Shown here: piece after piece, positions 1-64,000 of the stretch
Numbering within the stretch: position 1 is the first letter of the stretch
Layout of the letters: the number at the start of each line of letters is the position of its first letter
Assembly: GCA_022690815.1 (NCBI GenBank)
Contig: JALCZJ010000009.1
Coordinates: 1-64,000 of the forward strand
Direction of reading: 5' to 3'
DNA: 64,000 nt
Source: Ferrimicrobium sp.
Lineage (GTDB): Bacteria; Actinomycetota; Acidimicrobiia; Acidimicrobiales; Acidimicrobiaceae
The notes under the pieces: generated by a model
Told to the model about the DNA's origin: nothing
Seen by the model: only the letters and a program-made list of their open reading frames with translations
Database searches by the model: none
Made by a program: the position numbers and the translations under genes

Positions 1-2
1 AA

Positions 3-1021
3 GTTGTGCGAGCAAAGATAGCCCTCTTGGCCAACGAAGGCGTCAGGCTACGAGATATCGCTGATGAGCTGGATGTCTCTTGCTTCATGGTCTCAAAGTG
101 GGTCAAGAGATTCGCCCTTGTTGGAGTGAGATCGCTCGGTGACGCCCCAAGGTCAGGGGTTCCAAGGACCCACTCAAGATGACAAGATCGCCGAGATCAT
201 CAGACTCACCACTACGACCACGCCATGTGACTCATCAACCCACTGGTCGACCAAAACGATGGCAGCCCTATCTGGAGTATCCCTTGCGACGGTTGCGCGG
301 ATATGGCGAACGTTTGGCCTAAAGCCCCATATGGTTGAGAACTTCACTGTATCCAATGATCCACAAGTTCACTGAAAAGGTCCAAGACGTTGCTGGTATC
401 TATCTGAACCCCCCAGAGGCGGCAATTGTTCTCTCGCGTTGATGAGAAGACGAGAGGTGCAAGCCCCGAGTCGCACCCAGCCCATGCTCTCGGGTGGTTC
501 CAGGGGTTCTGCTGCGTCAAAGATGCGAGTACAAGCGCGGGCGGTATCTCCAATCACAATGTTGGCCCTCGATGTCGCATCAGGCAAGGTCATCACCAAG
601 ATGACGGTTGCCCACAGGGCCATAGAGTTCATTTCAGTTCCTAGAGCTCATCGACAAGAACGTACCCAAAGAGCTGGCAGTTCATATTGTCCTCGACAAT
701 TATGCAGCCCTAAAGATCCGAATCCGTTCGAACCTGGCTCCTTGCCCATCCTCGCTTTCCAGTTCCACTTCACGCCGACGTATTCATCCGCCGATGTTTC
801 AGGTGGAGAGGTGGTTCTCCGCTCTTACCACCAAGTACCTACAACGCAGGTGCAGCCCAGCGTGAGTGAACTCAACAAAGGAATTACCCAGTGGGCCAAA
901 GCCTTACAAACGAGAACCCCAAGCCCTTCATCTGGACCAAGAGTGCCGAGGCGATCTTCGCTTCCATGCAGAAATACCTGGGCCCTATCGTTTCTGAGCA
1001 AACTTCTGAGGAGGGACACTA
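3..1021 (+). pseudogene. IS630-family transposase remnant, copy 1 (frameshifted)
   Basis: Translating in pieces gives a recognisable IS630 transposase in order: an N-terminal helix-turn-helix (frame from base 3, ending at 177), the STHWST...GVS..TVARIWR..GLKPH segment (about 190-360), the NPPEAAIVL segment (about 400-440), the ALDVASGKVI segment (about 560-590), the QVERWFSALTTKYLQR segment near 800-850, and the C-terminal LGPIVSEQTSEEGH ending with TAG at 1019-1021. The pieces lie in different frames with several stops between them, so no full transposase can be made. The left part runs off the window edge. Two more degraded copies and a short fragment of the same element lie at about 8.5-9.3 kb, 47.6-48.6 kb and 5.4 kb. 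Confidence 0.8.
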
Positions 1022-1408
1022 GGGTTTCACCATCGCATGGTGAAGTCCTGGAAGAGACAAGGTCGTTACTATCTCAACAAATGGCCCTCGTCTAGAGCTA
1101 TGGCATCGATCAGATCCAAAATTAGGGACCTGACCCAGCCACGGCAGGTAGGGCGTCCATTTGAAGCAGTAGTCGAACAACTCAACCCGGTACTTCGTGG
1201 TTGGGGCACCTACTTCTGCCAGGGTAACTCCTCCAAGAAGTTCGGTGCAATCGACTCCTACGTACACGAGAGAATGGCGAAGTTAGCCTCTAGGAAGTAC
1301 GGCCTATCCGGTTTTAACTGGATCGACCGCTTCACCTGGGAGTGGCTAGGGGACCTTGGCATCTATCGACTTACCGGAACGATACGCTATCCAACTGCGC
1401 ATGCCTGA
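1019..1408 (+). pseudogene. Group II intron maturase, C-terminal fragment
   Basis: The frame from 1019 reads LGFHHRMVKSW and continues to a stop at 1408. It matches the end of the X/maturase region (GIIM domain) of group II intron-encoded proteins: GRYYL..WPS.RAMASIR, then LNPVLRGWGTYFCQGNSSKKF, IDSYVHERMAKLASRKYG and the closing LGIYRLTGTIRY. The reverse transcriptase domains are absent; sequence upstream of 1019 is IS630. About 130 codons remain of a protein normally over 400 residues long, so it cannot act as a reverse transcriptase. The junction falls exactly at the IS630 stop codon, which suggests intron insertion next to or into the element followed by deletion of the 5' part. Confidence 0.8.
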
Positions 1409-1500
1409 GAATGAATGATGTCGGAAAGCCGTGTGCAAGAGAACCGCATGCACGGTTTGATAGGGGGTCGCTGGGGAGGCTGACTCCAATCGTGGGGGCT
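1409..1500 (+). ncRNA. Group II intron 3' end (domain V-like hairpin)
   Basis: Just after the maturase stop lies a domain V-like hairpin at about 1422-1466: GGAAAGCCGTGTGC pairs with GCATGCACGGTTT, and TAGGGGG follows. This is the usual position and shape of catalytic domain V in bacterial group II introns. The apical part reads AAGAGAACC, where many relatives have GGGAAAACC, so the tip of the helix looks weakened. The exact 3' splice site was not determined; the right edge given is approximate. With the 5' part missing, the RNA should be inactive. Confidence 0.6.
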
Positions 1501-1787
1501 GCTGATCCCGAGCCGGTGGGCTGGAAGATGCCACCACAATGGCCTGGTCGGGATCTCAACCGCGATCGGACGATGCTCAACCAGTGGCCTACCTTACCGA
1601 CGCACCCCGGTTTCGGGGCGTGGCGTTGGCCCTGAGGGGTGATTTTGTTTCGTCGAGTAAACCAGTGGTTCTGGATCGGTTCTGACCCAGAGTTGGGACG
1701 CGGTGGGTTAAGGATCTGATTTGATGTTTCATTTGTGGGGCGCATCAAGAGTGTTATCCGACTGCGCTGAGAGTCGGAAGTAGTTCC
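1501..1787. other. No gene seen (between element remnants)
   Basis: This stretch between the intron end and the next transposase remnant shows no convincing reading frame. It is probably residual mobile-element or flanking DNA. Confidence 0.4.
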
Positions 1788-2183
1788 CTAGATGGGAACC
1801 GGTTCGAGTGCCCGAAGACTCGTCAGCGCACTCATGAAGGCGTTGGCGAATGGCCAACGAGCCGGGGTACGAAGCGTGATCTTGCCCGATCGGTTGACAA
1901 GGCGTCCGACAAGCGAGATGAAGTGGTTGCGAAAGCTACGGGCTACGACCATGGACTCGCGAGGGGTGATGGCACCAAGGTAGCTCACCTGGCGGGTGAG
2001 GTTATGAGCGATCACCCCATGGGCTAGCCATGCTCCCTCGTGCTCTGCTGCCTTCTCTAGATACGTAGCCACGCTTGGTCGAGAGACTCCCGTCTCCCGA
2101 CTGATTACCCTGACACTCTTGCCCTGCGCACTGAGGCGCAGTACCTCTCCGATCTTTCTCATTGGTATCCTCCTATTGGGCAT
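1788..2183 (-). pseudogene. Chimeric transposase remnant: IS21 IstA start joined to IS1380-type end
   Basis: The frame has two halves of different origin. The first about 45 residues (MRKIGEVLRLSAQGKSVRVI, then SRETGVSRPSVATYLEKA) are the N-terminal helix-turn-helix of an IS21 IstA transposase. The rest (HGVIAHNLTRQVSYLGAITP..., then SGKITLRTPARWPFANAFMS) resembles the C-terminus of an IS1380/DDE_Tnp_1 transposase. An AGGAGG sits six bases before the internal ATG at 2162, which may be the true start; 2183 is the next ATG upstream. At 131 codons from 2183 the product lacks the catalytic core of either family. Whether it is translated is unknown. It could act as a stray DNA-binding peptide, but a dead fusion is simpler. 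Confidence 0.6.
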
Positions 2184-2280
2184 GTGGCACCTTTGGGTGG
2201 TTGGTTTCCAGTTACCACATAAGGATGCCACAGCCTCTTTGCATCCATTGTTCCTGAGTCCTTCTCGCACCCTCTAGGGG

Positions 2281-2323
2281 GTGGCAAACTTCAGCGAGAA
2301 CAGGTGGCAAACTTCGGCGAGAA
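2281..2323. repeat. Tandem terminal repeats, probable IS21 end
   Basis: The 20-base unit GTGGCAAACTTCRGCGAGAA occurs twice, starting at 2281 and 2304, with one mismatch and a 23-base period. IS21-family elements carry multiple repeated transposase-binding sites at their ends. These copies lie just upstream of the IstA-like start, where such an end is expected. Confidence 0.55.
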
Positions 2324-2598
2324 TACGCAGCTGCACCCCGAGAGCTCCGCCACCACAACCCGACCAACGTTCAGGGGTGTATCGTCGTCACCACCCCTGG
2401 CTGACGCTGTCCGCCTGCACCCAGGTACACTCGGGTGTACCAATGTACAGGTGCCGCAGCTGCGATCTCCCGGCATTAGGGTCGGTGCCAGAATTGAGTA
2501 CAGTGTAAATATTGGCTCTTTGAAGACCCATAAGCGACCAATCGACTGAAGCCCATATCCTAGAACGGTCGTACCTCGTTGCACAGTGAACTGACAGG
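2324..2598. other. Upstream region of the flippase gene; no gene seen
   Basis: No reading frame here resembles a gene. The A/T-rich part around 2495-2530 is a reasonable place for the promoter of the following two-gene unit, but no pair of boxes is clear enough to call. Confidence 0.35.
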
Positions 2599-4203
2599 AT
2601 GACAATGAGTGAAGCTTTACCACACGGTGATTCTCGACCCATCCTGGGCCGCTTGCTGACAAATAGTCTCTTCACTACCATTTCTACCATCATCGTCGGT
2701 GTAGGCGGGTTCGCTATACAGGCCATAGGGAGTAAAGAGCTTCCAACCAGAGAGTTTGGCGAAGCCTTTGCCGTGATGAGTTTTTACGCACTTGTCGGTC
2801 GGCCCTCAACCATCGTGGGCCGTTTAGTCGCTTGGCAAGCAAGCCGCGATTTCCACCCGGAGAAGCTGGCGCAACGCCAGAGCATTACCATGTTGCGAGT
2901 CCTCTCTGTCCTCTCGTTCCTCGTTGGCTGCCTCGTTCTCTTTGGATCTCTTGTCGGAAGGGACTTCATTGAGGACTATTTGCGGATACCGGTATACGAC
3001 ATCTTGATCGCTGCTCTCGCTACTCCATTTCTCCTTGGTATTCAACCCCTGTTGGGCATGCTCCAAGGCGAGTCACGCTTTCGGCAATGGAGTACCTTGA
3101 ACATGATCGTTACCATTTTCAAGCTCCTCTTTGTCGTTATTCTTATTGCTCGATTTCAAGTCTTTGGCTTTCTTCTTGGCACCACCATGGGAACGATAGC
3201 TGCATATGTCCTCGGCCTGTGGTATCTCAGAGAACAAATGTTTAGGCACTTAGGTGTTCGGCACGTTCGATGGAGAACCTACATACCCTTTATATTGACG
3301 GGTGTCGCCTCAAAGGTGTTGATGGGGGTCCTGTTAAGCCTCAATATTATCCTTGTTGAACACTACTTCGATCACCATAGTGCCGGACATTATGCAATCG
3401 TAGCGCTGGTTGGCAATGCAATTCTCTATGCTACCGGTGGAATAGCGAGCGCGGTCTATCCATCAATCGCATCGCGCCAGTCTCAGGCCATCTCCACGCT
3501 TCGGATTATGGTGTATGCAGTGCTCGGAACAGCAATTATCGCAATCATCGCAATCATTGCGCTTCATTCAGCGGAGCCAATTATTTTTGAAGTCCTGTCA
3601 CGAGCGCGAAATTTACGGCATCCGGACTATTTTATACCGTATGCCGTAGGTGCGGCAATGCTGGCATTGTTGGCGATTTTTCTGCATACCCTACAAGCGA
3701 CGAATAAGCTTTCGTTACTCTGGGTTCTCGTGCCACTCATCGCACTGCCACCGATCATACTGGTAATCTTTCACCAGACTTTGATGGCTGTCGTCATAGC
3801 AAACGATGTTTGTATTGCCCTTTCTCTTCTTGTATTGGCAATCAAATATTTCCTGGAAGAACATGGACTGTCTGGGCTCGGCGACGCCGAGATCGGACTA
3901 TCTGTCCCCATTCTCGAATACACCCAAGTTGATCCAGAGCCTGAGATGGGCGACCAATGCTCACGATCCGATCAGCTTTACGACATCGTGGGTCGCCGTG
4001 CATTGGTGCGTCAACGAACACGAGTTGGGAGTCCCCTCGATCCAATCTTACTGGCTCAGAAGAGGCTGGTGAAGACGCCGTTGGGTTATTCGCTCCGTGC
4101 ATCTCTAGCGGTTGCCGGTGCACTGGATTCCACTCCAGTCTGCTTCGTTGCTGATCTTATTAGGTGCAACGAGACCTCCCTCACGAGTGAGATCGGATTA
4201 TGA
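2599..4203 (+). CDS. Flippase-like polytopic membrane protein (Wzx/MOP type)
   Basis: The protein has 534 residues. Roughly the first 430 form about twelve hydrophobic segments, with the spacing and character of polysaccharide flippases (Wzx, PST or oligosaccharide flippase family). Typical features are an N-terminal LLTNSLFTTISTIIVGVGGF segment and a second half that begins near VLMGVLLSLNIILVEHYF. The last 100 residues are a hydrophilic tail, probably cytoplasmic. Family members move lipid-linked sugars across the inner membrane. The stop overlaps the start of the next gene by four bases, so the two are translationally coupled. No glycosyltransferases lie nearby, so the substrate is unknown. 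The ATG is preceded only by a weak ribosome site. Confidence 0.65.
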   Translation: MTMSEALPHGDSRPILGRLLTNSLFTTISTIIVGVGGFAIQAIGSKELPTREFGEAFAVMSFYALVGRPSTIVGRLVAWQASRDFHPEKLAQRQSITMLRVLSVLSFLVGCLVLFGSLVGRDFIEDYLRIPVYDILIAALATPFLLGIQPLLGMLQGESRFRQWSTLNMIVTIFKLLFVVILIARFQVFGFLLGTTMGTIAAYVLGLWYLREQMFRHLGVRHVRWRTYIPFILTGVASKVLMGVLLSLNIILVEHYFDHHSAGHYAIVALVGNAILYATGGIASAVYPSIASRQSQAISTLRIMVYAVLGTAIIAIIAIIALHSAEPIIFEVLSRARNLRHPDYFIPYAVGAAMLALLAIFLHTLQATNKLSLLWVLVPLIALPPIILVIFHQTLMAVVIANDVCIALSLLVLAIKYFLEEHGLSGLGDAEIGLSVPILEYTQVDPEPEMGDQCSRSDQLYDIVGRRALVRQRTRVGSPLDPILLAQKRLVKTPLGYSLRASLAVAGALDSTPVCFVADLIRCNETSLTSEIGL

Positions 4204-5357
4204 AGCGCTCCACTCTTGCGGTCTACTTTTGCCAACGATGCGGTTTGTCCGCCAATACCCTCATTTCGATTGTGGTTAGTTCCTTACACCTACAACGACT
4301 CAGGGTTGCTCGACGGAACCGGTCGCGACTGCGTCAGCGCTCCGAGACCGCTACGCAACTCTTAGCGCCCCTTCTGGCATCAGCCGATCTTCCGGAGCTC
4401 ATCAGGCACCGCTATCGGGGCGAGTTTCGCATCTTCTCGAATAACTCAAACCTTCAAGCCATCCAGCTGATCTTGCCGGATTCGTTAGACACCTACGTAT
4501 GTAAGGTGGCAACAGATACAGTGACGAGGTCGAACCTTGTGCGGGCATGCCGACAGCTAGCTCTGTTTGCGCACGACCCCCGCTATCACACCTGGCATCC
4601 CTATCTACCAACGCTTTTGCACGAAACAGTGATCGATGACGTGTTCTATGTCATTGAAAAGTCAGCATCTAGCACAAACGCTTTGGAATTCTCGCTCAGT
4701 GCACGACGGGTGACGCGGCTTCATGATTACCTCGACCTCATCCACGCCTTCAACGAGATCTGTGCAGTTCCGTTAACTATCGGTGAGGGCGAACTCTCAG
4801 ATCAGCTAGGGGATAGCTTTCTCCATTTGCGCTCTCTCTATCGCGAGGAACGCTTTCAGGTCCTCCTGGAGTCGGTGGGGGCTCTTGAGAGTCACATTCG
4901 ATCCCAACTCCTCGGCACGCAGGTTCTCCGCGGCGGCTCGCATGGCGACTATGCGCTCGAAAATATCCTTGTCGATGCCCAAACTGGACTGCCCATCGGG
5001 GTCATTGACTGGGGCGATGCTCAATGTCAAGGGATCTCCTATGTCGATGAGCTTCATCTTGCGTTGAATGCAATCAGCGTCTTGTCGTCGAAGTATCTAG
5101 GACAGGTCCTCATCGAGTTACTGAGCTCACTCGAAGGCACTCGAGGACCCTTGGGTCCGCTAGCCCGGTCCACGTTGGAATATCTCACGAATCATTGGGC
5201 CCAACCCCACCTCAGCTTGGAGGACGGACTACTCCTCGCCTGGCTTACGAACGTGAGCCGAACCCTCCGCAAAGGCCATAGCACGCGCAATGGCTATTGG
5301 CGCCAGGGCAATATCGACGTTGTTTTGCGCTATTTCCAGCTCAAGTTCTCTAGATGA
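4200..5357 (+). CDS. APH-fold phosphotransferase (aminoglycoside/choline kinase-like)
   Basis: The protein has 385 residues. The C-terminal half carries the kinase signature of the APH superfamily: HGDYALENILVD near residues 248-259 (catalytic Asp, then the metal-binding Asn) and VIDWGDAQ near 268-275 (the DFG-like metal-binding Asp). The N-terminal 60 residues are basic and poorly conserved in appearance. The ATG overlaps the stop of the flippase-like gene (ATGA), so both are made together. This suggests that the kinase phosphorylates something handled by the transporter, for example a sugar, polyol or lipid head group; that is inference. Antibiotic resistance is possible for the fold, but nothing in the context supports it. 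Confidence 0.65.
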   Translation: MKRSTLAVYFCQRCGLSANTLISIVVSSLHLQRLRVARRNRSRLRQRSETATQLLAPLLASADLPELIRHRYRGEFRIFSNNSNLQAIQLILPDSLDTYVCKVATDTVTRSNLVRACRQLALFAHDPRYHTWHPYLPTLLHETVIDDVFYVIEKSASSTNALEFSLSARRVTRLHDYLDLIHAFNEICAVPLTIGEGELSDQLGDSFLHLRSLYREERFQVLLESVGALESHIRSQLLGTQVLRGGSHGDYALENILVDAQTGLPIGVIDWGDAQCQGISYVDELHLALNAISVLSSKYLGQVLIELLSSLEGTRGPLGPLARSTLEYLTNHWAQPHLSLEDGLLLAWLTNVSRTLRKGHSTRNGYWRQGNIDVVLRYFQLKFSR

Positions 5358-5370
5358 CAATCTGGTGTCA

Positions 5371-5490
5371 CTCCTCAGAAGGCTGCGTGGAAACGATCGG
5401 ACCCAGCTATTTCGGCGTGGATGTGAAGGGCGTGTCGGCGCTCTTGGTCCAGATGTACCTGAATGCAAGGGCCGGACCAATACGAGTTGG
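5371..5490 (-). pseudogene. Short 3' fragment of the IS630 element
   Basis: Read on the minus strand, this stretch aligns by eye with the last part of IS630 copy 1 (about 905-1018): the WTKSA-coding GGACCAAGAG, then the segment for LGPIVSEQTSEEG. Only about 120 bases remain. It sits directly after the kinase stop codon. Confidence 0.6.
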
Positions 5491-5764
5491 GGGTACTCAC
5501 CATCTCTGGGAGCTGAGAAGGGAGTTCGGTCCCTGGGGTAGTCGTCGGTTGAGGATCCAGGGTTAACTGCTCCATAGCCATGACCGGTCCTTGTCAAGCT
5601 TTGGGTCCGAAGTCCCTGTGTGTACTGCTCCACGCTAGCTTTGGAGGAGACTTGTTCGAGGCGTCTCCTAACTTAGCGTGCTGGCGGATTCGGCTGAGAT
5701 GTGAGCCTCGAGAGCTTGGCAGTAGCGCAGCAATTTATCAACATGGCAGCCACAGGGAACGGAG
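5491..5764. other. No gene seen
   Basis: No reading frame here looks like a gene. It separates the IS630 fragment from the convergent FG-GAP gene. Confidence 0.35.
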
Positions 5765-7582
5765 TTACGAGACGGTATAGCCGTAGCTCACCCCGTGCCC
5801 GTGGTCCGAAACTTGATTCGAATTCAACCCAGGAGCGCCAACGACAGCGGTAGTCCCAGAGATAGCGACCGAGGAACCGAATTCATCGCCAGAAACCAGG
5901 TTTGCCGCTGAAAGTTGTCCCACCTGAGTCCAGGCCCCACTGGCATCACTAAAGACATATGCAGTTCCCTTACCGTCGAACCCAGGAGCGCCAACGACAG
6001 CGGTAGTCCCAGAGATAGCGACCGAGGAACCGAATTCATCGCCAGAAACCAGGTTTGCCGCTGAAAGTTGTCCCACCTGAGTCCAGGCCCTACATTCACC
6101 TGCCACTAGGACCGACCCGATCGTCCCGGGCGTGCAACGGATGGTTCCTGCCGTCAGTGGCACACTGCCAATTTCACTAAAGACATATGCAGTTCCCTTA
6201 CCGTCGAACCCAGGAGCGCCAACGACAGCGGTAGTCCCAGAGATAGCGACCGAGGAACCGAATTCATCGCCGGCGGTTCCGGAGTCTGGTGTGAGCAGCA
6301 GTGCGGGTTCAAAGTGAGAAGGGTCGTAGGTCTCTGCATATACCCGCCCGTAGCCATAGGCGGTCGGCGCACCGACAAGTTCGGTCGAGCCCGATATCGC
6401 AGTAGCCGCCCCGATGGATTGTTCAGTTGGACTTGGTTGTGCGAGGAAGTGTTGCTGTTGCTTCCACTCACCGTTCCAATACGTAAAGACGTATGCTGAT
6501 CCGGGGCTACCGCCAAAACTAGGGGCACCGACCACGAGAAAGTGTCCTGCTAGTGCTATCGACTTGTTTGAGAAGAACTGTCCCACACCAGGACTTTTAG
6601 GAGCTAGTTGCGCGATAGTGGTCCAGGCCCCACTGGCATCACTGTAGACATAAACTGCGCCCTTACTCCCATACGCCAGGGTTGCTCCGATCGCCACCGT
6701 TTTACCTGAGATGGCAACTGACGAGCCTAAGTCGCTTTTTCCTTGAGCGTCGATGACAGTGAGCTGGGCACTCACAGCCCACAAATTTCCGTTTCCCTTG
6801 TAAATAAATGCTGTTCCCGTGTTGCTATTCCACTGGTCTACAACGGCCGTACCATTGGCAATTGCCACCGCATTGCCAAAGTCGTCGCCAGCCCGGGACG
6901 ATGGCGGGGTAAGGGTTGCACGGCTCACCCATCTGCCATCGATGCGTTCATAGATCACCGAAAAGCCCTCGGTCGAAGAGGTGTGTGGTTGATTGCTTCC
7001 TGGTGCTCCAACGATGGCGTTCGGACCATATATGGATACTGAGTATCCAAATTCTGCTCCTGCTGTACCAGCGGTCAACTCCGCCACCTGTGTCCAGGTG
7101 CCACTGGCATCGCTAAATACATAGGCTGCACCAACGCCGTCTTGTAGCGGAGCCCCAACAATCGCGGTGGTACCATACAGAGCAACACTCCTGCCAAATT
7201 GCGCTTGCGAAGAGGCACTTGTTGCGACAAGCGAGGCTTCAGGAACCCAGTTACGAGTCGTGGTCGCCCGATAATACACATTGACTTGCCCCGCGCCGCT
7301 GTTTGCACCTGGCTGTCCAACTGCGATGGTACTGCCTGAAACCGCTACCGAGGCACCGAAAAACTGACATGCACATCCTTCGGATGCGAGTGGTGACGAC
7401 GTTGCCGCGTCAGTACCTACCGTTGCGGAAGTGAGAGCCTGAGTACGCAGTATCGTACCAACGCCAAACAGAGAAGCCACGCCGAGAAGGCAGGATACCA
7501 CGAATCTGATTGATACGAGTGTACATTTTTGCATCGCAACAGCGTAGCACAGCGGCGTTGCATTGGGGTCACGCGCGTACAA
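5765..7582 (-). CDS. Secreted FG-GAP repeat (beta-propeller-like) protein
   Basis: The protein has 605 residues. After a basic start, a hydrophobic segment (VVSCLLGVASLFGVGTI) acts as a signal peptide, best started at the internal ATG at 7534. The rest is a run of about nine repeats with the core GxSVAISGTTAVVGAPG...GxAYVFSDASGAWTQV, the FG-GAP/integrin-alpha type repeat that folds into propeller blades. Such proteins are usually exported and bind surfaces, polysaccharides or partner proteins. The last three repeats are nearly identical at the DNA level, and one carries an insertion with two cysteines (TIRCTPGTIGSVLVAGECRA). No membrane anchor follows. No enzyme motif is visible, so the ligand is unknown. 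Confidence 0.7.
   Translation of the reverse strand: MYARDPNATPLCYAVAMQKCTLVSIRFVVSCLLGVASLFGVGTILRTQALTSATVGTDAATSSPLASEGCACQFFGASVAVSGSTIAVGQPGANSGAGQVNVYYRATTTRNWVPEASLVATSASSQAQFGRSVALYGTTAIVGAPLQDGVGAAYVFSDASGTWTQVAELTAGTAGAEFGYSVSIYGPNAIVGAPGSNQPHTSSTEGFSVIYERIDGRWVSRATLTPPSSRAGDDFGNAVAIANGTAVVDQWNSNTGTAFIYKGNGNLWAVSAQLTVIDAQGKSDLGSSVAISGKTVAIGATLAYGSKGAVYVYSDASGAWTTIAQLAPKSPGVGQFFSNKSIALAGHFLVVGAPSFGGSPGSAYVFTYWNGEWKQQQHFLAQPSPTEQSIGAATAISGSTELVGAPTAYGYGRVYAETYDPSHFEPALLLTPDSGTAGDEFGSSVAISGTTAVVGAPGFDGKGTAYVFSEIGSVPLTAGTIRCTPGTIGSVLVAGECRAWTQVGQLSAANLVSGDEFGSSVAISGTTAVVGAPGFDGKGTAYVFSDASGAWTQVGQLSAANLVSGDEFGSSVAISGTTAVVGAPGLNSNQVSDHGHGVSYGYTVS
5822..6273. repeat. Near-identical DNA repeats within the FG-GAP gene
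   Basis: A block of about 110 bases starting CCAGGAGCGCCAACGACAGC occurs at about 5827 and again, apparently unchanged, at about 5980. A shorter part of it (about 60 bases) recurs at about 6209. Adjacent stretches (ACTAAAGACATATGCAGTTC) are duplicated too. The identity reaches synonymous positions, so the duplication or gene conversion is recent. Confidence 0.75.
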
Positions 7583-7625
7583 ATGGGAGGTATTAAAAAT
7601 ATGGCTCTATTGACAGTTGTGCGGA

Positions 7626-8460
7626 TCAACTCGCCCGTTCAGAGGACAGCTTCAAGTCAATCGGTCCGAGAAGCTTGCTCACCACTACCAGGGTAGCCTT
7701 GGCGGAGTGAAACCCATACGAGCGGGCAATGATGGAGTGAACTCATGCGTTGAGTCCCTCGACCCTTCCGTTAGATACCCCAAGTATGGCGGAGGCAAGT
7801 ATCCCGTCTCAATGAGTTCGGATGGTCGGTGATGAGCCGGATGGCCCTCGGTAGTCTTGAGCGTGAGGCTCGTTTGCACCAGTGATCGAGCCCCTCTTTC
7901 ACCTCGTCGATCTCGAGGTTACCAGCAAAGATCGCCCGTAGGGACTCCTTCATCTCATAAGCTCGCCCCTCGTTGTTTGATGGCGACGAGGGCTAGTCCA
8001 CGACGTTTGGTCAGGGTTCCAGAATTCTTCAACAACGCCTACCTTGCCCCAGCGAACGTACGGGCATAGACAGGAGAGGGAAGTTTTCTCATTTCCTGCC
8101 AAAGGTCTTTGCGTACCTCCTCGAGGGCCTCGGTTCTGAAACTTAACCACATGAAATGGATCGAGACAGAACCCGAGCGTTAGGTGTCTCCTCGCCAAAG
8201 GCTCAGACCATGATCCATGGTGGGGAGCCTTGATCTTAGCACTTCGCTCTTTTCCCAGGTCATCGAAGAATTCATCTAGACTATTAGCACTTTTCCCCTC
8301 TGCTTGCGTAGACGATCTTGCCCGTCTCGTGATTGGTGACAAGCGTGAGGTAGTTGTGGCGTTTGCGATAACTGATCTCGTCGACCCCGAGAATGAAGAG
8401 ATCCCCAAGGCGGTTGGGATCGAGCTCTTGGCGTGACGATTCGTTCACCTATCGTCCCTA
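7626..8460 (-). pseudogene. ISL3-family transposase remnant (frameshifted, 5' end missing)
   Basis: In the minus direction the pieces read, in order: DLFILGVDEISYRKRHNYLT with LVTNHETGKIVYA, then EGKSANSLDEFFDDLGKERS and DPFHVVKF, then LKESLRAIFAGNLE and ASRSRLPRAI, and finally GVSNGRVEGLN...YGFHSAKATL and GPIDLKL with a stop at 7626. These are the ordered landmarks of ISL3 transposases, including the GVDEIS active-site region. They are spread over several frames with stops. The zinc-finger and N-terminal part is missing, cut off where the IS630 remnant begins near 8465. Confidence 0.75.
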
Positions 8461-8469
8461 GTCTGCAGT

Positions 8470-9345
8470 TTACTCAGAAACACTAGGGCCCAGGTATTTC
8501 TGCATAGAAGCGAAGATTGCGTCGGCACTCTTGGTCCAGAGGAAAGGCTTGGGGTTCTTGTTGGCGGCCTCGGCCCACTCGGTAATTCCTTCATTGCGTT
8601 CGGTCACACTTTGATGGGCACTGCGCTGGAGGTACTTGGTGGTGAGGGCTGAGAACCATCTTTTTACCTGAAACATCGGCGGACGAGTACGTCGGCGTGA
8701 AGTGGAACTGGAAAGCGAGGGTGGGCGAGGAGCCACATACGCACCGATACAGTCTTGTGAGCCCCGTAGTTTTGTCGAGGACGGCATGAACGCCCAGCTC
8801 CTTGGGTACGTGCTTGTCGATGATCTCTAGGAATCGAAATGAACTCTATGGCCCTAAGGGCGTTGGTCATCTTGGTGATGACCTTGCCGGAGGCTACGTT
8901 GAGGGCGCACATTGTGATTGGAGATCCCGCCCGCGCTTGTACTCGCATCCTCGACGCAGCAGAACCTTGGCACCATCGGGTGTATGCGTTGGGTACGATC
9001 AAGGGCCTGTACTTGGGTCTTCTCATCAACGCGAGAGGTCAATGGCCGTCTCAGGAGGGTTCAAGTAGATCCCAGCAACGTCTTGGACCTTCTCTGTAAA
9101 CTTGTGGATCATTCGACACAGTGAAGCTCTCAACCATGTGAGGCTTTAGGCCAAAGGTTCGCCATATCCTCCCCACCGTGGAGGCAGAGACGCCAGCGGC
9201 GGCTGCCATGATGTTGGTGGACCAATGGGTTGATGAATCCGTGGCTCGGTCATGGTTAGCGCGTCTAATGATCTCGGTGATCTTGTCATCCCCATGGGTC
9301 CTTGGGGTCCCAGGTCGTGGTGCATCGGCGAGAGTTCCTACCCCA
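8470..9345 (-). pseudogene. IS630-family transposase remnant, copy 2
   Basis: The minus strand shows the same landmarks as copy 1: DAPRPGTPRTHGDDKI, SSTHWSTNIMAAAAGVSAST, RIWRTFGLKPHMVESF, NVASGKVITKMT, FQVKRWFSALTTKYLQRSA, NPKPFLWTKSADAIFASMQ and KYLGPSVSE, with a stop at 8470. Frameshifts separate the blocks. The N-terminal helix-turn-helix is missing: the sequence breaks at about 9345 into a GH1 glucosidase stub. It lies head to tail with the ISL3 remnant. Confidence 0.8.
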
Positions 9346-9348
9346 TAG

Positions 9349-9582
9349 AGGGCTGATCCAGAGCGCATCGCATACCTTGAAGAGCACATCAGCGCCGTCG
9401 GAGCAGCTATTGGGGCGGAAGTACCCGTCAAGGGATGCTATGTCTGGAGTCTGATGGATAACTTCGAGTGGGCACTCGGTTATTCACAACGCTTCGGACT
9501 CATCTACATCGACTATCCCACCGGTGAACGGACTCCAAAAGCGAGCTACTACTGGTACCGCGATCTGATTGCATCAACCTAA
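9349..9582 (+). pseudogene. GH1 beta-glucosidase, 3' stub
   Basis: From 9352 the plus strand reads ADPERIAYLEEHISAVGAAI, then GCYVWSLMDNFEWALGYSQR, FGLIYIDY and a stop TAA at 9580-9582. This is the unmistakable C-terminus of glycoside hydrolase family 1, with the W-S-L-x-D-N-F-E-W sugar-binding motif and the FGL(I/V)(Y/H)(I/V)D block. Only about 77 codons are left, and an in-frame TAG lies at 9346-9348. The rest of the gene, including both catalytic glutamates, was lost when the IS630 element or a later deletion removed the 5' part. Confidence 0.8.
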
Positions 9583-9850
9583 CTCTCACATCAAGACACG
9601 TTAGCGGTAACAATCCACCGCCTAACTCCACAACGTCAGTGGTGGGCCCCAACGTTCTTCTGTGGGTGGGTCACCTAGTGGACACGGTCACCCCACCGTG
9701 CCCGACAGTTCACTCACGCCTGCAACTACTCCGCCCATTGCTCCTTTGCCCCTGGGGTTGTGCCTTTGACCCTCGCAACGGGTGCTATTACACCTGCGCC
9801 GATGCCGGCCACCCACGATCGGCCTTGATCGCCAGACCAGTATCGACCCG
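9583..9850. other. No gene seen
   Basis: Between the GH1 stub and the convergent GNAT gene no frame looks coding. Confidence 0.35.
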
Positions 9851-10564
9851 TCAGTGGCCGCGCAACGCAACCAGTTGAGCAAGCGACTCGCGCTGTCGGC
9901 CATCGGCATCGAAATTGCCTGGCCTCAACCACTGCGAGAATATCTCCGAGAGACGAAGCCACTCGGCATCGATGATCGAATACCAGGCAGTGTCGCGGTT
10001 GCGTCCTTTGACAACAGTGGCTTGCCGAAAGGTTCCCTCGTAGGTGAATCCAAGTCGCTCTGCGGCTCGTCGCGACGCATCGTTAAGCGCGTCGCATTTC
10101 CATTCGTAACGACGGTAGCCAAGCTCATCAAAGACGACCCGCATCATCATGATCATTGCCTCGGTCGCAGCCGTGCTCCCCTGGAGGATGGGACTATAGT
10201 TGAGATGGCCTACCTCGATGGTGCCCGCCCGTGGATCGATGCGCTGATAGGATGCGACACCAACCGCGCGCCTTGCGCCATCGATGATGGCAAAAAACAT
10301 CGGATCACTCCGATGGGCGACCTCGACGAGCCACGCCTCGTAGGAGGAGAAATCCTCAAACGGACCGCACGGTAGATAGGTCCATAATCGGCCTGATCGA
10401 TCAGCCCGGTAGCTCTCAAAAAGCTGGGCGCCATGTCTCACTGGATCGAGCGGTTCGAGCCAACACCAGCGACCCTCAATCGTCTTAGCAACCGGCCAGG
10501 CGCGCGGGCTCTAGTTGATCACTTCGACGCCGACCGGCTGGCCAAGGTCATTGAGCTCTGTCAC
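9851..10564 (-). pseudogene. GNAT acetyltransferase (RimJ/RimL type) with an early in-frame stop
   Basis: The frame from a GTG at 10564 reads MTELNDLGQPVGVEVIN, then TAG at 10513-10511, then SPRAWPVAKTIEGRWCWLEP and on through a complete GNAT domain to 9851. Relatives of this family usually start with the same LGQPVG...W.PR...P...EGR...LEPLDP block and have Trp where the TAG stands, so one base change (TGG to TAG) would explain it. The domain further in shows FFAIID..RRAVGVASYQRI, IEVGHLNYSP and AAERLGFTYEGTFRQA. It would acetylate an amino group using acetyl-CoA. A shortened protein could start at GTG 10441 but would lack the first beta strand. It lies 42 bases after the Nudix gene, in the same direction. 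Confidence 0.6.
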
Positions 10565-10606
10565 CCGAGCCATCCTAATCAATGGCCAACCACCTGCTCG
10601 CGGCGG

Positions 10607-11092
10607 TTAGGTGGGATCGCCCCATTGACCACCGACGTGCTCGGCCAACAAGGTGAGTAGATCGCTCGGCTCAATCGTCGCCGTCAATTTGCGTAGCTCC
10701 TGGGCACCAAACCAGCGATGACCAAGCAGTGTGATACGTTCCTCGTCGGTCAACGTCAAAGGACCCACCAGGTTATCACCAACCCGTGCAAGAAAGAACG
10801 GTTCCACCGCCATGAGTCTTCGGCCAGCCCAGAGACTGTCGCGCTGCACCAAAGCGATAGGACCTACGAGAGAGTCAGGATTGAGGCCGGTCTCTTCCAA
10901 TAACTCCCGGTGCGCGGCTTGCAGATCGGACTCACCATCCTCAACACCACCACCGGGCGGCTCCCAAAACGAGCGTCCATCGACTGGATCACGCCAATTG
11001 AGTAGTAGGACGCGCTCGCTTGTATCAAGACAAATGATTCGCACCGCCGGCCGTATAAGCTCCGGCACACCCTCGAGGTCATCTGCCATCAT
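10607..11092 (-). CDS. Nudix hydrolase
   Basis: The Nudix box is complete: GGGVEDGESDLQAAHRELLE followed by ETGL, fitting GX5EX7REUXEEXGU, near residues 47-70. The glutamates of REXXEE bind the metal that hydrolyses a nucleoside diphosphate linked to another group. The total length of about 160 residues is normal for a single-domain member. The substrate cannot be told from sequence; an FWEPPGG stretch before the box is common in actinobacterial members. The start at ATG 11092 is favoured because the GTG at 11104 is too close to the AGGGG. The damaged acetyltransferase gene follows in the same direction, and the two probably share a transcript. Confidence 0.8.
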   Translation of the reverse strand: MMADDLEGVPELIRPAVRIICLDTSERVLLLNWRDPVDGRSFWEPPGGGVEDGESDLQAAHRELLEETGLNPDSLVGPIALVQRDSLWAGRRLMAVEPFFLARVGDNLVGPLTLTDEERITLLGHRWFGAQELRKLTATIEPSDLLTLLAEHVGGQWGDPT

Positions 11093-11104
11093 CGTGTTCT
11101 TCAC

Positions 11105-11441
11105 CCCCTGTCATTGGCGTTTTGACACCAATTCTTTCGGACCCAAGGTTTCTCTCGAACCTAAGGTCGCAGCATAACGCTCACCAATCGTTGGGCGCAC
11201 CGTCGGTTCTGATCTAGCCAAGAACTGGTACGAAGCAGCTTGTAGTCAAACGCTCATACCTGGCCGACACAGCACCGAACGCATGGGGCCAGGACCTCTT
11301 GGGTCAAAACCGAGTGGCCACCGTCAGGTGCACTGATCTCAACAGGGGTGCTGTCGTGCCTCGACTCTGGTGGACGCTGCACAAGCTAGCGATCGCCCAT
11401 GCATGTAACAGGCGAGGGCGATTTGGTGCTAAGTTCTGGGG
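11105..11441. other. Divergent intergenic region; no gene seen
   Basis: This 337-base gap separates the leftward Nudix gene from the rightward esterase gene and should hold both promoters. No clear promoter boxes, hairpins or small gene were recognised. Confidence 0.35.
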
Positions 11442-12470
11442 ATGGATCAACACGCAAACTCCGACTACTCAGGCACTTTACACGAGCATCTCGTGGACTC
11501 CCCCGCTTTGCAGGGCAACCCACTTGGCGATCCATCCCAGCGGCCTTTGGTCGTCTACACCCCACCCGGTTATGATGACGATCCCGCGCGGCGGTACCCG
11601 AGCGTCTATGTCATTCAAGGCTATACCGGGCAAATCTCGATGTGGTGGAACTACACGCCATTCAAGGAGCCGTATCCCCTTGTCGTGGATCGTTGGGTCG
11701 CGACCGGGGACATCGCTCCTTGCATCGTCGTCTATGTCGACGCCTGGACGCGATATGGGGGCTCGCAATACGTCGATTCCATCGGCACTGGTAACTATCA
11801 CACCTACCTCTGCGACGACATTGTGCCCTTCGTCGACACCCACTATCGGACACTCGTCAACGCTGCGAGCCGAGGTATTCAGGGTAAGTCGAGTGGGGGC
11901 TTTGGTGCGATGATCACACCGATGCTACGGCCCGACCTCTTTGGTGGTCTTGCCACTCACGCCGGCGACACCCTCTACGAGCTGTGCTATGGCAATGAGT
12001 TTGGCAAGGCGACGCGTCTCCTGCGCAACTGGGATGGATCCCCCAAGCGCTGGTGGGACGACTTCACGAGTCGGCCAGCGTTTACCAACCCGGCCGACAT
12101 GACGCTTTTGGGACTCTATGGGGTAGCCGCCTGCTTTTCACCGGATGATCAAGGCCAGCCGGTGCTCCCATTCGACACCACCAGCGGAAGAATACTCGAC
12201 GACGTTTGGGCTCGCTGGCTCGAATGGGATCCTGTACGGATGGTCGACCGCCATGCCAATGCCTTACGGGGATTGCGGGCGATCTGGGTTGATGCCGGAC
12301 GCTCGGACGAGTACTTCCTCGACCTCGGCGCCGAAGCGTTCGTCGACGAGCTCAGAAAACATGGCATCGATGATGTGCACTTCGAACTCTTTGAAGGAAC
12401 CCATGGCGGTATCGACTACCGCTATCCTCGTTCGCTCGCCTTCCTGGCCGAGCACCTCCAGCCCTCCTGA
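11442..12470 (+). CDS. Esterase of the esterase D / antigen 85-like family
   Basis: The protein has 342 residues of the alpha/beta-hydrolase fold called putative esterase (PF00756). The nucleophile elbow is GIQGKSSGGFGA, with Ser near residue 150. A YTPPGYDDDPARRYPSVYVI segment at residues 39-58 is the usual first strand with the oxyanion region. The acid and base are probably Asp in DAGRSDEYFLD (near 283) and His in FEGTHGGIDYRY (near 321). There is no signal peptide, so it acts in the cytoplasm, unlike mycobacterial antigen 85. Likely substrates are S-formylglutathione-like thioesters, small acyl esters or siderophore esters; the sequence does not choose among them. Confidence 0.75.
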   Translation: MDQHANSDYSGTLHEHLVDSPALQGNPLGDPSQRPLVVYTPPGYDDDPARRYPSVYVIQGYTGQISMWWNYTPFKEPYPLVVDRWVATGDIAPCIVVYVDAWTRYGGSQYVDSIGTGNYHTYLCDDIVPFVDTHYRTLVNAASRGIQGKSSGGFGAMITPMLRPDLFGGLATHAGDTLYELCYGNEFGKATRLLRNWDGSPKRWWDDFTSRPAFTNPADMTLLGLYGVAACFSPDDQGQPVLPFDTTSGRILDDVWARWLEWDPVRMVDRHANALRGLRAIWVDAGRSDEYFLDLGAEAFVDELRKHGIDDVHFELFEGTHGGIDYRYPRSLAFLAEHLQPS

Positions 12471-12769
12471 GTTCGTCACCCACACCGACCAATCGCCGAG
12501 CATCACCCCAATGTCACCATGGCCTCAATGCACTGACGATAGGGGGGCAGTTCAGCATCGGCATCTCCGACAGCGACGAGGAGCCGTGGGGCCAATGGCA
12601 TGGGGTCTCGTGCCGACGGCAAATGGTCGCAATTTTGGCACGAACGCCAACACCACGACCCTTGCATTGGTACAGTGTCATCGCCACCGGCTTGGGAACA
12701 TCGAGGGGCCAAATGCTCCACTTGCCATGCAGGAGCTATGATCGGCGTCCACTCCTTACAGGGCACGTA
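12471..12769. other. No gene seen
   Basis: This gap lies between two convergent genes. No coding frame was recognised and no strong terminator hairpin with a T-run was seen. Confidence 0.35.
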
Positions 12770-13504
12770 TTATGAGAGCGTCTTGGTCCGGAGCGGGACA
12801 AAGGCTCCACGGGCCACATCGAGCCTCCAGATTGTCTCGGTCGAGCCACTATAGGTAGGGTTCGCCGAGCAGTCAGACGTCGTCACGAGATGACCATGAA
12901 CGACATGAGGGTTTCCACCGATCTCGATGGCAGGCTGATTAGCCGCATTGGGAGCCTTCAGGTAGTGCCAGTGTGAGGTCGTCTCCGCCAGCACGGCACC
13001 GGGAAAGCAACCCCCGCCGAACATCTTCACTTCGAAGGCCGGTGCGCTCAGGCCGTCCAAATGGAGTGTTGGCATGCTCGAGCCAAAGAGGCCGACCATC
13101 GGATCGGTCGCAGACTCCGTAAACGGCGAAATCAGGGCCGAGACCTGGACCCAGCGGCGCCTGTTGGAATACTCATAGACCCGCACCGGTGTCCCATCCG
13201 GCGCATACGGGAAGGCTACGCCGACATACCAATGACCCTTGATCGTCACTACGCGGCTCATCTCTGGCACGAACTGCTTGGTCGTCGCGCCGATGACGCT
13301 ACTCGGGATATGGTGGGCCTGAGCCGCCGCAAAGTACTGGTGCACAAGCGGGTGTAGCTGAATCCGTAACCGCTCTAGCAATGCCGCCGGTGTGATCGTT
13401 GCCGATTTGACCTGACTGCTGGCGGAGGTTGTGCCACAGGCCGCGAGTCCGATTGCACCGCACACCAACAATCCAGCCAAGCGCCACCACGTGGTACGCA
13501 TCAC
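12770..13504 (-). CDS. Putative lipoprotein of unknown function
   Basis: The protein has 244 residues. The N-terminus is a lipoprotein signal: MMRTTWWRLAGLLVCGAIGL followed by AAC, with Cys 23 as the lipidated residue, so the protein should be anchored on the outer face of the membrane. The mature part has no motif that I recognise. It contains a WVQVSALISPF stretch and three further cysteines (in GGGCFPG and in TSDCSAN), which leaves a disulfide possible. It stands alone between convergent and co-directional neighbours. Confidence 0.6.
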   Translation of the reverse strand: MMRTTWWRLAGLLVCGAIGLAACGTTSASSQVKSATITPAALLERLRIQLHPLVHQYFAAAQAHHIPSSVIGATTKQFVPEMSRVVTIKGHWYVGVAFPYAPDGTPVRVYEYSNRRRWVQVSALISPFTESATDPMVGLFGSSMPTLHLDGLSAPAFEVKMFGGGCFPGAVLAETTSHWHYLKAPNAANQPAIEIGGNPHVVHGHLVTTSDCSANPTYSGSTETIWRLDVARGAFVPLRTKTLS

Positions 13505-13805
13505 TGTCGTAACTCCATCGTTGTTATCCTCTTGTCACCCCACGCCGACAATACCGACCCTCAAGCGCAATGGCCACAGGTACACGATCGTTACCCACAT
13601 ATCATATCGGTCCAAGCGCACCTTGACAAACAGTCGAGTGTCGGTGTCATCCCCTCTCGAATCGACGAATCCTCACGATGGCGAGCGCTCACGCGTGAGA
13701 AGAACTGAGCGGTCGAGCTGGAGCGAATGCTCTGCGCGGCTGAACACGCGCCGGTTTTCACAAAGACTCCACTACAGTCCATCGCCCTAAGGATTTGCCA
13801 ACACC
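13505..13805. other. No gene seen
   Basis: This gap lies upstream of the lipoprotein gene and should hold its promoter. No other feature was recognised. Confidence 0.35.
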
Positions 13806-14249
13806 TTAGAGTGACCATGCACTGGGTCGGGTGATCAGAGTCAACACAACCAACACCACAACGCCAACACACTCGATCACGAGCGAGAGTACCGCATCCG
13901 GTGCTGACATACTATCCCGGAAACCAAAGAGACTCACGTTTACGCTCACGAGCAGACCCGAAACGGTTCCGGCCAAGAGCAGGGCACCCGCAACGTAAAG
14001 CGTCCAGCGGCGCACAACGCCTACCGCGATGCCAAGGAGTACGGCGAGCGTACCTTGGATCAAAAAGAGATCACCAATCGTTGGAACATGAGAGTAGCCC
14101 GTCGACCATAAGTCAAAGTGTATGACCCCCGACGCAATGAGCAAAAGTCCTCCTAAGACCGGGAGTACGACCAGCAAAACACCATCCAATCCGGCCCTGC
14201 GGGGTGATCGTGCGATCGTCGATCCTGCAAATTTTCTTGGACGTTTCAT
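13806..14249 (-). CDS. Small four-helix membrane protein of unknown function
   Basis: From the ATG at 14249, which has GGAGGG just upstream, the protein has 147 residues: a basic head (MKRPRKFAGSTIARSPRRAG) and then four hydrophobic helices. The helices read roughly GVLLVVLPVLGGLLLIASGV, DLFLIQGTLAVLLGIAVGVV, YVAGALLLAGTVSGLLV and CVGVVVLVVLTLI. A conserved-looking HFDLW follows the first helix. I know of many similar small actinobacterial membrane proteins without assigned function. It is not obviously linked to its neighbours. Confidence 0.55.
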   Translation of the reverse strand: MKRPRKFAGSTIARSPRRAGLDGVLLVVLPVLGGLLLIASGVIHFDLWSTGYSHVPTIGDLFLIQGTLAVLLGIAVGVVRRWTLYVAGALLLAGTVSGLLVSVNVSLFGFRDSMSAPDAVLSLVIECVGVVVLVVLTLITRPSAWSL

Positions 14250-14527
14250 CAACCCTCCGTTGCTCTTCACCCTTCTACGCATCCAGAGCTCATCCTGGAT
14301 GGCCAACGGCGAATGGTATCCCTTGTTTCAGGGTGGCGGTTGACGGTTACCTCACTGCCTCTCGTAACCCCCACACCGCATCAGGCCCCACCTTGGGCGA
14401 CCGCACGCGTTGACCCCCTTACCATCGAGGGCCAACACTCGTGGATGAGCCCTCGTCGTCGACGATGACTGATCAATGCTCACACCCCACCCAAGCTGAT
14501 TGCACCTAAAGAGCTGTGACTTGGATC
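14250..14527. other. Gap between dabA and the small membrane protein; no gene seen
   Basis: No coding frame or strong terminator was recognised in this 278-base gap. It lies downstream of dabA and upstream of the next leftward gene. Confidence 0.35.
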
Positions 14528-16885
14528 TCACACCATCTCGACCGAATCAGCTGCCTCGACCCAGCCACGTAGGTGGCGGAGCATCCAGGCTCCACTATCG
14601 GAGCGACCGACAATGGTCAGCCAGTCCCCCTCAACCAACTGGGTGACGAGTCGATCATCTCGGAGTACCCTATCGATGAGCTCAGGCGACTGGTCGATCA
14701 CCGCGGTGAGTCGAAGCGGCTCATGGCGGACTCCATCTGCGTCGACGACCGATTGCTCAGGCAGGCCTATCTTGAGATCCCAACCAAGACCCTCGAGTAC
14801 ACCAAACCTGCCTACCAGGTTGTGGAGCGTCTTGTCGCCCGCCCCAAAGACCTCAGGGGCGAGGCTCGAGAAGAGGTAACACTGGTTGATCCAGTGCGCC
14901 ACCACCAGGGGGCCTGCAAAGATACCGGCGAGTTGGCTCCCATCGGGGTCACTGTGGCGACGATACGAGTGCAAAAAGACGCGGCCATCGAGGTCGACTG
15001 TGCGGGTCAGTGACCGGTCTCCGATCACCAGTGCGGCGTTGTGGATCAGACCCATCTCAGGCCGCACTTCAGACCAATCGTTTGCCCGACGCCGACCACG
15101 TCGCGTGGCCACATGGTGATTGATGGTTGCCAGCACCCCTTCGATCGATTCAACGACCGGCTCGGTACTCAAAGCCTTCTGGGCTCCGATAATGATCAGT
15201 TCATCGGTTGTTGTATTGTGCTCACCCGCCAAAAACCGAGTGGATGTTGGAATCGAGATCCCGTTACGCTCGAGTCGTTCTCTCACCACCTCCATGTTGA
15301 GCAGCGACGCCGCTACCAGCGCGTTCAACGTACCGGGAGCTCCTCCGCACGCACCGCACTGGAGACTAGCTGCGTAGGCGTTGTTCCTCGAGCGCGCCCG
15401 ATGTCCAACAAGCACTACGAGAGGAGCGAGCTCACTTGGAGGGCCAAGGGTCGCCAGCATGGCGCCGAGTGGCTCGATCACCCCTTCGAGCGCATCGATA
15501 CCCACTGAAGCCAGATATCGACGTAGTCCCCCCTCCTCGGCATCAAGCATGCGAGCCCGGGATCCGCGCCGAATCGGGACAAATGAACCTACGGTACGAA
15601 CAAGGGCATCGAACCCAGCCAGGACACCTCCAACCTCAGCCCCGAGGTACGGGGCGACCCCAACCTCCTTAACGCCCTTGACGGCGTCACCAAGTGACCA
15701 TGACTGAGAGTCGATGGCGAGTCGGGCGTGATCGAGTGGAAGATCGAGAACCGGTGCGACCAACGGCGGAGCCAGGTCATAGACCACCGATCCATCACTC
15801 GCCCGAATCCGCAACGGCACACCAAAAAAGCCGGCGACGGCATCCGTCGCGTACCCACGATGTTCCTCGAGTCGACGACGAAGGCGATCCGAACGAGGGT
15901 CCATGCAAAAGACAAACTGGACGTCGACCCCACTCGCAGCGTTGACGCTCGCTTCGGTGCCGTAGGGCTTGCTATCGTGTGGCTCGTTGACGCGCATAGC
16001 GCCAGCCTCGATGTTGGCAAGGAGCTTGGTGCGAAAACGATCCTCCACGTGGCGCAACCGTCGAGAAAGCGCCTCGGGGACGATCTCTGAGTTGCTGACG
16101 AGCTCACGAGTTAGCGAGGTAGCCTCACTCCTTGGCCCTGTGGTACGGCGCACGCGCTCGGCATCGACCCTATCAAGGGTCAAGGTATCCGTCACCACAC
16201 GATAGAGGAGCTGCAGACTCACCAGGTCAACCAACGCAAGTGGGCCATAATTGGAGACAAACTGTGGGTGCAGCCGTTGCCACTGAGCATGCCCAGCCCA
16301 ACCTGGCAGGCGCGCGAGGAGTGCACGAAACAACGGCACCCGATCACCAACATCGCCCAGACACGCGATAAGTTCGCCGAAGATGAGTGTCGGATCCAAC
16401 GAGAGCCGGTCGATTCGGCCTGGCGCCTGTGCACCGAGCAACCGGCGCGTCGTGCAGTCTCTCATCGCGTTGTGCCGCCAGCGAGCGACGAGCGAATCAT
16501 CAACGCCACTCCCACCGGGTTGACTCACTACCGCGAGACACCAGCGGGCTATGTCGCGGTCAAAGGCGAGGTACCGACCAGACATCGTGGATTCTGCCTC
16601 AACGCCGGCCAACAGTGTCCCAGACGAGGGCTCTGATCCCACCAGTTGATCCCCTCGTTGCAACGAAGCTTCGATGCGAGGGCGCATCGGTGCCCAACTC
16701 GACGCATCTCGCCACTGACTGAACCACCGGCGAGCCTCGGCGGCGGCCGCATCGAAATCGAGGTCCACAAGGCCGACCAATGGGTTCATCGCAACCGCGC
16801 CAGAGAGAGGCCAGAGTGGGGCGATGAGCTTTCCAGCCTCTTCAACCTCTTCGACAAGCGTTGCATACGAAGGTGTCCCCATCAC
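14528..16885 (-). CDS. dabA: Inorganic carbon transporter subunit DabA (DUF2309)
   Basis: The protein has 785 residues, the usual size of DabA (UPF0753/DUF2309). DabA works with the membrane protein DabB in energy-driven accumulation of bicarbonate and contains a carbonic-anhydrase-like zinc site. The likely ligands are present: FVFCMDPRSDRLRRRLE near residue 327 (Cys and Asp) and LVGHRARSRNNAYAASLQCG near 491-509 (His and Cys). The start ALIAPLW-like segment and MNPLVGLVDLDF match the family N-terminus. It is a soluble, membrane-associated protein. Its start touches the stop of dabB, so the two are translationally coupled. In an acidophile, where external inorganic carbon is mostly CO2, the pair would support autotrophic or anaplerotic carbon fixation; this last point is inference. 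Confidence 0.88.
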   Translation of the reverse strand: MMGTPSYATLVEEVEEAGKLIAPLWPLSGAVAMNPLVGLVDLDFDAAAAEARRWFSQWRDASSWAPMRPRIEASLQRGDQLVGSEPSSGTLLAGVEAESTMSGRYLAFDRDIARWCLAVVSQPGGSGVDDSLVARWRHNAMRDCTTRRLLGAQAPGRIDRLSLDPTLIFGELIACLGDVGDRVPLFRALLARLPGWAGHAQWQRLHPQFVSNYGPLALVDLVSLQLLYRVVTDTLTLDRVDAERVRRTTGPRSEATSLTRELVSNSEIVPEALSRRLRHVEDRFRTKLLANIEAGAMRVNEPHDSKPYGTEASVNAASGVDVQFVFCMDPRSDRLRRRLEEHRGYATDAVAGFFGVPLRIRASDGSVVYDLAPPLVAPVLDLPLDHARLAIDSQSWSLGDAVKGVKEVGVAPYLGAEVGGVLAGFDALVRTVGSFVPIRRGSRARMLDAEEGGLRRYLASVGIDALEGVIEPLGAMLATLGPPSELAPLVVLVGHRARSRNNAYAASLQCGACGGAPGTLNALVAASLLNMEVVRERLERNGISIPTSTRFLAGEHNTTTDELIIIGAQKALSTEPVVESIEGVLATINHHVATRRGRRRANDWSEVRPEMGLIHNAALVIGDRSLTRTVDLDGRVFLHSYRRHSDPDGSQLAGIFAGPLVVAHWINQCYLFSSLAPEVFGAGDKTLHNLVGRFGVLEGLGWDLKIGLPEQSVVDADGVRHEPLRLTAVIDQSPELIDRVLRDDRLVTQLVEGDWLTIVGRSDSGAWMLRHLRGWVEAADSVEMV

Positions 16886-18393
16886 TAGCCCGCCAGCTCG
16901 AGGTCGTCTTGTGGGTCATGTTCGCACAGGGGAACAATTAACGGTGCCGGCCTAGCCAATGCGGGACTCTCAAATCGCTTTGGATACCCAAGCGAGGAGA
17001 TGAACACGCGCACGGCGTCAACTCGCATACCAAAGCCAGCCGCGATCACTCCAACGCCGACAACGATGAGCCACAGCGGAGATAGCGTCGTAGGAAGCGC
17101 GGGCGACCCCAATGATCCGGTGAGGGCGCCAACAAGCCGGATGACAAGACCAAGGAATCCAAAGGAGATGACCGAACCAGCGATCCACAGGATGGGCCTC
17201 CACACTCCGGAGCTATTTGTCAGGCTCCGCGCGAGGAACGTCGCTGCGGTCATGAAGGCAAAGGCCCCAAAGGCGAGTGCGACCGTCGTCGACACCGTTG
17301 GAGAAGCCACAACCATCGCCAAGGCGCTTGCCATTGCAGCGAGGATTGCGATGCCAACATGTTGGCTTTGGCGAAAGCGCGACGATGACCGGTCACGTCG
17401 GCTTGTAGCGACCCCGATCTGTGAAGAACTCGTGAGAAACAACCACGCCTTGTAGAGGGCATGTAGGATCAGGTGCACCAGCGCGAGCACCATGAGACCC
17501 ATCGAGATCTCGACGAGTACAAAGCCCATCTGGGCGCTGGTCGAAAGCACCAGCCTCCCCTTATAATCTGGGCGCTGACGCGCACTCGTGAGTCCAAACA
17601 CCGCGGTAACGCCCCCAGCGATGGCGAGCAACCATAGCACGGGACGATCCGCGAGCACGATCGGAGCGAGACGCAGCAAGAGAATCATGCCCCCGTTGAT
17701 CACACCCGCATGCAGCAGGGCCGACACTGGCGTCGGGGCATCGATGGTGACGCGCAACCAGGTCACGAAGGGTGCCTGAGCGGAGCGGACGAGAACGCCA
17801 AGCGCGAGCAACAAAGCGACGGGCAAGACCCAGCTCGCGTGTGCTCGTTGCTGGTCAAGCGTGGCGATGGTGATATTGCCGACGCAAAACCACGCGATGA
17901 CCAAACCGGATACGATCAGGAGGTCACCCGCGACGAAAGCTCGCACAATCGACAGCTTGCTAGCCCGAGTGGAGCGCGTGGCAAACAGCATCAGGTAGCA
18001 AGCGCTTGCAAGGAGCCAACCGATCAACAAGGTGGCGATGTCTGAAGCGGTGACGACGAGTGCAATGCCCATGAGTACTCCGGGTGCACAGGCCGAAAAG
18101 ATCGCCATGGCCCCGGCCGCCAGATACCGTCGGGCAAAGCTCATCACAATGGCACCCACTAGGTACACGGCCAATGCCCAAATCAGTGCGAAGCCTCCAA
18201 AACCAATCGACACAAGCCCAAGGTGGAAGGGCGCTCCATGGAATCTGCCAGCGAGTAAGAACGTGAGAATCCCGACGACGACCCAACTAAGGCCTGGAAC
18301 AAGTGTGGCTGACCGATGTGGTGCAAGCCATAACAATGAGAGGCCAAGGATCGCAGGTGCCACGAGTGAACCGACAAGCAGATAACTGATCAT
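16885..18393 (-). CDS. dabB: DabB, NuoL/M-like proton-translocating partner of DabA
   Basis: From the ATG at 18393 the protein has 502 residues, with about thirteen hydrophobic helices. It belongs to the Proton_antipo_M family shared with NuoL and MrpA. Family landmarks are the lysine- and proline-bearing helix around VRSAQAPFVTWLRVTIDAPT and PVSALLHAGVINGGMILLLR, where VSALLH carries the conserved His, and ALYKAWLFL further on. Family knowledge holds that DabB uses a cation gradient to drive DabA. Its position directly before dabA and the lack of other complex I genes nearby support this call over a true NuoL. Upstream in-frame starts exist, but they would add a hydrophilic extension that covers the promoter region. 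Confidence 0.85.
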   Translation of the reverse strand: MISYLLVGSLVAPAILGLSLLWLAPHRSATLVPGLSWVVVGILTFLLAGRFHGAPFHLGLVSIGFGGFALIWALAVYLVGAIVMSFARRYLAAGAMAIFSACAPGVLMGIALVVTASDIATLLIGWLLASACYLMLFATRSTRASKLSIVRAFVAGDLLIVSGLVIAWFCVGNITIATLDQQRAHASWVLPVALLLALGVLVRSAQAPFVTWLRVTIDAPTPVSALLHAGVINGGMILLLRLAPIVLADRPVLWLLAIAGGVTAVFGLTSARQRPDYKGRLVLSTSAQMGFVLVEISMGLMVLALVHLILHALYKAWLFLTSSSQIGVATSRRDRSSSRFRQSQHVGIAILAAMASALAMVVASPTVSTTVALAFGAFAFMTAATFLARSLTNSSGVWRPILWIAGSVISFGFLGLVIRLVGALTGSLGSPALPTTLSPLWLIVVGVGVIAAGFGMRVDAVRVFISSLGYPKRFESPALARPAPLIVPLCEHDPQDDLELAG

Positions 18394-18403
18394 GGAGACG
18401 ATT

Positions 18404-18441
18404 ATATACGTAGTTTTATTCGTGTATTGCACTACGGTCAA
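18404..18441 (-). promoter_or_regulatory. Probable dabBA promoter with overlapping inverted repeat
   Basis: On the minus strand TTGACC (18441-18436) is followed after 17 bases by TAAAAC (18418-18413), a plausible sigma-70 promoter just before dabB. An imperfect inverted repeat, ATATACG (18404-18410) and CGTGTAT (18421-18427), overlaps the -10 box. The divergent winged-helix gene next door makes this a candidate operator. Confidence 0.35.
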
Positions 18442-18483
18442 TAATTGTGTCGTCTGGAGGTTGATGTCTACTACTCTCCATCC

Positions 18484-18783
18484 GTGGAACCAAACACAAC
18501 CCCCCAACCGCGACAGTGGACGTTTCTCTCAAACCACGGCCATGTCCTGCTCGTGATCGCACAGGACCCCGAGATACGCGGCCGTGATATCGCACAAAAG
18601 GTTGGCATTACCGAACGCGCGACGCAAACGATCATCGCCGATCTTGTGCAGGCAGGATACGTCGAACGAGAGCGTCGCGGCCGAAGAAACGTCTACCGTG
18701 TCAACCTCTCACTACCCCTGCGACATCACAACGAAGCGAGCCACACGGTCGGCGAACTCCTCAAGCTTCTCGGGGGATCATAA
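18484..18783 (+). CDS. Winged helix-turn-helix regulator, divergent from dabBA
   Basis: The product of about 100 residues is a single winged-helix DNA-binding domain. It reads QWTFLSNHGHVLLVIAQDPE, then IRGRDIAQKVGITERATQTI as the helix-turn-helix, LVQAGYVERERRGRRNVYRV as the wing, and PLRH...VGELLKLL as a closing helix. Small MarR-like proteins of this pattern are common in actinobacteria. There is no effector domain. The start is uncertain: GTG 18484 keeps the whole domain, while TTG 18445 would add 13 residues; neither has a strong ribosome site. Its divergent position makes it the natural candidate regulator of dabBA, which is inference. Confidence 0.65.
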   Translation: MEPNTTPQPRQWTFLSNHGHVLLVIAQDPEIRGRDIAQKVGITERATQTIIADLVQAGYVERERRGRRNVYRVNLSLPLRHHNEASHTVGELLKLLGGS

Positions 18784-18798
18784 GAGCCAAGATCCGTA

Positions 18799-19062
18799 TC
18801 ACCCCTGGCATCGATCCTTCACGCCATGCGCGACTCCCCTGGCGGCTAAAGATAAGAGACTGCTCAGGTGGATGACCACTGGGTCGCCGTCAAAGAACGG
18901 ACTGATCAACGTACGCCACTGCGCATACGCGTTTGAACGTCGAAAACCTTCGAGATGATCCCCGATGCGCTCCCACTCAACCAACAACACAAACGTCGAC
19001 TTGTCCTCGTGAACACGATCCATCACCGCGCCAGCGTAGCCCGCAGACCCGACCTAAAGAGG
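18799..19062 (-). pseudogene. ABM-domain protein, C-terminal half only
   Basis: The frame reads AGYAGAVMDRVHEDKSTFVL, LVEWERIGDHLEGFRRSNAY and ISPFFDGDPVVIHL. This is the second half of the antibiotic-biosynthesis-monooxygenase (ABM) fold: the strand after SPGY, the LLVEWE strand, the helix with GFR.S, and the closing FF....V.H strand. The first half, normally about 35 residues, is missing, and a TAG stands in frame upstream at about 19063. A short protein could start from GTG 19026, but without the first strands it should not fold as a dimeric barrel. Confidence 0.5.
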
Positions 19063-19584
19063 CCGTACCGGCAACTACGCAAGGGCAAATTCGTTTTCCC
19101 TGCCTGAAACGACGCGAAACGTCGCGAGTTCAATCACCATTGTCCTATGCTAAAAGACCTCTAACAGCAAAAAAGGCGGCCCATCGTCTCGGTGCCCTGC
19201 TAATCCCTCCATGGACCCACGCCTAGTTTCGTTGCCCAACCCGGTCGACAAACCAAGCTCACACCCAACCCCCCAATGCTTGATGCTAGGATCGGGACTA
19301 CGATCAGCAAATCAGGACCATTTACTCACGGACAGACCTTGCCACGGCTCGTGGAGTTCGCCGACAGAGGGTGATCGCTACCAAGGGACTTGATCATGGA
19401 ACAGTGCAACGTCACCGGTCCTGGCCCGGTGACGAGTCACCGGCGACGCGCACGTAGCTATGGTCGAAATCCACCATCACCAACCTCGCCTGTCAAGAGG
19501 ACTAGCAAGAGTTCGAGACCGCAGATTCCGATGACGCCTGCTAGCGGGCGATGCTCGGACTCACCTGGCGAGAGGGCCAGGCGA
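19063..19584. other. No gene seen; holds a strong hairpin
   Basis: No convincing gene lies in this 522-base gap. It contains the hairpin listed separately at 19410-19434 and a smaller one near 19110 (CGACG, loop CGAAA, CGTCG). Confidence 0.35.
19410..19434. repeat. Perfect 9-bp hairpin with a third copy of the arm nearby
   Basis: CGTCACCGG (19410-19418) and CCGGTGACG (19426-19434) form a perfect stem with a seven-base loop. GTCACCGG appears again at 19436-19443. There is no T-run, so it is not a standard terminator on either strand. It lies about 150 bases downstream of the small Cys-rich gene. Confidence 0.5.
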
Positions 19585-19755
19585 TCAACGCCCGAAGAAT
19601 CGCCTCGTCTTCGTTTCTGTGGCCGCCTCTGCGCTCTGGCTCTTGCACTGGCAACGCTCTGAGTGGGGGATGTGGCCAAGAACCTGCTCAACGTGAGCCC
19701 CACAACCGGCCCAGGTTGGCTTCTTACACTGCTTGCACGTTACTGCTCTACACAT
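19585..19755 (-). CDS. Small Cys-rich protein (CRxVTCxxCxKPTWAGCGxH type)
   Basis: The 56-residue product starts MCRAVTCKQCKKPTWAGCGA, continues HVEQVLGHIPHSERCQCK and ends in a basic FFGR. Cys and His are spaced like a small zinc-binding knuckle (C..C..C......C..H, then C.C). I recognise this as a widespread but uncharacterised small protein family in high-G+C bacteria, often annotated as hypothetical. The start at the second Met (19755) matches that family; an upstream Met at 19794 is possible. Its function is unknown. Confidence 0.55.
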   Translation of the reverse strand: MCRAVTCKQCKKPTWAGCGAHVEQVLGHIPHSERCQCKSQSAEAATETKTRRFFGR

Positions 19756-19960
19756 ACCCCACACGGTATACCGGCCCACGGTGTTCTCAGGCATTTATTG
19801 CCAGACTTCTATCGATATAAGTAACGGAAAGCGTTGAAGCTGAACACCCCACCTGCACATACGGTGCCACGGCGCGTAAAGTAATGTCGTGGCCCATCTC
19901 GCCGAGAGCAATCACCGCCATCCAACCAACAAACCGTCCCGGCACCGTGGAGGCGTCGTC

Positions 19961-21082
19961 GTGCGCGCGCTCGCGATGGGCATTCTCGGCATTGCGATCG
20001 CTATCGGCATCACGAGTGCCATCGTGCAACTCCTCCTCATCGTCGCGCCGACCTTTCTGGTCAATTGGTATGCTTGGCTGACCGTCGACGTGCTGGTGAT
20101 CATCGGGGCGATCGGACTACACCAAAGATCGAGAGCTCTTGCATCCGGCGTCGGAATCGGGGCGATTGTGCTCACGATCGGGATCATCACACTCGCCATC
20201 GGTCAACTCAGCTGGCACTATGAACTCACCCCCACCCACCCGGCCGTTGATCGCAACCCCACCATCGACGCGATCTTTCTGGGTCCGTACTGGCAAAGTT
20301 CCCTGGGTAAGGCCCAGGCGGCAACAGAGCTCGGTGCCTTTCACGTGTATCAATCCAGTGGCTGGTGGCGGCTGCTCGCACCCTACGGCGTTGGTCCACT
20401 GACACTCACTGGGTGTGCGATCGTCCCTCACCTGATCCACGCCACAAGCCTTGACAAGTTGGTCACCGCTGCCACCGAGGCAACCGGCTCCGCCTGCCCG
20501 GGATCCATCACACCGTTAAACCGCACACGCCTCTTGGGAGCCGATCCACCCGAGGTCGTGATCTTTGCCGGTCCCGACCAGTTTCTTGGTCAGCATCTCT
20601 CGGAGAGTGGATGGAACTTCCTCACCAACGTCGACCATCACCAACTCCGTGCTGCCGTCATCTTGGACGGATCACTGAAAATCGCACAAGGTGCCGATGG
20701 ACGACTGATAGGAATCACCCCGGTGGAGGACACCACGCTCACCCTCTCTCACGAACTCGCCGAGGGTACAACCAGCCTCGGTCCTCGTTCCATTAGTGTC
20801 GCAGCAAGCACACTTTCTCGGTTCTCTATCGCTACCGGTGCGTCGATTCTCTACGCTTTGAGCTCTCAGTGGGGCAACATCGTTCCATTCCTTGATTCGC
20901 AGCCGACCGATATCCTGCAGGTCGCCGACGCTTGCACCCCAGGACAGCCCGCCTTCGTTCCCTCACCGTCAACCTCGTATCGCTTTGTCGATGGGATCGG
21001 CATGGTCTCGCTCCTCAGCAGATCGGGCACGACCTGCGAGAACATTTCCCATGGATCGGTCGTTCGCTTCCCGCAACCATAA
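19961..21082 (+). CDS. Membrane-anchored protein of unknown function
   Basis: The start at GTG 19961 is preferred because GGAGG lies seven bases before it; a GTG at 19889 would add 24 hydrophilic residues. From 19961 the protein has 373 residues. The first 100 residues hold three hydrophobic helices (ILGIAIAIGITSAIV..., LTVDVLVIIGAIGL, IGAIVLTIGIITLAIG). The remaining 270 residues form a soluble domain, probably outside the membrane, with cysteines in LTGCAIVPH, ATGSACPGS, VADACTPG and TTCENIS that could pair. No known domain was recognised. The sedolisin gene follows 64 bases later in the same direction, so joint expression is possible. Confidence 0.55.
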   Translation: MRALAMGILGIAIAIGITSAIVQLLLIVAPTFLVNWYAWLTVDVLVIIGAIGLHQRSRALASGVGIGAIVLTIGIITLAIGQLSWHYELTPTHPAVDRNPTIDAIFLGPYWQSSLGKAQAATELGAFHVYQSSGWWRLLAPYGVGPLTLTGCAIVPHLIHATSLDKLVTAATEATGSACPGSITPLNRTRLLGADPPEVVIFAGPDQFLGQHLSESGWNFLTNVDHHQLRAAVILDGSLKIAQGADGRLIGITPVEDTTLTLSHELAEGTTSLGPRSISVAASTLSRFSIATGASILYALSSQWGNIVPFLDSQPTDILQVADACTPGQPAFVPSPSTSYRFVDGIGMVSLLSRSGTTCENISHGSVVRFPQP

Positions 21083-21146
21083 CGGTCCACCGTAGTTTGG
21101 CCCTGACCATTACACTGGGTGTTGTGTCAACAGGAGAGGGGAAGCC

Positions 21147-22598
21147 ATGGATAGCATTTTGCGTCGCCATGACCACGCGATAGTTGTCGGCACAAAGCCG
21201 ACGACAGACTGGGTTGAACTGAGCCTCTACCTCGATCATGGAGCAACCCAAGCAGACTACGACCAGATCAGTGCTTTCCTCGCGAGTCACGATATCGAAG
21301 TCGTTGCGCAGAATCCATTGCGTCACCACCTCGCGGTGCGAGCCAGGGTCGCCAAGCTCTTCGATCTTTTCGATGTTACGCTCGCCGAGTTCGTCGATGA
21401 GGAGTCTCATCATTTCTTTGCACCGGACCGTGAGGCTGTCCTGCCAGCCGAACTCCAACAAGTCACCGCAATACTCGGACTCGATTCAGCACCCCAGGCA
21501 AGACCCCGTTTCCGGCCAGCGACCTCGGCAGCGACGAGCTATCTGCCAACGCAGGTAGCCAAAGCCTACGAGTTCCCCGAGGTCAATGCCGAAGGACACT
21601 CCGTGGCTTTAATCGAACTCGGAGGCGGATTTCGCCCTGTCGACATCGAGACCTACTTTAGTCAACAGGGCCTACCGGTGCCGGTGGTGACGGCCATCAG
21701 CGTGGATGGTGGCTCCAACGCGCCGACGAGCGCCAACTCGGCCGACGGCGAGGTGATGCTCGATATCGATGTCCTTGGATCCGTCGCTATCGGCGCCAGG
21801 ATCGATGTGTACTTTGCTCCCAACACCGATCGTGGTTTCATCGATGCAGTCTCCGAAGCGAGCGCCCCGACTGGACCCATGCCCGATGCCATCTCAATCA
21901 GCTGGGGTGGGCCGGAGTCGACATGGTCCAAGAGTTCGCTTACGCTCATGCAATCCGTGATCTCCGAGGCCACGGCTCGTGGCATTACCGTCACGGTTGC
22001 CGCCGGGGACAATGGCTCATCCGATGGCCTCAACGATGGCCTCGCACACGTCGACTTCCCAGCCGCCGCCCCAAACGCTCTGGCTTGTGGAGGTACCCAT
22101 CTCGAACTCACCCCACAGGGCCAGATCGCCGTTCAAACCGTATGGAACGATCTCGCGATCGGTGACGGCGCCTCAGGCGGGGGTATCAGCTCGTTCTTTC
22201 CACTGCCGGCCTACCAGGCCAACGCCGACGTCGGCCCATCGGCAAACCCCGGTCACGGCACGGGTCGCGGTGTGCCAGACGTCGCCGGTAACGCCGATCC
22301 ACAGACCGGATACCAGATCTTGGTCGACGGATCACACATCGTCGTCGGCGGTACTAGCGCGGTAGCGCCGCTCATGGCTGGCCTGATCGTCGCCATTAGT
22401 GTTACCACAGGGGTGCGTCCTGGATTTGTCCAGCCCAGCTGGTACCCACTTGAGGAGGCAAGCAGGACAAGCGCCACGCCGGCCTTCTTCAATGTGGTTC
22501 AGGGAAACAACGGCGCATACCAGGCTCACCCTGGGTGGAACGCCTGCGCCGGACTCGGCTCACCGTATGGGAACCGAGTCGATCAACCAAGCCCATGA
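21147..22598 (+). CDS. S53 (sedolisin/kumamolisin-type) serine-carboxyl peptidase
   Basis: The protein has 483 residues with a pro-domain (about 1-115) and a catalytic domain of subtilisin-like fold. The family residues are visible: Glu and Asp in SADGEVMLDIDVLGSVA (near 201 and 205), the oxyanion Asp in AAGDNGSSDG (near 288), and the nucleophile Ser in VVGGTSAVAPLMAGL (near 404). Sedolisins work at acid pH and cleave proteins outside the cell. Like kumamolisin, it has no obvious signal peptide. AGGAGAGGGG before the ATG is a strong ribosome site. The stop overlaps the start of the next membrane protein gene, which may help with its export or anchoring (inference). Confidence 0.85.
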   Translation: MDSILRRHDHAIVVGTKPTTDWVELSLYLDHGATQADYDQISAFLASHDIEVVAQNPLRHHLAVRARVAKLFDLFDVTLAEFVDEESHHFFAPDREAVLPAELQQVTAILGLDSAPQARPRFRPATSAATSYLPTQVAKAYEFPEVNAEGHSVALIELGGGFRPVDIETYFSQQGLPVPVVTAISVDGGSNAPTSANSADGEVMLDIDVLGSVAIGARIDVYFAPNTDRGFIDAVSEASAPTGPMPDAISISWGGPESTWSKSSLTLMQSVISEATARGITVTVAAGDNGSSDGLNDGLAHVDFPAAAPNALACGGTHLELTPQGQIAVQTVWNDLAIGDGASGGGISSFFPLPAYQANADVGPSANPGHGTGRGVPDVAGNADPQTGYQILVDGSHIVVGGTSAVAPLMAGLIVAISVTTGVRPGFVQPSWYPLEEASRTSATPAFFNVVQGNNGAYQAHPGWNACAGLGSPYGNRVDQPSP

Positions 22599-23410
22599 TG
22601 CGCCCCGAGGACATGCTCAATGAGTCGCTGTTCGAGAGCCTGATTCCCCAAGCCGAGCAGCGAGAACTCGATACCGAACGCAAGCATGCCGACGCCCGAA
22701 TTATCAATCTATCGAGGGGAAGCGCACTTTTTGGGACGGCACTGGCGATTCTGTTTGTGGTTGAGGTACTGACCGTCCCAATCATGTCACACGCAGTCGC
22801 TTGGCACATCGCGGTCGGGTTGATCGCAGTACCATTGCTGGTTGGCAAACTCACCTACAGTTCGCTTCGCTTCATCGGCTATTATCGCGGAGACGAACGT
22901 TACCGTCAAGCAGGTGTCCCATGGTTCCCGTTACGGGTACTCGCGCCATTCCTGGTGATCACCACCGTACTGGTCATCGGCAGCGGTGTTGAACTCGACG
23001 TTGCCGGACCGACCTCGTTCTCAGCCACCTTCCTCGCGCCCGCTCACTTTCTCCTCTCGGTGGTTTGGTTCCTGCTGATGGCCTTTCACGTCGTGGCCTA
23101 CTTCAACCGAGCCGCAAGGTCAACCATGAAGGATATGTCCTACCGACTCACGAAACCACGGCCGACCAGTTCGCGTTCGCGTGTCGCGATCTTTCTTATT
23201 GCACTTGCTCTTGGCATTGTCCTCGCCACCCAATTCCAGGCCCCGATCAAGCGTTGGGAACACGCATTTACTTCATCGAGTGGAACCAACCCATCCGAAT
23301 TGACGCACCCGCCAACGCAGTATTATAACCCAACTTCGCTCAAGCGTGGAGAGGAGCGAGAGAAGCTCCACGAAAAGGAGGCTCTCAAGCTCCGCAAGAA
23401 GAGTTCGTAA
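22595..23410 (+). CDS. Polytopic membrane protein coupled to the sedolisin
   Basis: The ATG at 22595 overlaps the peptidase stop (ATGA), which fixes the start and implies coupled translation. The 271-residue protein has about six hydrophobic helices: ALFGTALAILFVVEVLTV, VAWHIAVGLIAVPLLVGK, PFLVITTVLVIGSGVEL, FLLSVVWFLLMAFHVVAY and AIFLIALALGIVLAT among them. Histidines within helices (AWHIAVG, LAPAHFLLS, AFHVVAYF) resemble the heme ligands of cytochrome b561-type or ferric-reductase-like proteins, but I cannot confirm that. The C-terminal tail of about 60 residues is charged and rich in Lys and Glu. Confidence 0.6.
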   Translation: MMRPEDMLNESLFESLIPQAEQRELDTERKHADARIINLSRGSALFGTALAILFVVEVLTVPIMSHAVAWHIAVGLIAVPLLVGKLTYSSLRFIGYYRGDERYRQAGVPWFPLRVLAPFLVITTVLVIGSGVELDVAGPTSFSATFLAPAHFLLSVVWFLLMAFHVVAYFNRAARSTMKDMSYRLTKPRPTSSRSRVAIFLIALALGIVLATQFQAPIKRWEHAFTSSSGTNPSELTHPPTQYYNPTSLKRGEEREKLHEKEALKLRKKSS

Positions 23411-23926
23411 TCGACCGGGAGGAGCGGCGGGGCCATCACGGAGTTCGAGACCGTGGAGCCAACGCTCCATTCATAGCCCTCAGTCGGTCGATACGCCAAC
23501 AAAGTCTCGAATGGCAATGGTGAAAGCCCGGCTGACGGCATCTCCGGAAAAAGGTGGCCTTCCAGTACCAAGATTGGCCAGGAATCAATAGGCCGTTGAT
23601 GGTTCCAGAGATCATCGAGCCAAATGGCGCTGTCGTCGCAATGGCTCCATAACACCGCACTGGTGAATGGCCAAGAGCTTTTCCAAGGGGTTCTCGCCTC
23701 TTAGTGTCTCGCTTGTGCACTTCGTTGGGTCTGCTACGAACCGAGAGGATGTGCAGCCTGCGTTGTCGCCGAAGTCCCGGCAAAGGACGATCGTCCTTTG
23801 GTTCCCAGGCCAACACCTACGCGCACGCAGAGTCGAGCCAATTATTGGCTTCAACCTATATGTGGTCGGCGACCTGCTGGATCAAGCAGCGTCACAATCC
23901 CCAGAGATCTTTGACCTCAAAACGAC
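23411..23926. other. No gene recognised
   Basis: This 516-base gap lies between convergent genes. The minus strand has patches of coding-like sequence (for example CTSSRFVADPTKCTSETL and SGDAVSRAFTIAIRDFVGVS) in different frames, as a decayed gene would show, but I do not recognise the family. Confidence 0.35.
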
Positions 23927-24568
23927 TCAAATCACGTAGTCGCCAGCACCATATTGGTCCGAGTCACCCGAAGCGAGCCGGAACCGCTTGTGTGAACCGA
24001 GATCGGTGATTTCGGCATCTTGCCCCAAGTCATTCACCGACTCACAGAGCCGTGGATCGCGCCGAACAACTTTTGCAGGTATGCCAACGATAACGGCATG
24101 AGACGGCATCGACTCAAGCACCACCGCATTGGCACCGACACTGGAGTCCTCCCCGATGACGACCGGGCCGAGGATCTTGGCACCAGCACCGACAATCACT
24201 CGATCTCCCAAAGTGGGGTGACGCTTCCCTCGCTCGAGGCTGCGCCCACCCAGGGTGACGCCATGGTAAAGGGTAACATCAGTGCCGATTTCGGCGGTCT
24301 CACCGATGACAACCCCCGTGGCATGATCGATGAAGAGACCGGGTCCGATCTGGGCACCCGGATGGATCTCAACTCCGGTCAACGTCCGCGTGATCATCGA
24401 AATTGAGCGAGCGAGCAGACGATGACCCCCAAGCCACAGTGGATGGCTTAACCTCCAGCCCCAAACCGCATGCACCCCGGGGTAGGTCAAGGCTACCTCG
24501 ATCACTCCATTGGCAGCCGGATCTCGATCCAGAGCTGCTTGGATATCTTGACGCATCGCTCGTAACAT
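23927..24568 (-). CDS. cysE: Serine O-acetyltransferase CysE
   Basis: The enzyme makes O-acetylserine from serine and acetyl-CoA, the first step of cysteine synthesis. The 213-residue protein has a short helical start and then a left-handed beta helix of hexapeptide repeats: VEIHPGAQIGPGLFIDHATG, VVIGETAEIGTDVTLYHGVT, GDRVIVGAGAKILGPVVIGE and NAVVLESMPSHAVIVGIPAK. The catalytic Asp-His pair lies in FIDHATG, and the second His in YHGVTLGG. The length fits the short bacterial type that lacks the long N-terminal helical domain of E. coli CysE. The ATG directly follows the cysK stop (TAGATG), so the two form an operon. Confidence 0.92.
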   Translation of the reverse strand: MLRAMRQDIQAALDRDPAANGVIEVALTYPGVHAVWGWRLSHPLWLGGHRLLARSISMITRTLTGVEIHPGAQIGPGLFIDHATGVVIGETAEIGTDVTLYHGVTLGGRSLERGKRHPTLGDRVIVGAGAKILGPVVIGEDSSVGANAVVLESMPSHAVIVGIPAKVVRRDPRLCESVNDLGQDAEITDLGSHKRFRLASGDSDQYGAGDYVI

Positions 24569-25501
24569 CTAATCTCCCAAGTCTGCGAAGAGCGGCGTAG
24601 AAAGATAGCGCTCACCAAAGGACGGGATGATCACCACAATCAGCTTGCCCGCATTCTCTGGACGCTGCGCCACCTGGAGCGCAGCATACGTCGCCGCTCC
24701 CGACGAGATCCCAACGAGAAGTCCCTCTTCCTTGGCCATACGACGAGCGTACTCAAAGGCCGCATCATTGGTCACCCGTACGACCTCGTCAACGACATCA
24801 CCATCGTAGGTCTTTGGCACGAAACCAGCTCCAATACCCTGGATCGGATGCGGACCCTTTTGTCCACCTGACAACACCGGCGACGCGTCGGGCTCAACGG
24901 CTACCATGCGCAGTGTGGACTTGCGCGGCTTCAACGCCTCCCCGATGCCACTGATGGTGCCACCGGTGCCCACGCCAGCCACCACAATGTCAACTTGACC
25001 GTCGGTGTCCGCCCAGATCTCCTCGGCCGTAGTGGCACGGTGGATAGCCGGGTTCGCCGGGTTCTCGAACTGCTGCAACATCACATACGACGGATCGCTC
25101 GCGACGAGTTCGCTAGCTTTGGCGATCGCTCCTCCCATACCATCGGGTCCTGGGGTCAACACCAGATCAGCGCCAAAGGCGCGCAAAAGCATACGGCGTT
25201 CACGGCTCATCGTCTCCGGCATCGTCAAGATGCACCGATATCCTTTCGCTGCACAGACCATGGCCAGAGCAATCCCGGTGTTGCCGCTGGTCGGCTCCAC
25301 GATCACTGAATTCTCGTTCACACGGCCCTCAGCGATGGCCGCCTCCAGCATGGCTACACCAATACGATCCTTGACGCTGTTACCAGGGTTAAAGAACTCC
25401 AACTTGGCGGCAATCGTCGCATCGACGCCTTGCGCCAGTCGATTGAGACGGACGAGGGGGGTTGAGCCCACCAACTGGGTTACATCATCTGCAATTTTCA
25501 A
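24569..25501 (-). CDS. cysK: Cysteine synthase A CysK
   Basis: This PLP enzyme joins O-acetylserine and sulfide to form cysteine. The 310-residue protein has the PLP lysine in [13 protein letters not shown] (Lys 44), the substrate loop PTSGNTGIA (about 71-76) and the phosphate-binding loop [14 protein letters not shown] (about 177-184). The C-terminal VGISSGAA is also typical. The short N-terminus and overall length fit O-acetylserine sulfhydrylase A rather than the longer cystathionine beta-synthase. The product of the following gene, CysE, often binds CysK through its C-terminal isoleucine, and this CysE does end in Ile. Confidence 0.93.
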
Positions 25502-25762
25502 GGCACTCTCCTATCGCTACATCTAGCAAACCAACATCACAACCGATTAATTCCGACCATTTTACTAGCATTTGATTCGTACCCTAGCGGGATTCATCCG
25601 CACTCACGTCACATCACCACAAAGTTCGCCTAGTAGTAGCCTTCTTACTCCACTGGGTTGACTGCCACAGTGAGTATCCATAGCTCGCCGCGTGATCAAC
25701 ACCAATCTCCATTCGCCGCGATCGACTACAAACTGTGGGTGTGTCAATGCGACGGACTTGGG
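25502..25762. other. cysK upstream region; no gene seen
   Basis: This gap should hold the cysK promoter. It is A/T-richer than its surroundings near 25540-25580, but no promoter or operator could be called with confidence. Confidence 0.35.
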
Positions 25763-26680
25763 TCACGACGACGCCGAGGATGCACCAGGTGCTATCAGAC
25801 GTGTTGCGATGGCACCAAGGATGAGCGCCAACAATCCATAGATGCCAAGCAATCCGATCGTCGAAGGTCCAAAGGCTACCGTTGCGATGCCGGCGGCGAT
25901 CGCAAAATCACGAATGCCTGCAGGAAGCAGAACCCCTGCACGTTGCGCGATCGGCATCCCGAGCGAGACAACCATGCCTATCAAGAGAGAGGCAATCGCA
26001 AAGACAAGAACGACGAACAATCCAATCAAATCAGCCGCGCCAAGGTGAAGTTCCGATGCCACCTCCACCATCAGCACCAGCAGCGTCAACAGGCCAAGCA
26101 AATCGCCAAGCTCGCGCAGCCCTTCTCGTTGCCCAAGGCCACGGTGGCCGACGACGACGCCGAGAATCAGCGGGACGACGACGACCACGGCCAGATTGAC
26201 AGCGAGCCCAAGCGGATGCACGACCCCATGCCCGGCAGTCATCAACCCCAACAATGGACCAGCAAGGACCAGCGTGACCAAGGTTGAGCCAAAGACCATT
26301 ACCGCGGCGATCGCGACGTCCCCGCCTGCCAACCCAACGAATGCGATGGTCGCGACCTCGCCCGGAGCCACTCCGAGCGCTAGCACTCCGTCACGTTGAC
26401 TCCCCACCACCAGGTGACTTAAGGACCAGCTCAAGGCCAACAACAAGACGCTGCTAACGACAAGCGCAATGACCATCCTTGCACCAAGCGAACGCGCCTT
26501 TGAAATATTCGATACCTCGACGCTGAGTCCGGCGGTGAAGACCAAAACACCCAACGTCGCGTCGATCACCCATCCGTGATCGAGGAACCTTCCGGGGGTC
26601 GGAAGCCAGATCGCGAGCCCAGTAACGACCACGAGCACGAAGACCAATCGGCGCTGGAGCACCTGTAGCAACCTGTCCAA
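25763..26680 (-). CDS. BASS-family (bile acid:sodium symporter-like) transporter
   Basis: From TTG 26680 the protein has 305 residues with nine or ten hydrophobic helices. Family landmarks are LGVLVFTAGLSVEV and the crossover segment GVAPGEVATIAFVGLAGGDV with VMVFGSTL. These are typical of BASS/SBF proteins, which usually move organic anions with sodium. The substrate is unknown; bile acids themselves are unlikely. The TTG start is favoured over an ATG at 26740, because GGAGGAGC stands just before it and it then follows the lspA stop by 11 bases; the ATG would overlap lspA by 49 bases. The two genes probably form one transcript. Confidence 0.7.
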   Translation of the reverse strand: MDRLLQVLQRRLVFVLVVVTGLAIWLPTPGRFLDHGWVIDATLGVLVFTAGLSVEVSNISKARSLGARMVIALVVSSVLLLALSWSLSHLVVGSQRDGVLALGVAPGEVATIAFVGLAGGDVAIAAVMVFGSTLVTLVLAGPLLGLMTAGHGVVHPLGLAVNLAVVVVVPLILGVVVGHRGLGQREGLRELGDLLGLLTLLVLMVEVASELHLGAADLIGLFVVLVFAIASLLIGMVVSLGMPIAQRAGVLLPAGIRDFAIAAGIATVAFGPSTIGLLGIYGLLALILGAIATRLIAPGASSASS

Positions 26681-26691
26681 AGCTCCTCCAG

Positions 26692-27276
26692 CTAACGATG
26701 ATGCCGGATACTCTCGTCGACATGTGCCGAATCGGCGCAACCTTGGGATGCGATCAAACGCTGCCCCCGATCATTGCGCCATGCCAACACCAGGCCAACG
26801 AGCACGACGATGATGCCGATCCGAAGAGTTGCGTCAGCCAAATTGAATGTCGTTGGGTAAAACGAGAGATGAATCCAATCCACGACTGGAGAGCGCAGCG
26901 GACCTGCTGATCCCGTGAGGCGGACGATCAGGTTGCCGAGGCCTCCTCCAATCACTAAGGCCAGGCCACCACGGACGAGGGGTGTAGCCTTGTGAGCAAA
27001 CCAGACGGCAAGGGCTAGCAAGCCGACCTCTACAATCTCCACCATCCACTCAACGTGGGTGCCAAGTCCAAATGCAGCGCCAGTGTTGTCGACAAGATGA
27101 AGAGTCACTATGCCAGCCAAGTAGGTCCGTTGCGGCTGATCTGACAGGTAGCGTCGCGCTATCTGGGTGGTTGCAAGGTCAATAGCGGTCACCCCAACGA
27201 CAAGACCTAAGAACCAGATGGTGGTCGGCACTATTGCCGCCTTTGATTTGCGACCCAACGATTGCACTGCCTCCAC
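26692..27276 (-). CDS. lspA: Lipoprotein signal peptidase LspA
   Basis: Signal peptidase II cuts the signal peptide of prolipoproteins after lipid attachment, in the inner membrane. The 194-residue protein has four hydrophobic helices and the two catalytic aspartates: Asp 133 in SPVVDWIHL and Asp 148 in FNLADATLRIG. The conserved VDNTGAAFGLG follows the first periplasmic loop. The C-terminal tail is longer than usual and polar. At least one candidate substrate, the lipoprotein encoded near 13 kb, lies in this window. Confidence 0.9.
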   Translation of the reverse strand: MEAVQSLGRKSKAAIVPTTIWFLGLVVGVTAIDLATTQIARRYLSDQPQRTYLAGIVTLHLVDNTGAAFGLGTHVEWMVEIVEVGLLALAVWFAHKATPLVRGGLALVIGGGLGNLIVRLTGSAGPLRSPVVDWIHLSFYPTTFNLADATLRIGIIVVLVGLVLAWRNDRGQRLIASQGCADSAHVDESIRHHR

Positions 27277-27905
27277 CCTATTGTGCCCGATTCTTCCCTT
27301 CGTCCGAGGCAGGTTTTACCTGTTCAAGTGTGCCGGGCCTGGCTCGCACGCGTCACGGTTACCAGACGAACCCGGTTTGATCGAGCTATGGCGCAGGCCC
27401 CCACGTGAGGGTGTCCAACGTCGCGGCTCAGTTGCGACCATCAGTGTCAGCGACGTTGCTCACGTCACGATGAAGTTCGGAGCAGACTGACCTGTCGACA
27501 TCGAGGGCACGACCCGTTGCCCATCGATCGGGACCATCCATCCTCAATCATGCTTGAACAGGTTGGAAACCCGCCGGCGCCTGTCATGGATCCGTGATCA
27601 CCTAGATGGTCCCATTGGGGTGACGGTGACCGATGGTCGGCAATGAGCATCTCCGGTCCTTACTGTGCCGGGACCGATCCACTTTGCATCAACTGCTCTG
27701 CGAGGAGCCCACACGCTGGTGGGAGCCAGGTCAGGATCACCAACCACCAATCACGACGGGCGACGACGATTCACTGGCTAGCTCCACTGCCCCATTGCAT
27801 CAACTACGACAACAACCGAATAACAACCCACGACTCCCTCTAGGCTCGATCATCTGTTCTGGTTGTCCTACCTACGATTCACATGGATGATCAACCGCGA
27901 CGGTC
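27277..27905. other. No gene seen
   Basis: This divergent gap of over 600 bases shows several short frames on both strands, none with recognisable content. It should hold the lspA promoter. Confidence 0.35.
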
Positions 27906-27934
27906 TTGAACCTACAGTATTCAAAAGGTGTACT
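27906..27934 (+). promoter_or_regulatory. Candidate mscL promoter
   Basis: TTGAAC (27906-27911), a 17-base spacer and TGTACT (27929-27934) lie about 50 bases before the mscL start. The spacing is ideal and the -35 box is good; the -10 box is only fair. Confidence 0.35.
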
Positions 27935-27981
27935 CGATGCCATTACGGCGACAGGTAGCAACACGAGGAGGTAGCAGGATC

Positions 27982-28383
27982 ATGGTGAAGGAATTTAGGG
28001 CGTTCCTGATTCAGTACAACGTCATCGGGCTCGGCGTCGCGGTCGTACTCGGTGCCGCAGTCGAGGCACTCGTGCAGTCATTGGTCGCCAACATCATCAC
28101 CCCGCTCATCACCATCCCCGGTACGGTGAATTTTGCATCGCTCACGCTCCATCTGGGGGGCAGCGTGTTCCGCTATGGCGAGGTCATCAACGCCGCAATC
28201 GCCTTCCTCATCATCGCCTTGGTGATCTTCTTATTGATTGTGAGACCTCTCGGCAAGTTGCAGAACAAATTCCAAAGCGCCAATCCAACAACCGCCACCT
28301 GTCCTGCGTGCTTAAGTACAATCCAGCTCGGCGCGACAAGGTGTGCATTCTGCACCTCGATGATCGAGCCAACGGCCTCGTAG
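27982..28383 (+). CDS. mscL: Large-conductance mechanosensitive channel MscL with zinc-ribbon tail
   Basis: MscL is a homopentameric pressure valve that opens under osmotic downshock. The 133-residue protein starts MVKEFRAFLIQYNVIGLGVA and has the two membrane helices (VAVVLGAAVEALVQSLVANI and AAIAFLIIALVIFLLIVRPL). The C-terminal helical bundle is replaced or extended by a zinc-ribbon-like segment: Cys 107, 110, 121 and 124 in CPAC and CAFC. This tail is not part of the classical E. coli protein. The ATG at 27982 with AGGAGG upstream is preferred over an in-frame start at 27928. Confidence 0.85.
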   Translation: MVKEFRAFLIQYNVIGLGVAVVLGAAVEALVQSLVANIITPLITIPGTVNFASLTLHLGGSVFRYGEVINAAIAFLIIALVIFLLIVRPLGKLQNKFQSANPTTATCPACLSTIQLGATRCAFCTSMIEPTAS

Positions 28384-28414
28384 GCTATCCGCCTGGCATC
28401 ATGGCGCCAGGCGA

Positions 28415-30259
28415 TCAGGAGGCTCGCGCCCGCACGTATAAGGCGCCGGCAATCTCGGCTAGTTGTTCGGCAAAGCCCAATCGAAAGCTATTCGATTCAA
28501 GATCGACCACGACCATCTCGAGCGCCTCGACAGCGTAGCGTTCGGCCTCGCCGAGCGCGGCAACAAACGGGTCACCAACATCAACTTCGTTGGGGCGCGC
28601 GTCGGTCAAGACAACCACCAACGGCTCAGTTCCTCGGCGCCGAAGATCCAGGGCCAGTCCTCTACCCACCTGCAAACCCCGTGACAACGGAGTTCTACCC
28701 GAACGCTTGAGACCGAGGAGTCGCGACCGCGCGACCTCGAGCGATCGGGTTGGCCGCAAGCTGACCTCTGCGGTCTCTCCACCGAAGGAGACAACCGCCA
28801 CCTGTGCCCGCTCGCGATAGGCGGTGCCCAATAGTCCTTCGATCGCCTCGTTCACGAGGTCCATCGCCTCACGACCAGCTACGGAGGCGGAAACGTCAAC
28901 GACAAAGATCACGCAGCGTTTTGGGGCACGCTCGATGGCAACATAACGCAGATCTTGGCTCGTAAGTCCGTCCTCGCCGTCGCGCCCGAGTCGGGCGACG
29001 ACGGTGCGTGAGAGCGAGAAGGTGCCCCCGACCGATGTCTCGCGGTGGCGACTGACCTCCGCACCCTGTCCGGTAACGCTAGGAGCGCGTCTCGAAAACG
29101 ACGAGAGATGATCGCCTAAGCTCTGGTTGTCTGTGCCATCCATTGGCTGATCGGCATCGTCTATCTGATCGGCATCGTCTGTCTGATCGGCCTGCTCGTC
29201 CCTGCCCGACCTCGCATCACTCTCCTGAATAGATACTTCTACTCGATCGCTCGCTGGGGGTGTCGAGCGGTCATCGCTCGCTGGGGGTGTCGAGCGGTCA
29301 TCGCTCGCTGGGCCATCGTGGCCCTTTCGCTCAGGCGAGGTCTTCGTCGAAGGATCCTTGGCAGAGGAACCCGTCGTAGCCCCTGGTCGAGGTGCATGGC
29401 GCCGGCGATGTGAGGTGATGAGTTCGGCCACAGCTGAGATATCGTCGTCAGTGACTTGATCACGACCCATAAGAGCAGCGTTGGCCCTTGCAGCCTTCGC
29501 GATTGCGAGGTCGGTGCGCAGGGATCCGATCCCTAGCTCGCTGCAGAGCCGAGCGATCTGGCTCAGTCGCGAGATCACCTCAACGTCAGCGAGACGCCGA
29601 CGGGCATCAGAGATTGTGTGTGCGAGCATCGCTTCATTCTCGCGATGGCCGAGCGGGTCACGTCCCAACACATCGCCCGTCTCATCGGCACCAAGCTCCA
29701 CTCCAAGTCGGCGCACGAGCGCCAAGTGACGAGACTCGGGCTCCATTAACGGATCGACGCTGACCACCATGGCAAAGCGGTCTAGTAGTTGTGGACGGAG
29801 CTCCCCCTCCTCTGGATTCATGGTGCCGATCAGCGAGAAACGTGCTGGCTGGACCACCGAGAGGGTATCTCGTTCGACGCGGTTGATGCCGGTTGCAGCG
29901 GCATCAAGAATGAGATCAACCAGATGATCGGCGAGCAGGTTGATCTCGTCGATATAGAGGACACCGCCATTGGCAGCACTGAGTAGACCATCGTGGATCC
30001 GAACCTCGCCATCGGCAAGCACTGAGGCGACGTCAATGCTGCCCTTGACGCGATCCTCGGTAGCTCCAAGCGGAATCTCAACAAAGGGAGCTCCCTCGCC
30101 TAGGAGCCCAGTCAAGCCACGAGCGAGTGTTGTCTTTGCTGACCCAGGCGGACCCACGAGCAAGACCCCGCCGATGGTTGGGTCGATCGCGAGCAGCTGG
30201 AGTGCAAGCTGTGCCTGTGGTTGGCCCACGACGTGTGAAAGGGGCAATTCATTGGTCAT
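28415..30259 (-). CDS. Fused AAA+/VWA chelatase subunit (ChlI-ChlD type), probably for cobalt insertion
   Basis: The 614-residue protein joins a ChlI-like AAA+ motor (about 1-290, Walker A GPPGSAKTT at 36-44, Walker B GVLYIDEINLL) and a ChlD-like VWA domain (about 430-610, metal site VVDVSASVAG near 450 with TDARPNEVDVGD). Between them lies an acidic, low-complexity linker with repeats. Magnesium chelatase uses such subunits with a large BchH subunit; here the partner is CobN, whose gene precedes it and overlaps it by four bases. It therefore most likely powers cobalt insertion into hydrogenobyrinic acid diamide in place of CobS and CobT. No chlorophyll genes are in the window. Confidence 0.82.
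   Translation of the reverse strand: MTNELPLSHVVGQPQAQLALQLLAIDPTIGGVLLVGPPGSAKTTLARGLTGLLGEGAPFVEIPLGATEDRVKGSIDVASVLADGEVRIHDGLLSAANGGVLYIDEINLLADHLVDLILDAAATGINRVERDTLSVVQPARFSLIGTMNPEEGELRPQLLDRFAMVVSVDPLMEPESRHLALVRRLGVELGADETGDVLGRDPLGHRENEAMLAHTISDARRRLADVEVISRLSQIARLCSELGIGSLRTDLAIAKAARANAALMGRDQVTDDDISAVAELITSHRRRHAPRPGATTGSSAKDPSTKTSPERKGHDGPASDDRSTPPASDDRSTPPASDRVEVSIQESDARSGRDEQADQTDDADQIDDADQPMDGTDNQSLGDHLSSFSRRAPSVTGQGAEVSRHRETSVGGTFSLSRTVVARLGRDGEDGLTSQDLRYVAIERAPKRCVIFVVDVSASVAGREAMDLVNEAIEGLLGTAYRERAQVAVVSFGGETAEVSLRPTRSLEVARSRLLGLKRSGRTPLSRGLQVGRGLALDLRRRGTEPLVVVLTDARPNEVDVGDPFVAALGEAERYAVEALEMVVVDLESNSFRLGFAEQLAEIAGALYVRARAS
29148..29314. repeat. Short tandem repeats coding the chelatase linker
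   Basis: An 18-base unit (CTGATCGGCATCGTCTRT) repeats from 29148 about 2.4 times, and a 27-base unit starting ATCGCTCGCTGGGGGTGTCG repeats from 29246 about 2.5 times. Both keep the frame; they encode repeats of DDADQI and DDRSTPPAS in the flexible linker. Confidence 0.75.
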
Positions 30260-33200
30260 CCTCTGCCATCCTCCAACTCACCCTCGACCCCAACGATGAT
30301 ACGGCGTAGGTCTTGCACTCGCTCCGGCGAGGCTCGCCACATCCCCCGTTCGCTGGCCTCCAACAACCGCTCACAGATCGACACCAGTGCCGTCGGGTTC
30401 ACAGCGGTCAAGAACTCTCGTCGGGTTGCATCGCTGACGTAACCATCATGCACCGCGTCGTACATCCAGTCCTTGGCGACATGGGCGGTGGCATCATATC
30501 CAAAGAGGTAGTCAACCGTTGCGGCCATCTCGAAGGCCCCTTTATACCCATGGGTCATCATGGCGTCGAGCCACTTCGGATTCAGAACGCGCGATCGCAC
30601 CACTCGAGCCGCCTCTTCTTCGATACTTCGGACCTTTGGTTGTGAGGGGTTAGCGGAGTCACCAAAGTAGCCACGCACCTCTTGTGCCCCCAAGGCTCGC
30701 GCCGCCGCGATCATGCCTCCGTGCTCCTGTAGATAGTCGTCCGAGTCGAAGATGTCGTGTTCACGATTGTCCTGGACCTTATAGGCCACTTCGAGCGCCC
30801 CAAGTCGAGCCTCAAGCGCCCCACGATTCGGCACCCCATAACCACTCCTCGAATAGCTAAAACCGCTCCAGGTGAGGTAGACCTCGGAGAGATCCTTCTC
30901 GTCCTGCCACGAGCGGCTCTCCAACAGGGGCAAGATACCCGATCCATACGATCGCGGCGATGGACCAAAGATGCGTTCGACCGCTCCGGCCTCGGCAACC
31001 GGGTTCATCGACCCCTCTCCCGTCTCCTTTGCGACCAGTTCGAAGGCCTCATCCAAGAGATCGATGGCAGAGGGAAAGGCGTCACGAAAGAAGCCAGAGA
31101 TACGACAGGTCACATCGACCCGCGGTCGGCCTAGTTCCGAGAGTGGGATTAGCTCAAGGGTCACGATCCGATTGGAGATCGGATCCCAAACAGGCTGAAT
31201 CCCAAGTAACGCGAGGACGGTCGAGACGTCGTCTCCACCTGTCCTCATGGCGGCAGTGCCCCAGAGGACGATACCGATGTTGCGCGGATACCGACCCTGG
31301 TGTTCGTCTCGAAAACGTTCGATCATGGCGTCCCCAAGACGTCGCCCGGTGAAGAAGGAGATCTGGGTCGGCAGCGATCGAGGATCCACCGAGTAAAAAT
31401 TACGTCCCGTAGGGAGCGCGTGTGCCATGCCACGGGTTGGGGCACCAGATGGACCAGAGGGGACCGCGCGACCCGCTAGCGCCCCGATCAAGGCATCTAC
31501 TTCACCGGTGGTAGCCAACAGGTTCGGCACCAAGACCGAGCCGATCCAGGCTAAGACTGCGTGTAGCGGATCCTCGAGGGGGTAAGCAAGGCCAAGCGAA
31601 CGACACAACGTCGGGTCATCGAAGGCTTCAATCGCAAATTCATGATCAGCGTAGGCCCATAAAAGCTCGGTCGCGCGCTCATCGTCCTCGTCGACCTCCA
31701 GTCGGGTGAGATGCTCATGGCCACCCGCAAGCAGCGGACGAAGTGCGGGCGCATCCAGTTGTGGCACTCGCGTGATGGCCACCAACATATCGATCAGCGC
31801 CTGACCCATTGGAGGAGACCCAAGGATGTGAAGACCTCCTCGGATCAACGAATCCTTGAGCTCGCAGAGATAGCCATCGACATGGAGCAAAAAGTCATCG
31901 AAGAGATCCTGGTCAACGCTGGGGGCATCGGTGACACCCATATCTTCATGCAAACGAGCCGCCTCGATGAGTTCCCAAATTTCAGCCCGAATCGCTGGCA
32001 ATTTACTCGGATCCAACGCACTGATGCGCTGATGCTCATCCATCAGCATCTCCAAGCGAGCGAGCTCTCCGTAGCTCTCTGCGCGCGTCATCGGCGGCAC
32101 AAGGTGCCCAATCAGAACCGCATGGGTACGGCGTTTTGCCTGTGTGCCCTCGCCAGGGTCGTTGATAACGAACGGATAAATCACGGGTAGCTCGCCAAGC
32201 ACCGTGTCCGGATAGCAGGTTGGACCCATGCCAACCGACTTGCCAGGCAGCCATTCAGCCGTCCCGTGTTTGCCAAGATGACAGAGTGCATCAACGTCGG
32301 CGATTGTCGTCAGCCAGTGATAAAACGCCAGGTAGTGATGGGTCGGTGGAAGTTCTGGCGAATGGTAAATTGCGATCGGGTTCTCACCGTATCCTCGGGG
32401 AGGCTGAATCGCCACCGTCAGGTTCCCAAACTGGAGCGCCGGGAAGATCAATGAACCATCGCGCGTGTAGATCTCGCCCGGAGGAGGACCCCAATGTTGC
32501 ATCACCGCCACGCGCAACTCCTCAGGGAGGGTCGCAAACCATGCACAGTAGTGCTCGACATCGAGACCGATACCTTGGCTGGCTCGAACCGAAGGATGTT
32601 CGTAGTCGATCAGATCGCCAAGCCGTGCCATCAACTCGTTGGCATCAGGCGGCAGGCCTTCAATGACGTAGCCCTCCCTGCGCATTCGCTCCGCGAGCAC
32701 CATCAGGCTCTGGGGCGTGTCGAGACCAACGGCGTTGCCCAAACGGGAACGCTTCGTAGGATAGGCAGAGAGCACGACCGCGATGCGCTTGTCGGCGTTC
32801 GCCTTCCTCCGGAGTCGAAGCAGACGATGCACATAGCCGATCAGACGCTGACTACGTTCGGGATCGAGTCGATACGCGCTAATCGTGGCGCCAAAGTCCT
32901 CGTCATCATCGATTAGCTCTTTGAAGGCGATCGGGACGGTGATAATACGCCCGTCGAACTCTGGCATCGCGACGTTCATCGCGACATCGATCGGTCGCAG
33001 GCCCGCCTGGCTCTCGCTCCAGGTTGCCCTCGGAGTCGTAGCGATCAGCGCCTGAAGAACGGGCACGCCGAGCGATGCCAGCTGACCAGTCTCCCAAGCC
33101 AACGCGTCGGCGTGTCCCCCGGCCAACACCGTCGCCACGACAACGTCGGGCGCCGTCTCGGCGATCAGATCGATGACCGATGGTTCATCGTCGCCAACCC

Positions 33201-33798
33201 GCAACGAATAGGTGTAAAAGACATCGATGGCGAGCTGGTGCTGACGGGCCAACGCGACGAAATCTCGTACAAACGAGAGATTCCCCGAGATGACATGTGC
33301 GCGATAGATGATGACCGCTACTCGACCGCGGGCGTCCGGGGTGGTCTCGCTGATCAGGCGACCGAAGGCCGCCAACGTCTCGACCGGTGCAAACCCGTAT
33401 CCGGTCCTGGTGACGGTATCAGAGAGAAAGCAAACGAAGTTAGTGAGATTGGGAACGCCACCCTCAACGAGATAGCGAAACCCCTCTTCCCAGATGCCGG
33501 CCGTCACGGTAGCCGCCGCCATCATCTCGGCATCGAACCCATTGTCGCCCGGATAGCTGACCAACGGGATGCCTCGACTCCGACATGCATCGGCCAAGGG
33601 CCCGAACCAACGGCTCGCGCCCACCCCACCAAGCAGTCGTATCACCACGATACGGGCCTCATCGAGAAGGTCATCGATCCCCGTAACCGTATCGATCTGG
33701 CGGACCGTCAGCCCGAAGTCGTCAGGCAACTCCTCCCAGGCGCTCCGGAGCGCCAAAACCTCGGTGTCCGCATTGGTCAGATAGACAAACTTGCTCAC
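30256..33798 (-). CDS. cobN: Cobaltochelatase large subunit CobN
   Basis: CobN binds hydrogenobyrinic acid a,c-diamide and inserts cobalt, using ATP hydrolysed by its partner subunits. The 1180-residue protein matches the usual CobN length. Landmarks are the N-terminal IVVIRLLGGVGASRWF with IPLVSYPGD, the central AVVLSAYPTKRSRLGNAVGL and DTPQSL, HLGKHGTAEWLPGKSVGMGP, and the C-terminal HGYKGAFEMAATVDYLFGYD. The LGKHGT.EWLPGK block is shared with BchH. It starts with GTG 44 bases after cobQ and overlaps the chelatase motor gene, so cobQ-cobN-motor form one operon. Confidence 0.93.
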   Translation of the reverse strand: MSKFVYLTNADTEVLALRSAWEELPDDFGLTVRQIDTVTGIDDLLDEARIVVIRLLGGVGASRWFGPLADACRSRGIPLVSYPGDNGFDAEMMAAATVTAGIWEEGFRYLVEGGVPNLTNFVCFLSDTVTRTGYGFAPVETLAAFGRLISETTPDARGRVAVIIYRAHVISGNLSFVRDFVALARQHQLAIDVFYTYSLRVGDDEPSVIDLIAETAPDVVVATVLAGGHADALAWETGQLASLGVPVLQALIATTPRATWSESQAGLRPIDVAMNVAMPEFDGRIITVPIAFKELIDDDEDFGATISAYRLDPERSQRLIGYVHRLLRLRRKANADKRIAVVLSAYPTKRSRLGNAVGLDTPQSLMVLAERMRREGYVIEGLPPDANELMARLGDLIDYEHPSVRASQGIGLDVEHYCAWFATLPEELRVAVMQHWGPPPGEIYTRDGSLIFPALQFGNLTVAIQPPRGYGENPIAIYHSPELPPTHHYLAFYHWLTTIADVDALCHLGKHGTAEWLPGKSVGMGPTCYPDTVLGELPVIYPFVINDPGEGTQAKRRTHAVLIGHLVPPMTRAESYGELARLEMLMDEHQRISALDPSKLPAIRAEIWELIEAARLHEDMGVTDAPSVDQDLFDDFLLHVDGYLCELKDSLIRGGLHILGSPPMGQALIDMLVAITRVPQLDAPALRPLLAGGHEHLTRLEVDEDDERATELLWAYADHEFAIEAFDDPTLCRSLGLAYPLEDPLHAVLAWIGSVLVPNLLATTGEVDALIGALAGRAVPSGPSGAPTRGMAHALPTGRNFYSVDPRSLPTQISFFTGRRLGDAMIERFRDEHQGRYPRNIGIVLWGTAAMRTGGDDVSTVLALLGIQPVWDPISNRIVTLELIPLSELGRPRVDVTCRISGFFRDAFPSAIDLLDEAFELVAKETGEGSMNPVAEAGAVERIFGPSPRSYGSGILPLLESRSWQDEKDLSEVYLTWSGFSYSRSGYGVPNRGALEARLGALEVAYKVQDNREHDIFDSDDYLQEHGGMIAAARALGAQEVRGYFGDSANPSQPKVRSIEEEAARVVRSRVLNPKWLDAMMTHGYKGAFEMAATVDYLFGYDATAHVAKDWMYDAVHDGYVSDATRREFLTAVNPTALVSICERLLEASERGMWRASPERVQDLRRIIVGVEGELEDGRG

Positions 33799-33842
33799 AC
33801 GCTTCCTTCCAGCCAGCTATTGGATCCAGGCTAGTAGCCAGG

Positions 33843-35426
33843 TCAGTCGAGACCGAGGAGATGAGCGACGTCGAGATGGCTGTCAAGAACATCGGCGAGG
33901 TTGTCCAGGCTATCGTCGATAAACTGGTCAAAACACAGCGTACTGACAAAGGTTCGCTGCCGTGCGTGAGCCAACCTCGCAAAGAACGAACGACGAAACT
34001 CATCCTGATCGAAGAGACCATGGACACTCGTTCCAAAGACCTGGCCACCACGACACGCACCCTCGGCAACCAACGGCGAACGTTGAGCAACGTCCCCATC
34101 GACCCCACCGAGCATGAACAACGGCCCCTCGGTCGTCTTGACGACTCCGTGATGAATCTGGTATCCACGGACGCCGGCATCGCCAAAGCCAGGCGATGAC
34201 CCAGTGACATTGGCCAACGCCTTGTCAGCACCAAAGACAACGCCGCCACCCAGGAGACCGAGCCCCGCGACGCGACCAACGCCTGACTCTACCTCATCGT
34301 CGATCTCCTCGACCAGCATCTGATAACCACCACAAATGCCGAGCAACCAGACGCCAACGTCGGTAAGCTCCACGAGACGCCTGGCGATGCCAGAATGGCG
34401 TAGCCAGTTCAGGGCGACCACGGTGGCCTTTGTGCCCGGCAAGATTACCAGATCAGCATCCATGAGTTCATCTGGTCGAGTAACAAACCGTAGGTCGATT
34501 GCTGGTTCAACAATGAGCGGGTCAAAGTCCGTGTAGTTCGCAAGGTAGGGCAACTCCACCACACGCACCTGAATCCTGTCATAGTCTTGTCCACGCATCT
34601 GGGACACGGAGGCGTAGCTCGTCGCGGTTGCCCCAAGATTGAGGGCGTCTTCGCCGGGCAGGAAGCCATCGATCAGCGGGACATTGCCAAACCACTCGGT
34701 GCCAAGACGTCGCGTCAACTCCTCGATGCCTCTGTCGAGGATCTTGCCATCACCTCGGACACGATTAAGAATAAAACCGCGAAAAAGCGGGCGATACTCC
34801 TCGCTGACGAGCAGATAGTGACCATAAATCGATGCGAAGACACCACCCGGCTCCAGATCCCCAACGAGAACGGTCCCCATGTTGAGGGCCTTAGCCAATC
34901 GAAGGTTTGCAAGGTCGCCGGGGAGCAGGTTAATCTCGCCAGCCGAACCGGCCCCCTCGGCGATGATGATCTGATAGCGCTCGGCTAACTCCTCGAAGGC
35001 ACCAACAACGGTGTCAAGCAGTCCGCGTTTGGCGGCGATCCACCCACCACTCGCGATCTCACCGATGGGCCGTCCCTTGACGATGAGCTGGGATCGCTCA
35101 CGCCCGGTTGGCTTGATCAACACGGGGTTCATCGCAACCTCCACCCGAACCCCACCAGCGCGAGCCTGCACGGCTTGGGCTCTCGCAACCTCCCCACCAT
35201 CGACCGCGACGGCGGAGTTGAGCGCCATATTCTGGCCCTTGAAGGGTGCGGCCGCGATGCCACGTTGATAGCACCAGCGCATCAAGCCAGTGACGATCAT
35301 AGACTTGCCTACATTGGATCCAGTACCGGCGATTAAGACTCGCTTGGCAAGCGATGTGTTCACCGACAAGACCGGGGTCGAACCCGCGAGCATGGCTGGC
35401 ACATCCGGTGTCGACAGGTCGGGCAA
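33843..35426 (-). CDS. cobQ: Cobyric acid synthase CobQ
   Basis: CobQ amidates the b, d, e and g side chains of adenosylcobyrinic acid diamide, using glutamine and ATP. The 527-residue protein has the ATP loop GTGSNVGKS (34-42), the family segment GQNMALNSAVAVDGGEVARA with AMNPVLIKPTG, and the glutamine amidotransferase domain with nucleophile Cys in GICGGYQML (near 363) and His in GTSVHGLFDQDEF (near 469). The start is TTG at 35426; an ATG at 35393 is a possible alternative that keeps the whole domain. It heads the cobQ-cobN-chelatase operon. Confidence 0.92.
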   Translation of the reverse strand: MPDLSTPDVPAMLAGSTPVLSVNTSLAKRVLIAGTGSNVGKSMIVTGLMRWCYQRGIAAAPFKGQNMALNSAVAVDGGEVARAQAVQARAGGVRVEVAMNPVLIKPTGRERSQLIVKGRPIGEIASGGWIAAKRGLLDTVVGAFEELAERYQIIIAEGAGSAGEINLLPGDLANLRLAKALNMGTVLVGDLEPGGVFASIYGHYLLVSEEYRPLFRGFILNRVRGDGKILDRGIEELTRRLGTEWFGNVPLIDGFLPGEDALNLGATATSYASVSQMRGQDYDRIQVRVVELPYLANYTDFDPLIVEPAIDLRFVTRPDELMDADLVILPGTKATVVALNWLRHSGIARRLVELTDVGVWLLGICGGYQMLVEEIDDEVESGVGRVAGLGLLGGGVVFGADKALANVTGSSPGFGDAGVRGYQIHHGVVKTTEGPLFMLGGVDGDVAQRSPLVAEGACRGGQVFGTSVHGLFDQDEFRRSFFARLAHARQRTFVSTLCFDQFIDDSLDNLADVLDSHLDVAHLLGLD

Positions 35427-35601
35427 TACATAACATCGATTATCCTAGACGCACCGACCGTCAGACAGATGGATCCGATGCGCGGTTCCCTGGTGTCACG
35501 AAGAACCCATCACGGGTCGTCCAGTGAGTCGGTCAACTCGAAAAATTTGGCGAGCCATGGTTGTGCAGGCAAGGTGCATCAATAGGTCCCGGTACCTAGG
35601 T
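35427..35601. other. cobQ upstream region; no riboswitch recognised
   Basis: This gap between the Ehr operon end and cobQ was checked on the minus strand for a cobalamin riboswitch. A few matching words occur (for example GGGAACCGCGCATC), but the order and the B12-box were not found. Confidence 0.35.
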
Positions 35602-37575
35602 TCAGTGGATGAAGATGGCAAGCACGGCGATGACGAAGAGGATCAACAGATAACTCAGGTAGGCGTTGAGCTGCCCACTCTGCAACGGTGCCATCCATCG
35701 TGCGAGCTGCTTGACACCCCGACGCAACAACTCGATGAGACCGGCTCCAAAGATCGGCGCCTCGCGTGCCTCGTAGGTCACCCGATCCAACACATATCCC
35801 TGATCGCGATAGCTCCGCTGCGTCTGGGTAATCGGTCGATAGAGGAACGAATACACCGTTCGTAACGGATTCGAGAAGCTAAATCCAGTGGTTGCGCTCG
35901 CCGCAAGGTCTACAGGCTCACCGCCACTCCACGGCGCAACGCGGCGAGGAGCAAAGCGCCTCACAATCAAGAAGATCGGCACCAGTGCAAACAACACCCC
36001 AACGATAACGAACTTCACCGGAGAGATGAAGGCAAAACTCGACGAGAGTGGCACGATCAGGAGTCCGTCGATCAACGCCCTTGCGCTTTGGGGGTCCGGC
36101 CAGTCAGCCTTGCGCATGAACGGCTCAAAGAAGACCAAACTCAGCGCCATCGCAAGGTTCGCTACTCCCAGTACCAGCACCGTGAGCCGACTTGCAAGCG
36201 CAACCGGTCGACCTCGGCGGCGACCTCCAAGGAGTCCGACCCCATAGAGTTTGACGAAGGTGGCGAGCGAGAGGGCGGCCGAGAGGGCGAGACCGGCTCC
36301 AACCAAAATTAAGGTGGTCCGCCCAGCGAGTGAGGTGATCTCAAAGTCATGAAAGAGCGCCTCGAACAGTAACCACTCAGTGACAAATCCCATCGCTGGC
36401 GGCATGGCCGAAAGGCTCATGGATGCGATCAGAGCGCCGATACCGACCGTAGCCGGATACTCGTGGGCAACCCCGGTCTGCTCGATCCGATAGCTCGCAT
36501 CACGATCAGCCTTCACCTTGGCAGCAAGAAAGAGGGCGGCCTTGGCCAGGCTATGGCCCATGAGATGCAAGATGCCGATGATCCAACACAAGCCTGCCAG
36601 CTCCACCTGGCCTCCTGACTGAAAGATGAGAGCAGCACCCAGTGCCGCGACAGCGATACCCGCGTTTTCGGCACCTGACAGCGCGAGCAGCCGACGCCAA
36701 TCATGTTGTTGGAACGCGTACAAAACAGCCACGATCGCCGATAACATCCCGGCCGTGGCGACCACGATCCCAACGAAGAGCGTCGACGGTCCGTGGGCAG
36801 GTAGCCACTGTAACAACGCGCGGCCTAAAGCAAAATAGGCGGTGTTCAAAACCAGCGACGACAGGATCGCCGCTGTCGGGCCGTCTGCCACCCCATAGGC
36901 ATCCGCGAACCATGAGTACAACGGAATGATACCGAGCTTGGCCCCAAAGCCCACGAGAAACAGGATGCCAATCAGGCCAGAGATCACCTCAGGACGTATG
37001 GCCCAGTCGGCGCGAAAGCTCCCAAAACTGAGGTGAGGGCCGAGCAGCCCTACCCCCACAATCAAGGCCACGCTCCCCACCTCCAAGAGAGCAATCATCG
37101 ACAGCGTTGACTTGGAGCCCACACCATCAGGTCGGTTAGAGACAAGCATCACGGCGCCACCAAGGCTCATGAGTTCCCAACCGAAAATCATGGACGCACC
37201 GTTGTTGAAGCCACTGAGCCCAAGGACCCCGAGAATAGCGAGCGCAGCACCGAGCGACCACCACGTCCCAACCTCGCGACAGACCCAGACCGCAAGCAAT
37301 ACGGCCAACCACGCCGGCACGAGTATCCACAAGGCCCCAGGAGCCATCCGCCACGTCACCAACTGATTGCCAACGACGAAGATGGAAACCTTGCTTGTGC
37401 CCGCCGGCAACCCGACGATGTCGGCAATGAAGCCGACGAGCGTTGCCACGATGAGCCCGGCTCGTGCCAGCCGTGTCATCACTTTGAGCCGGCGTAGGAA
37501 GTTCGCGGCGATGACCAGAACATAGAGTGTGGCCGCGATGCCCATCCCTAGGGCTGCAAGCTGGCCTTGGCTCAT
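35602..37575 (-). CDS. Ehr complex, HyfB/NuoL-M-like membrane subunit
   Basis: The 657-residue protein has about fifteen hydrophobic helices and belongs to the Proton_antipo_M family, HyfB/HycC branch. Typical parts are GFGAKLGIIPLYSWFADAYG with GPTAAILSSLVLNTAYFALG (the conserved Lys and the channel helix), LLALSGAENAGIAVAALGAA, and LMGHSLAKAALFLAA. The C-terminal QSGQLNAYLSYLLILF is characteristic of the HycC/HyfB branch rather than NuoL. It should conduct protons or sodium ions. It is the last gene of the operon and overlaps the upstream gene by four bases (ATGA). Confidence 0.82.
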   Translation of the reverse strand: MSQGQLAALGMGIAATLYVLVIAANFLRRLKVMTRLARAGLIVATLVGFIADIVGLPAGTSKVSIFVVGNQLVTWRMAPGALWILVPAWLAVLLAVWVCREVGTWWSLGAALAILGVLGLSGFNNGASMIFGWELMSLGGAVMLVSNRPDGVGSKSTLSMIALLEVGSVALIVGVGLLGPHLSFGSFRADWAIRPEVISGLIGILFLVGFGAKLGIIPLYSWFADAYGVADGPTAAILSSLVLNTAYFALGRALLQWLPAHGPSTLFVGIVVATAGMLSAIVAVLYAFQQHDWRRLLALSGAENAGIAVAALGAALIFQSGGQVELAGLCWIIGILHLMGHSLAKAALFLAAKVKADRDASYRIEQTGVAHEYPATVGIGALIASMSLSAMPPAMGFVTEWLLFEALFHDFEITSLAGRTTLILVGAGLALSAALSLATFVKLYGVGLLGGRRRGRPVALASRLTVLVLGVANLAMALSLVFFEPFMRKADWPDPQSARALIDGLLIVPLSSSFAFISPVKFVIVGVLFALVPIFLIVRRFAPRRVAPWSGGEPVDLAASATTGFSFSNPLRTVYSFLYRPITQTQRSYRDQGYVLDRVTYEAREAPIFGAGLIELLRRGVKQLARWMAPLQSGQLNAYLSYLLILFVIAVLAIFIH

Positions 37576-38321
37576 CGCTCACGCCCCATGAGCCCCAAAA
37601 GGGCATCAATGATCACCGCTGGATGTGGCGGACACCCCGGCACCCAGAGGTCCACCGGTAGGAGCCCGTGGAGTCCTTGTCGCGCGTGATCACCACCACC
37701 ATTGGTCCCGCCAGAGATCGCGCACACACCGGTCGCCACCACGTAGTTTGGCTTTGGCATCGCCTCATATGTCGCTAACAGCGGCTCGTACATCGGGTTG
37801 GTCACCGGCCCGGTCACAAGCAGTACGTCGGCAAAACGAGGTGACGGCGTAAAGAAGATACCAAAGCGATGGAGGTTGTAATAGATATTATCTAGCGCCC
37901 CGATCTCAGACTCGCAGCCATTACAGGAACCAGCGTCAACATGACGGACAAAGAGGCTCTTGCGTAACCGACGGGCATCGCCTTTGGGATGTAACCTGGG
38001 TTGACCCGGCTCGACGCCGCCACGACGCCGCAAGTCGTCTCGGTTCTCTACTGCTCGGGCCAAGCGTGGTGGCGCAACCAATACACTCGATGGGCACACT
38101 TCGATGCAGAGGTTACATCCGACGCAGGCACCCTGATCGAGTGTGAGTTGCTGATCGACAGTAATGGCTGAGGTGGGACAACTCTTGGCGCACTGCTCGC
38201 AACCTGGGGGACAAGACTCGACTGTCGGTTCAGGCAGCCCTGGTATCGTCGTCAGGGCTGCAATCGGCCAAGGTGCTGTCTTGATTCCACCTTTGAGTCC
38301 TCGATAGGTCCATAGCGGCAT
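37572..38321 (-). CDS. Ehr complex, ferredoxin domain fused to NuoB/HyfI-like subunit
   Basis: The 249-residue protein has two parts. Residues 37-76 hold two [4Fe-4S] motifs (Cys 37, 41, 44, 48 in CPPGCEQCAKSCP; Cys 66, 69, 72, 76 in CVGCNLCIEVCP). The first has an extra residue between its first two cysteines. Residues 125-249 are NuoB-like, with Cys 133 and 136 in GSCNGCESEI, VTGPVTNPM, Cys 200 in GVCAISGG and Cys 230 in GCPPHPAVIIDALL, the four ligands of the proximal cluster. In Hyf/Hyc complexes the ferredoxin and the small subunit are separate proteins (HyfH and HyfI). The fused form keeps the electron path in one chain. It lies between the large subunit and the HyfB-like gene in a tightly packed operon. 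Confidence 0.85.
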   Translation of the reverse strand: MPLWTYRGLKGGIKTAPWPIAALTTIPGLPEPTVESCPPGCEQCAKSCPTSAITVDQQLTLDQGACVGCNLCIEVCPSSVLVAPPRLARAVENRDDLRRRGGVEPGQPRLHPKGDARRLRKSLFVRHVDAGSCNGCESEIGALDNIYYNLHRFGIFFTPSPRFADVLLVTGPVTNPMYEPLLATYEAMPKPNYVVATGVCAISGGTNGGGDHARQGLHGLLPVDLWVPGCPPHPAVIIDALLGLMGRER

Positions 38322-38333
38322 CAGTCCAACCTC

Positions 38334-39827
38334 CTAACGATCGTTTCCTGCCAACGAAAGACCAAAGCTGGCCTCGTTGATGGCGTAATCCATCATGTTG
38401 GTTCCATCCACGGTGTAGGGGAAGACTCGCCAATTCGAGAAGGAGGGCTCCTTTATTTTGACCCTCGTGAGGCGACCGTCTTCGAGATAGACGGCGTAGA
38501 TCAACGTACCTCGAGTCCCCTCCACCCATCCGAGGCCCTCGGCCTCACCAGTGAGGCTTGCGGCCTCAAACGGTACCTGAATCGGACCATGGTCAAGACG
38601 TTTGAGGATCTGTTGAACAATGGCAAACGATGCAAACAACTCCTCCTCTCGGATGAGCGCTCGAGCACGCGCGTCACCGGCACTTGCGTCAGGCACAACG
38701 AACTGGTAGCGATCGTAACCACCATAGGGATGATCACGTCGTAGATCACGATCGAGTCCGCTAGCGCGCTCGATGGGGCCGGTGGCCCCTTGGGCGAGCG
38801 CTACGTGGGTCTCAAGGACCCCGGTGGTCTCGATCCGATCCAGGTAACTTCGCGTTCCGTTGAGCGTACCGAGATAACCCTGGACTCGCTCTTCGAGATC
38901 CATAAGCATTGGTTCAAGAGCACTGACATCGAGATCCTTCCGGAGCCCCCCTGGGGTGATCAAACCACGCAGAAACCTGCTGTCGGTTAACGAGGCGTTG
39001 GTCTGTTTGGCCAGCTCCTCGAGATAATGACCTTCGGCTTCCCCGACCTTTAAGGTGGTAAGTTTTGCGAGGAGACCGAAGTAGTGAAGGTGGTTATAGA
39101 TGCGTTCTAGCTCCGCCAACAACACCCGCAGCTGTTGGGCCCGCTCAGGCACCTCTATACCAACAGCGCGTTCACATGCCAACGCGAAGGCAAAGGCGTG
39201 GGCGACACTATCGACCCCCGAGACCCGCTCGGCAAGGATCGACCCCATCGTCGGTGTCGCCCCCTCAAAGCGCTTCTCCATGCCGCGATACTTATAGAAA
39301 AACTGCGTCTCAAGATGGACAATCCCCTCACCGGCGTAACTGAAGGCAAACCTTGCAGACTCAACAACATCGGCACGCACCGGGCCAAAGCGCAACAGCT
39401 GAAGGTCCGGACTCTCGACGATGGTCGGTGCCGACGGTGCTATTGGGACCTGTTGGTCTTGTGAAGGAGCGCCCCTCGCTTTGGCATGGTGGAAGATCAG
39501 ACTCCGCCGATCAAGGGCTCCAGCAAAGTCAATACCATAGAGATCGCGTACCTCACGTTCGTAAGAGCCAGCCAGTGCAACAATCGGCGACAGCGAAGGC
39601 ACCTCGGTCCCGGGGCTAACCCGGCAGCGCCAGAGACGAAACGGCTCACCAATGGCCGCACTCGCCAGATAACTGAGCTCGATGTCGTCCCCAACCTGCC
39701 TCGCCCAGATCCCTTGGAGCCGATTGTAGGTCCGTGGCGGCGCACTTGGATCAGCCGCAAGCTGGGCAAGGATGTCTCCAAGCTGTCCCGGATCGTCAAC
39801 AATATACTCTTCACAGGGTCGCATCAT
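38334..39827 (-). CDS. Ehr complex, HyfG-like (NuoC-NuoD) large subunit without NiFe cysteines
   Basis: Starting at ATG 39827, which overlaps the stop of the upstream gene and follows GGAGG, the protein has 497 residues. A NuoC-like domain (about 1-140, ending EREVRDLYGIDF) is followed by a NuoD/HycE-like domain (HLETQFFYKYRGMEKRFEG..., ERIYNHLHYFGLL, DHPYGGYDRYQF). In NiFe hydrogenases two CxxC pairs hold the metal. Here the first site reads ERVSGVDSVAHA (about 200) and the C-terminus reads NEASFGLSLAGNDR, with no cysteine pair at either place. Hydrogen chemistry is therefore excluded. The protein fits the energy-converting-hydrogenase-related (Ehr) class, whose electron partner is unknown. 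Confidence 0.85.
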   Translation of the reverse strand: MMRPCEEYIVDDPGQLGDILAQLAADPSAPPRTYNRLQGIWARQVGDDIELSYLASAAIGEPFRLWRCRVSPGTEVPSLSPIVALAGSYEREVRDLYGIDFAGALDRRSLIFHHAKARGAPSQDQQVPIAPSAPTIVESPDLQLLRFGPVRADVVESARFAFSYAGEGIVHLETQFFYKYRGMEKRFEGATPTMGSILAERVSGVDSVAHAFAFALACERAVGIEVPERAQQLRVLLAELERIYNHLHYFGLLAKLTTLKVGEAEGHYLEELAKQTNASLTDSRFLRGLITPGGLRKDLDVSALEPMLMDLEERVQGYLGTLNGTRSYLDRIETTGVLETHVALAQGATGPIERASGLDRDLRRDHPYGGYDRYQFVVPDASAGDARARALIREEELFASFAIVQQILKRLDHGPIQVPFEAASLTGEAEGLGWVEGTRGTLIYAVYLEDGRLTRVKIKEPSFSNWRVFPYTVDGTNMMDYAINEASFGLSLAGNDR

Positions 39828-41293
39828 CGACCTCCCACAACTGCTGCGATATGGGTAAAGAAAATCCAAAGTGGATGCGGCCACCAGATACCGAGACCCA
39901 ACACGACGACGAGGGCGACCACCATCGGCGCCACCGACGTGATCGGGATGGGCCCCTTGGGCTTGTGCTTGGTGGCGGGTGGGCGTGCTCCAGTAAAGTA
40001 CATTCGACGGAAATGAGTCATAAAGCCGACGAAGATCACAATCAGGGCAACAGCCATGACACCAACAGCCCAGGCGTTCGGTCCGGCCAGGCCGCCGCGC
40101 ATAATCGTCAACTCGCTCAAAAACAGCGCAAATGGCGGCGCACCGGTGATTGCAAAGGCCCCAGCGAGCCAGGTCGCGCCCATCACCGGGAACCAATCGG
40201 CCACCCGACGGATATCGGCGATCTGGCGACTCCCAAATGCTTCGATCGCGTTGCCAGCACCGAAGAACACCGCCGACTTGGTCAGCGAATGGTTCAGCAT
40301 CTGATAGAGAGCACCGACGGTACCGAGGACCCCACCGAATCCGAATCCGAGCGCGATAATCCCCATGTGTTCGACACTCGAGTAAGCTGCTAGCCGCTTG
40401 ATACCTCGTTGGCGAGTGATAAAGAGGGCGGCCACCACCAGACTCGCGACCCCGAGGATCACAAGTCCTGTGCCAGCATAAACGCCCATTGTCGTCGTGC
40501 GCATGATGCCAAGGAAACGAACGATACCGAGCATCGCACAGTTGAGCACTCCTCCAGAGAGCATCGCCGACACCGGTGTTGGACCCTCGCTATGGGCATC
40601 GGGCAGCCAGGTATGCATCGGGGCAAGCCCAGCCTTCGTACCATAACCAACCATGACCAACAGGAAGGCCATCAGCAACAGTGATGGATCCGCATGTGGG
40701 GCAAACTTGGTAAAACTCTGCCAGGTCATCGGGTACTGCGGCCCCTCGGTGAACGTACCGGCAAAGTAGAACAACACCGTCCCGATGAGCGCCAGCGAGA
40801 GACCGACGGCGACGACAACCAGATACTTCCACGCCGCCTCTGTCGCGCGTCGATGCGGTTCCAACCCTACGAGTACGGCACTGACCAGCGTGGTCAAATC
40901 GATCGCGATCCAATAGAGCCCAGGGTTGTTTTGAATCGGCGACAGTAGCATAACGAGGGCGAAGCAGGCAAAGAGGGCATAGAAGCGGCGCAGCGAACGT
41001 GTTGAGCGGTTTTGTTCCCGAAGATAACCCCGCGCATAGACCGTGGCAAAGAGGTACACCAGACAGACACACACCAGTACCCAGACTGCGAATGGATCGA
41101 TAATCAGCAACGAGTCGACGCCGACGACACCATGGCTTGGGACAAGAAACAGGATCCAGAAGATGAGCCCCAGATCGACAATCGAGGCGATCTGGTTCGC
41201 CCACTCGGCCAGCACAATCCGTGGCGCGCCGAGTGAGACAAGCGCTGCGGCTGCCGTCACCACCAGCATGATAAAGATAAGGGTCAAAATCAT
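39824..41293 (-). CDS. Ehr complex, HyfF/NuoM-N-like membrane subunit
   Basis: The ATG at 41293 overlaps the stop of the preceding gene; the open frame extends further upstream, but there it is only the shadow of that gene. The 489-residue protein has about fourteen helices. Landmarks are GYGTKAGLAPMHTWLPDAHS with EGPTPVSAMLSGGVLNCAML (the conserved Lys and His of Proton_antipo_M), RLAAYSSVEHMGIIALGFGF and LNHSLTKSAVFFGAGN. These suit HyfF/HyfD-like subunits. It is the second ion-translocating antiporter-like subunit of the complex. Confidence 0.82.
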   Translation of the reverse strand: MILTLIFIMLVVTAAAALVSLGAPRIVLAEWANQIASIVDLGLIFWILFLVPSHGVVGVDSLLIIDPFAVWVLVCVCLVYLFATVYARGYLREQNRSTRSLRRFYALFACFALVMLLSPIQNNPGLYWIAIDLTTLVSAVLVGLEPHRRATEAAWKYLVVVAVGLSLALIGTVLFYFAGTFTEGPQYPMTWQSFTKFAPHADPSLLLMAFLLVMVGYGTKAGLAPMHTWLPDAHSEGPTPVSAMLSGGVLNCAMLGIVRFLGIMRTTTMGVYAGTGLVILGVASLVVAALFITRQRGIKRLAAYSSVEHMGIIALGFGFGGVLGTVGALYQMLNHSLTKSAVFFGAGNAIEAFGSRQIADIRRVADWFPVMGATWLAGAFAITGAPPFALFLSELTIMRGGLAGPNAWAVGVMAVALIVIFVGFMTHFRRMYFTGARPPATKHKPKGPIPITSVAPMVVALVVVLGLGIWWPHPLWIFFTHIAAVVGGR

Positions 41294-41970
41294 CCGGTAA
41301 GCTCCCGCAACGCTCGCACGTCCGTTCCACCGGTCCGAGCGCGCAAGGATGGCGCCAACACCGCATAGGTCGCGACGATGATCAACAGATCGAACAGAAT
41401 CACAATCTCTAACAAAAACGGCATACCCGGTACGAGGATCTGTGAACCAGCGAGGATACCGTTCTCGATCATCAACAGCCCCAACAGGCTCGCCAAAGCC
41501 TCGGTGCGAAGGCACAACATCAAAAACGCGATGAAGTCGACGGCGAGCAACACCGTCAGCGCCAACACCGCGACGGCAGGGAGCGAAACAAGCTGGTGGG
41601 CAACCTCTTCCGCGATCACGAAAGCAAAGATCACCAACACGCCACCAACCACTACTGCCGAGCTTGAGCGCAAAATCGGTGCAGACTCGCGGCCAACTCC
41701 CGTCCGATCGAGAATGCGCACGACAAAGAAGGGAATCAAGATGCCGCGCACAACGATCGTGAGCGCTGCGATCCCATAGGAAAGCGGGAAATGTCCCCAG
41801 ATGGCGACGATCACTGAGATCAAACCGATGACCCACGACTGCAGGGCAAAGGCATAGACATGGTTACGGACCCAATGCGACCCGAGAATCACAAAACTCA
41901 GGATCAACACGACGAACAGCGCCAAACTCAATACCGCCACCACGATTGGATGTTGTGTAATCATCGACAT
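41290..41970 (-). CDS. Ehr complex, HyfE-like membrane subunit
   Basis: From ATG 41970, with GAGG upstream, the protein has 226 residues and about seven helices. The C-terminal half, FLMLCLRTEALASLLGLLMI followed by ENGILAGSQILVPGMPFLLE, contains the E-N-G motif of NuoK-like proteins, and the whole resembles HyfE, a NuoK relative with extra helices. The end, ILFDLLIIVATYAVL, is also typical of HyfE. NuoK-like glutamates take part in ion transfer. Its stop overlaps the start of the HyfF-like gene. Confidence 0.8.
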   Translation of the reverse strand: MSMITQHPIVVAVLSLALFVVLILSFVILGSHWVRNHVYAFALQSWVIGLISVIVAIWGHFPLSYGIAALTIVVRGILIPFFVVRILDRTGVGRESAPILRSSSAVVVGGVLVIFAFVIAEEVAHQLVSLPAVAVLALTVLLAVDFIAFLMLCLRTEALASLLGLLMIENGILAGSQILVPGMPFLLEIVILFDLLIIVATYAVLAPSLRARTGGTDVRALRELTG

Positions 41971-41980
41971 GGAATCAACC

Positions 41981-42922
41981 TCACAGAACCTGTCGCGCCA
42001 CGACTGCGAGCACCGCCAGAATGAGTGCGAGCGCCAGGGGCTCTTGATACCGGAAGAAACGGAGCCGCGACTGTGCCGTCTCGACGACAACCATGATGCA
42101 CGCGACGATCAGCCACTTGCCCAAAAGCACGATTACGCTCATGGCAACACTCGGAACCGATCCAGTAGACGAGAGTCCCCACGGAACGGCAAGCACATTA
42201 AGGAAGATGGTGTACAGGATGGCTTGCTTCATCCACGACGACCAGCGGATCAAACCGAGCATCGGCCCCGAGTACTCCAGGATCCTGGCCTCGCCAATCA
42301 TGTAGACCTCGTAGTGGATTGACGAGTGGATCGGAAGTCGCTCGGTCTCCACCGTGAGGAGAATCAAGAAGGCAGCGACGAAGAACAGATGAGCCGGACT
42401 GAGATAGGTTGCAAGACTGCCAACGAGCAGATGATTGACAACGAACGGAAGCATCGACTCCGCCAGCAAGGTAATCCCAATGAACACCATGATGAGGCTG
42501 GGCTCTGCCAAGATAGCAAGGATCGACTCCCGAGAACTCCCCACCCCTCCGTATGGATGGCCGGTGTCAAGCCCAGCCAGACTCAGAAAAAAGGCTGCCA
42601 ACGTCAAGATAAGCCCGCCGCCGAGGATGTCCCCGATGTTCGACAATGGTAAGGGAAAGTTCGTCAACACAGGGATCAACATAGGAACGATCATCATGGC
42701 GACGAAGGCAACGACCGGGGTGAGCCAAAACAGGAACGATGCCGAGGTCGGCACAAGCTGCTCTTTATGGAACAACTTCCAAAGGTCTCGATACGGCTGC
42801 AGGATAGAGGGCCCCCGATTCCCTTGCACGCGCTCCTCAGCGAAGACAATGAACCCGTGAATCAACGGGGACAACAGGACTATGGTTAGCACTTGGCAGA
42901 CCTGCAACACCACATCGCTCAC
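41981..42922 (-). CDS. Ehr complex, HyfC/NuoH-like membrane subunit
   Basis: This first gene of the operon encodes a 313-residue protein with about eight helices. It has the NuoH/HycD landmarks: FAEERVQGNRGPSILQPYRD with LWKLFHKE on the cytoplasmic side, ALAGLDTG-like SLAGLDTGHPYGGVGSSRES, and LTVETERLPIHSSIHYEVYM. These loops contact the NuoB and NuoD-like subunits and the redox site. It shares the family's role as the connection between the hydrophilic and membrane arms. The next gene starts ten bases after its stop. Confidence 0.85.
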   Translation of the reverse strand: MSDVVLQVCQVLTIVLLSPLIHGFIVFAEERVQGNRGPSILQPYRDLWKLFHKEQLVPTSASFLFWLTPVVAFVAMMIVPMLIPVLTNFPLPLSNIGDILGGGLILTLAAFFLSLAGLDTGHPYGGVGSSRESILAILAEPSLIMVFIGITLLAESMLPFVVNHLLVGSLATYLSPAHLFFVAAFLILLTVETERLPIHSSIHYEVYMIGEARILEYSGPMLGLIRWSSWMKQAILYTIFLNVLAVPWGLSSTGSVPSVAMSVIVLLGKWLIVACIMVVVETAQSRLRFFRYQEPLALALILAVLAVVARQVL

Positions 42923-42995
42923 AGCGCTGTCACTCCTCCGTCTCGACAGTCCTTGCCGGACAACCCGACAGGACCCTGTTCCGCAGAGGAGTCAT

Positions 42996-43087
42996 TAGCC
43001 ACAAGGGCAGTGCAAGGTGGACTCCATCACCCCTTGTCAAAATCCTATCTTGGACCTTCCTTGGCTGTCAACTTAATAGCCACAAGG
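42996..43087. repeat. Direct repeat TAGCCACAAGG flanking the promoter
   Basis: TAGCCACAAGG occurs at 42996-43006 and 43077-43087, 81 bases apart. One copy lies just upstream of the -35 box and the other downstream of the likely transcription start. This arrangement would suit a repressor that loops, but that is inference. Confidence 0.4.
43042..43071 (-). promoter_or_regulatory. Ehr operon promoter (sigma-70 type)
   Basis: On the minus strand TTGACA (43071-43066), an 18-base spacer and TAGGAT (43047-43042) form a near-consensus promoter about 120 bases before the HyfC-like start. Confidence 0.6.
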
Positions 43088-43213
43088 CCCAGACGCTGCG
43101 ATCAGTTGTCGATGCTGGGTTGCCATCACCAATCGCAACGCAATGCTCGAGCGACCGCCATGAGCAGTCCAGCGCGCGTGTAGCCGAACGTGACAAGGAG
43201 CGAAAACCGTCGA

Positions 43214-44311
43214 TCATCCGAGGCCGAGGATCAGCGAGCATTCAGGCCATGCCGACCACCCACCCTGTTGCTGTTCAATTTGGGCAGCCCGATTTTGTGT
43301 GGCGGGACTCGCGCTTGAGGGGAGGCCGCTGAAACCTAGACCCGCCCAGGTAGCAGCAGAAAACTGGTAGGCACCGTAGTAACCGTTGCCGGTGTTCTCC
43401 TGGTAATTCCCACCTGCTTCACAATTACGCAGAGCACTAAAAGCCTGCGGCGACGGGGGTGCTGGCGTACCTCCCCACTGTCCAGCAGCCCCACCTGTCG
43501 AAACCGCGGCAGCCACACCGCTCGCACTTGGTGCTCCTTGTGAGGACGTTGGTGGGGCCTGTTGGGCTAGAGCTTGTTGCTGGGCGGCCTGAGCTCGAGC
43601 TTGTTGCTGGGCGGCCTGTTGGGCTGCTTGTTGTTGGGCGGCCTGAGCTCGAGCTTGTTGCTGGGCGGCCTGTTGGGCTGCTTGTTGAGCCAGCTGTTGT
43701 TGCACAAGTTGAGCGATCTGACCATGCATGGACGAGAGTGAGGACTGCTCGTTGGTGATAGCTACCTGTAACGACGCCAACTCCTGCGAAAGCCTCTGTT
43801 GTGCTTGCGATGCCGAAGCTAGGGCGTGAGCAGCAGCGTTGACTAGCGTCGTGACCACCTGTTGATCGCGCCGGTATCCCGTGATGATGTTGACGATGTA
43901 TCCACTAGCAACACTTTCATAGGCACTCTGTGCTGCAACATTATTTTGATTGGTGTTCAGTGTCGAGATTACCGAGCTCGACCCGGGTGCATCAGTAAAC
44001 TTGGCGACCGCGTAGCGCACCAGAAGCTGTTTCTCACTCACTAGGTGCGTACGAGCCTGTGCAAGCTCGGCGGTAACCCTCGTGAGGTTGGTGCGATCGA
44101 TGAGCACCTGTTGCCTGGCCGAAGCCGCCTGCACCGCGATTGTTCGAATCTGAGTTGATTGCACCGCGATCTGGCGACTCAGTTGGTCTGCCTGAGTCTG
44201 GAGGGTAGCCTTGGAGGCGCTGGTAAGCACACCGGGAACTGTGGGCAGCAGGGTCAAACCCAGTAACCCTATCGAATAGACAATTCCCTTTGCTAACGTC
44301 CTCGCTGGCAT
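43214..44311 (-). CDS. Rpf-like muralytic protein with coiled coil and Q/A-rich repeats
   Basis: The 365-residue protein has a signal peptide (VYSIGLLGLTLLPTVPGV), an alpha-helical coiled-coil region (about 35-210), a Gln/Ala-rich repeat stretch (about 205-250), a proline-rich linker, and a C-terminal transglycosylase-like domain of about 75 residues. That domain has LRNCEAGGNYQENTGNGYYG, AYQFSAATWAGLGFSG and GGWSAWPEC, with Glu of NCEAGG as the probable catalytic residue and paired cysteines as in Rpf. Resuscitation-promoting factors cleave cell-wall peptidoglycan and stimulate growth of resting actinobacteria. The coiled coil resembles that of other cell-wall hydrolases, such as RipA-type proteins. 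Confidence 0.78.
   Translation of the reverse strand: MPARTLAKGIVYSIGLLGLTLLPTVPGVLTSASKATLQTQADQLSRQIAVQSTQIRTIAVQAASARQQVLIDRTNLTRVTAELAQARTHLVSEKQLLVRYAVAKFTDAPGSSSVISTLNTNQNNVAAQSAYESVASGYIVNIITGYRRDQQVVTTLVNAAAHALASASQAQQRLSQELASLQVAITNEQSSLSSMHGQIAQLVQQQLAQQAAQQAAQQQARAQAAQQQAAQQAAQQQARAQAAQQQALAQQAPPTSSQGAPSASGVAAAVSTGGAAGQWGGTPAPPSPQAFSALRNCEAGGNYQENTGNGYYGAYQFSAATWAGLGFSGLPSSASPATQNRAAQIEQQQGGWSAWPECSLILGLG
43566..43700. repeat. Tandem repeats coding a Gln/Ala-rich stretch
   Basis: A unit containing GGGCGGCCTGAGCTCGAGCT and GTTGCTGGGCGGCCTGTTGG is repeated about twice in tandem, with further partial copies. It encodes AAQQAAQQQARAQAAQQQ-like sequence and keeps the frame. Confidence 0.7.
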
Positions 44312-44499
44312 GGCCTTATTTCAACTCCATCCTTCGCGTTTTCTCAGCATAGCAGCCCCAGTACTCCAACAACTACTCGTGGCTAATCGGTGCTGGCCGT
44401 GACGACGCCATGGCTCAATGCCAAAGGAAACCAACTCATCTATACGGAACGCCTCATAGCGAACGAATCCTGCGATAGCTCCTCACCGGCATCGGCGAT
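44312..44499. other. No gene seen
   Basis: This stretch lies between the Rpf-like start and the IS1380 remnant, and should hold the promoter of the former. Nothing else was recognised. Confidence 0.35.
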
Positions 44500-45125
44500 A
44501 GCGCCGTTCAACAACGACCGAGGACCCCGGCCAGGAGGTGATCGAAGCGACCGCGGAGCCCTGGTGAGAGAGCGTAACTACAAGAAGCTACGTCAGTACT
44601 CAGCGGAGGTCTCCGAGTTCTCCTACCGCAATGTCGCCAGTACGAATGACCAACGGGTCGTCGTAGTGCGCAAGAACATCTCGGTTGAGCGGCGAGACAA
44701 CGTACTCTTTGACGAGTACCGTTACCTGTTCTACATAACCAATGATCAGAAGATGACCCCAGGCGAGGTCGTCGCCAAGGCTCACCAGCGCTGTGACCAA
44801 GATAATCTGCACGCCCAGCTAAAGAGGGAGGTGCGTGCGTTTCACGCTTCGGTCAACACCTGCCAACTGGACCTACTTGTTGATGACGTCACTCGCCTGG
44901 ACACTGAAGGCCTGGTGTCCCTTACTTATACCAATCTCGCCTCGTTGGGACAACAAGCACAATGGTGAGCGTCGGCTCATGTTGGGGATGGAGTTTTACA
45001 CCTTCCGCCAGGCCTTTATCGAGATCCCCTGCCAGATCGTGAAGGGTGCTCGCCAGGTCCTCTGGCGTATCCTCGCCTGGAACCAATGGCTAGTGTTGCT
45101 CTTCCGCCTCGACGCCACCCCTTGA
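44500..45125 (+). pseudogene. IS1380-family transposase remnant
   Basis: The first frame reads ERNYKKLRQYSAEVSEFSYR, VVVVRKNISVERRDNVLFDE, YRYLFYITND and RCDQDNLHAQLK. After a frameshift near 44850 it continues ANWTYLLMTSLAWTLKAW, MEFYTFRQAFIEIPCQIV and RILAWNQWLVLLFRL, with a stop at 45125. These are ordered blocks of the C-terminal half of IS1380 transposases, including the acidic residue in the DQDN/NQEN block. The N-terminal half is gone, and a frameshift breaks the rest. Confidence 0.75.
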
Positions 45126-45575
45126 ATAGCAACAGTTTTTCCCTGCGCTGGGCCTCTGGCAAGGTCATGCCCGAGAACGACGTAGCCAAGCTGAAGATGC
45201 CCTCCAGGGTCGTCAGCACACCACGATCTACCCCTGGTAGCCCATCTCAACGTCTTAAGAGCCCGATTCTGCCTTCGATAGGTCCCCTCTGACACCACGA
45301 CAGTTCCCCCCGAGCGCAGGACCGCCTCTCTTCGCTTGTTTTAGGTCAGTTGATGTCAACTCCCATGGGGTTCTCCGATAGTCTGGGGGGGATGACATCT
45401 GAGCTGTACTCAGACTGAAACCTGAACCCAAATAGACAGGGGATGGGAGGATATAGCCTCGTCAACCCCGAGATCATAAGAGTCGATTCGTCTGCACCGA
45501 GTGGGAGTGATATGATGTCACTGCTGTGTCGGAATCTTGCCAGTCAAGAGGTGTTGGGGCTGCTATGGTCGTGTT
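45126..45575. other. Upstream region of ada-alkA
   Basis: No gene was recognised in this 450-base stretch. It holds the inverted repeat listed separately, and TATGAT at 45511-45516 is a possible -10 box without a clear -35 partner. Confidence 0.35.
45348..45361. promoter_or_regulatory. Perfect palindrome AGTTGATGTCAACT
   Basis: AGTTGA and TCAACT are separated by two bases about 215 bases before the ada-alkA gene. It could be an operator, but it does not resemble the known Ada box. Confidence 0.25.
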
Positions 45576-47081
45576 ATGCACGAGGATTTTGATTGGTGCT
45601 TTGGGGTTATCCAGTCCAAGGATGCCCGCTTTGACGGCTGGTTTGTAACTGCGGTAATCACCACTGGGATCTACTGTCGGCCGAGCTGTCCAGCTCGATC
45701 GCCTTTGGCTCGGAACTTAGCATTTTATCCGACTGCCGCAGCAGCACAGCAGGCGGGGTTCCGCGCCTGCAAGCGCTGTCGACCCGATGCGTCACCTGGC
45801 TCACCCGAATGGGATACTCGTCAGGATCTGGTCGCCAGGGCAATGCGGTTGATCGCAGACGGCGTGGTCGATCGCGAGGGCGTGGCCGGGCTGGCGTCCC
45901 GCGTCGGCTACAGCGCCCGCCAGTTGGAACGGCACCTCATGGCTGAGGTCGGTGCTGGGCCGCTTGCCCTCGCCCGGGCCAACAGAGCTCAGACTGCGCG
46001 GCTTCTCATCGAGACGACCACCATGACCTATTCCGATGTCGCGTTCGCAGCTGGATTCTCGAGCGTCCGCCAATTCAACGACACCGTGCGCTCGGTCTTT
46101 GCTTGCACGCCAACCGAATTGCGTGTGCGAGCCACCGGTCGTGGCACGCCGAGACCGACGATTGATTCCACGACTCCCGGCAGTTTGACCTTCCGCCTTT
46201 CGTTCCGTTCGCCGTTGGCGCCCGAGAGCCTCTTTGGTCACCTGGCAGCTACCGGTGTACCTGGATATGAGGAGGTCCGTGCTGGTGCCTATCGACGTAC
46301 GCTCCGGCTACCCAACGCCAACGGGATCGTCTCGCTTCGGCCACTCAGTGACCACGTGTCATGCCGGCTGGTCCTTCAGGACCTGCGTGATGTCCCCACT
46401 GCTATAGCAAGGTGCCGCCGGCTCCTCGACCTAGACTCCGATCCCGAGGCGTTCACTGCTGCCCTGTCCAACGATCCGGCGCTTTCCCGCGTGGTGGCTC
46501 ATTCGCCAGGCCGTCGAATTCCGCGCACCGTAGACGGAGCAGAGATGGCAGTTCGGGTTGTACTCGGTCAACAGGTATCAACCAAGGCAGCGCGTACCCA
46601 TGCTTCCCGCCTAGTAGCACAACACGGTACCCCGATCGATGATCCGGACGGTGGGTTGAGTCGAGTATTCCCGTCACCTCAGGCATTACAGAATCTTGAT
46701 CCAGAGGCACTGGCGATGCCGAGGGCGCGACGGACAGCACTAGTGGCCTTGGTCGGCGCGCTGGCCGATGGTTCGGTTGAGCTTGATGCTGGCGCAGACA
46801 GTAGGCGTGCCCGTCACCACCTAGCGGAACTGCCTGGTATCGGCCCGTGGTCGGTTGAGCTCATCGCTATGCGAGCGCTTGGCGATCCAGATGCGTTTCC
46901 GGCTACCGATATGGGCGTGGTGAAGGGTGCTGCGGCGCTTGACCTGCCTGTGAGTCCTGCGGCACTGGTGGCTCACAGTCGACGGTGGCAGCCATGGCGG
47001 TCCTATGCTGTGCAATATTTATGGGCCACCCAGGATCATCCGATCAACCGTTGGCCACAGGGAGAGGCAACATGCAAGTGA
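45576..47081 (+). CDS. Ada-AlkA fusion: methyl-DNA-responsive regulator and 3-methyladenine glycosylase
   Basis: From ATG 45576 the protein has 501 residues. The N-terminal Ada domain has the zinc site that accepts methyl groups from phosphotriesters (Cys 34, 38, 65, 68 in YCRPSCPARSP and ACKRCRP). An AraC-type DNA-binding domain follows (about 95-190, GYSARQLERHL and DVAFAAGFSSVRQFNDTVR). The C-terminal AlkA domain (about 205-495) has the helix-hairpin-helix LPGIGPWSVELIAMRALGDP and the catalytic Asp near 445 in FPATDMGV. It would sense methylation, activate its own operon and cut out alkylated bases. This Ada-AlkA layout is known in actinobacteria. The next gene, ogt, overlaps it. Confidence 0.88.
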   Translation: MHEDFDWCFGVIQSKDARFDGWFVTAVITTGIYCRPSCPARSPLARNLAFYPTAAAAQQAGFRACKRCRPDASPGSPEWDTRQDLVARAMRLIADGVVDREGVAGLASRVGYSARQLERHLMAEVGAGPLALARANRAQTARLLIETTTMTYSDVAFAAGFSSVRQFNDTVRSVFACTPTELRVRATGRGTPRPTIDSTTPGSLTFRLSFRSPLAPESLFGHLAATGVPGYEEVRAGAYRRTLRLPNANGIVSLRPLSDHVSCRLVLQDLRDVPTAIARCRRLLDLDSDPEAFTAALSNDPALSRVVAHSPGRRIPRTVDGAEMAVRVVLGQQVSTKAARTHASRLVAQHGTPIDDPDGGLSRVFPSPQALQNLDPEALAMPRARRTALVALVGALADGSVELDAGADSRRARHHLAELPGIGPWSVELIAMRALGDPDAFPATDMGVVKGAAALDLPVSPAALVAHSRRWQPWRSYAVQYLWATQDHPINRWPQGEATCK

Positions 47082-47548
47082 TCCGGTATCGAACTCTCGA
47101 TAGTCCAGTCGGCCTCATCACACTTGCTGGACTAAGAGAGTGCATTACCAATCTGGTGATGGAGAATGCGGCCCATCCACCAGCATCTCGGAACCAGTGG
47201 GTAAAGGATGCTGATGCCTTTCCTCACGTGGTCGCTCAACTCGAGGCGTACTTCCGAGGCGAGCCAACCGACTTTGATGTTGCACTGGCACCTACTGGCA
47301 CCAACTTCCAGTGTCGGGTATGGGATGCCCTGCGCGAGATCCCATACGGCGAGACCCGCTCCTATGGCGAGATCGCCCACAGTATCGGCCAGCCAGCCGC
47401 AGCGCGGGCTGTGGGGATGGCTAACGGTCGTAATCCGATCGCTATTATCGTTCCCTGTCATCGGGTGATTGGAGCCAACGGAGACCTAACCGGGTACGCC
47501 GGAGGATTGAGTGCCAAACGTGTCCTGCTTCAGCTGGAGGCGGGATAG
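47072..47548 (+). CDS. ogt: O6-methylguanine-DNA methyltransferase
   Basis: This suicide enzyme moves the methyl group from O6-methylguanine to its own cysteine. The 158-residue protein has the active site IIVPCHRVIG (Cys near 129), preceded by the DNA-binding RAVGMANGRNP and the helix-turn-helix GETRSYGEIAHSIGQPAAAR. The ATG at 47072 follows GGGAGAGG and overlaps the end of ada-alkA by ten bases, so both repair genes are co-translated. The length fits Ogt or the C-terminal half of Ada, which here is split off as its own gene. Confidence 0.92.
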   Translation: MQVIRYRTLDSPVGLITLAGLRECITNLVMENAAHPPASRNQWVKDADAFPHVVAQLEAYFRGEPTDFDVALAPTGTNFQCRVWDALREIPYGETRSYGEIAHSIGQPAAARAVGMANGRNPIAIIVPCHRVIGANGDLTGYAGGLSAKRVLLQLEAG

Positions 47549-47599
47549 TTTCCTCGTGATACGACCGCTCGTCTGCTAGCGTGCCTACTCAGAAGTTCC

Positions 47600-48560
47600 A
47601 TTCGTACCTATTGGGCCCAGCTATCTCTCCACAGCGGCGAGAGTCTCGTCGGCACTCTTGGTCCAGATGAGGGGCTTGGGGTGTTCGTTCTGGGCTTTGA
47701 CCCACTTAGTAATCACGCTGTTGAGTTCGCTCATGCGGGGATGAACCTGCGCTATAGGTACCCGGTGGTAAGGGCTTGGAACCAACACTTGGCTTGGAAC
47801 ATCTCAGGACGCGGGCGTGAAGTAGGGTACATCGCGGGGGTGCACGGGGCAAGGTTTGCACCTGGACGGATTGTTGGAGCTTTGCGTCATCAATGGGGAC
47901 AAGATGGACTTGGAGGCTCTTTGGGTACTCATCTTGTCGATGAACTCTAAGAGCTAAATTGAACCCGATGGCCCTCTTGGGCAACCGCCGGTAAGACCTT
48001 GCCTGATGCGATATCGAGAGCGCACGTGATAGTTGCTGATGCCGCCCACGCTTGTGCCCGCACCTTTGACGCAAGAGAACCCCTGGAAATAGAGCATGGA
48101 CTGGGTACGATTGGGGGCCTGCACCTGGGTCGACACGAGAGGACGATGGTGCGCTTCCAGGGGACACAGATAGATGCCAGCAATGCCTTGTGACCCATTC
48201 GCATGAACTCCTCGGTCATCAGATACCGTGGAGGTCTCAACCAGGATCCAATCCAAAGGTTGACCTACACATCCGCTCAGCCTCCGCGCCAACACACGCC
48301 GGCGAGGGCTGTGATGGTGTTCATGCGTTCATCAATCCAATGGATTGGTCGTGGTGATGGGCGTTGATGGGTGTTGGCGATCTCGTCGTCTTTGGTGGGT
48401 CCTTGAAGCCTCCAGATCTTGGAGCATCTGAACCCCAAACAACGAGAACCGTCACCTCCACCCATCTCCTGTTTGCAATCGATAGAGAGCGTGTTGTCAC
48501 AATCGCGATGGTTCTTGTCCCTTCATCTGCCAACCATGCGATCATCCAAGATGATCGTGG
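47600..48560 (-). pseudogene. IS630-family transposase remnant, copy 3
   Basis: Minus-strand pieces match the other copies in order: MIAWLADEGTRTIAIVTTRS (N-terminal helix-turn-helix), DDEIANTHQRPSPRPIHWID, the LGW-like block, SPGSAPSSSRVDPGAGPQSY, ALDIASGKVLP, and the WTKSADETL-like end near 47650. It is the most complete in outline, with both ends present, but the most decayed in detail. Every block is in another frame. It lies directly behind ogt, in the opposite direction. Confidence 0.7.
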
Positions 48561-48806
48561 CTCTGCCCACCTTGGCCCGTGGAGGCGTTGTGTAACAGAT
48601 GAGGGCTAAGAGATGCTCTCGCTCCTCCTTGTGTGAGCGTCATGTGAGCAAGATCGGATGCCCACCGACCTTCGGTGTCGGCTCCTCTGTTGTAAGGTAC
48701 TTTTCCTCATCTCTGATCACCGGGCATCTCCTGGAGCAGATGCCAACGAGGATCACCAGGCGTACGGGTTGAAAAATCTCATTGAGGGGGTTTCTGAGAG
48801 GGGACG
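48561..48806. other. No gene seen
   Basis: No coding frame was recognised between the IS630 remnant and the DUF1707 gene. Confidence 0.35.
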
Positions 48807-49382
48807 CTAATGCCGTCTACCGACAACAGCGACGGAGCCCAACAACGCTAAGCCTGTGACCTCAACCGTGATGGGACCGTTGGAGCGTACTCGTCGGCTC
48901 AGCCGCTTCGACCCCAACACTGCAAGGCCGCCAAGGTGTGCACGCTGTTCGGGACCAAGCACAACTTTCGTCGAACCAAAAAGCGAAATTGCAACGATCC
49001 TTCGGCGCTGTGTCACAGATAACCCTGAAAGATCAACCAGCGACGAACCAAAAATCGCGACAACCACTGTTCTAGTAGAACGCGGGGCAAGCGATTGGCT
49101 GCCAAAGATGGACAGGGCAAACTTGGTCCCCGACGTCATGGCCTCGCCTGGTCCCGGCAGCATTGGTCGCTCAAGGCCTACGCTCGCGCCACCAACACCC
49201 GTGATATCGATATCAGCAAGCACGACACGTAAGTCGCCATGGGTTCGTGCCACAAGCACTGCATCGACGCGGTCCCCAAACTCCGATCGGTCGAGACGCC
49301 CCTCGGACAACGCCTCCCTCAACTTCAAAACGGCACGATCTCGATCATCATCAGAGCAGCGCTGATCGAGTTCATCCCCCAT
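48807..49382 (-). CDS. DUF1707 protein with LiaF-like C-terminal domain
   Basis: The 191-residue protein begins with a DUF1707 (SHOCT-like) domain: RCSDDDRDRAVLKLREALSE, GRLDRSEFGDRVDAVLVART and HGDLRVVLADID. The second half (about 85-190) consists of beta repeats with IFGSQ, AIFGSSLVDLSG, SLFGSTKVVLG, VLGSKRLS and LLGSVAVVGRR, the pattern of LiaF-type domains (cell wall-active antibiotics response). There is no membrane helix. Such proteins are common in actinobacteria, and their function is unclear; they may respond to envelope stress. Confidence 0.75.
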   Translation of the reverse strand: MGDELDQRCSDDDRDRAVLKLREALSEGRLDRSEFGDRVDAVLVARTHGDLRVVLADIDITGVGGASVGLERPMLPGPGEAMTSGTKFALSIFGSQSLAPRSTRTVVVAIFGSSLVDLSGLSVTQRRRIVAISLFGSTKVVLGPEQRAHLGGLAVLGSKRLSRRVRSNGPITVEVTGLALLGSVAVVGRRH

Positions 49383-49939
49383 TGCGATAGATGCTAGACG
49401 AATGTCATCGCTGAACTTGACGGACTCTCGGCCATGGTTTACGGTCTGTGGACGGACGTGGTTGTACCATGAACTACGCGACAGCTGGTTAAACGAACAA
49501 CGTAGCGAACAAGATCGCCTGCCCCATCAATGACGGTTGGGCATATGCGATAGCCACCGGCGGTGATGACACCGTAGAGAACAAACCCTATCTCTGCTTG
49601 GTCTCAACGCGTGTGCGACCTCCCAACTTCCTGTACACGAAACTACCTGCCTGATTCGATACCCCTGAGCCACGACATGGCATTGTTGGAGAACACCAAC
49701 TGGCAAGCCACGACTACAGTTGGTCCACGCCACCGGGCAATCGTTACGCACATGAGACCAGTAGGTGGCGATCGTACCATCGGCCTGGGATCACCTTCAT
49801 GCCAAACGCCATCCGCACAGCCACACCCGCTGCGACCATGGTTGGGCTGCGCGGTCTAGACACTCACACGGGTCGTTCGTGATCGACAAGCCCTCCCTAC
49901 CAGTAGGATCTCTCAGACATGGATATGGAGGGATAGCCG
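49383..49939. other. No gene recognised
   Basis: This 557-base divergent gap has short frames on both strands, none familiar. The promoters of the two neighbours should lie here. Confidence 0.35.
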
Positions 49940-50878
49940 ATGAGGATCATTGCCATCGAAGAGCACTTCGCCCCACGAGACCTTGAGGCAGAACGAGGTG
50001 GATCGACAAGATACCCAGGCGAACTTGGCGATCGCCTCGATGATGTCGAAGAGCAACGCATCGCCGATATGGATCGCAATGGCATCTCATTTCAAGTACT
50101 CGCCTCGACACCACCCAATGCTCAAAATGCTTCAGAGGCTAGGAGGTGGAACGATAGGCTTGCTACCATCATCGCTGCTCATCCCGATCGCTTTGGAGGA
50201 TTTGCGGCCTTAGCAACGCCCGAACCAGAGTCCTGCCCGGCCGAACTCGAGCGAGCCGTCAAGGACCTCGGATTCTTAGGTGCCATGATCCATGGTCATG
50301 CCAACGGAGTGTTCTGCGACTCACCGGCCCTCAACCCCACCTTCGCCAAAGCCGAGGAGCTCGGCGTTCCGATCTACCTGCATCCCACCCCGCCAGTACC
50401 GGCGGTGTTTGCCGCCTATTACAGCGACCTCAAACCTGAGGTCGCACAGGTGCTCTCGACTAGTGGTTGGGGGTGGCACGCGGAAACCGGCCTGCACGCC
50501 TTGCGTCTTATCGTGGCTGGCGTGTTCGAACGGTTCCCACACCTTCAGATCATCATCGGCCACATGGGCGAAAACGTACCATTTTCTCTTGCCAGGGCGG
50601 AGGCGACGCTTGGGCGAGTGACTCCCGAGCTCACGCGCTCAATCAGCCAGACGTTTTGCGAAAACTTCTACATCACGACATCGGGTTACTTTACGATCCC
50701 TCCGTTGCTATGTGCAACGATGATCGTGGGCGTCGACCGACTCATCTTCTCAGTTGACTATCCGTTTGCCCGCAACGAAGATGCTCGGGCCTTTCTCGAT
50801 TCCATGCCTCTTTCTCTTGCAGACCGTCACAAGATCGCTCATCAAAATGTCGAACACTTGTTGGCCATCCATCCTTGA
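49940..50878 (+). CDS. Amidohydrolase-2 family protein (ACMSD/resorcylate decarboxylase-like)
   Basis: The 312-residue TIM-barrel protein starts MRIIAIEEHFAPRD, where the usual H-x-H metal motif is replaced by E-E-H, as in gamma-resorcylate decarboxylases. Further metal residues are His in PIYLHPTPPVP, His in IIIGHMGENVPF and Asp in FSVDYPFARNEDA. RIADMDRNGISFQVLASTPP is also typical. Members decarboxylate hydroxylated benzoates or hydrolyse ring compounds with zinc or manganese. GGAGGG lies before the ATG. With the homogentisate genes 8-13 kb away, a role in aromatic metabolism is plausible but not shown. Confidence 0.78.
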   Translation: MRIIAIEEHFAPRDLEAERGGSTRYPGELGDRLDDVEEQRIADMDRNGISFQVLASTPPNAQNASEARRWNDRLATIIAAHPDRFGGFAALATPEPESCPAELERAVKDLGFLGAMIHGHANGVFCDSPALNPTFAKAEELGVPIYLHPTPPVPAVFAAYYSDLKPEVAQVLSTSGWGWHAETGLHALRLIVAGVFERFPHLQIIIGHMGENVPFSLARAEATLGRVTPELTRSISQTFCENFYITTSGYFTIPPLLCATMIVGVDRLIFSVDYPFARNEDARAFLDSMPLSLADRHKIAHQNVEHLLAIHP

Positions 50879-51684
50879 GCAAGCACAAGTTACCGCCCAA
50901 ACTAACGATCACCAATGGTCTGGCTTCCTCGGACGCTCGAGCCAGGCTGCCTGCGACGACATCCAGCCTCGACCCCCTCTCAGTACCCAGCGCATCGATT
51001 ACCGCCTTTCATCAAATGCCCATCCATCCGATACCGCACTAGACCGGTACTACCAATCGTTTGGCGTGTCCGGCTCGCGCGCATCCAAGTAGTGTGCCTG
51101 ACACTTGTGCGCCAGCACGTGCATCTCAGATCTGTGAGCGTGGCTCCTCGTGATGGAAGGAGTACATGCTCGCTGCAGCGATCGTCACAGCGACGCAACC
51201 ACACAGAGCTGGCCAACAAAGGGGCATGAAACCGATCCAGAGCAACAGGTTCAGTCACCAGACCACGCTCAAGGGGCTGTCCAGGCCGACACACTGTGAC
51301 AGCATCTCGACGATATCATCGGTCTGCTGGCTCTGCGTCCTATCGGCTCACACCAGTTCCAGAACGTCCTGCCGTCCGAGCCCCCACCTTGCGCAAAGGC
51401 CAACTGAGCCGACACGGCGTGACCAGGCCCTCCCTCGAGCCGCGGCTCGCGCCGTGAGCTCCGAGGGAATACACTCGCCACTGCAGTCAACTTGCAGCCT
51501 GGGCCATGTCTAAGGCCACGGTAGGCTCGTGGTCGGCAAAGAATGAGCACCGAGCACAAGCAGAGCCCCAACCCAATCCGAGGCCATCGCATGGAGGACC
51601 AGGGCCCTCATCAAAGCGGCCGGCCGGCCCCTTGCGCGTGATGCCCATCGTTGACAGCCAAGCGCGTCCAGAGTTTGTTCGGTG
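50879..51684. other. No gene recognised
   Basis: This 806-base gap lies between convergent genes. Several 60-115-codon frames exist on both strands, but they overlap each other and none resembles a protein I know. A decayed gene is possible. Confidence 0.35.
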
Positions 51685-52458
51685 TTAACCGAGATCGATG
51701 GACTCGCCGTGGCGTCCCACCCCATTGGTGAACCTGGTGGCACCCTCGGCGCCTTCCGCCGCAAAGGAGCGGCGGCCGTAGCCAAACTCATTCCCAAGCG
51801 CCGCCACGAACTCAAGGTCAAGACCCTCATAGACCGACGCCCTATCGTTTCGCAGGCAGAGTTGGGGGAACCGGGCAATCTCGCGAGCCAGGTCAATCGC
51901 TATTTGCAGCGCTCGACCGCTCGGGGCCACTCGGCTCACCAAGCCCATCCCCAATGCCTCCTCAGCGCCGACTGCACGGCCAGTCAGAATGAGATCAAGC
52001 GCTCGGCCTAGTCCGACGATTCTCGGCAACCGTACTGTGCCGCCGTCGACGAGCGGGACACCAAAGCGGCGACAGAAGACCCCGACAACCGCCGTCGATG
52101 CCATCACCCGCAGATCGCACCAGAGCGCGAGCTCCAAACCACCTGCTACTGCGTAACCCTCAATGGCAGCAATTGTCGGCTTGCTCAACTGTAACCGGGT
52201 GGGTCCGAGGGGTCCCGGACCGTCTTCGTCGAGCCGATTCGCATGGCCCGCCGCGATCGCCTTGAGGTCTGCTCCAGCACAAAATGTACCGCCAGAGCCC
52301 GTCAGGATGGCGACGTGAACCTTTGGATCGTGTTCGAAGGTAAGAAACGTCTCCTCTAGCCAATCCGCAGTTGTTCGATCGATCGCGTTTCTTGCCTCGG
52401 GACGGTTGATGGTAACAATGCGGACTACGTCGTCGTCTCGAACCTCAATATCCGCCAT
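51685..52458 (-). CDS. Enoyl-CoA hydratase/isomerase family protein
   Basis: The 257-residue crotonase-fold protein has the oxyanion segments TGSGGTFCAGADLKAIAAG and EGYAVAGGLELALWCDLRVM, with Glu in GLELAL at the place of one hydratase catalytic glutamate. The second glutamate, normally in a QPE or KPE context before GGT.RL, is not seen; the sequence reads FCRRFGVPLVDGGTVRLPRI. It may therefore be an isomerase, hydrolase or a weak hydratase. The ATG at 52458 follows GGGGAG and is preferred over the upstream GTG and TTG. It stands alone. Confidence 0.8.
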   Translation of the reverse strand: MADIEVRDDDVVRIVTINRPEARNAIDRTTADWLEETFLTFEHDPKVHVAILTGSGGTFCAGADLKAIAAGHANRLDEDGPGPLGPTRLQLSKPTIAAIEGYAVAGGLELALWCDLRVMASTAVVGVFCRRFGVPLVDGGTVRLPRIVGLGRALDLILTGRAVGAEEALGMGLVSRVAPSGRALQIAIDLAREIARFPQLCLRNDRASVYEGLDLEFVAALGNEFGYGRRSFAAEGAEGATRFTNGVGRHGESIDLG

Positions 52459-52653
52459 CACCAACTCCCCTCGTGATAGACATAACCCCTTACCAATCCT
52501 TCCAACCTAGCGGTGGCGTTGCCTCCAGCTCGGCACCGACGAGCAAGTGGCGTCCGATCGCGACGCTCCACTAGGCTGCCGAGTGGTGATGGAGTTCACC
52601 TACGGTTCTTTCACTAATGACTCCTACGGCGAACTGCGAGAGGACGGAGTTAC

Positions 52654-54264
52654 TTGTCCAAGGCGTACCTGAGAGAACTCATCAAACGAGAACCGAACAC
52701 GACCTGGACAACAAGCCAGCTCGTTGGGCACACGCTCACTGATCTCAGCCCCAAAGGTGAACCCAAGAGCCTCCTAGGCCCTCGCGATCAACTGGGAGAT
52801 CCGATCCCCCCAGGGGTCCTTGTCGATCTGGCGCTTGACAGGCTCTTTGGGGCCATCACCCATGGACTCGAAGCCTTCGATCTGTATCCGTTGTTCACAA
52901 CACCGCTCATCTCTTGCGAGGCAATCCGCTTTCGCCAGGCTATCGCAGGCGACCTCCTCGACCCTGGTGGTCGCGCCCCGATTCTCCTCCTCCTTGAGGG
53001 TATCGAACGGGTCGAACTCTTGCTCAAAGCGATGCAGGGGGGTCGGCAGTCATTGAACAAGCAGCGCTGGCTCCTTGATGCCATCATCGTCTATACCGAG
53101 ACCATGCAGGCCGTTGTGGCACAACTCGATACCGTCACATGGCAATCCGCAGGTCTCAAAGGTCTCGCAGCATCACTTCGCGACGCCGTAAGCACCGAAC
53201 ACTTTGGTGAACTCTCAAACGATGCCCATGCGGTCAGCGCGGCGCTCGATGCCATCAGCTATCGGCTCATCCTAGAAGATAGTGCCATCACCGTGGAGCC
53301 GAGCGATTCAGATGACACAAGGTATCGCGATCACCTCCTGGAGTTGTTTTCTCGTTTTGGCGACTCCAGTGGTTCTGAACCACCGACGCAGCTACGACGA
53401 CGCTCGAGCACCCACATCGACGACCAGATCCTTGTCATCGTCTCACACCTGTTCCCCGAGGAATTCTCGAAGCTCGCGACCTTCCCAGGTGCCCATGAGC
53501 GCTTTCTCATCCCTTGGATTCCGCGTATAGAACGTGAACTCGCCTTCTATCTCGCCTGGATCGAGGAGCTCCTAGCGCTACAAGCACAAGGTCTTCCTTG
53601 GACGCTTCCGAATGTGAACAGCACACCAGGGCTCCAACGAGCCGATGAGGTATACGATCTGGCGCTCGCTCATGACCTCGTGAGCTCCAACTCAACACCA
53701 GTAACAAACTCCTTTGAGCTCACCGGCGACGAGACCGTCATCGTTGTGACCGGTCCGAACGATGGTGGAAAGACTACCTATGCCCGTTCAATCGGTCAAC
53801 TTTATTGCATTGGTGCCCTTGGGCTTCCGGTCGGAGCGCGACGCGCTACCATCACGCGCGCCCCAATGGTTGCCACCGTCTTCTCAGAGCAAGAGGCGAC
53901 CGATCGCCTTCAAGGACGCCTTGAAAGCGAAATCCAGCGCGTCCGCTCCTTCTTCGAGCTAGCAAAGGAACAGTCCTTGCTCATCGCTAATGAGGTCTTT
54001 AGCTCCACGAGCGTCGACGATGCGGCCCAGCTTGGACGGCTCCTCATCGATCGGTGCAACGAGCGCAACCTTCGATGCATCTTCGTCACGTTCGTCGACG
54101 AACTCGCCCGTCCTGAGTCCGGCGTCGTTTCACTGGTAGCCATGGTCGACGAGGATACGCACCTACCCAGCCACCGCCTCCAACGGCGACCCCCGCAAGG
54201 AAGGGCCCTCGCGCTTGAGCTCGCCTTACGTTATGGACTCATCAAGGCAACAGATAATGATTGA
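52654..54264 (+). CDS. MutS-like ATPase 1 (no mismatch-recognition domain)
   Basis: The 536-residue protein starts with TTG behind GGAG. Residues about 1-350 are helical, resembling the lever/clamp part of MutS. The C-terminal ATPase domain has Walker A VTGPNDGGKTTYARSIGQLY (about 365-384), Walker B LLIANEVFSSTSVDDAA (about 442-458) and a FVTFVDELA strand. The usual MutS signature DELGRGTS reads NEVFSSTS, with Asn for the first Asp. Domains I and II, which read mismatches, are absent. It is followed, with an eight-base overlap, by a second protein of the same kind, so the two probably form a heterodimer. Its DNA substrate and pathway are unknown. Confidence 0.75.
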   Translation: MSKAYLRELIKREPNTTWTTSQLVGHTLTDLSPKGEPKSLLGPRDQLGDPIPPGVLVDLALDRLFGAITHGLEAFDLYPLFTTPLISCEAIRFRQAIAGDLLDPGGRAPILLLLEGIERVELLLKAMQGGRQSLNKQRWLLDAIIVYTETMQAVVAQLDTVTWQSAGLKGLAASLRDAVSTEHFGELSNDAHAVSAALDAISYRLILEDSAITVEPSDSDDTRYRDHLLELFSRFGDSSGSEPPTQLRRRSSTHIDDQILVIVSHLFPEEFSKLATFPGAHERFLIPWIPRIERELAFYLAWIEELLALQAQGLPWTLPNVNSTPGLQRADEVYDLALAHDLVSSNSTPVTNSFELTGDETVIVVTGPNDGGKTTYARSIGQLYCIGALGLPVGARRATITRAPMVATVFSEQEATDRLQGRLESEIQRVRSFFELAKEQSLLIANEVFSSTSVDDAAQLGRLLIDRCNERNLRCIFVTFVDELARPESGVVSLVAMVDEDTHLPSHRLQRRPPQGRALALELALRYGLIKATDND

Positions 54265-55732
54265 GGTCAATCTTCTCACACCACCTGACACCCAACACAG
54301 CGGTGCTGCCTTCACTAACGATGCGTCACTCACCGACCTCGGGGTGGGAGCACTCATTGAGGTCATGGCCGACGGTGACCAGCATCTCGGAGCGGTTGCC
54401 CAGCACTACTTCATCAACGCACCATCTGACCCAGCTGTGATTCGGTGGCGCCAAGAGGTGTTTCGTGACGCGCTCGGACATCTTGAGTTCATTCGCGACC
54501 TTGAAACGATCGCACGCCATGGAGCTGAGCTACAACGCCAATCCGCCTATGCCCTGAAGCCCCAACCCCCCATCTCGACACTGCTTCGCTCCCGAGAACT
54601 CTTGACCCTACTCATCGCTGATCTCCGGTCGCTCGCACAGAGGGTCGCCAAGCCAGACGCCACCGTCACATCGGCCGGCCTCAGACTCCTCGTCGAAGCC
54701 ATCTCCACCAACTTCACACCGGACTATCTGGACAGTCTGGAGATCACGCTCCAGGAGTTGCGCTTCGAACACGGCCTCATGGCAAGGGCAAACCTGACTG
54801 CCGGCAACCTCACAAGTCACCAGCCTCTCCTTGAGGGCCCATTTGAGGGTCGTGGTTGGCGAGATCGGCTGCGCCTTGTTAGAGGCGATCGTAACCGCAT
54901 CGAGATCGTCCCGCGTGATCAGGCTGGGAGCGAGACACTGCGCGAGCTGAGAAATGAGGCGCTTGTTGATATCGGCGGCACAACCGCGAAAGGCCTCGGC
55001 GTCGTCATCGACTTCTTCGTCCGACTAGGACGCGAGCTTGCCTGGCTCGTTGGCGCTCTGAATCTCTACCATCGGCTCCAGTCGCTCGATCTCCCACTCT
55101 GCTTCCCAGAGCCCACCATGAACGAGGGTCGGATCACATTCTCGACCCTGGTGGAGCCAACGCTGAGCTTGCGCACAGGCCAACGACCGGTCGCTAATGA
55201 TCTTGATGCCAGCACACGCTCGGCCATCGTAATCAGTGGAGCCAACTCGGGAGGCAAGACCACCTGGCTCACCAGCGTCGCGCTGGCCACACTGATGATG
55301 CAAGTTGGTCTCTTCGTCTGTGCAGACGCGTTTTGCTCCGACGTCCGCACAGCCCTTAGCACCTTCTTCCCTCGAGACGAAGATCGCGCGCTCGAACGAG
55401 GACGCCTCGACGACGAACTGCTTCGCCTCAGTCAAGCCGTGAACGCCTTGTCCGAGGGAGGTCTCTTCTTACTCAACGAGCCACTGAGCTCTACCAACGA
55501 GGTGGAGGCCTGCGCGATCGCGACTGCCCTTATCGATGACCTCAGGCGACGCAACATCGCTACGATTGTCGTCACCCACTACCCTACCCTCGCACGATCG
55601 TTAGCCACCGACGGCACGAGCCTGCGACCAGCGGTTGTTAACAACGGTCAACGTACCTACTGCATCGAATTGGCCGCACCACCAGCCGACTCCTCGGCCA
55701 TGGACATCTACGAACGCCTCGGTGGTTGGTGA
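54257..55732 (+). CDS. MutS-like ATPase 2, coupled to ATPase 1
   Basis: The ATG at 54257 overlaps the stop of the first gene. The 491-residue protein again has a helical N-terminal part (about 1-300) and a MutS-type ATPase: Walker A VISGANSGGKTTWLTSVALA (about 325-344), Walker B GGLFLLNEPLSSTNEVEA (about 400-417) and TIVVTHYPTLARSLA. As in its partner, the signature is NEPLSSTN instead of DELGRGT. Both lack the mismatch-binding domain and the Smr nuclease domain of MutS2. The shared departure from the standard motif shows that the pair evolved together. Confidence 0.75.
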   Translation: MIEVNLLTPPDTQHSGAAFTNDASLTDLGVGALIEVMADGDQHLGAVAQHYFINAPSDPAVIRWRQEVFRDALGHLEFIRDLETIARHGAELQRQSAYALKPQPPISTLLRSRELLTLLIADLRSLAQRVAKPDATVTSAGLRLLVEAISTNFTPDYLDSLEITLQELRFEHGLMARANLTAGNLTSHQPLLEGPFEGRGWRDRLRLVRGDRNRIEIVPRDQAGSETLRELRNEALVDIGGTTAKGLGVVIDFFVRLGRELAWLVGALNLYHRLQSLDLPLCFPEPTMNEGRITFSTLVEPTLSLRTGQRPVANDLDASTRSAIVISGANSGGKTTWLTSVALATLMMQVGLFVCADAFCSDVRTALSTFFPRDEDRALERGRLDDELLRLSQAVNALSEGGLFLLNEPLSSTNEVEACAIATALIDDLRRRNIATIVVTHYPTLARSLATDGTSLRPAVVNNGQRTYCIELAAPPADSSAMDIYERLGGW

Positions 55733-55804
55733 ACGGCGCCCGCCGGCATGCTTGTGACCAGCAAACAAGTGGGCGCAAGGCCTCATAGACCCAACATCCG
55801 TAAT

Positions 55805-57040
55805 CTAGTGCATGGATCGAAGCGCCTCACGGAGTTGGTCACGAACCTTTGGGTGAGCGACATTGTTGCAAATAGCTGCAGCTTGATCATAAGAGGATCG
55901 ACCAAAGAGCAGAGCGGAACCCTGTTCAGAGACGATGGCGGAGTGCTGAAAAGACGTTACTGGCCCATCGAGCCGCTCAAGAACCGTTGAGGTTGCACTT
56001 TTATCATGCCAAGATGGCAGCGCGATAATCGAGTGTCCCCCAATCGCGTGGAGCGATCCGACGGTGAAATCAGCTTGCCCACCGATCCCAGAGTAAAAGC
56101 GACCGTTCACAAAATTCGCATTTGCCTGACCGAAAAGATCGACTTGGATCGCAGAATTGATGGCCGTCATGCCTGGTTGTTGCGCGATCTTGGAGGGATC
56201 GTTGACGATCTCGGTACGGGCCAAGCGTAGTCGAGGATTCGAGTCGCACCAAGCATAGAGTTCACTGGACCCGAACAGGAACGACGCGACAAGCGCACGA
56301 TCACCATCCAGTGCGCCGACCCGCTCCAGGTTCAGTACGCCGTCGCTGATCATCTCCGACCAGATACGAAGTTGGCGTCGTTTGGTCAACAGTGCAGCGA
56401 CGGCATTGGGGATCGCGCCAATGCCGAGCTGCAAGGTCGATCCATCCTCGATGAGTTCGGTGACCAGGCTGGCAATCGTGGTGGCGACCCCTTGGGCTGG
56501 ATCCAACGCCGTCGGGCTTAGTAACGGTTCGTTCGCACTGATGGCAAAGTCGATCTGGTCGACAGCGAGCTCGCTATCGCCGTAGGTATAGGGCATCAAC
56601 TCGTTGATCTGAGCAACCACGAGGCCTTTGTTGCGTCGCGTCTGCTCAATCGCGGCAGGCAGGATATTGACCTCGGTACCCAGCGAAACGTGATCTCCCC
56701 GCCGCCTTGAGACATGGATCAAGACAATATCGGGCTTCCTCACCGAACCGAGGAGCGATGGCACCAGGGACAGTCGCATTGGTAGATATTCCAGCTGTCG
56801 GCCACGGTCTCGAATCGCTGGGCCCAAGAATGGACTCTCGTAGGTGACTCCCTCCCGAGTTGGAATCGCCCCATGTGGATTCAGGATAAAGAGCCGGTAG
56901 GAGGGGACCACAGCATCGAAGGCATTGAGCAAGGTCATCGGGGTTGCAAAGTTGCCACCGGCAACCACCCTTGGCGAATTCTTGGCTACGGCTTCGAACC
57001 GCTCCTGGGCTACCTCATACGTGACCAGCTCCAAAACCAT
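55805..57040 (-). CDS. Acetyl-CoA hydrolase/transferase family protein (CoA-transferase)
   Basis: The protein of about 411 residues belongs to the family of 4-hydroxybutyrate and acetate CoA-transferases. It has the CoA-binding GSTLQLGIGAIPNAVAALL and the region RIWSEMISDGVLNLERVGAL, where the glutamate that forms the acyl-CoA intermediate should lie, then GGQADFTVGSLHAIGGHSII with IALPSW, and the closing VSEQGSALLFGRS. It moves CoA between acetyl-CoA and another carboxylic acid. The start could be ATG 57040 or TTG 57034; the GGGAGG spacing is better for the latter, and a TTG at 57064 is also open. Confidence 0.8.
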   Translation of the reverse strand: MVLELVTYEVAQERFEAVAKNSPRVVAGGNFATPMTLLNAFDAVVPSYRLFILNPHGAIPTREGVTYESPFLGPAIRDRGRQLEYLPMRLSLVPSLLGSVRKPDIVLIHVSRRRGDHVSLGTEVNILPAAIEQTRRNKGLVVAQINELMPYTYGDSELAVDQIDFAISANEPLLSPTALDPAQGVATTIASLVTELIEDGSTLQLGIGAIPNAVAALLTKRRQLRIWSEMISDGVLNLERVGALDGDRALVASFLFGSSELYAWCDSNPRLRLARTEIVNDPSKIAQQPGMTAINSAIQVDLFGQANANFVNGRFYSGIGGQADFTVGSLHAIGGHSIIALPSWHDKSATSTVLERLDGPVTSFQHSAIVSEQGSALLFGRSSYDQAAAICNNVAHPKVRDQLREALRSMH

Positions 57041-57257
57041 GCCTCCCAGTTTCGCTACAACCAATCAGCAATCAGAAACTACCACCATGGATTCGATCGA
57101 GACAGTAGCAGCCCAACGGTGAACGTCCTTGCACGTCCTTGCACCTTCGCTGATCGACAAGCCCCATGCAGCTAGTAGCCCACCAAGCCCCAGCCATCCT
57201 AGCCTTAGAATTGCGAACTGTGCTGGTATTTTATGGCGAGAGGGAGGATACCCATCC

Positions 57258-57965
57258 ATGTCCAAGAAACTAAGTCGCCTTGATGTCCGTCGTATCAACT
57301 TTGGCTTCTTCGTTCGTCCAGCCAGCGAGACGCCGACTAAAACAGCGAACGTCGAGCCGGTCTATGCCTACCTCGTGACGCATCCAGAGGTGACGCTGCT
57401 CTTCGACACCGGCATTGGCGCGGTAGACCCAGAGACCGAGGACCATTACCAACCGCGGCGCATAGACCTAGTTCCAGCATTGACACAGGTTGGGGCTCGA
57501 CCTGAGATGGTCGACTTGGTAGCCAATAGCCACCTCCACTTCGATCACTGTGGTCACAACGCCGACTTCAGTGACCGTGCAATCCTCATGCAAGAGAGCG
57601 AACTTCGCACTGCCCGCGGCGCAAACTACACCATGCCCAACCTGATCGACTTCGTCGGAGCACGCTACGAGATTCTCGATGGAATCACATCTATCGCTCC
57701 TGGCCTCACGCTCATTCCAACACCGGGACATAGCCAAGGACATCAGTCGCTTGTCGTTCAAGGCACCGACGGCACACTCATTGTGGCGGGACAGGCCACT
57801 GACACCGCGTCGGCTTTTGGAGCACAACATCTCGCACGTAAGGCCAGCCGCCTTGAGGGCCGCCAACTGGCGCCTAGCGCTGCTTGGCTCGAACTCCTTG
57901 AAAGTTTTGATCCCCGGCGGATCGTCTTTGCTCATGACCAAGCTATCTGGGAGCCCGGCAGCTAA
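57258..57965 (+). CDS. MBL-fold metallo-hydrolase (lactonase-like)
   Basis: From ATG 57258, preceded by GGGAGG, the protein has 235 residues. The metallo-beta-lactamase motif is complete: NSHLHFDHCGHN (HxHxDH), a second His in IPTPGHSQGHQSL, Asp near TLIVAGQATD in a changed context, and His in RIVFAHDQAIW. The LFDTGIG start and the order of motifs resemble the AiiA-type N-acyl homoserine lactonase group and related hydrolases. The metal-bridging Asp position reads GQATDTAS, where many relatives have G-D-A. The substrate is not known. It is divergent from the CoA-transferase gene. Confidence 0.75.
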   Translation: MSKKLSRLDVRRINFGFFVRPASETPTKTANVEPVYAYLVTHPEVTLLFDTGIGAVDPETEDHYQPRRIDLVPALTQVGARPEMVDLVANSHLHFDHCGHNADFSDRAILMQESELRTARGANYTMPNLIDFVGARYEILDGITSIAPGLTLIPTPGHSQGHQSLVVQGTDGTLIVAGQATDTASAFGAQHLARKASRLEGRQLAPSAAWLELLESFDPRRIVFAHDQAIWEPGS

Positions 57966-58048
57966 CCCGACTGTCGTCGCAAGGGCTCCATACAGATCGT
58001 TTGCCTTTGCTGTGGCTTCATAGAGCGTACAAACAGAAAAATGAGCCC

Positions 58049-59644
58049 TTACGCCGGGTTCGCAAGCGCCCGCATCAACGCGGGGGTCACTCGATCGGCA
58101 TTGCCCGCAATGATAGCAGCAAGGTGTCCATCGGGCCTGACGACCAGATGTACGGGCCGCTCGCCAAGGTCCAGAGCCCGTCGAAGTGAACGCTCCGGGT
58201 CCAAGACGGCCAGATCTAGAACGCTGACCGGTAACTCCTTTGGGATCCGAACCAGTGACGGCTCATCACTCAACACCGTCAAGCCTCGGTGGACGAGTTG
58301 GCGCAGGCGCTTGTAATGTTGGCCAGCACCTCCTAGTTCGCCGAGCGCTTGGTCAGGCAAAATTGTACCTGGAACCGGGTCGACGGGCTCGCCACGACTC
58401 GGTCGACCGCTAAAGGCACGGCCGGGTAGTGGCGTCGTGAGCGGGGAATCGACATACCAATAGGGTTCGTAGAGGCGCCCCGAGTCGACCGCGGCAATGG
58501 CGGCACTCGATCCCTCGGCCGCGCCTTCGAGGAGACGAGTCCTGCGCTGTCGATCGGCCGCCGTCTGAGGGACCAAGAATCGCATCGTGGCCGATGTTAC
58601 ATCGAGATTCTCGAGCGCCGCTGCCCGACGCTCCACCTCATAAGTGTCCAGCAGTCGCCGATCAGCCAAGCCACGCGAAACCATCGCCAGCTTCCAAACG
58701 AGGTTCTCGACGTCATGAACGCCACTGTTGAGCCCTCGGGCGCCAAAGGGGGCAAAGACGTGAGCAAAGTCTCCAGCCAAGAAGATCGACCCGCGACGAA
58801 AGCGGCTTGCGACTCGCCCTTGAAAGCGATAGACCGATCGCCAAACGAGTTCATAGGGTTGGTCTCCAACGATCTCGTGGATACGTGCTGCCAACCCCCC
58901 GGAGGCCTCCTCCTGGGCAAGGTCGAACCCCTCCGGCACCTGCCAATCGATTCGCCAAACACTATCAGGCTGCTCATGAATGAGCACCTGTCGACCCGGG
59001 TTCCAGCTTGGATCGAAGTGAAAGCGACGCTCCCCTCGCTGAGTGGGTAGATCGGCCTTGATATCGCAGATCAAGAAGAGGTCGTCGAACGACCGTCCGG
59101 GGAAATCGATACCAAGCTGAGCACGTAAATCTTCGGAATGCAGACCGCAGCAGGCAATTCCAAACCGACTTTCAACCTGTCGCGACCCCTTCGGTGTCTC
59201 GACCTCAAGGGTGACCTTGTCATCGTCGCTTTGCAGTTGCGTCACGATCGCACCGTACTCAACCTCAATGAACGGATTGCACGCGATGAGCCCAAGTAGC
59301 GTCTCTTCCACCTCAGACTGGGAGATGTTGACGAACGGCGGAAGCAGCGAGGAGCCACGATCCCTCAGTTCGACCGAGAAGATCTCCTGGTCTCGGTAGT
59401 AGGTACGCCCCCTTGACCAGGTAATCCCACGATCGATGAGTACTCCGGCTCCAATGGCATCCCAGGTATCAAGCACCTCACGTTGTTGACAGATAGCCCG
59501 TGAACCGGTGCGGTCCCGATGCGTCTGCGCCTCAAGTATGAGGACTCGTAATCCCCATTGGGCACACAACAGCGCCGCCGTCTGGCCAACCGGACCCCCA
59601 CCAATGACGACGACCTCCGGCGTTAGTCTTGGAGTTGATCCCAT
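58049..59644 (-). CDS. FAD-dependent aromatic monooxygenase (MhpA/PheA-type hydroxylase)
   Basis: The 531-residue protein is a class A flavin monooxygenase. It has the FAD-binding VVVIGGGPVGQTAALLCAQW (GxGxxG near residues 14-20), the GSRAICQQREVLDTWDAIG segment, CCGLHSEDLRAQLGI in place of the usual DGxxS motif, and RGSIFLAGDFAHVFAPFGAR followed by GLNSGVHDVENLVWKLA (second FAD motif). The C-terminal 150 residues have the thioredoxin-like fold seen in phenol hydroxylases. It adds oxygen to an aromatic ring using NAD(P)H. In this operon with hmgA it could produce homogentisate, for example from 3-hydroxyphenylacetate; this is inference. Its start overlaps the MBL gene by 22 bases. Confidence 0.8.
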   Translation of the reverse strand: MGSTPRLTPEVVVIGGGPVGQTAALLCAQWGLRVLILEAQTHRDRTGSRAICQQREVLDTWDAIGAGVLIDRGITWSRGRTYYRDQEIFSVELRDRGSSLLPPFVNISQSEVEETLLGLIACNPFIEVEYGAIVTQLQSDDDKVTLEVETPKGSRQVESRFGIACCGLHSEDLRAQLGIDFPGRSFDDLFLICDIKADLPTQRGERRFHFDPSWNPGRQVLIHEQPDSVWRIDWQVPEGFDLAQEEASGGLAARIHEIVGDQPYELVWRSVYRFQGRVASRFRRGSIFLAGDFAHVFAPFGARGLNSGVHDVENLVWKLAMVSRGLADRRLLDTYEVERRAAALENLDVTSATMRFLVPQTAADRQRRTRLLEGAAEGSSAAIAAVDSGRLYEPYWYVDSPLTTPLPGRAFSGRPSRGEPVDPVPGTILPDQALGELGGAGQHYKRLRQLVHRGLTVLSDEPSLVRIPKELPVSVLDLAVLDPERSLRRALDLGERPVHLVVRPDGHLAAIIAGNADRVTPALMRALANPA

Positions 59645-60585
59645 ATCTCGCGATCCCTCGATCCGGTCCAGATCACCGGATGCTCGACACCGTTGAGCTC
59701 ATCGAAGACGCGGGCAACATCGAAGGGAACCGTGTGTTCGAAGATAGGCCATTGTCCATAGACAGGGTTGAGTGCTGCGTAGCAGGCGGTGAAGGCCTCC
59801 TTGAGACTTCCACCGTGGTCGATTACCTTCTGCGTCTCATCGATCAGGGTCCTGAGGAAGCCGCGCGACTGCTCAATTGCGGCCTTGACTTGGTCTGCTC
59901 CGTGCACAACTTTGCCTCTTCCACCAATCAGGTGTTGTGCTCCAAGGCTGGCGACACGGTCAAGTGTCGTCGTCGCCCACTCTCGATGGTAAGCATCGCC
60001 GGTATAGAGCGCCGCCTCAGCCTCAACGAGGTCACCAGCGAAAAGCGTCTGACTCTTGGGGTGCCAAACGACAATATCGCCTCGGGTGTGGCCACGGCCA
60101 AGATACGCAAGCTCGACATGTCCCCGATCAGCACCTAGCTCGATGTGCAGTTGATCGGCAAAAGTCAACGTCGGGTGGGTTAACCCTGGGATTGAATCGG
60201 GCTCCTCGAACAGGCGAGGCATACGGCCGTACTCGCTCTCCCAGTCTTGTTGGCCCCGCTCCTCGATGAGCTCAGCAGTACTTTGATGTGCCACGATCGC
60301 GTCGGCTTCGAAGGCGGATGCCCCAAGCACCCTCACCGCGTGATAGTGAGATAGCACAAGGAAGCGAACCGGCTTGGTGCTCTCCTCACGCAGGCGGCTC
60401 AGCCAACGCTGCGCCGCTACCGGAGTCGCACGTGCCTCGATGCAGATGAGAAAGTCCTCCCCCTCAATGGCACCGACGTTCGGGTCTCCTTCGGCGCTCA
60501 TGGCAAAAACCCCAGGGGCAATCGTCTCAAAACGCTCCTGTTTGGGGCTGAGATCAGCCGATGATGCGAACGGCTTCTTTGTCAA
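59623..60585 (-). CDS. MBL-fold protein with altered metal motif, in the homogentisate operon
   Basis: The 320-residue protein has the metallo-beta-lactamase fold but a changed first motif, LSHYHAVRVLGASAF: HxHxxR in place of HxHxDH. Other landmarks remain: AYLGRGHTRGDIVVWHP, FAGDLVEAEAALYTGD and GGRGKVVHG, each offering His or Asp ligands. The Asp normally bound to the second metal is lost, so the site may hold one metal or none, or use different chemistry. I recall similar HYHAVR proteins in other aromatic loci, but cannot name their reaction. GGAGGAG precedes the ATG. It sits between hmgA and the monooxygenase gene. Confidence 0.7.
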   Translation of the reverse strand: MTKKPFASSADLSPKQERFETIAPGVFAMSAEGDPNVGAIEGEDFLICIEARATPVAAQRWLSRLREESTKPVRFLVLSHYHAVRVLGASAFEADAIVAHQSTAELIEERGQQDWESEYGRMPRLFEEPDSIPGLTHPTLTFADQLHIELGADRGHVELAYLGRGHTRGDIVVWHPKSQTLFAGDLVEAEAALYTGDAYHREWATTTLDRVASLGAQHLIGGRGKVVHGADQVKAAIEQSRGFLRTLIDETQKVIDHGGSLKEAFTACYAALNPVYGQWPIFEHTVPFDVARVFDELNGVEHPVIWTGSRDREIWDQLQD

Positions 60586-60626
60586 CGGACACTCCTCCTT
60601 CTAGCTTCTCACTTGGCGATTGACGA

Positions 60627-60767
60627 CTACGCGATGGAACGTTGGGCGATCGACGAGGCGACGACCGCTCGCTTGGCACGAGCTAGCCGGCCCAGCTGCC
60701 TTGCCGACTTGCCTGGCTGCCCGAGACAATCGATGACCTGCGAAGTACTTACGTACGTGACCATCAT
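60627..60767 (-). CDS. Possible small basic peptide coupled to hmgA
   Basis: The gap between hmgA and the MBL gene holds a 46-codon frame that starts at ATG 60767, overlapping the hmgA stop (ATGA). It reads MMVTYVSTSQVIDCLGQPGK followed by SARQLGRLARAKRAVVASSI. It is basic, has no stop or odd codons, and fills most of the gap. I know no homologue, and the frame may be chance. Confidence 0.3.
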   Translation of the reverse strand: MMVTYVSTSQVIDCLGQPGKSARQLGRLARAKRAVVASSIAQRSIA

Positions 60768-61954
60768 GAATCCTCAACAGCGGTGTTGTTGTGCCGTTTG
60801 GACCAGGACCAGGGGTAGTTGGGATCCTCGATCGCATTGGCCGCCGGTCCGAGTTCGAGCGGCGCGAAGGTATCAACCATGACGGCCCATTCTTTCGTGC
60901 CTGGTTTGCCCAGGGCCGCCTCGACCGATCCGGGCTGTGGTCCATGGATGAATCCAGCCGGATGCAGCGAGATCGATCCGGCCTCAATGCCGGATCCTTT
61001 ACGCGACATGAAATCGCCGTCGACATAGAACAGCACTTCATCGCTATCGACATTGGCATGATTATAGGGAACGGGGACGCTCGTCGGGTCGAAATCGAAG
61101 GGGCGTGGTGCAAAGCTACAGACGACAAAGCCTGGCCCTTCGAAGGTCTGATGCACGGGCGGCGGAGCATGGAATCGCTTAACGATTGGCTCAAAGTCAC
61201 TCATATTAAAGACGAAGGGATAGAGGCAGCCGTCCCAGCCAATGACATCGAAGGGATGGTGAGCATAGACATAACGAGTCATGGTAGCCCTGGTCTTCAC
61301 CAGCACCTCGACATCGGTCTCCTCCACGATACACAACTCGCTTGGCGTTCGAAGGTCACGCTCTGAAAACGGGGCTGACTCAAGTAGCTGGCCACGCTTT
61401 GAGAGATATCGGGCCGGGAATTCGATATGACCGCGTGCCTCTATCACGAGCAGCTCAAGCCGTTGACCGGGAGCCGGAATCGCCCGATAGGTACACGAGG
61501 CCGGGATCACGACGTAGTCCTTTTCACGAATCTCCAACAGCCCAAAGACCGTCTCCACGGAGCCGCTCCCCGCCTGCACAAAGAGGCATTCATCGCCGAC
61601 AGCGTTGCGATAGAGCCCGGTAGCCTCGTCAAGCATGGCATAGGAGAGACGGACGTCATGGTTGCCAAGCAGAAGATGGCGCCCGAGTGGATCGGTCGTA
61701 GACTGACTAACCAGTTTGGGCGTCACTAAATGACGTGGCAGAAGCGGTGTGTTGGGATTCAGCGGGGCATCACCATCGATCAGCGTCTCCGCATCCACGA
61801 TCGCTGTCGGCATCGTACGGTGATAGAGCAGGGCAGACTCCGCCGCAAACCCCTCCTTGCCCATGAGTTCTTCGTTGATGAGGTTACCCTCTCCAGTGCG
61901 GGTCACTTGGTGACGCTTGCGCGGAATCTCTCCCAAACGGGTATAGAACGGCAT
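60764..61954 (-). CDS. hmgA: Homogentisate 1,2-dioxygenase
   Basis: HmgA opens the ring of homogentisate with oxygen to give maleylacetoacetate. The 396-residue cupin-fold protein has the iron ligands in the usual arrangement: VPYNHANVDSDEVLFYVDGD (His and Glu near 300-308) and SLHPAGFIHGPQPGS (His near 331-337). Other family parts are MPFYTRLGEIPRKRHQ at the start, HHPFDVIGWDGCLYPFVFNM and PGFVVCSFAPRPFD. The length is slightly shorter than the about 430-445 residues of human or Pseudomonas enzymes, as in other bacterial short forms. GGAGG precedes the ATG. The gene is divergent from fahA. Confidence 0.92.
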   Translation of the reverse strand: MPFYTRLGEIPRKRHQVTRTGEGNLINEELMGKEGFAAESALLYHRTMPTAIVDAETLIDGDAPLNPNTPLLPRHLVTPKLVSQSTTDPLGRHLLLGNHDVRLSYAMLDEATGLYRNAVGDECLFVQAGSGSVETVFGLLEIREKDYVVIPASCTYRAIPAPGQRLELLVIEARGHIEFPARYLSKRGQLLESAPFSERDLRTPSELCIVEETDVEVLVKTRATMTRYVYAHHPFDVIGWDGCLYPFVFNMSDFEPIVKRFHAPPPVHQTFEGPGFVVCSFAPRPFDFDPTSVPVPYNHANVDSDEVLFYVDGDFMSRKGSGIEAGSISLHPAGFIHGPQPGSVEAALGKPGTKEWAVMVDTFAPLELGPAANAIEDPNYPWSWSKRHNNTAVEDS

Positions 61955-62043
61955 TCGTGACCTCCTCTCGGCGACTCCATCGTAGCGCGAACGATTGGTG
62001 ATCCTTCAACCACGGATGCGCCCATTCGCTAGGCTAACGGTCT
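61955..62043. promoter_or_regulatory. hmgA-fahA divergent regulatory region
   Basis: The 89 bases between the two start codons must hold both promoters. The region is too short for widely spaced sites, so joint control of the two pathway genes is likely. No clear boxes were called. Confidence 0.4.
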
Positions 62044-63288
62044 ATGCACCTTGACATCAATACGCACGCCCAGACCGGGTATGGACTCGACCATCTGCCA
62101 CTCGCCATCATGCGTGGCACGGATAATCAAGCTGGTCACGTCGTCACCCGCGTCAGCGACACCGTCATCGATTTGGCAGCGCTTGGGGACCTCGGGGTCA
62201 ACCTCGGCTTGACCGACACCACCACCGCGCATCCGACCGATCGCATTGACGACCCCTGGCATGCCAACTCGCTCAATGCCCTTTTTGCCACAGGGCATGA
62301 CGCGATGGCGCGACTCCGTGACCGTATCAGCACACTGGCCACACAAACAGTCATCGAAGATCGCCTCGGCCCTGCGTTCCGGTCCATCGAGGAGGTGACG
62401 TTATTGCTCCCGATCGAATGCAAGAATTACGTTGACTTCTATTCATCGCTCCAGCACGCAACCAACCTTGGGCGACTCTTTCGGCCCAATGGCGATCCCC
62501 TGACCCCAAACTGGCGTCACCTCCCAATCGGCTACCACGGACGTAGCTCAACCGTAGTGGTCAGTGACACCCCAGTTCGAAGACCTTTTGGGTTGCGCAT
62601 CGTCGACAACAAGTGTGTCTTTGGGCCCTCACTACGCCTCGACATCGAGGCCGAAGTAGGATTTGTGGTTGGGAGAACATCAACACTTGGAACAGCGGTC
62701 AAAACCGAGGAGTTCTTCGACTATGTCGCCGGCGTCGTACTCGTCAACGACTGGAGTGCTCGCGACATCCAGAGCTTTGAGTATCAACCGCTCGGCCCGT
62801 TTCTCGGCAAATCCTTTCTCACCAGCATCAGCGCCTGGGTTACACCGCTTGAGGCGCTGACCAGCGCGAGAACCACGCCGGTTATCCAGGATCCCCTCCC
62901 GGCGGACTACCTGATTGACACCGACCCCTGGAACCTGGCGATCGAGCTAGAGGTCGAGCTCAACAACACCTTGATCTCTCACCCTCCCTTTGCCACGACG
63001 TATTGGACACCCGGGCAGCAGCTCGCTCACCAGACCGTCAACGGTGCCGACGTTCGCGTCGGTGATCTCTTCGCATCTGGAACGGTGTCCGGAGAACATC
63101 CCAACCAATATGGATCCCTCATCGAGCTCACCAATGGAGGGAGTCAGCCACTGACGCTGTCGGATCACAGCACCCGAAGCTTCTTGGACGATGGCGACAC
63201 CGTCACCATTCGAGCCAGCGCACCATCACTTCGTGGGAACCGCCTTAGTCTTGGTGAGGTGCGTGGCACCATCGTCGGCCAAGGATAA
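62044..63288 (+). CDS. fahA: Fumarylacetoacetase
   Basis: The enzyme splits fumarylacetoacetate into fumarate and acetoacetate, the last step of the homogentisate pathway. The 414-residue protein has the N-terminal SH3-like part, then the catalytic domain: KNYVDFYSSLQHATNLGRLF (metal-binding Asp), LPIGYHGRSSTVVVSDTPVR (catalytic His), FGPSLRLDIEAEVGFVVGRT (two metal-binding Glu), and LVNDWSARDIQSFEYQPLGP with FLGKSF (metal-binding Asp and oxyanion Lys). GTVSGEHPNQYGSLIELTNGG is also typical. No maleylacetoacetate isomerase gene lies beside it, so that step must be encoded elsewhere or occur with a thiol cofactor. Confidence 0.93.
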   Translation: MHLDINTHAQTGYGLDHLPLAIMRGTDNQAGHVVTRVSDTVIDLAALGDLGVNLGLTDTTTAHPTDRIDDPWHANSLNALFATGHDAMARLRDRISTLATQTVIEDRLGPAFRSIEEVTLLLPIECKNYVDFYSSLQHATNLGRLFRPNGDPLTPNWRHLPIGYHGRSSTVVVSDTPVRRPFGLRIVDNKCVFGPSLRLDIEAEVGFVVGRTSTLGTAVKTEEFFDYVAGVVLVNDWSARDIQSFEYQPLGPFLGKSFLTSISAWVTPLEALTSARTTPVIQDPLPADYLIDTDPWNLAIELEVELNNTLISHPPFATTYWTPGQQLAHQTVNGADVRVGDLFASGTVSGEHPNQYGSLIELTNGGSQPLTLSDHSTRSFLDDGDTVTIRASAPSLRGNRLSLGEVRGTIVGQG

Positions 63289-63349
63289 GCATCACGCCAG
63301 GCGATTGGACGTACCAGCCGACTGCCGGGCGGTCCTAGGCTGAGAAGAC

Positions 63350-63871
63350 ATGGAACGAAGTTCGCGGTTATTGGTCAACACTGGAGAAGGCAAAGGCAAG
63401 TCGTCGGCGGCCTTCGGGGTCATGAGCCGTGGCTGGGCCCGGGGTTGGCACGTCGTCGTCATTCAGTTTGTCAAGGGTGGCAAGTGGAAAACCGGTGAAC
63501 GAAAGCTCGCCGACCAACTTGGCATCGAATTTCACACGCTTGGCGACGGCTTTACCTGGGAGTCTGACGATCTCGAGACCACGGCACACCTCGGGCAGGA
63601 GGCCTGGAACCTCGCCAAGACCAGGATCGATTCCGACGAGTATGATCTCGTCATCCTCGACGAGCTCACCTATGCTATCACCTACGGCTGGATTGACGAA
63701 AGGGCGGTCATCGACACCCTGCGCGAGCGACCGACACGTACCAATATCGTCATCACCGGTCGCGGAGCGACCCCAGGCTTGATTGAGGTCGCCGATACGG
63801 TGACGGAGATGCGCAAGATCAAGCACGCCTACGATCAGGGGATCAAGGCAAAGAAGGGGATCGAATACTGA
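63350..63871 (+). CDS. cobO: Cob(I)alamin adenosyltransferase CobO/BtuR
   Basis: The enzyme transfers the adenosyl group from ATP to cob(I)yrinic acid diamide or cobalamin. The 173-residue protein has the modified P-loop NTGEGKGKSSAAFGVMSRGW (residues about 10-29), VVVIQFVKGGKWKTGE and the acidic motif YDLVILDELTYAITYGW. RPTRTNIVITGRGA and the closing EMRKIKHAYDQGIKAKKGIE are hallmarks of the CobA/CobO/BtuR type. Its stop overlaps the start of cobB by three or four bases. Confidence 0.93.
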   Translation: MERSSRLLVNTGEGKGKSSAAFGVMSRGWARGWHVVVIQFVKGGKWKTGERKLADQLGIEFHTLGDGFTWESDDLETTAHLGQEAWNLAKTRIDSDEYDLVILDELTYAITYGWIDERAVIDTLRERPTRTNIVITGRGATPGLIEVADTVTEMRKIKHAYDQGIKAKKGIEY

Positions 63872-64000
63872 GCGCGCGAGGGCTGATCATCGCCGGAACG
63901 GCATCGGGGGTCGGCAAAACCTCGATCACCCTTGGACTTCTTAAAGCGCTTAGCGCCAGATTACGTGTCGGTGCGGCCAAGGTCGGGCCCGACTACATCG
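63868..64000 (+). CDS. cobB: Cobyrinic acid a,c-diamide synthase CobB, 5' part only
   Basis: The frame begins right at the cobO stop and reads SARGLIIAGTASGVGKTSIT, LGLLKALSARLRVGAAKVGP, then DYI, where the window ends. This is the N-terminal P-loop (GTASGVGKT) and the KVGPDYID motif of CobB/CbiA, which amidates the a and c side chains using glutamine and ATP. No ATG, GTG or TTG lies in the right place. CTG at 63868, overlapping the cobO stop as CTGA, with AAGGGG nine bases upstream, is the best start; ATA at 63865 is the other option. Confidence 0.85.
   Translation, partial: MSARGLIIAGTASGVGKTSITLGLLKALSARLRVGAAKVGPDYI

Follow-up and report, generated by a model that had tools for sequence, protein, structure and literature searches.

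What are two MutS-family ATPases for when their genes are coupled in one operon-like unit? The question is raised by the window, by which we mean the whole stretch of DNA analyzed here, i.e., 64,000 nucleotides of contig JALCZJ010000009.1 of Ferrimicrobium sp. (Actinomycetota). The genes and their leader comprise the following features.

52576-52633, + strand: fluoride riboswitch aptamer (RF01734, crcB motif), 34.3 bits for a cut-off of 34
52639-52650, + strand: purine-rich stretch GAGAGGACGGAG, just 5' of the TTG start, read from the sequence
52654-54264, + strand: subunit A (gene 1), TTG start, 536 aa, MutS-family ATPase; Walker A GPNDGGKT, Walker B NEVFSSTS, switch loop VTF (His lost)
54257-55732, + strand: subunit B (gene 2), ATG start, 491 aa, MutS-family ATPase; Walker A GANSGGKT, Walker B NEPLSSTN, switch loop VTH (His kept)

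The two genes and their leader

The two genes overlap by 8 nt in the window, and both proteins have a MutS_V domain at their C-terminal end (Pfam; 40.7 bits in A and 45.9 bits in B for a cut-off of 30.2). No other Pfam domain passes its cut-off in A or B, domain I, domain II, and Smr being all absent. This agrees with a sequence-only reading of the locus, which had described two overlapping genes for MutS-type ATPases without these domains. A and B are the sole MutS_V proteins found in the genome. A single-subunit structure prediction of B (AlphaFold, 3-row alignment) gave a poor model, with a pLDDT of 56.6. Foldseek matched this model to MutS and MutS2, but since the query TM-scores are 0.40 or less, these matches add little.

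The riboswitch aptamer ends 20 nt before the start codon of A. It was the sole match in a search of 1 kb around the start (E = 1.5e-7), and was recovered again when the whole window and the whole genome were searched. In the scan of the whole window, only two RF01734 elements were found, this one and another on the opposite strand (42979-43040), which is described below. The element in the leader of the pair barely exceeds the cut-off and has a degenerate second hairpin. In an alignment of 16 riboswitches, including that of the window, the two helices have 98% of their cells paired and 33 two-sided changes, a result reached by none of 500 shuffles, and sliding the partner strand abolishes the pairing.

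Between the aptamer and the start codon, the purine-rich stretch is, by its sequence, likely the ribosome-binding site, and the GGAGTT within it repeats the sequence of the aptamer loop. An alternative pairing of this stretch with the 3' strand of the aptamer is possible in the window, yet it is matched by 142 of 300 shuffles, and the expression platform of the window is at most putative. In L049 and L051, two relatives from the family of Ferrimicrobium, the 3' strand of the aptamer pairs across the ribosome-binding site. In five Chloroflexota leaders, it pairs with a downstream strand that precedes a T-run, at a strength that no shuffle out of 300 reaches, and these leaders are predicted terminator switches.

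Pairing and ATPase motifs across relatives

Homologs were gathered from the order of Ferrimicrobium, from 396 genomes of Actinomycetota, and from 301 genomes of Chloroflexota, which resulted in 53 complete loci. In all 53, which cover both phyla, A and B occur together and in this order, with an overlap of exactly 4 nt in 40 of them. The seeming singletons among the collected loci turned out to be contig-edge cases or members of other families. For the sequence-only reading, relatives that mostly stand alone would have spoken against a paired system; instead, they are essentially always paired, and this in two phyla. The phylogeny and the neighborhoods, which it had put forward as a check, gave conserved pairing and two mutually separate clades in the tree of the ATPase domain (support of 100/99 for A and 100/100 for B), both placed beside a clade of single-gene proteins of 551-594 aa and apart from MutS1 and MutS2. 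In a mirror-tree analysis, the distances among A and among B proteins are correlated (r = 0.95), and none of 2000 permutations gave a value as high.

The Lys of Walker A and the catalytic Glu are invariant in the 53 A and 53 B proteins. The Asp of Walker B is replaced by Asn in every one of them, so the NE(V/P)(F/L)SST(S/N) motif noted in the two proteins of the window extends, in its NE, to all the homologs, none of which has the canonical DE. Equally, the Ser-Thr-Phe of the MutS signature has become [KR]-[LF]-[DE] in A and B, which departs from the canonical ST. The two subunits differ at the switch loop, where all 53 B proteins have His and all 53 A proteins have Phe. The single-gene sister family has the same NE and altered signature as the pair, and has kept the His of the switch loop. 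Hence, NE is a trait of the subfamily, and since this family shows no riboswitches, fluoride alone does not account for NE or for the change of the signature. The peculiarity of the pair is its A/B asymmetry, i.e., the change of the switch-loop His to Phe in A. The sister family includes L116-L123 (Chloroflexota), which have no fluoride riboswitch nearby, and is possibly the homodimeric form ancestral to the pair.

An obligate heterodimer had been proposed from the motif change that the two proteins share. This argument holds only in part: NE is not specific to the pair, as it is found in the single-gene family, whereas the pairing itself favors the proposal. The strict pairing, the separate clades, the correlated distances, and the His of B facing the Phe of A all point to an obligate and asymmetric heterodimer, and these sequence comparisons make it very probable that A and B form one. 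They could alternatively be two homodimers that are merely co-expressed, and the existence of the single-gene sister family makes homodimers of the same fold plausible. However, A and B are never apart in complete loci, their distances mirror each other, and their difference at the switch loop is fixed and complementary, which makes this alternative very unlikely.

Genomic company of the pair

Within the order of Ferrimicrobium, the riboswitch is found upstream of the pair, on the same strand and within about 1 kb, in 20 of the 22 pair-bearing genomes with upstream sequence (the exceptions are G009 and G050), sometimes with one gene in between. Using a riboswitch model built here, we identified an upstream element at E ≤ 0.01 in 26 of the 53 pairs, and at least one match at E < 1 in 36 of the 53 loci. 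Among the distant pairs, directly upstream riboswitches escape detection in about half. Where none was detected, several pairs have an enolase-type gene no more than three genes away (L001, where it was checked with Pfam, L045, L137, and L141). Nine control loci, eight from the single-gene family and one with another MutS-like protein, had no riboswitch at the Rfam cut-off.

The second riboswitch of the window belongs to the same regulon as the pair but to a separate operon. It is associated with the following cluster.

42979-43040, - strand: second fluoride riboswitch, 42.4 bits, upstream of the hydrogenase-4-like cluster
35602-42922, - strand: hydrogenase-4-like (energy-converting-hydrogenase-related) membrane complex; Pfam Proton_antipo_M, Oxidored_q6, Complex1_49kDa/30kDa, NADHdh

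From this arrangement, the cluster is likely under the control of the second riboswitch. It includes a HyfE-like protein, and its large-subunit homolog (38334-40196, - strand) has no nickel-binding cysteine motifs. This complex is the only known fluoride-type company of the pair in the window. In the order of Ferrimicrobium, it is present in all 14 pair-bearing genomes that are at least 90% complete. We considered it as an obligate partner of the pair and rejected this idea, since 21 of the 33 pair-bearing Chloroflexota lack the complex; common control by fluoride is a better explanation of the co-occurrence.

The company of the pair is richer on plasmids. A tblastn search identified the family on 109 plasmid records, of which 46 had most of the query covered at one place. 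We read six of these loci (two of Klebsiella pneumoniae, and one each of Burkholderia multivorans, Rhodococcus sp., Alicyclobacillus sp., and Mycobacterium branderi), and all six, from five genera, carry the A-B pair. It is accompanied by varying sets of genes: crcB, a channel of the voltage-gated chloride channel family (CLC-type), DUF190, enolase, and phosphoglycerate mutase, as well as inorganic pyrophosphatase, universal stress proteins, a cation/proton antiporter, and hydrogenase-4-like genes. The six loci contain 23 fluoride riboswitches in total. One of them lies directly upstream of the pair on the Burkholderia, Mycobacterium, and Alicyclobacillus plasmids, and on those of Klebsiella, a riboswitch heads a run of genes in the order antiporter, stress protein, A, and B. 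According to a review from 2024, the genes commonly associated with the riboswitch include those for Na+/H+ antiporters, pyrophosphatase, enolase, and formate hydrogen lyase (PMC11139923).

Other genes were observed around the pair or elsewhere in the window. In 16 loci of Actinomycetota and Chloroflexota (e.g., L043:10940-12160 and L126:13459-14664), the pair has an MFS transporter nearby, of some 405 aa, which adjoins it in seven; this recurrent transporter may be a further gene of the fluoride regulon. A dynamin-family GTPase adjoins the pair in two loci, between the riboswitch and A in one of Actinomycetota (L094:5282-7093) and on the opposite strand in one of Burkholderia (L150:13500-15617). 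Full-length MutS1-like proteins of 789-823 aa are encoded in L058, L061, and L069, all from one family of Actinomycetota, a phylum usually devoid of MutS. In the window, a CobN-type chelatase, a ChlI/VWA-type protein, and a CobB/CobQ-like amidotransferase (28415-35426, - strand) lie beside the hydrogenase-4-like cluster, and in a 514-aa protein (45537-47081, + strand), Ada-like regions are combined with a 3-methyladenine glycosylase. Finally, a 785-aa protein without NCBIfam match touches a NuoL-like protein of 540 aa (14528-18507, - strand), an arrangement that resembles the DabA/DabB bicarbonate transporter.

Proposed function and comparison with known systems

The position of the pair directly behind a fluoride-sensing RNA switch suggests that it is part of the response to fluoride stress, and the genomic contexts described above make its membership in the fluoride-stress regulon nearly certain. 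Our main reading, to which we assign a probability of about 85%, is that of a fluoride-induced operon in which the riboswitch would turn on an obligate heterodimer of the MutS family within this regulon. Fluoride binding would hold the 3' strand of the aptamer in a pseudoknot and so free the start region or, in the Chloroflexota variant, prevent the formation of the terminator, and A and B would be produced as fluoride rises. The two proteins would join through their ATPase domains, like MutS and MutS2, in a clamp whose two ATP sites would be composite. Since both sites lack the Mg2+-binding Asp of Walker B and the Ser/Thr of the signature, and A also lacks the switch His, ATP is expected to be turned over slowly and unequally by the two subunits; the complex is thus probably an asymmetric heterodimer of slow turnover. 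In E. coli MutS, the D693N change reportedly weakens the binding of Mg2+. This mutant protein, whose change in Walker B is that of the pair, has been crystallized (3k0s), and substitutions of the Walker residues 693-696 of MutS abolish ATPase activity according to a review (PMC3848065).

What the clamp would act on is a more tentative matter. It might, in the manner of MutS2, remodel nucleic-acid or ribosome complexes that stall when fluoride inhibits Mg2+-dependent enzymes, a suggestion that we make with low confidence; MutS2 of B. subtilis splits stalled ribosomes (PMC10897456). A more specific version seems to us decidedly doubtful: a heterodimeric clamp dedicated to fluoride, with less Mg2+-dependent ATP sites, would keep working when Mg-fluoride jams ordinary ATPases and would rescue stalled nucleic-acid or ribosome complexes. 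The presence of the same Walker B change in single-gene relatives without riboswitches counts against such a tolerance of Mg-fluoride.

Two other jobs within the fluoride response deserve consideration. If fluoride starves replication, by build-up of pyrophosphate and low energy, A and B could serve in DNA repair or in the control of recombination by binding DNA structures, e.g., branched junctions, as MutS2 types lacking domains I and II can. The MutS fold with its clamp-type helical region is in line with this, as are the binding of junctions by MutS2 proteins without domains I/II (PMC12292046) and the suggestion of Weinberg et al. in 2010 that crcB-related stress can damage DNA (PMC2864571). 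However, A and B have neither Smr nor any other nuclease domain, repair genes are not among the recurrent neighbors of the pair, the plasmid islands carry exporters and metabolic enzymes instead, and MutS2 also acts on ribosomes, such that the target cannot be deduced from the fold. We regard this job as possible, with the odds clearly against it. An unlikely job is that of an activase, in which the binding of ATP would pull fluoride-trapped inhibitors (Mg-F-phosphate) from enzymes such as enolase or pyrophosphatase, or would aid the assembly of the membrane complex. The neighbors of the pair are indeed fluoride-inhibited enzymes, the hydrogenase-4-like complex co-occurs with it, and NCBIfam names KamC, a MutS-family protein, as an enzyme reactivase. 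Yet no enzyme is a constant partner of the pair, the membrane complex is missing from many pair-bearing Chloroflexota (see above), and the match to KamC is an unspecific one that scores well under the cut-off.

The fluoride context as a whole would fall if the riboswitch match were spurious or decayed and the job of the pair lay elsewhere, e.g., in the control of recombination. The score just above the cut-off, an expression platform that cannot be told from shuffles in the window, and the many distant pairs without riboswitch would fit this view. Nevertheless, the same element precedes the pair in nearly all testable relatives of the order, it covaries and has a low E-value in the 1-kb search, and the plasmid relatives lie within fluoride islands; hence, we consider a spurious match extremely unlikely. 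Recombination control, which the sequence-only reading had raised as a possible job, found no support. The riboswitch and the plasmid islands assign the pair to the regulon of fluoride stress. A role in phage defense was also rejected: PADLOC gave generic ATPase similarity only, and none of the proteins was found in viral contigs.

The pair differs from the named families. Like MutS2 (TIGR01069), a dimeric clamp, its proteins have an ATPase domain and a helical region and lack domains I/II, but they are without Smr, have NE and not DE, and depart from the STF signature, and MutS2 is usually encoded by a single gene. The scores with the MutS2 model are 62.9 bits (A) and 74.8 bits (B) for a cut-off of 400, and the pair forms separate clades. 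It shares the ATPase fold with MutS1 (TIGR01070) and is likewise in a separate clade, far below the cut-off and without the mismatch-recognition domains. KamC (NF052383), the reactivase ATPase of lysine 5,6-aminomutase, has a MutS-type ATPase domain comparable in length to that of A and B, and is the best NCBIfam match of B (80.5 bits; 41.0 bits in A; cut-off of 300). This identity was rejected since every MutS-like protein tested scores similarly; thus neither of the best NCBIfam matches, KamC and MutS2, provides a name that applies. No protein in the 396 Actinomycetota genomes passes the KamC cut-off, and lysine 5,6-aminomutase had no match in 37 pair-bearing genomes, the control genomes being equally silent.

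We found no description in the open literature of the two-subunit subfamily, its shared motif changes, or its function, nor a paper on a MutS with a fluoride riboswitch under that name, the term used in 2010 being crcB. The statement of the sequence-only reading that lone MutS-like ATPases are on record, and that no function is defined for a tandem pair, was incomplete in this respect, as the association of crcB with mutS has been known since 2010: Weinberg et al. reported 5' leaders with the crcB motif for mutS (DNA repair), for genes of K+ or Cl- transport, and for those of formate hydrogen lyase (PMC2864571). In Enterobacter cloacae FRM, a six-gene operon controlled by a riboswitch (ppaC, uspA, eno, gpmA, crcB, and orf5249) confers resistance to fluoride (PMC5533749); the ppaC, uspA, eno, gpmA, and crcB set also surrounds the pair on the Klebsiella plasmids, but unlike for the pair loci, that paper does not mention a MutS-like gene. 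The mutS genes behind fluoride riboswitches have thus been on record for years without explanation. Those of the group of the pair are distinct from DNA-repair MutS: they constitute a subfamily of their own, in which pairing is strict and the motif changes are fixed. This subfamily occurs in two phyla or more and on plasmids alongside other fluoride-resistance genes, and for its proteins, the database name "DNA mismatch repair protein MutS" is to be corrected. A vague link between fluoride and mutS becomes testable through two defined genes. They have in common with the mutS genes of 2010 the fluoride riboswitch in the 5' leader and the company of formate-hydrogenlyase-like and ion-transport genes; where the earlier list has DNA repair (mutS) only, the pairing of two genes, their motif changes, and their separation from MutS1 and MutS2 come from the present analysis.
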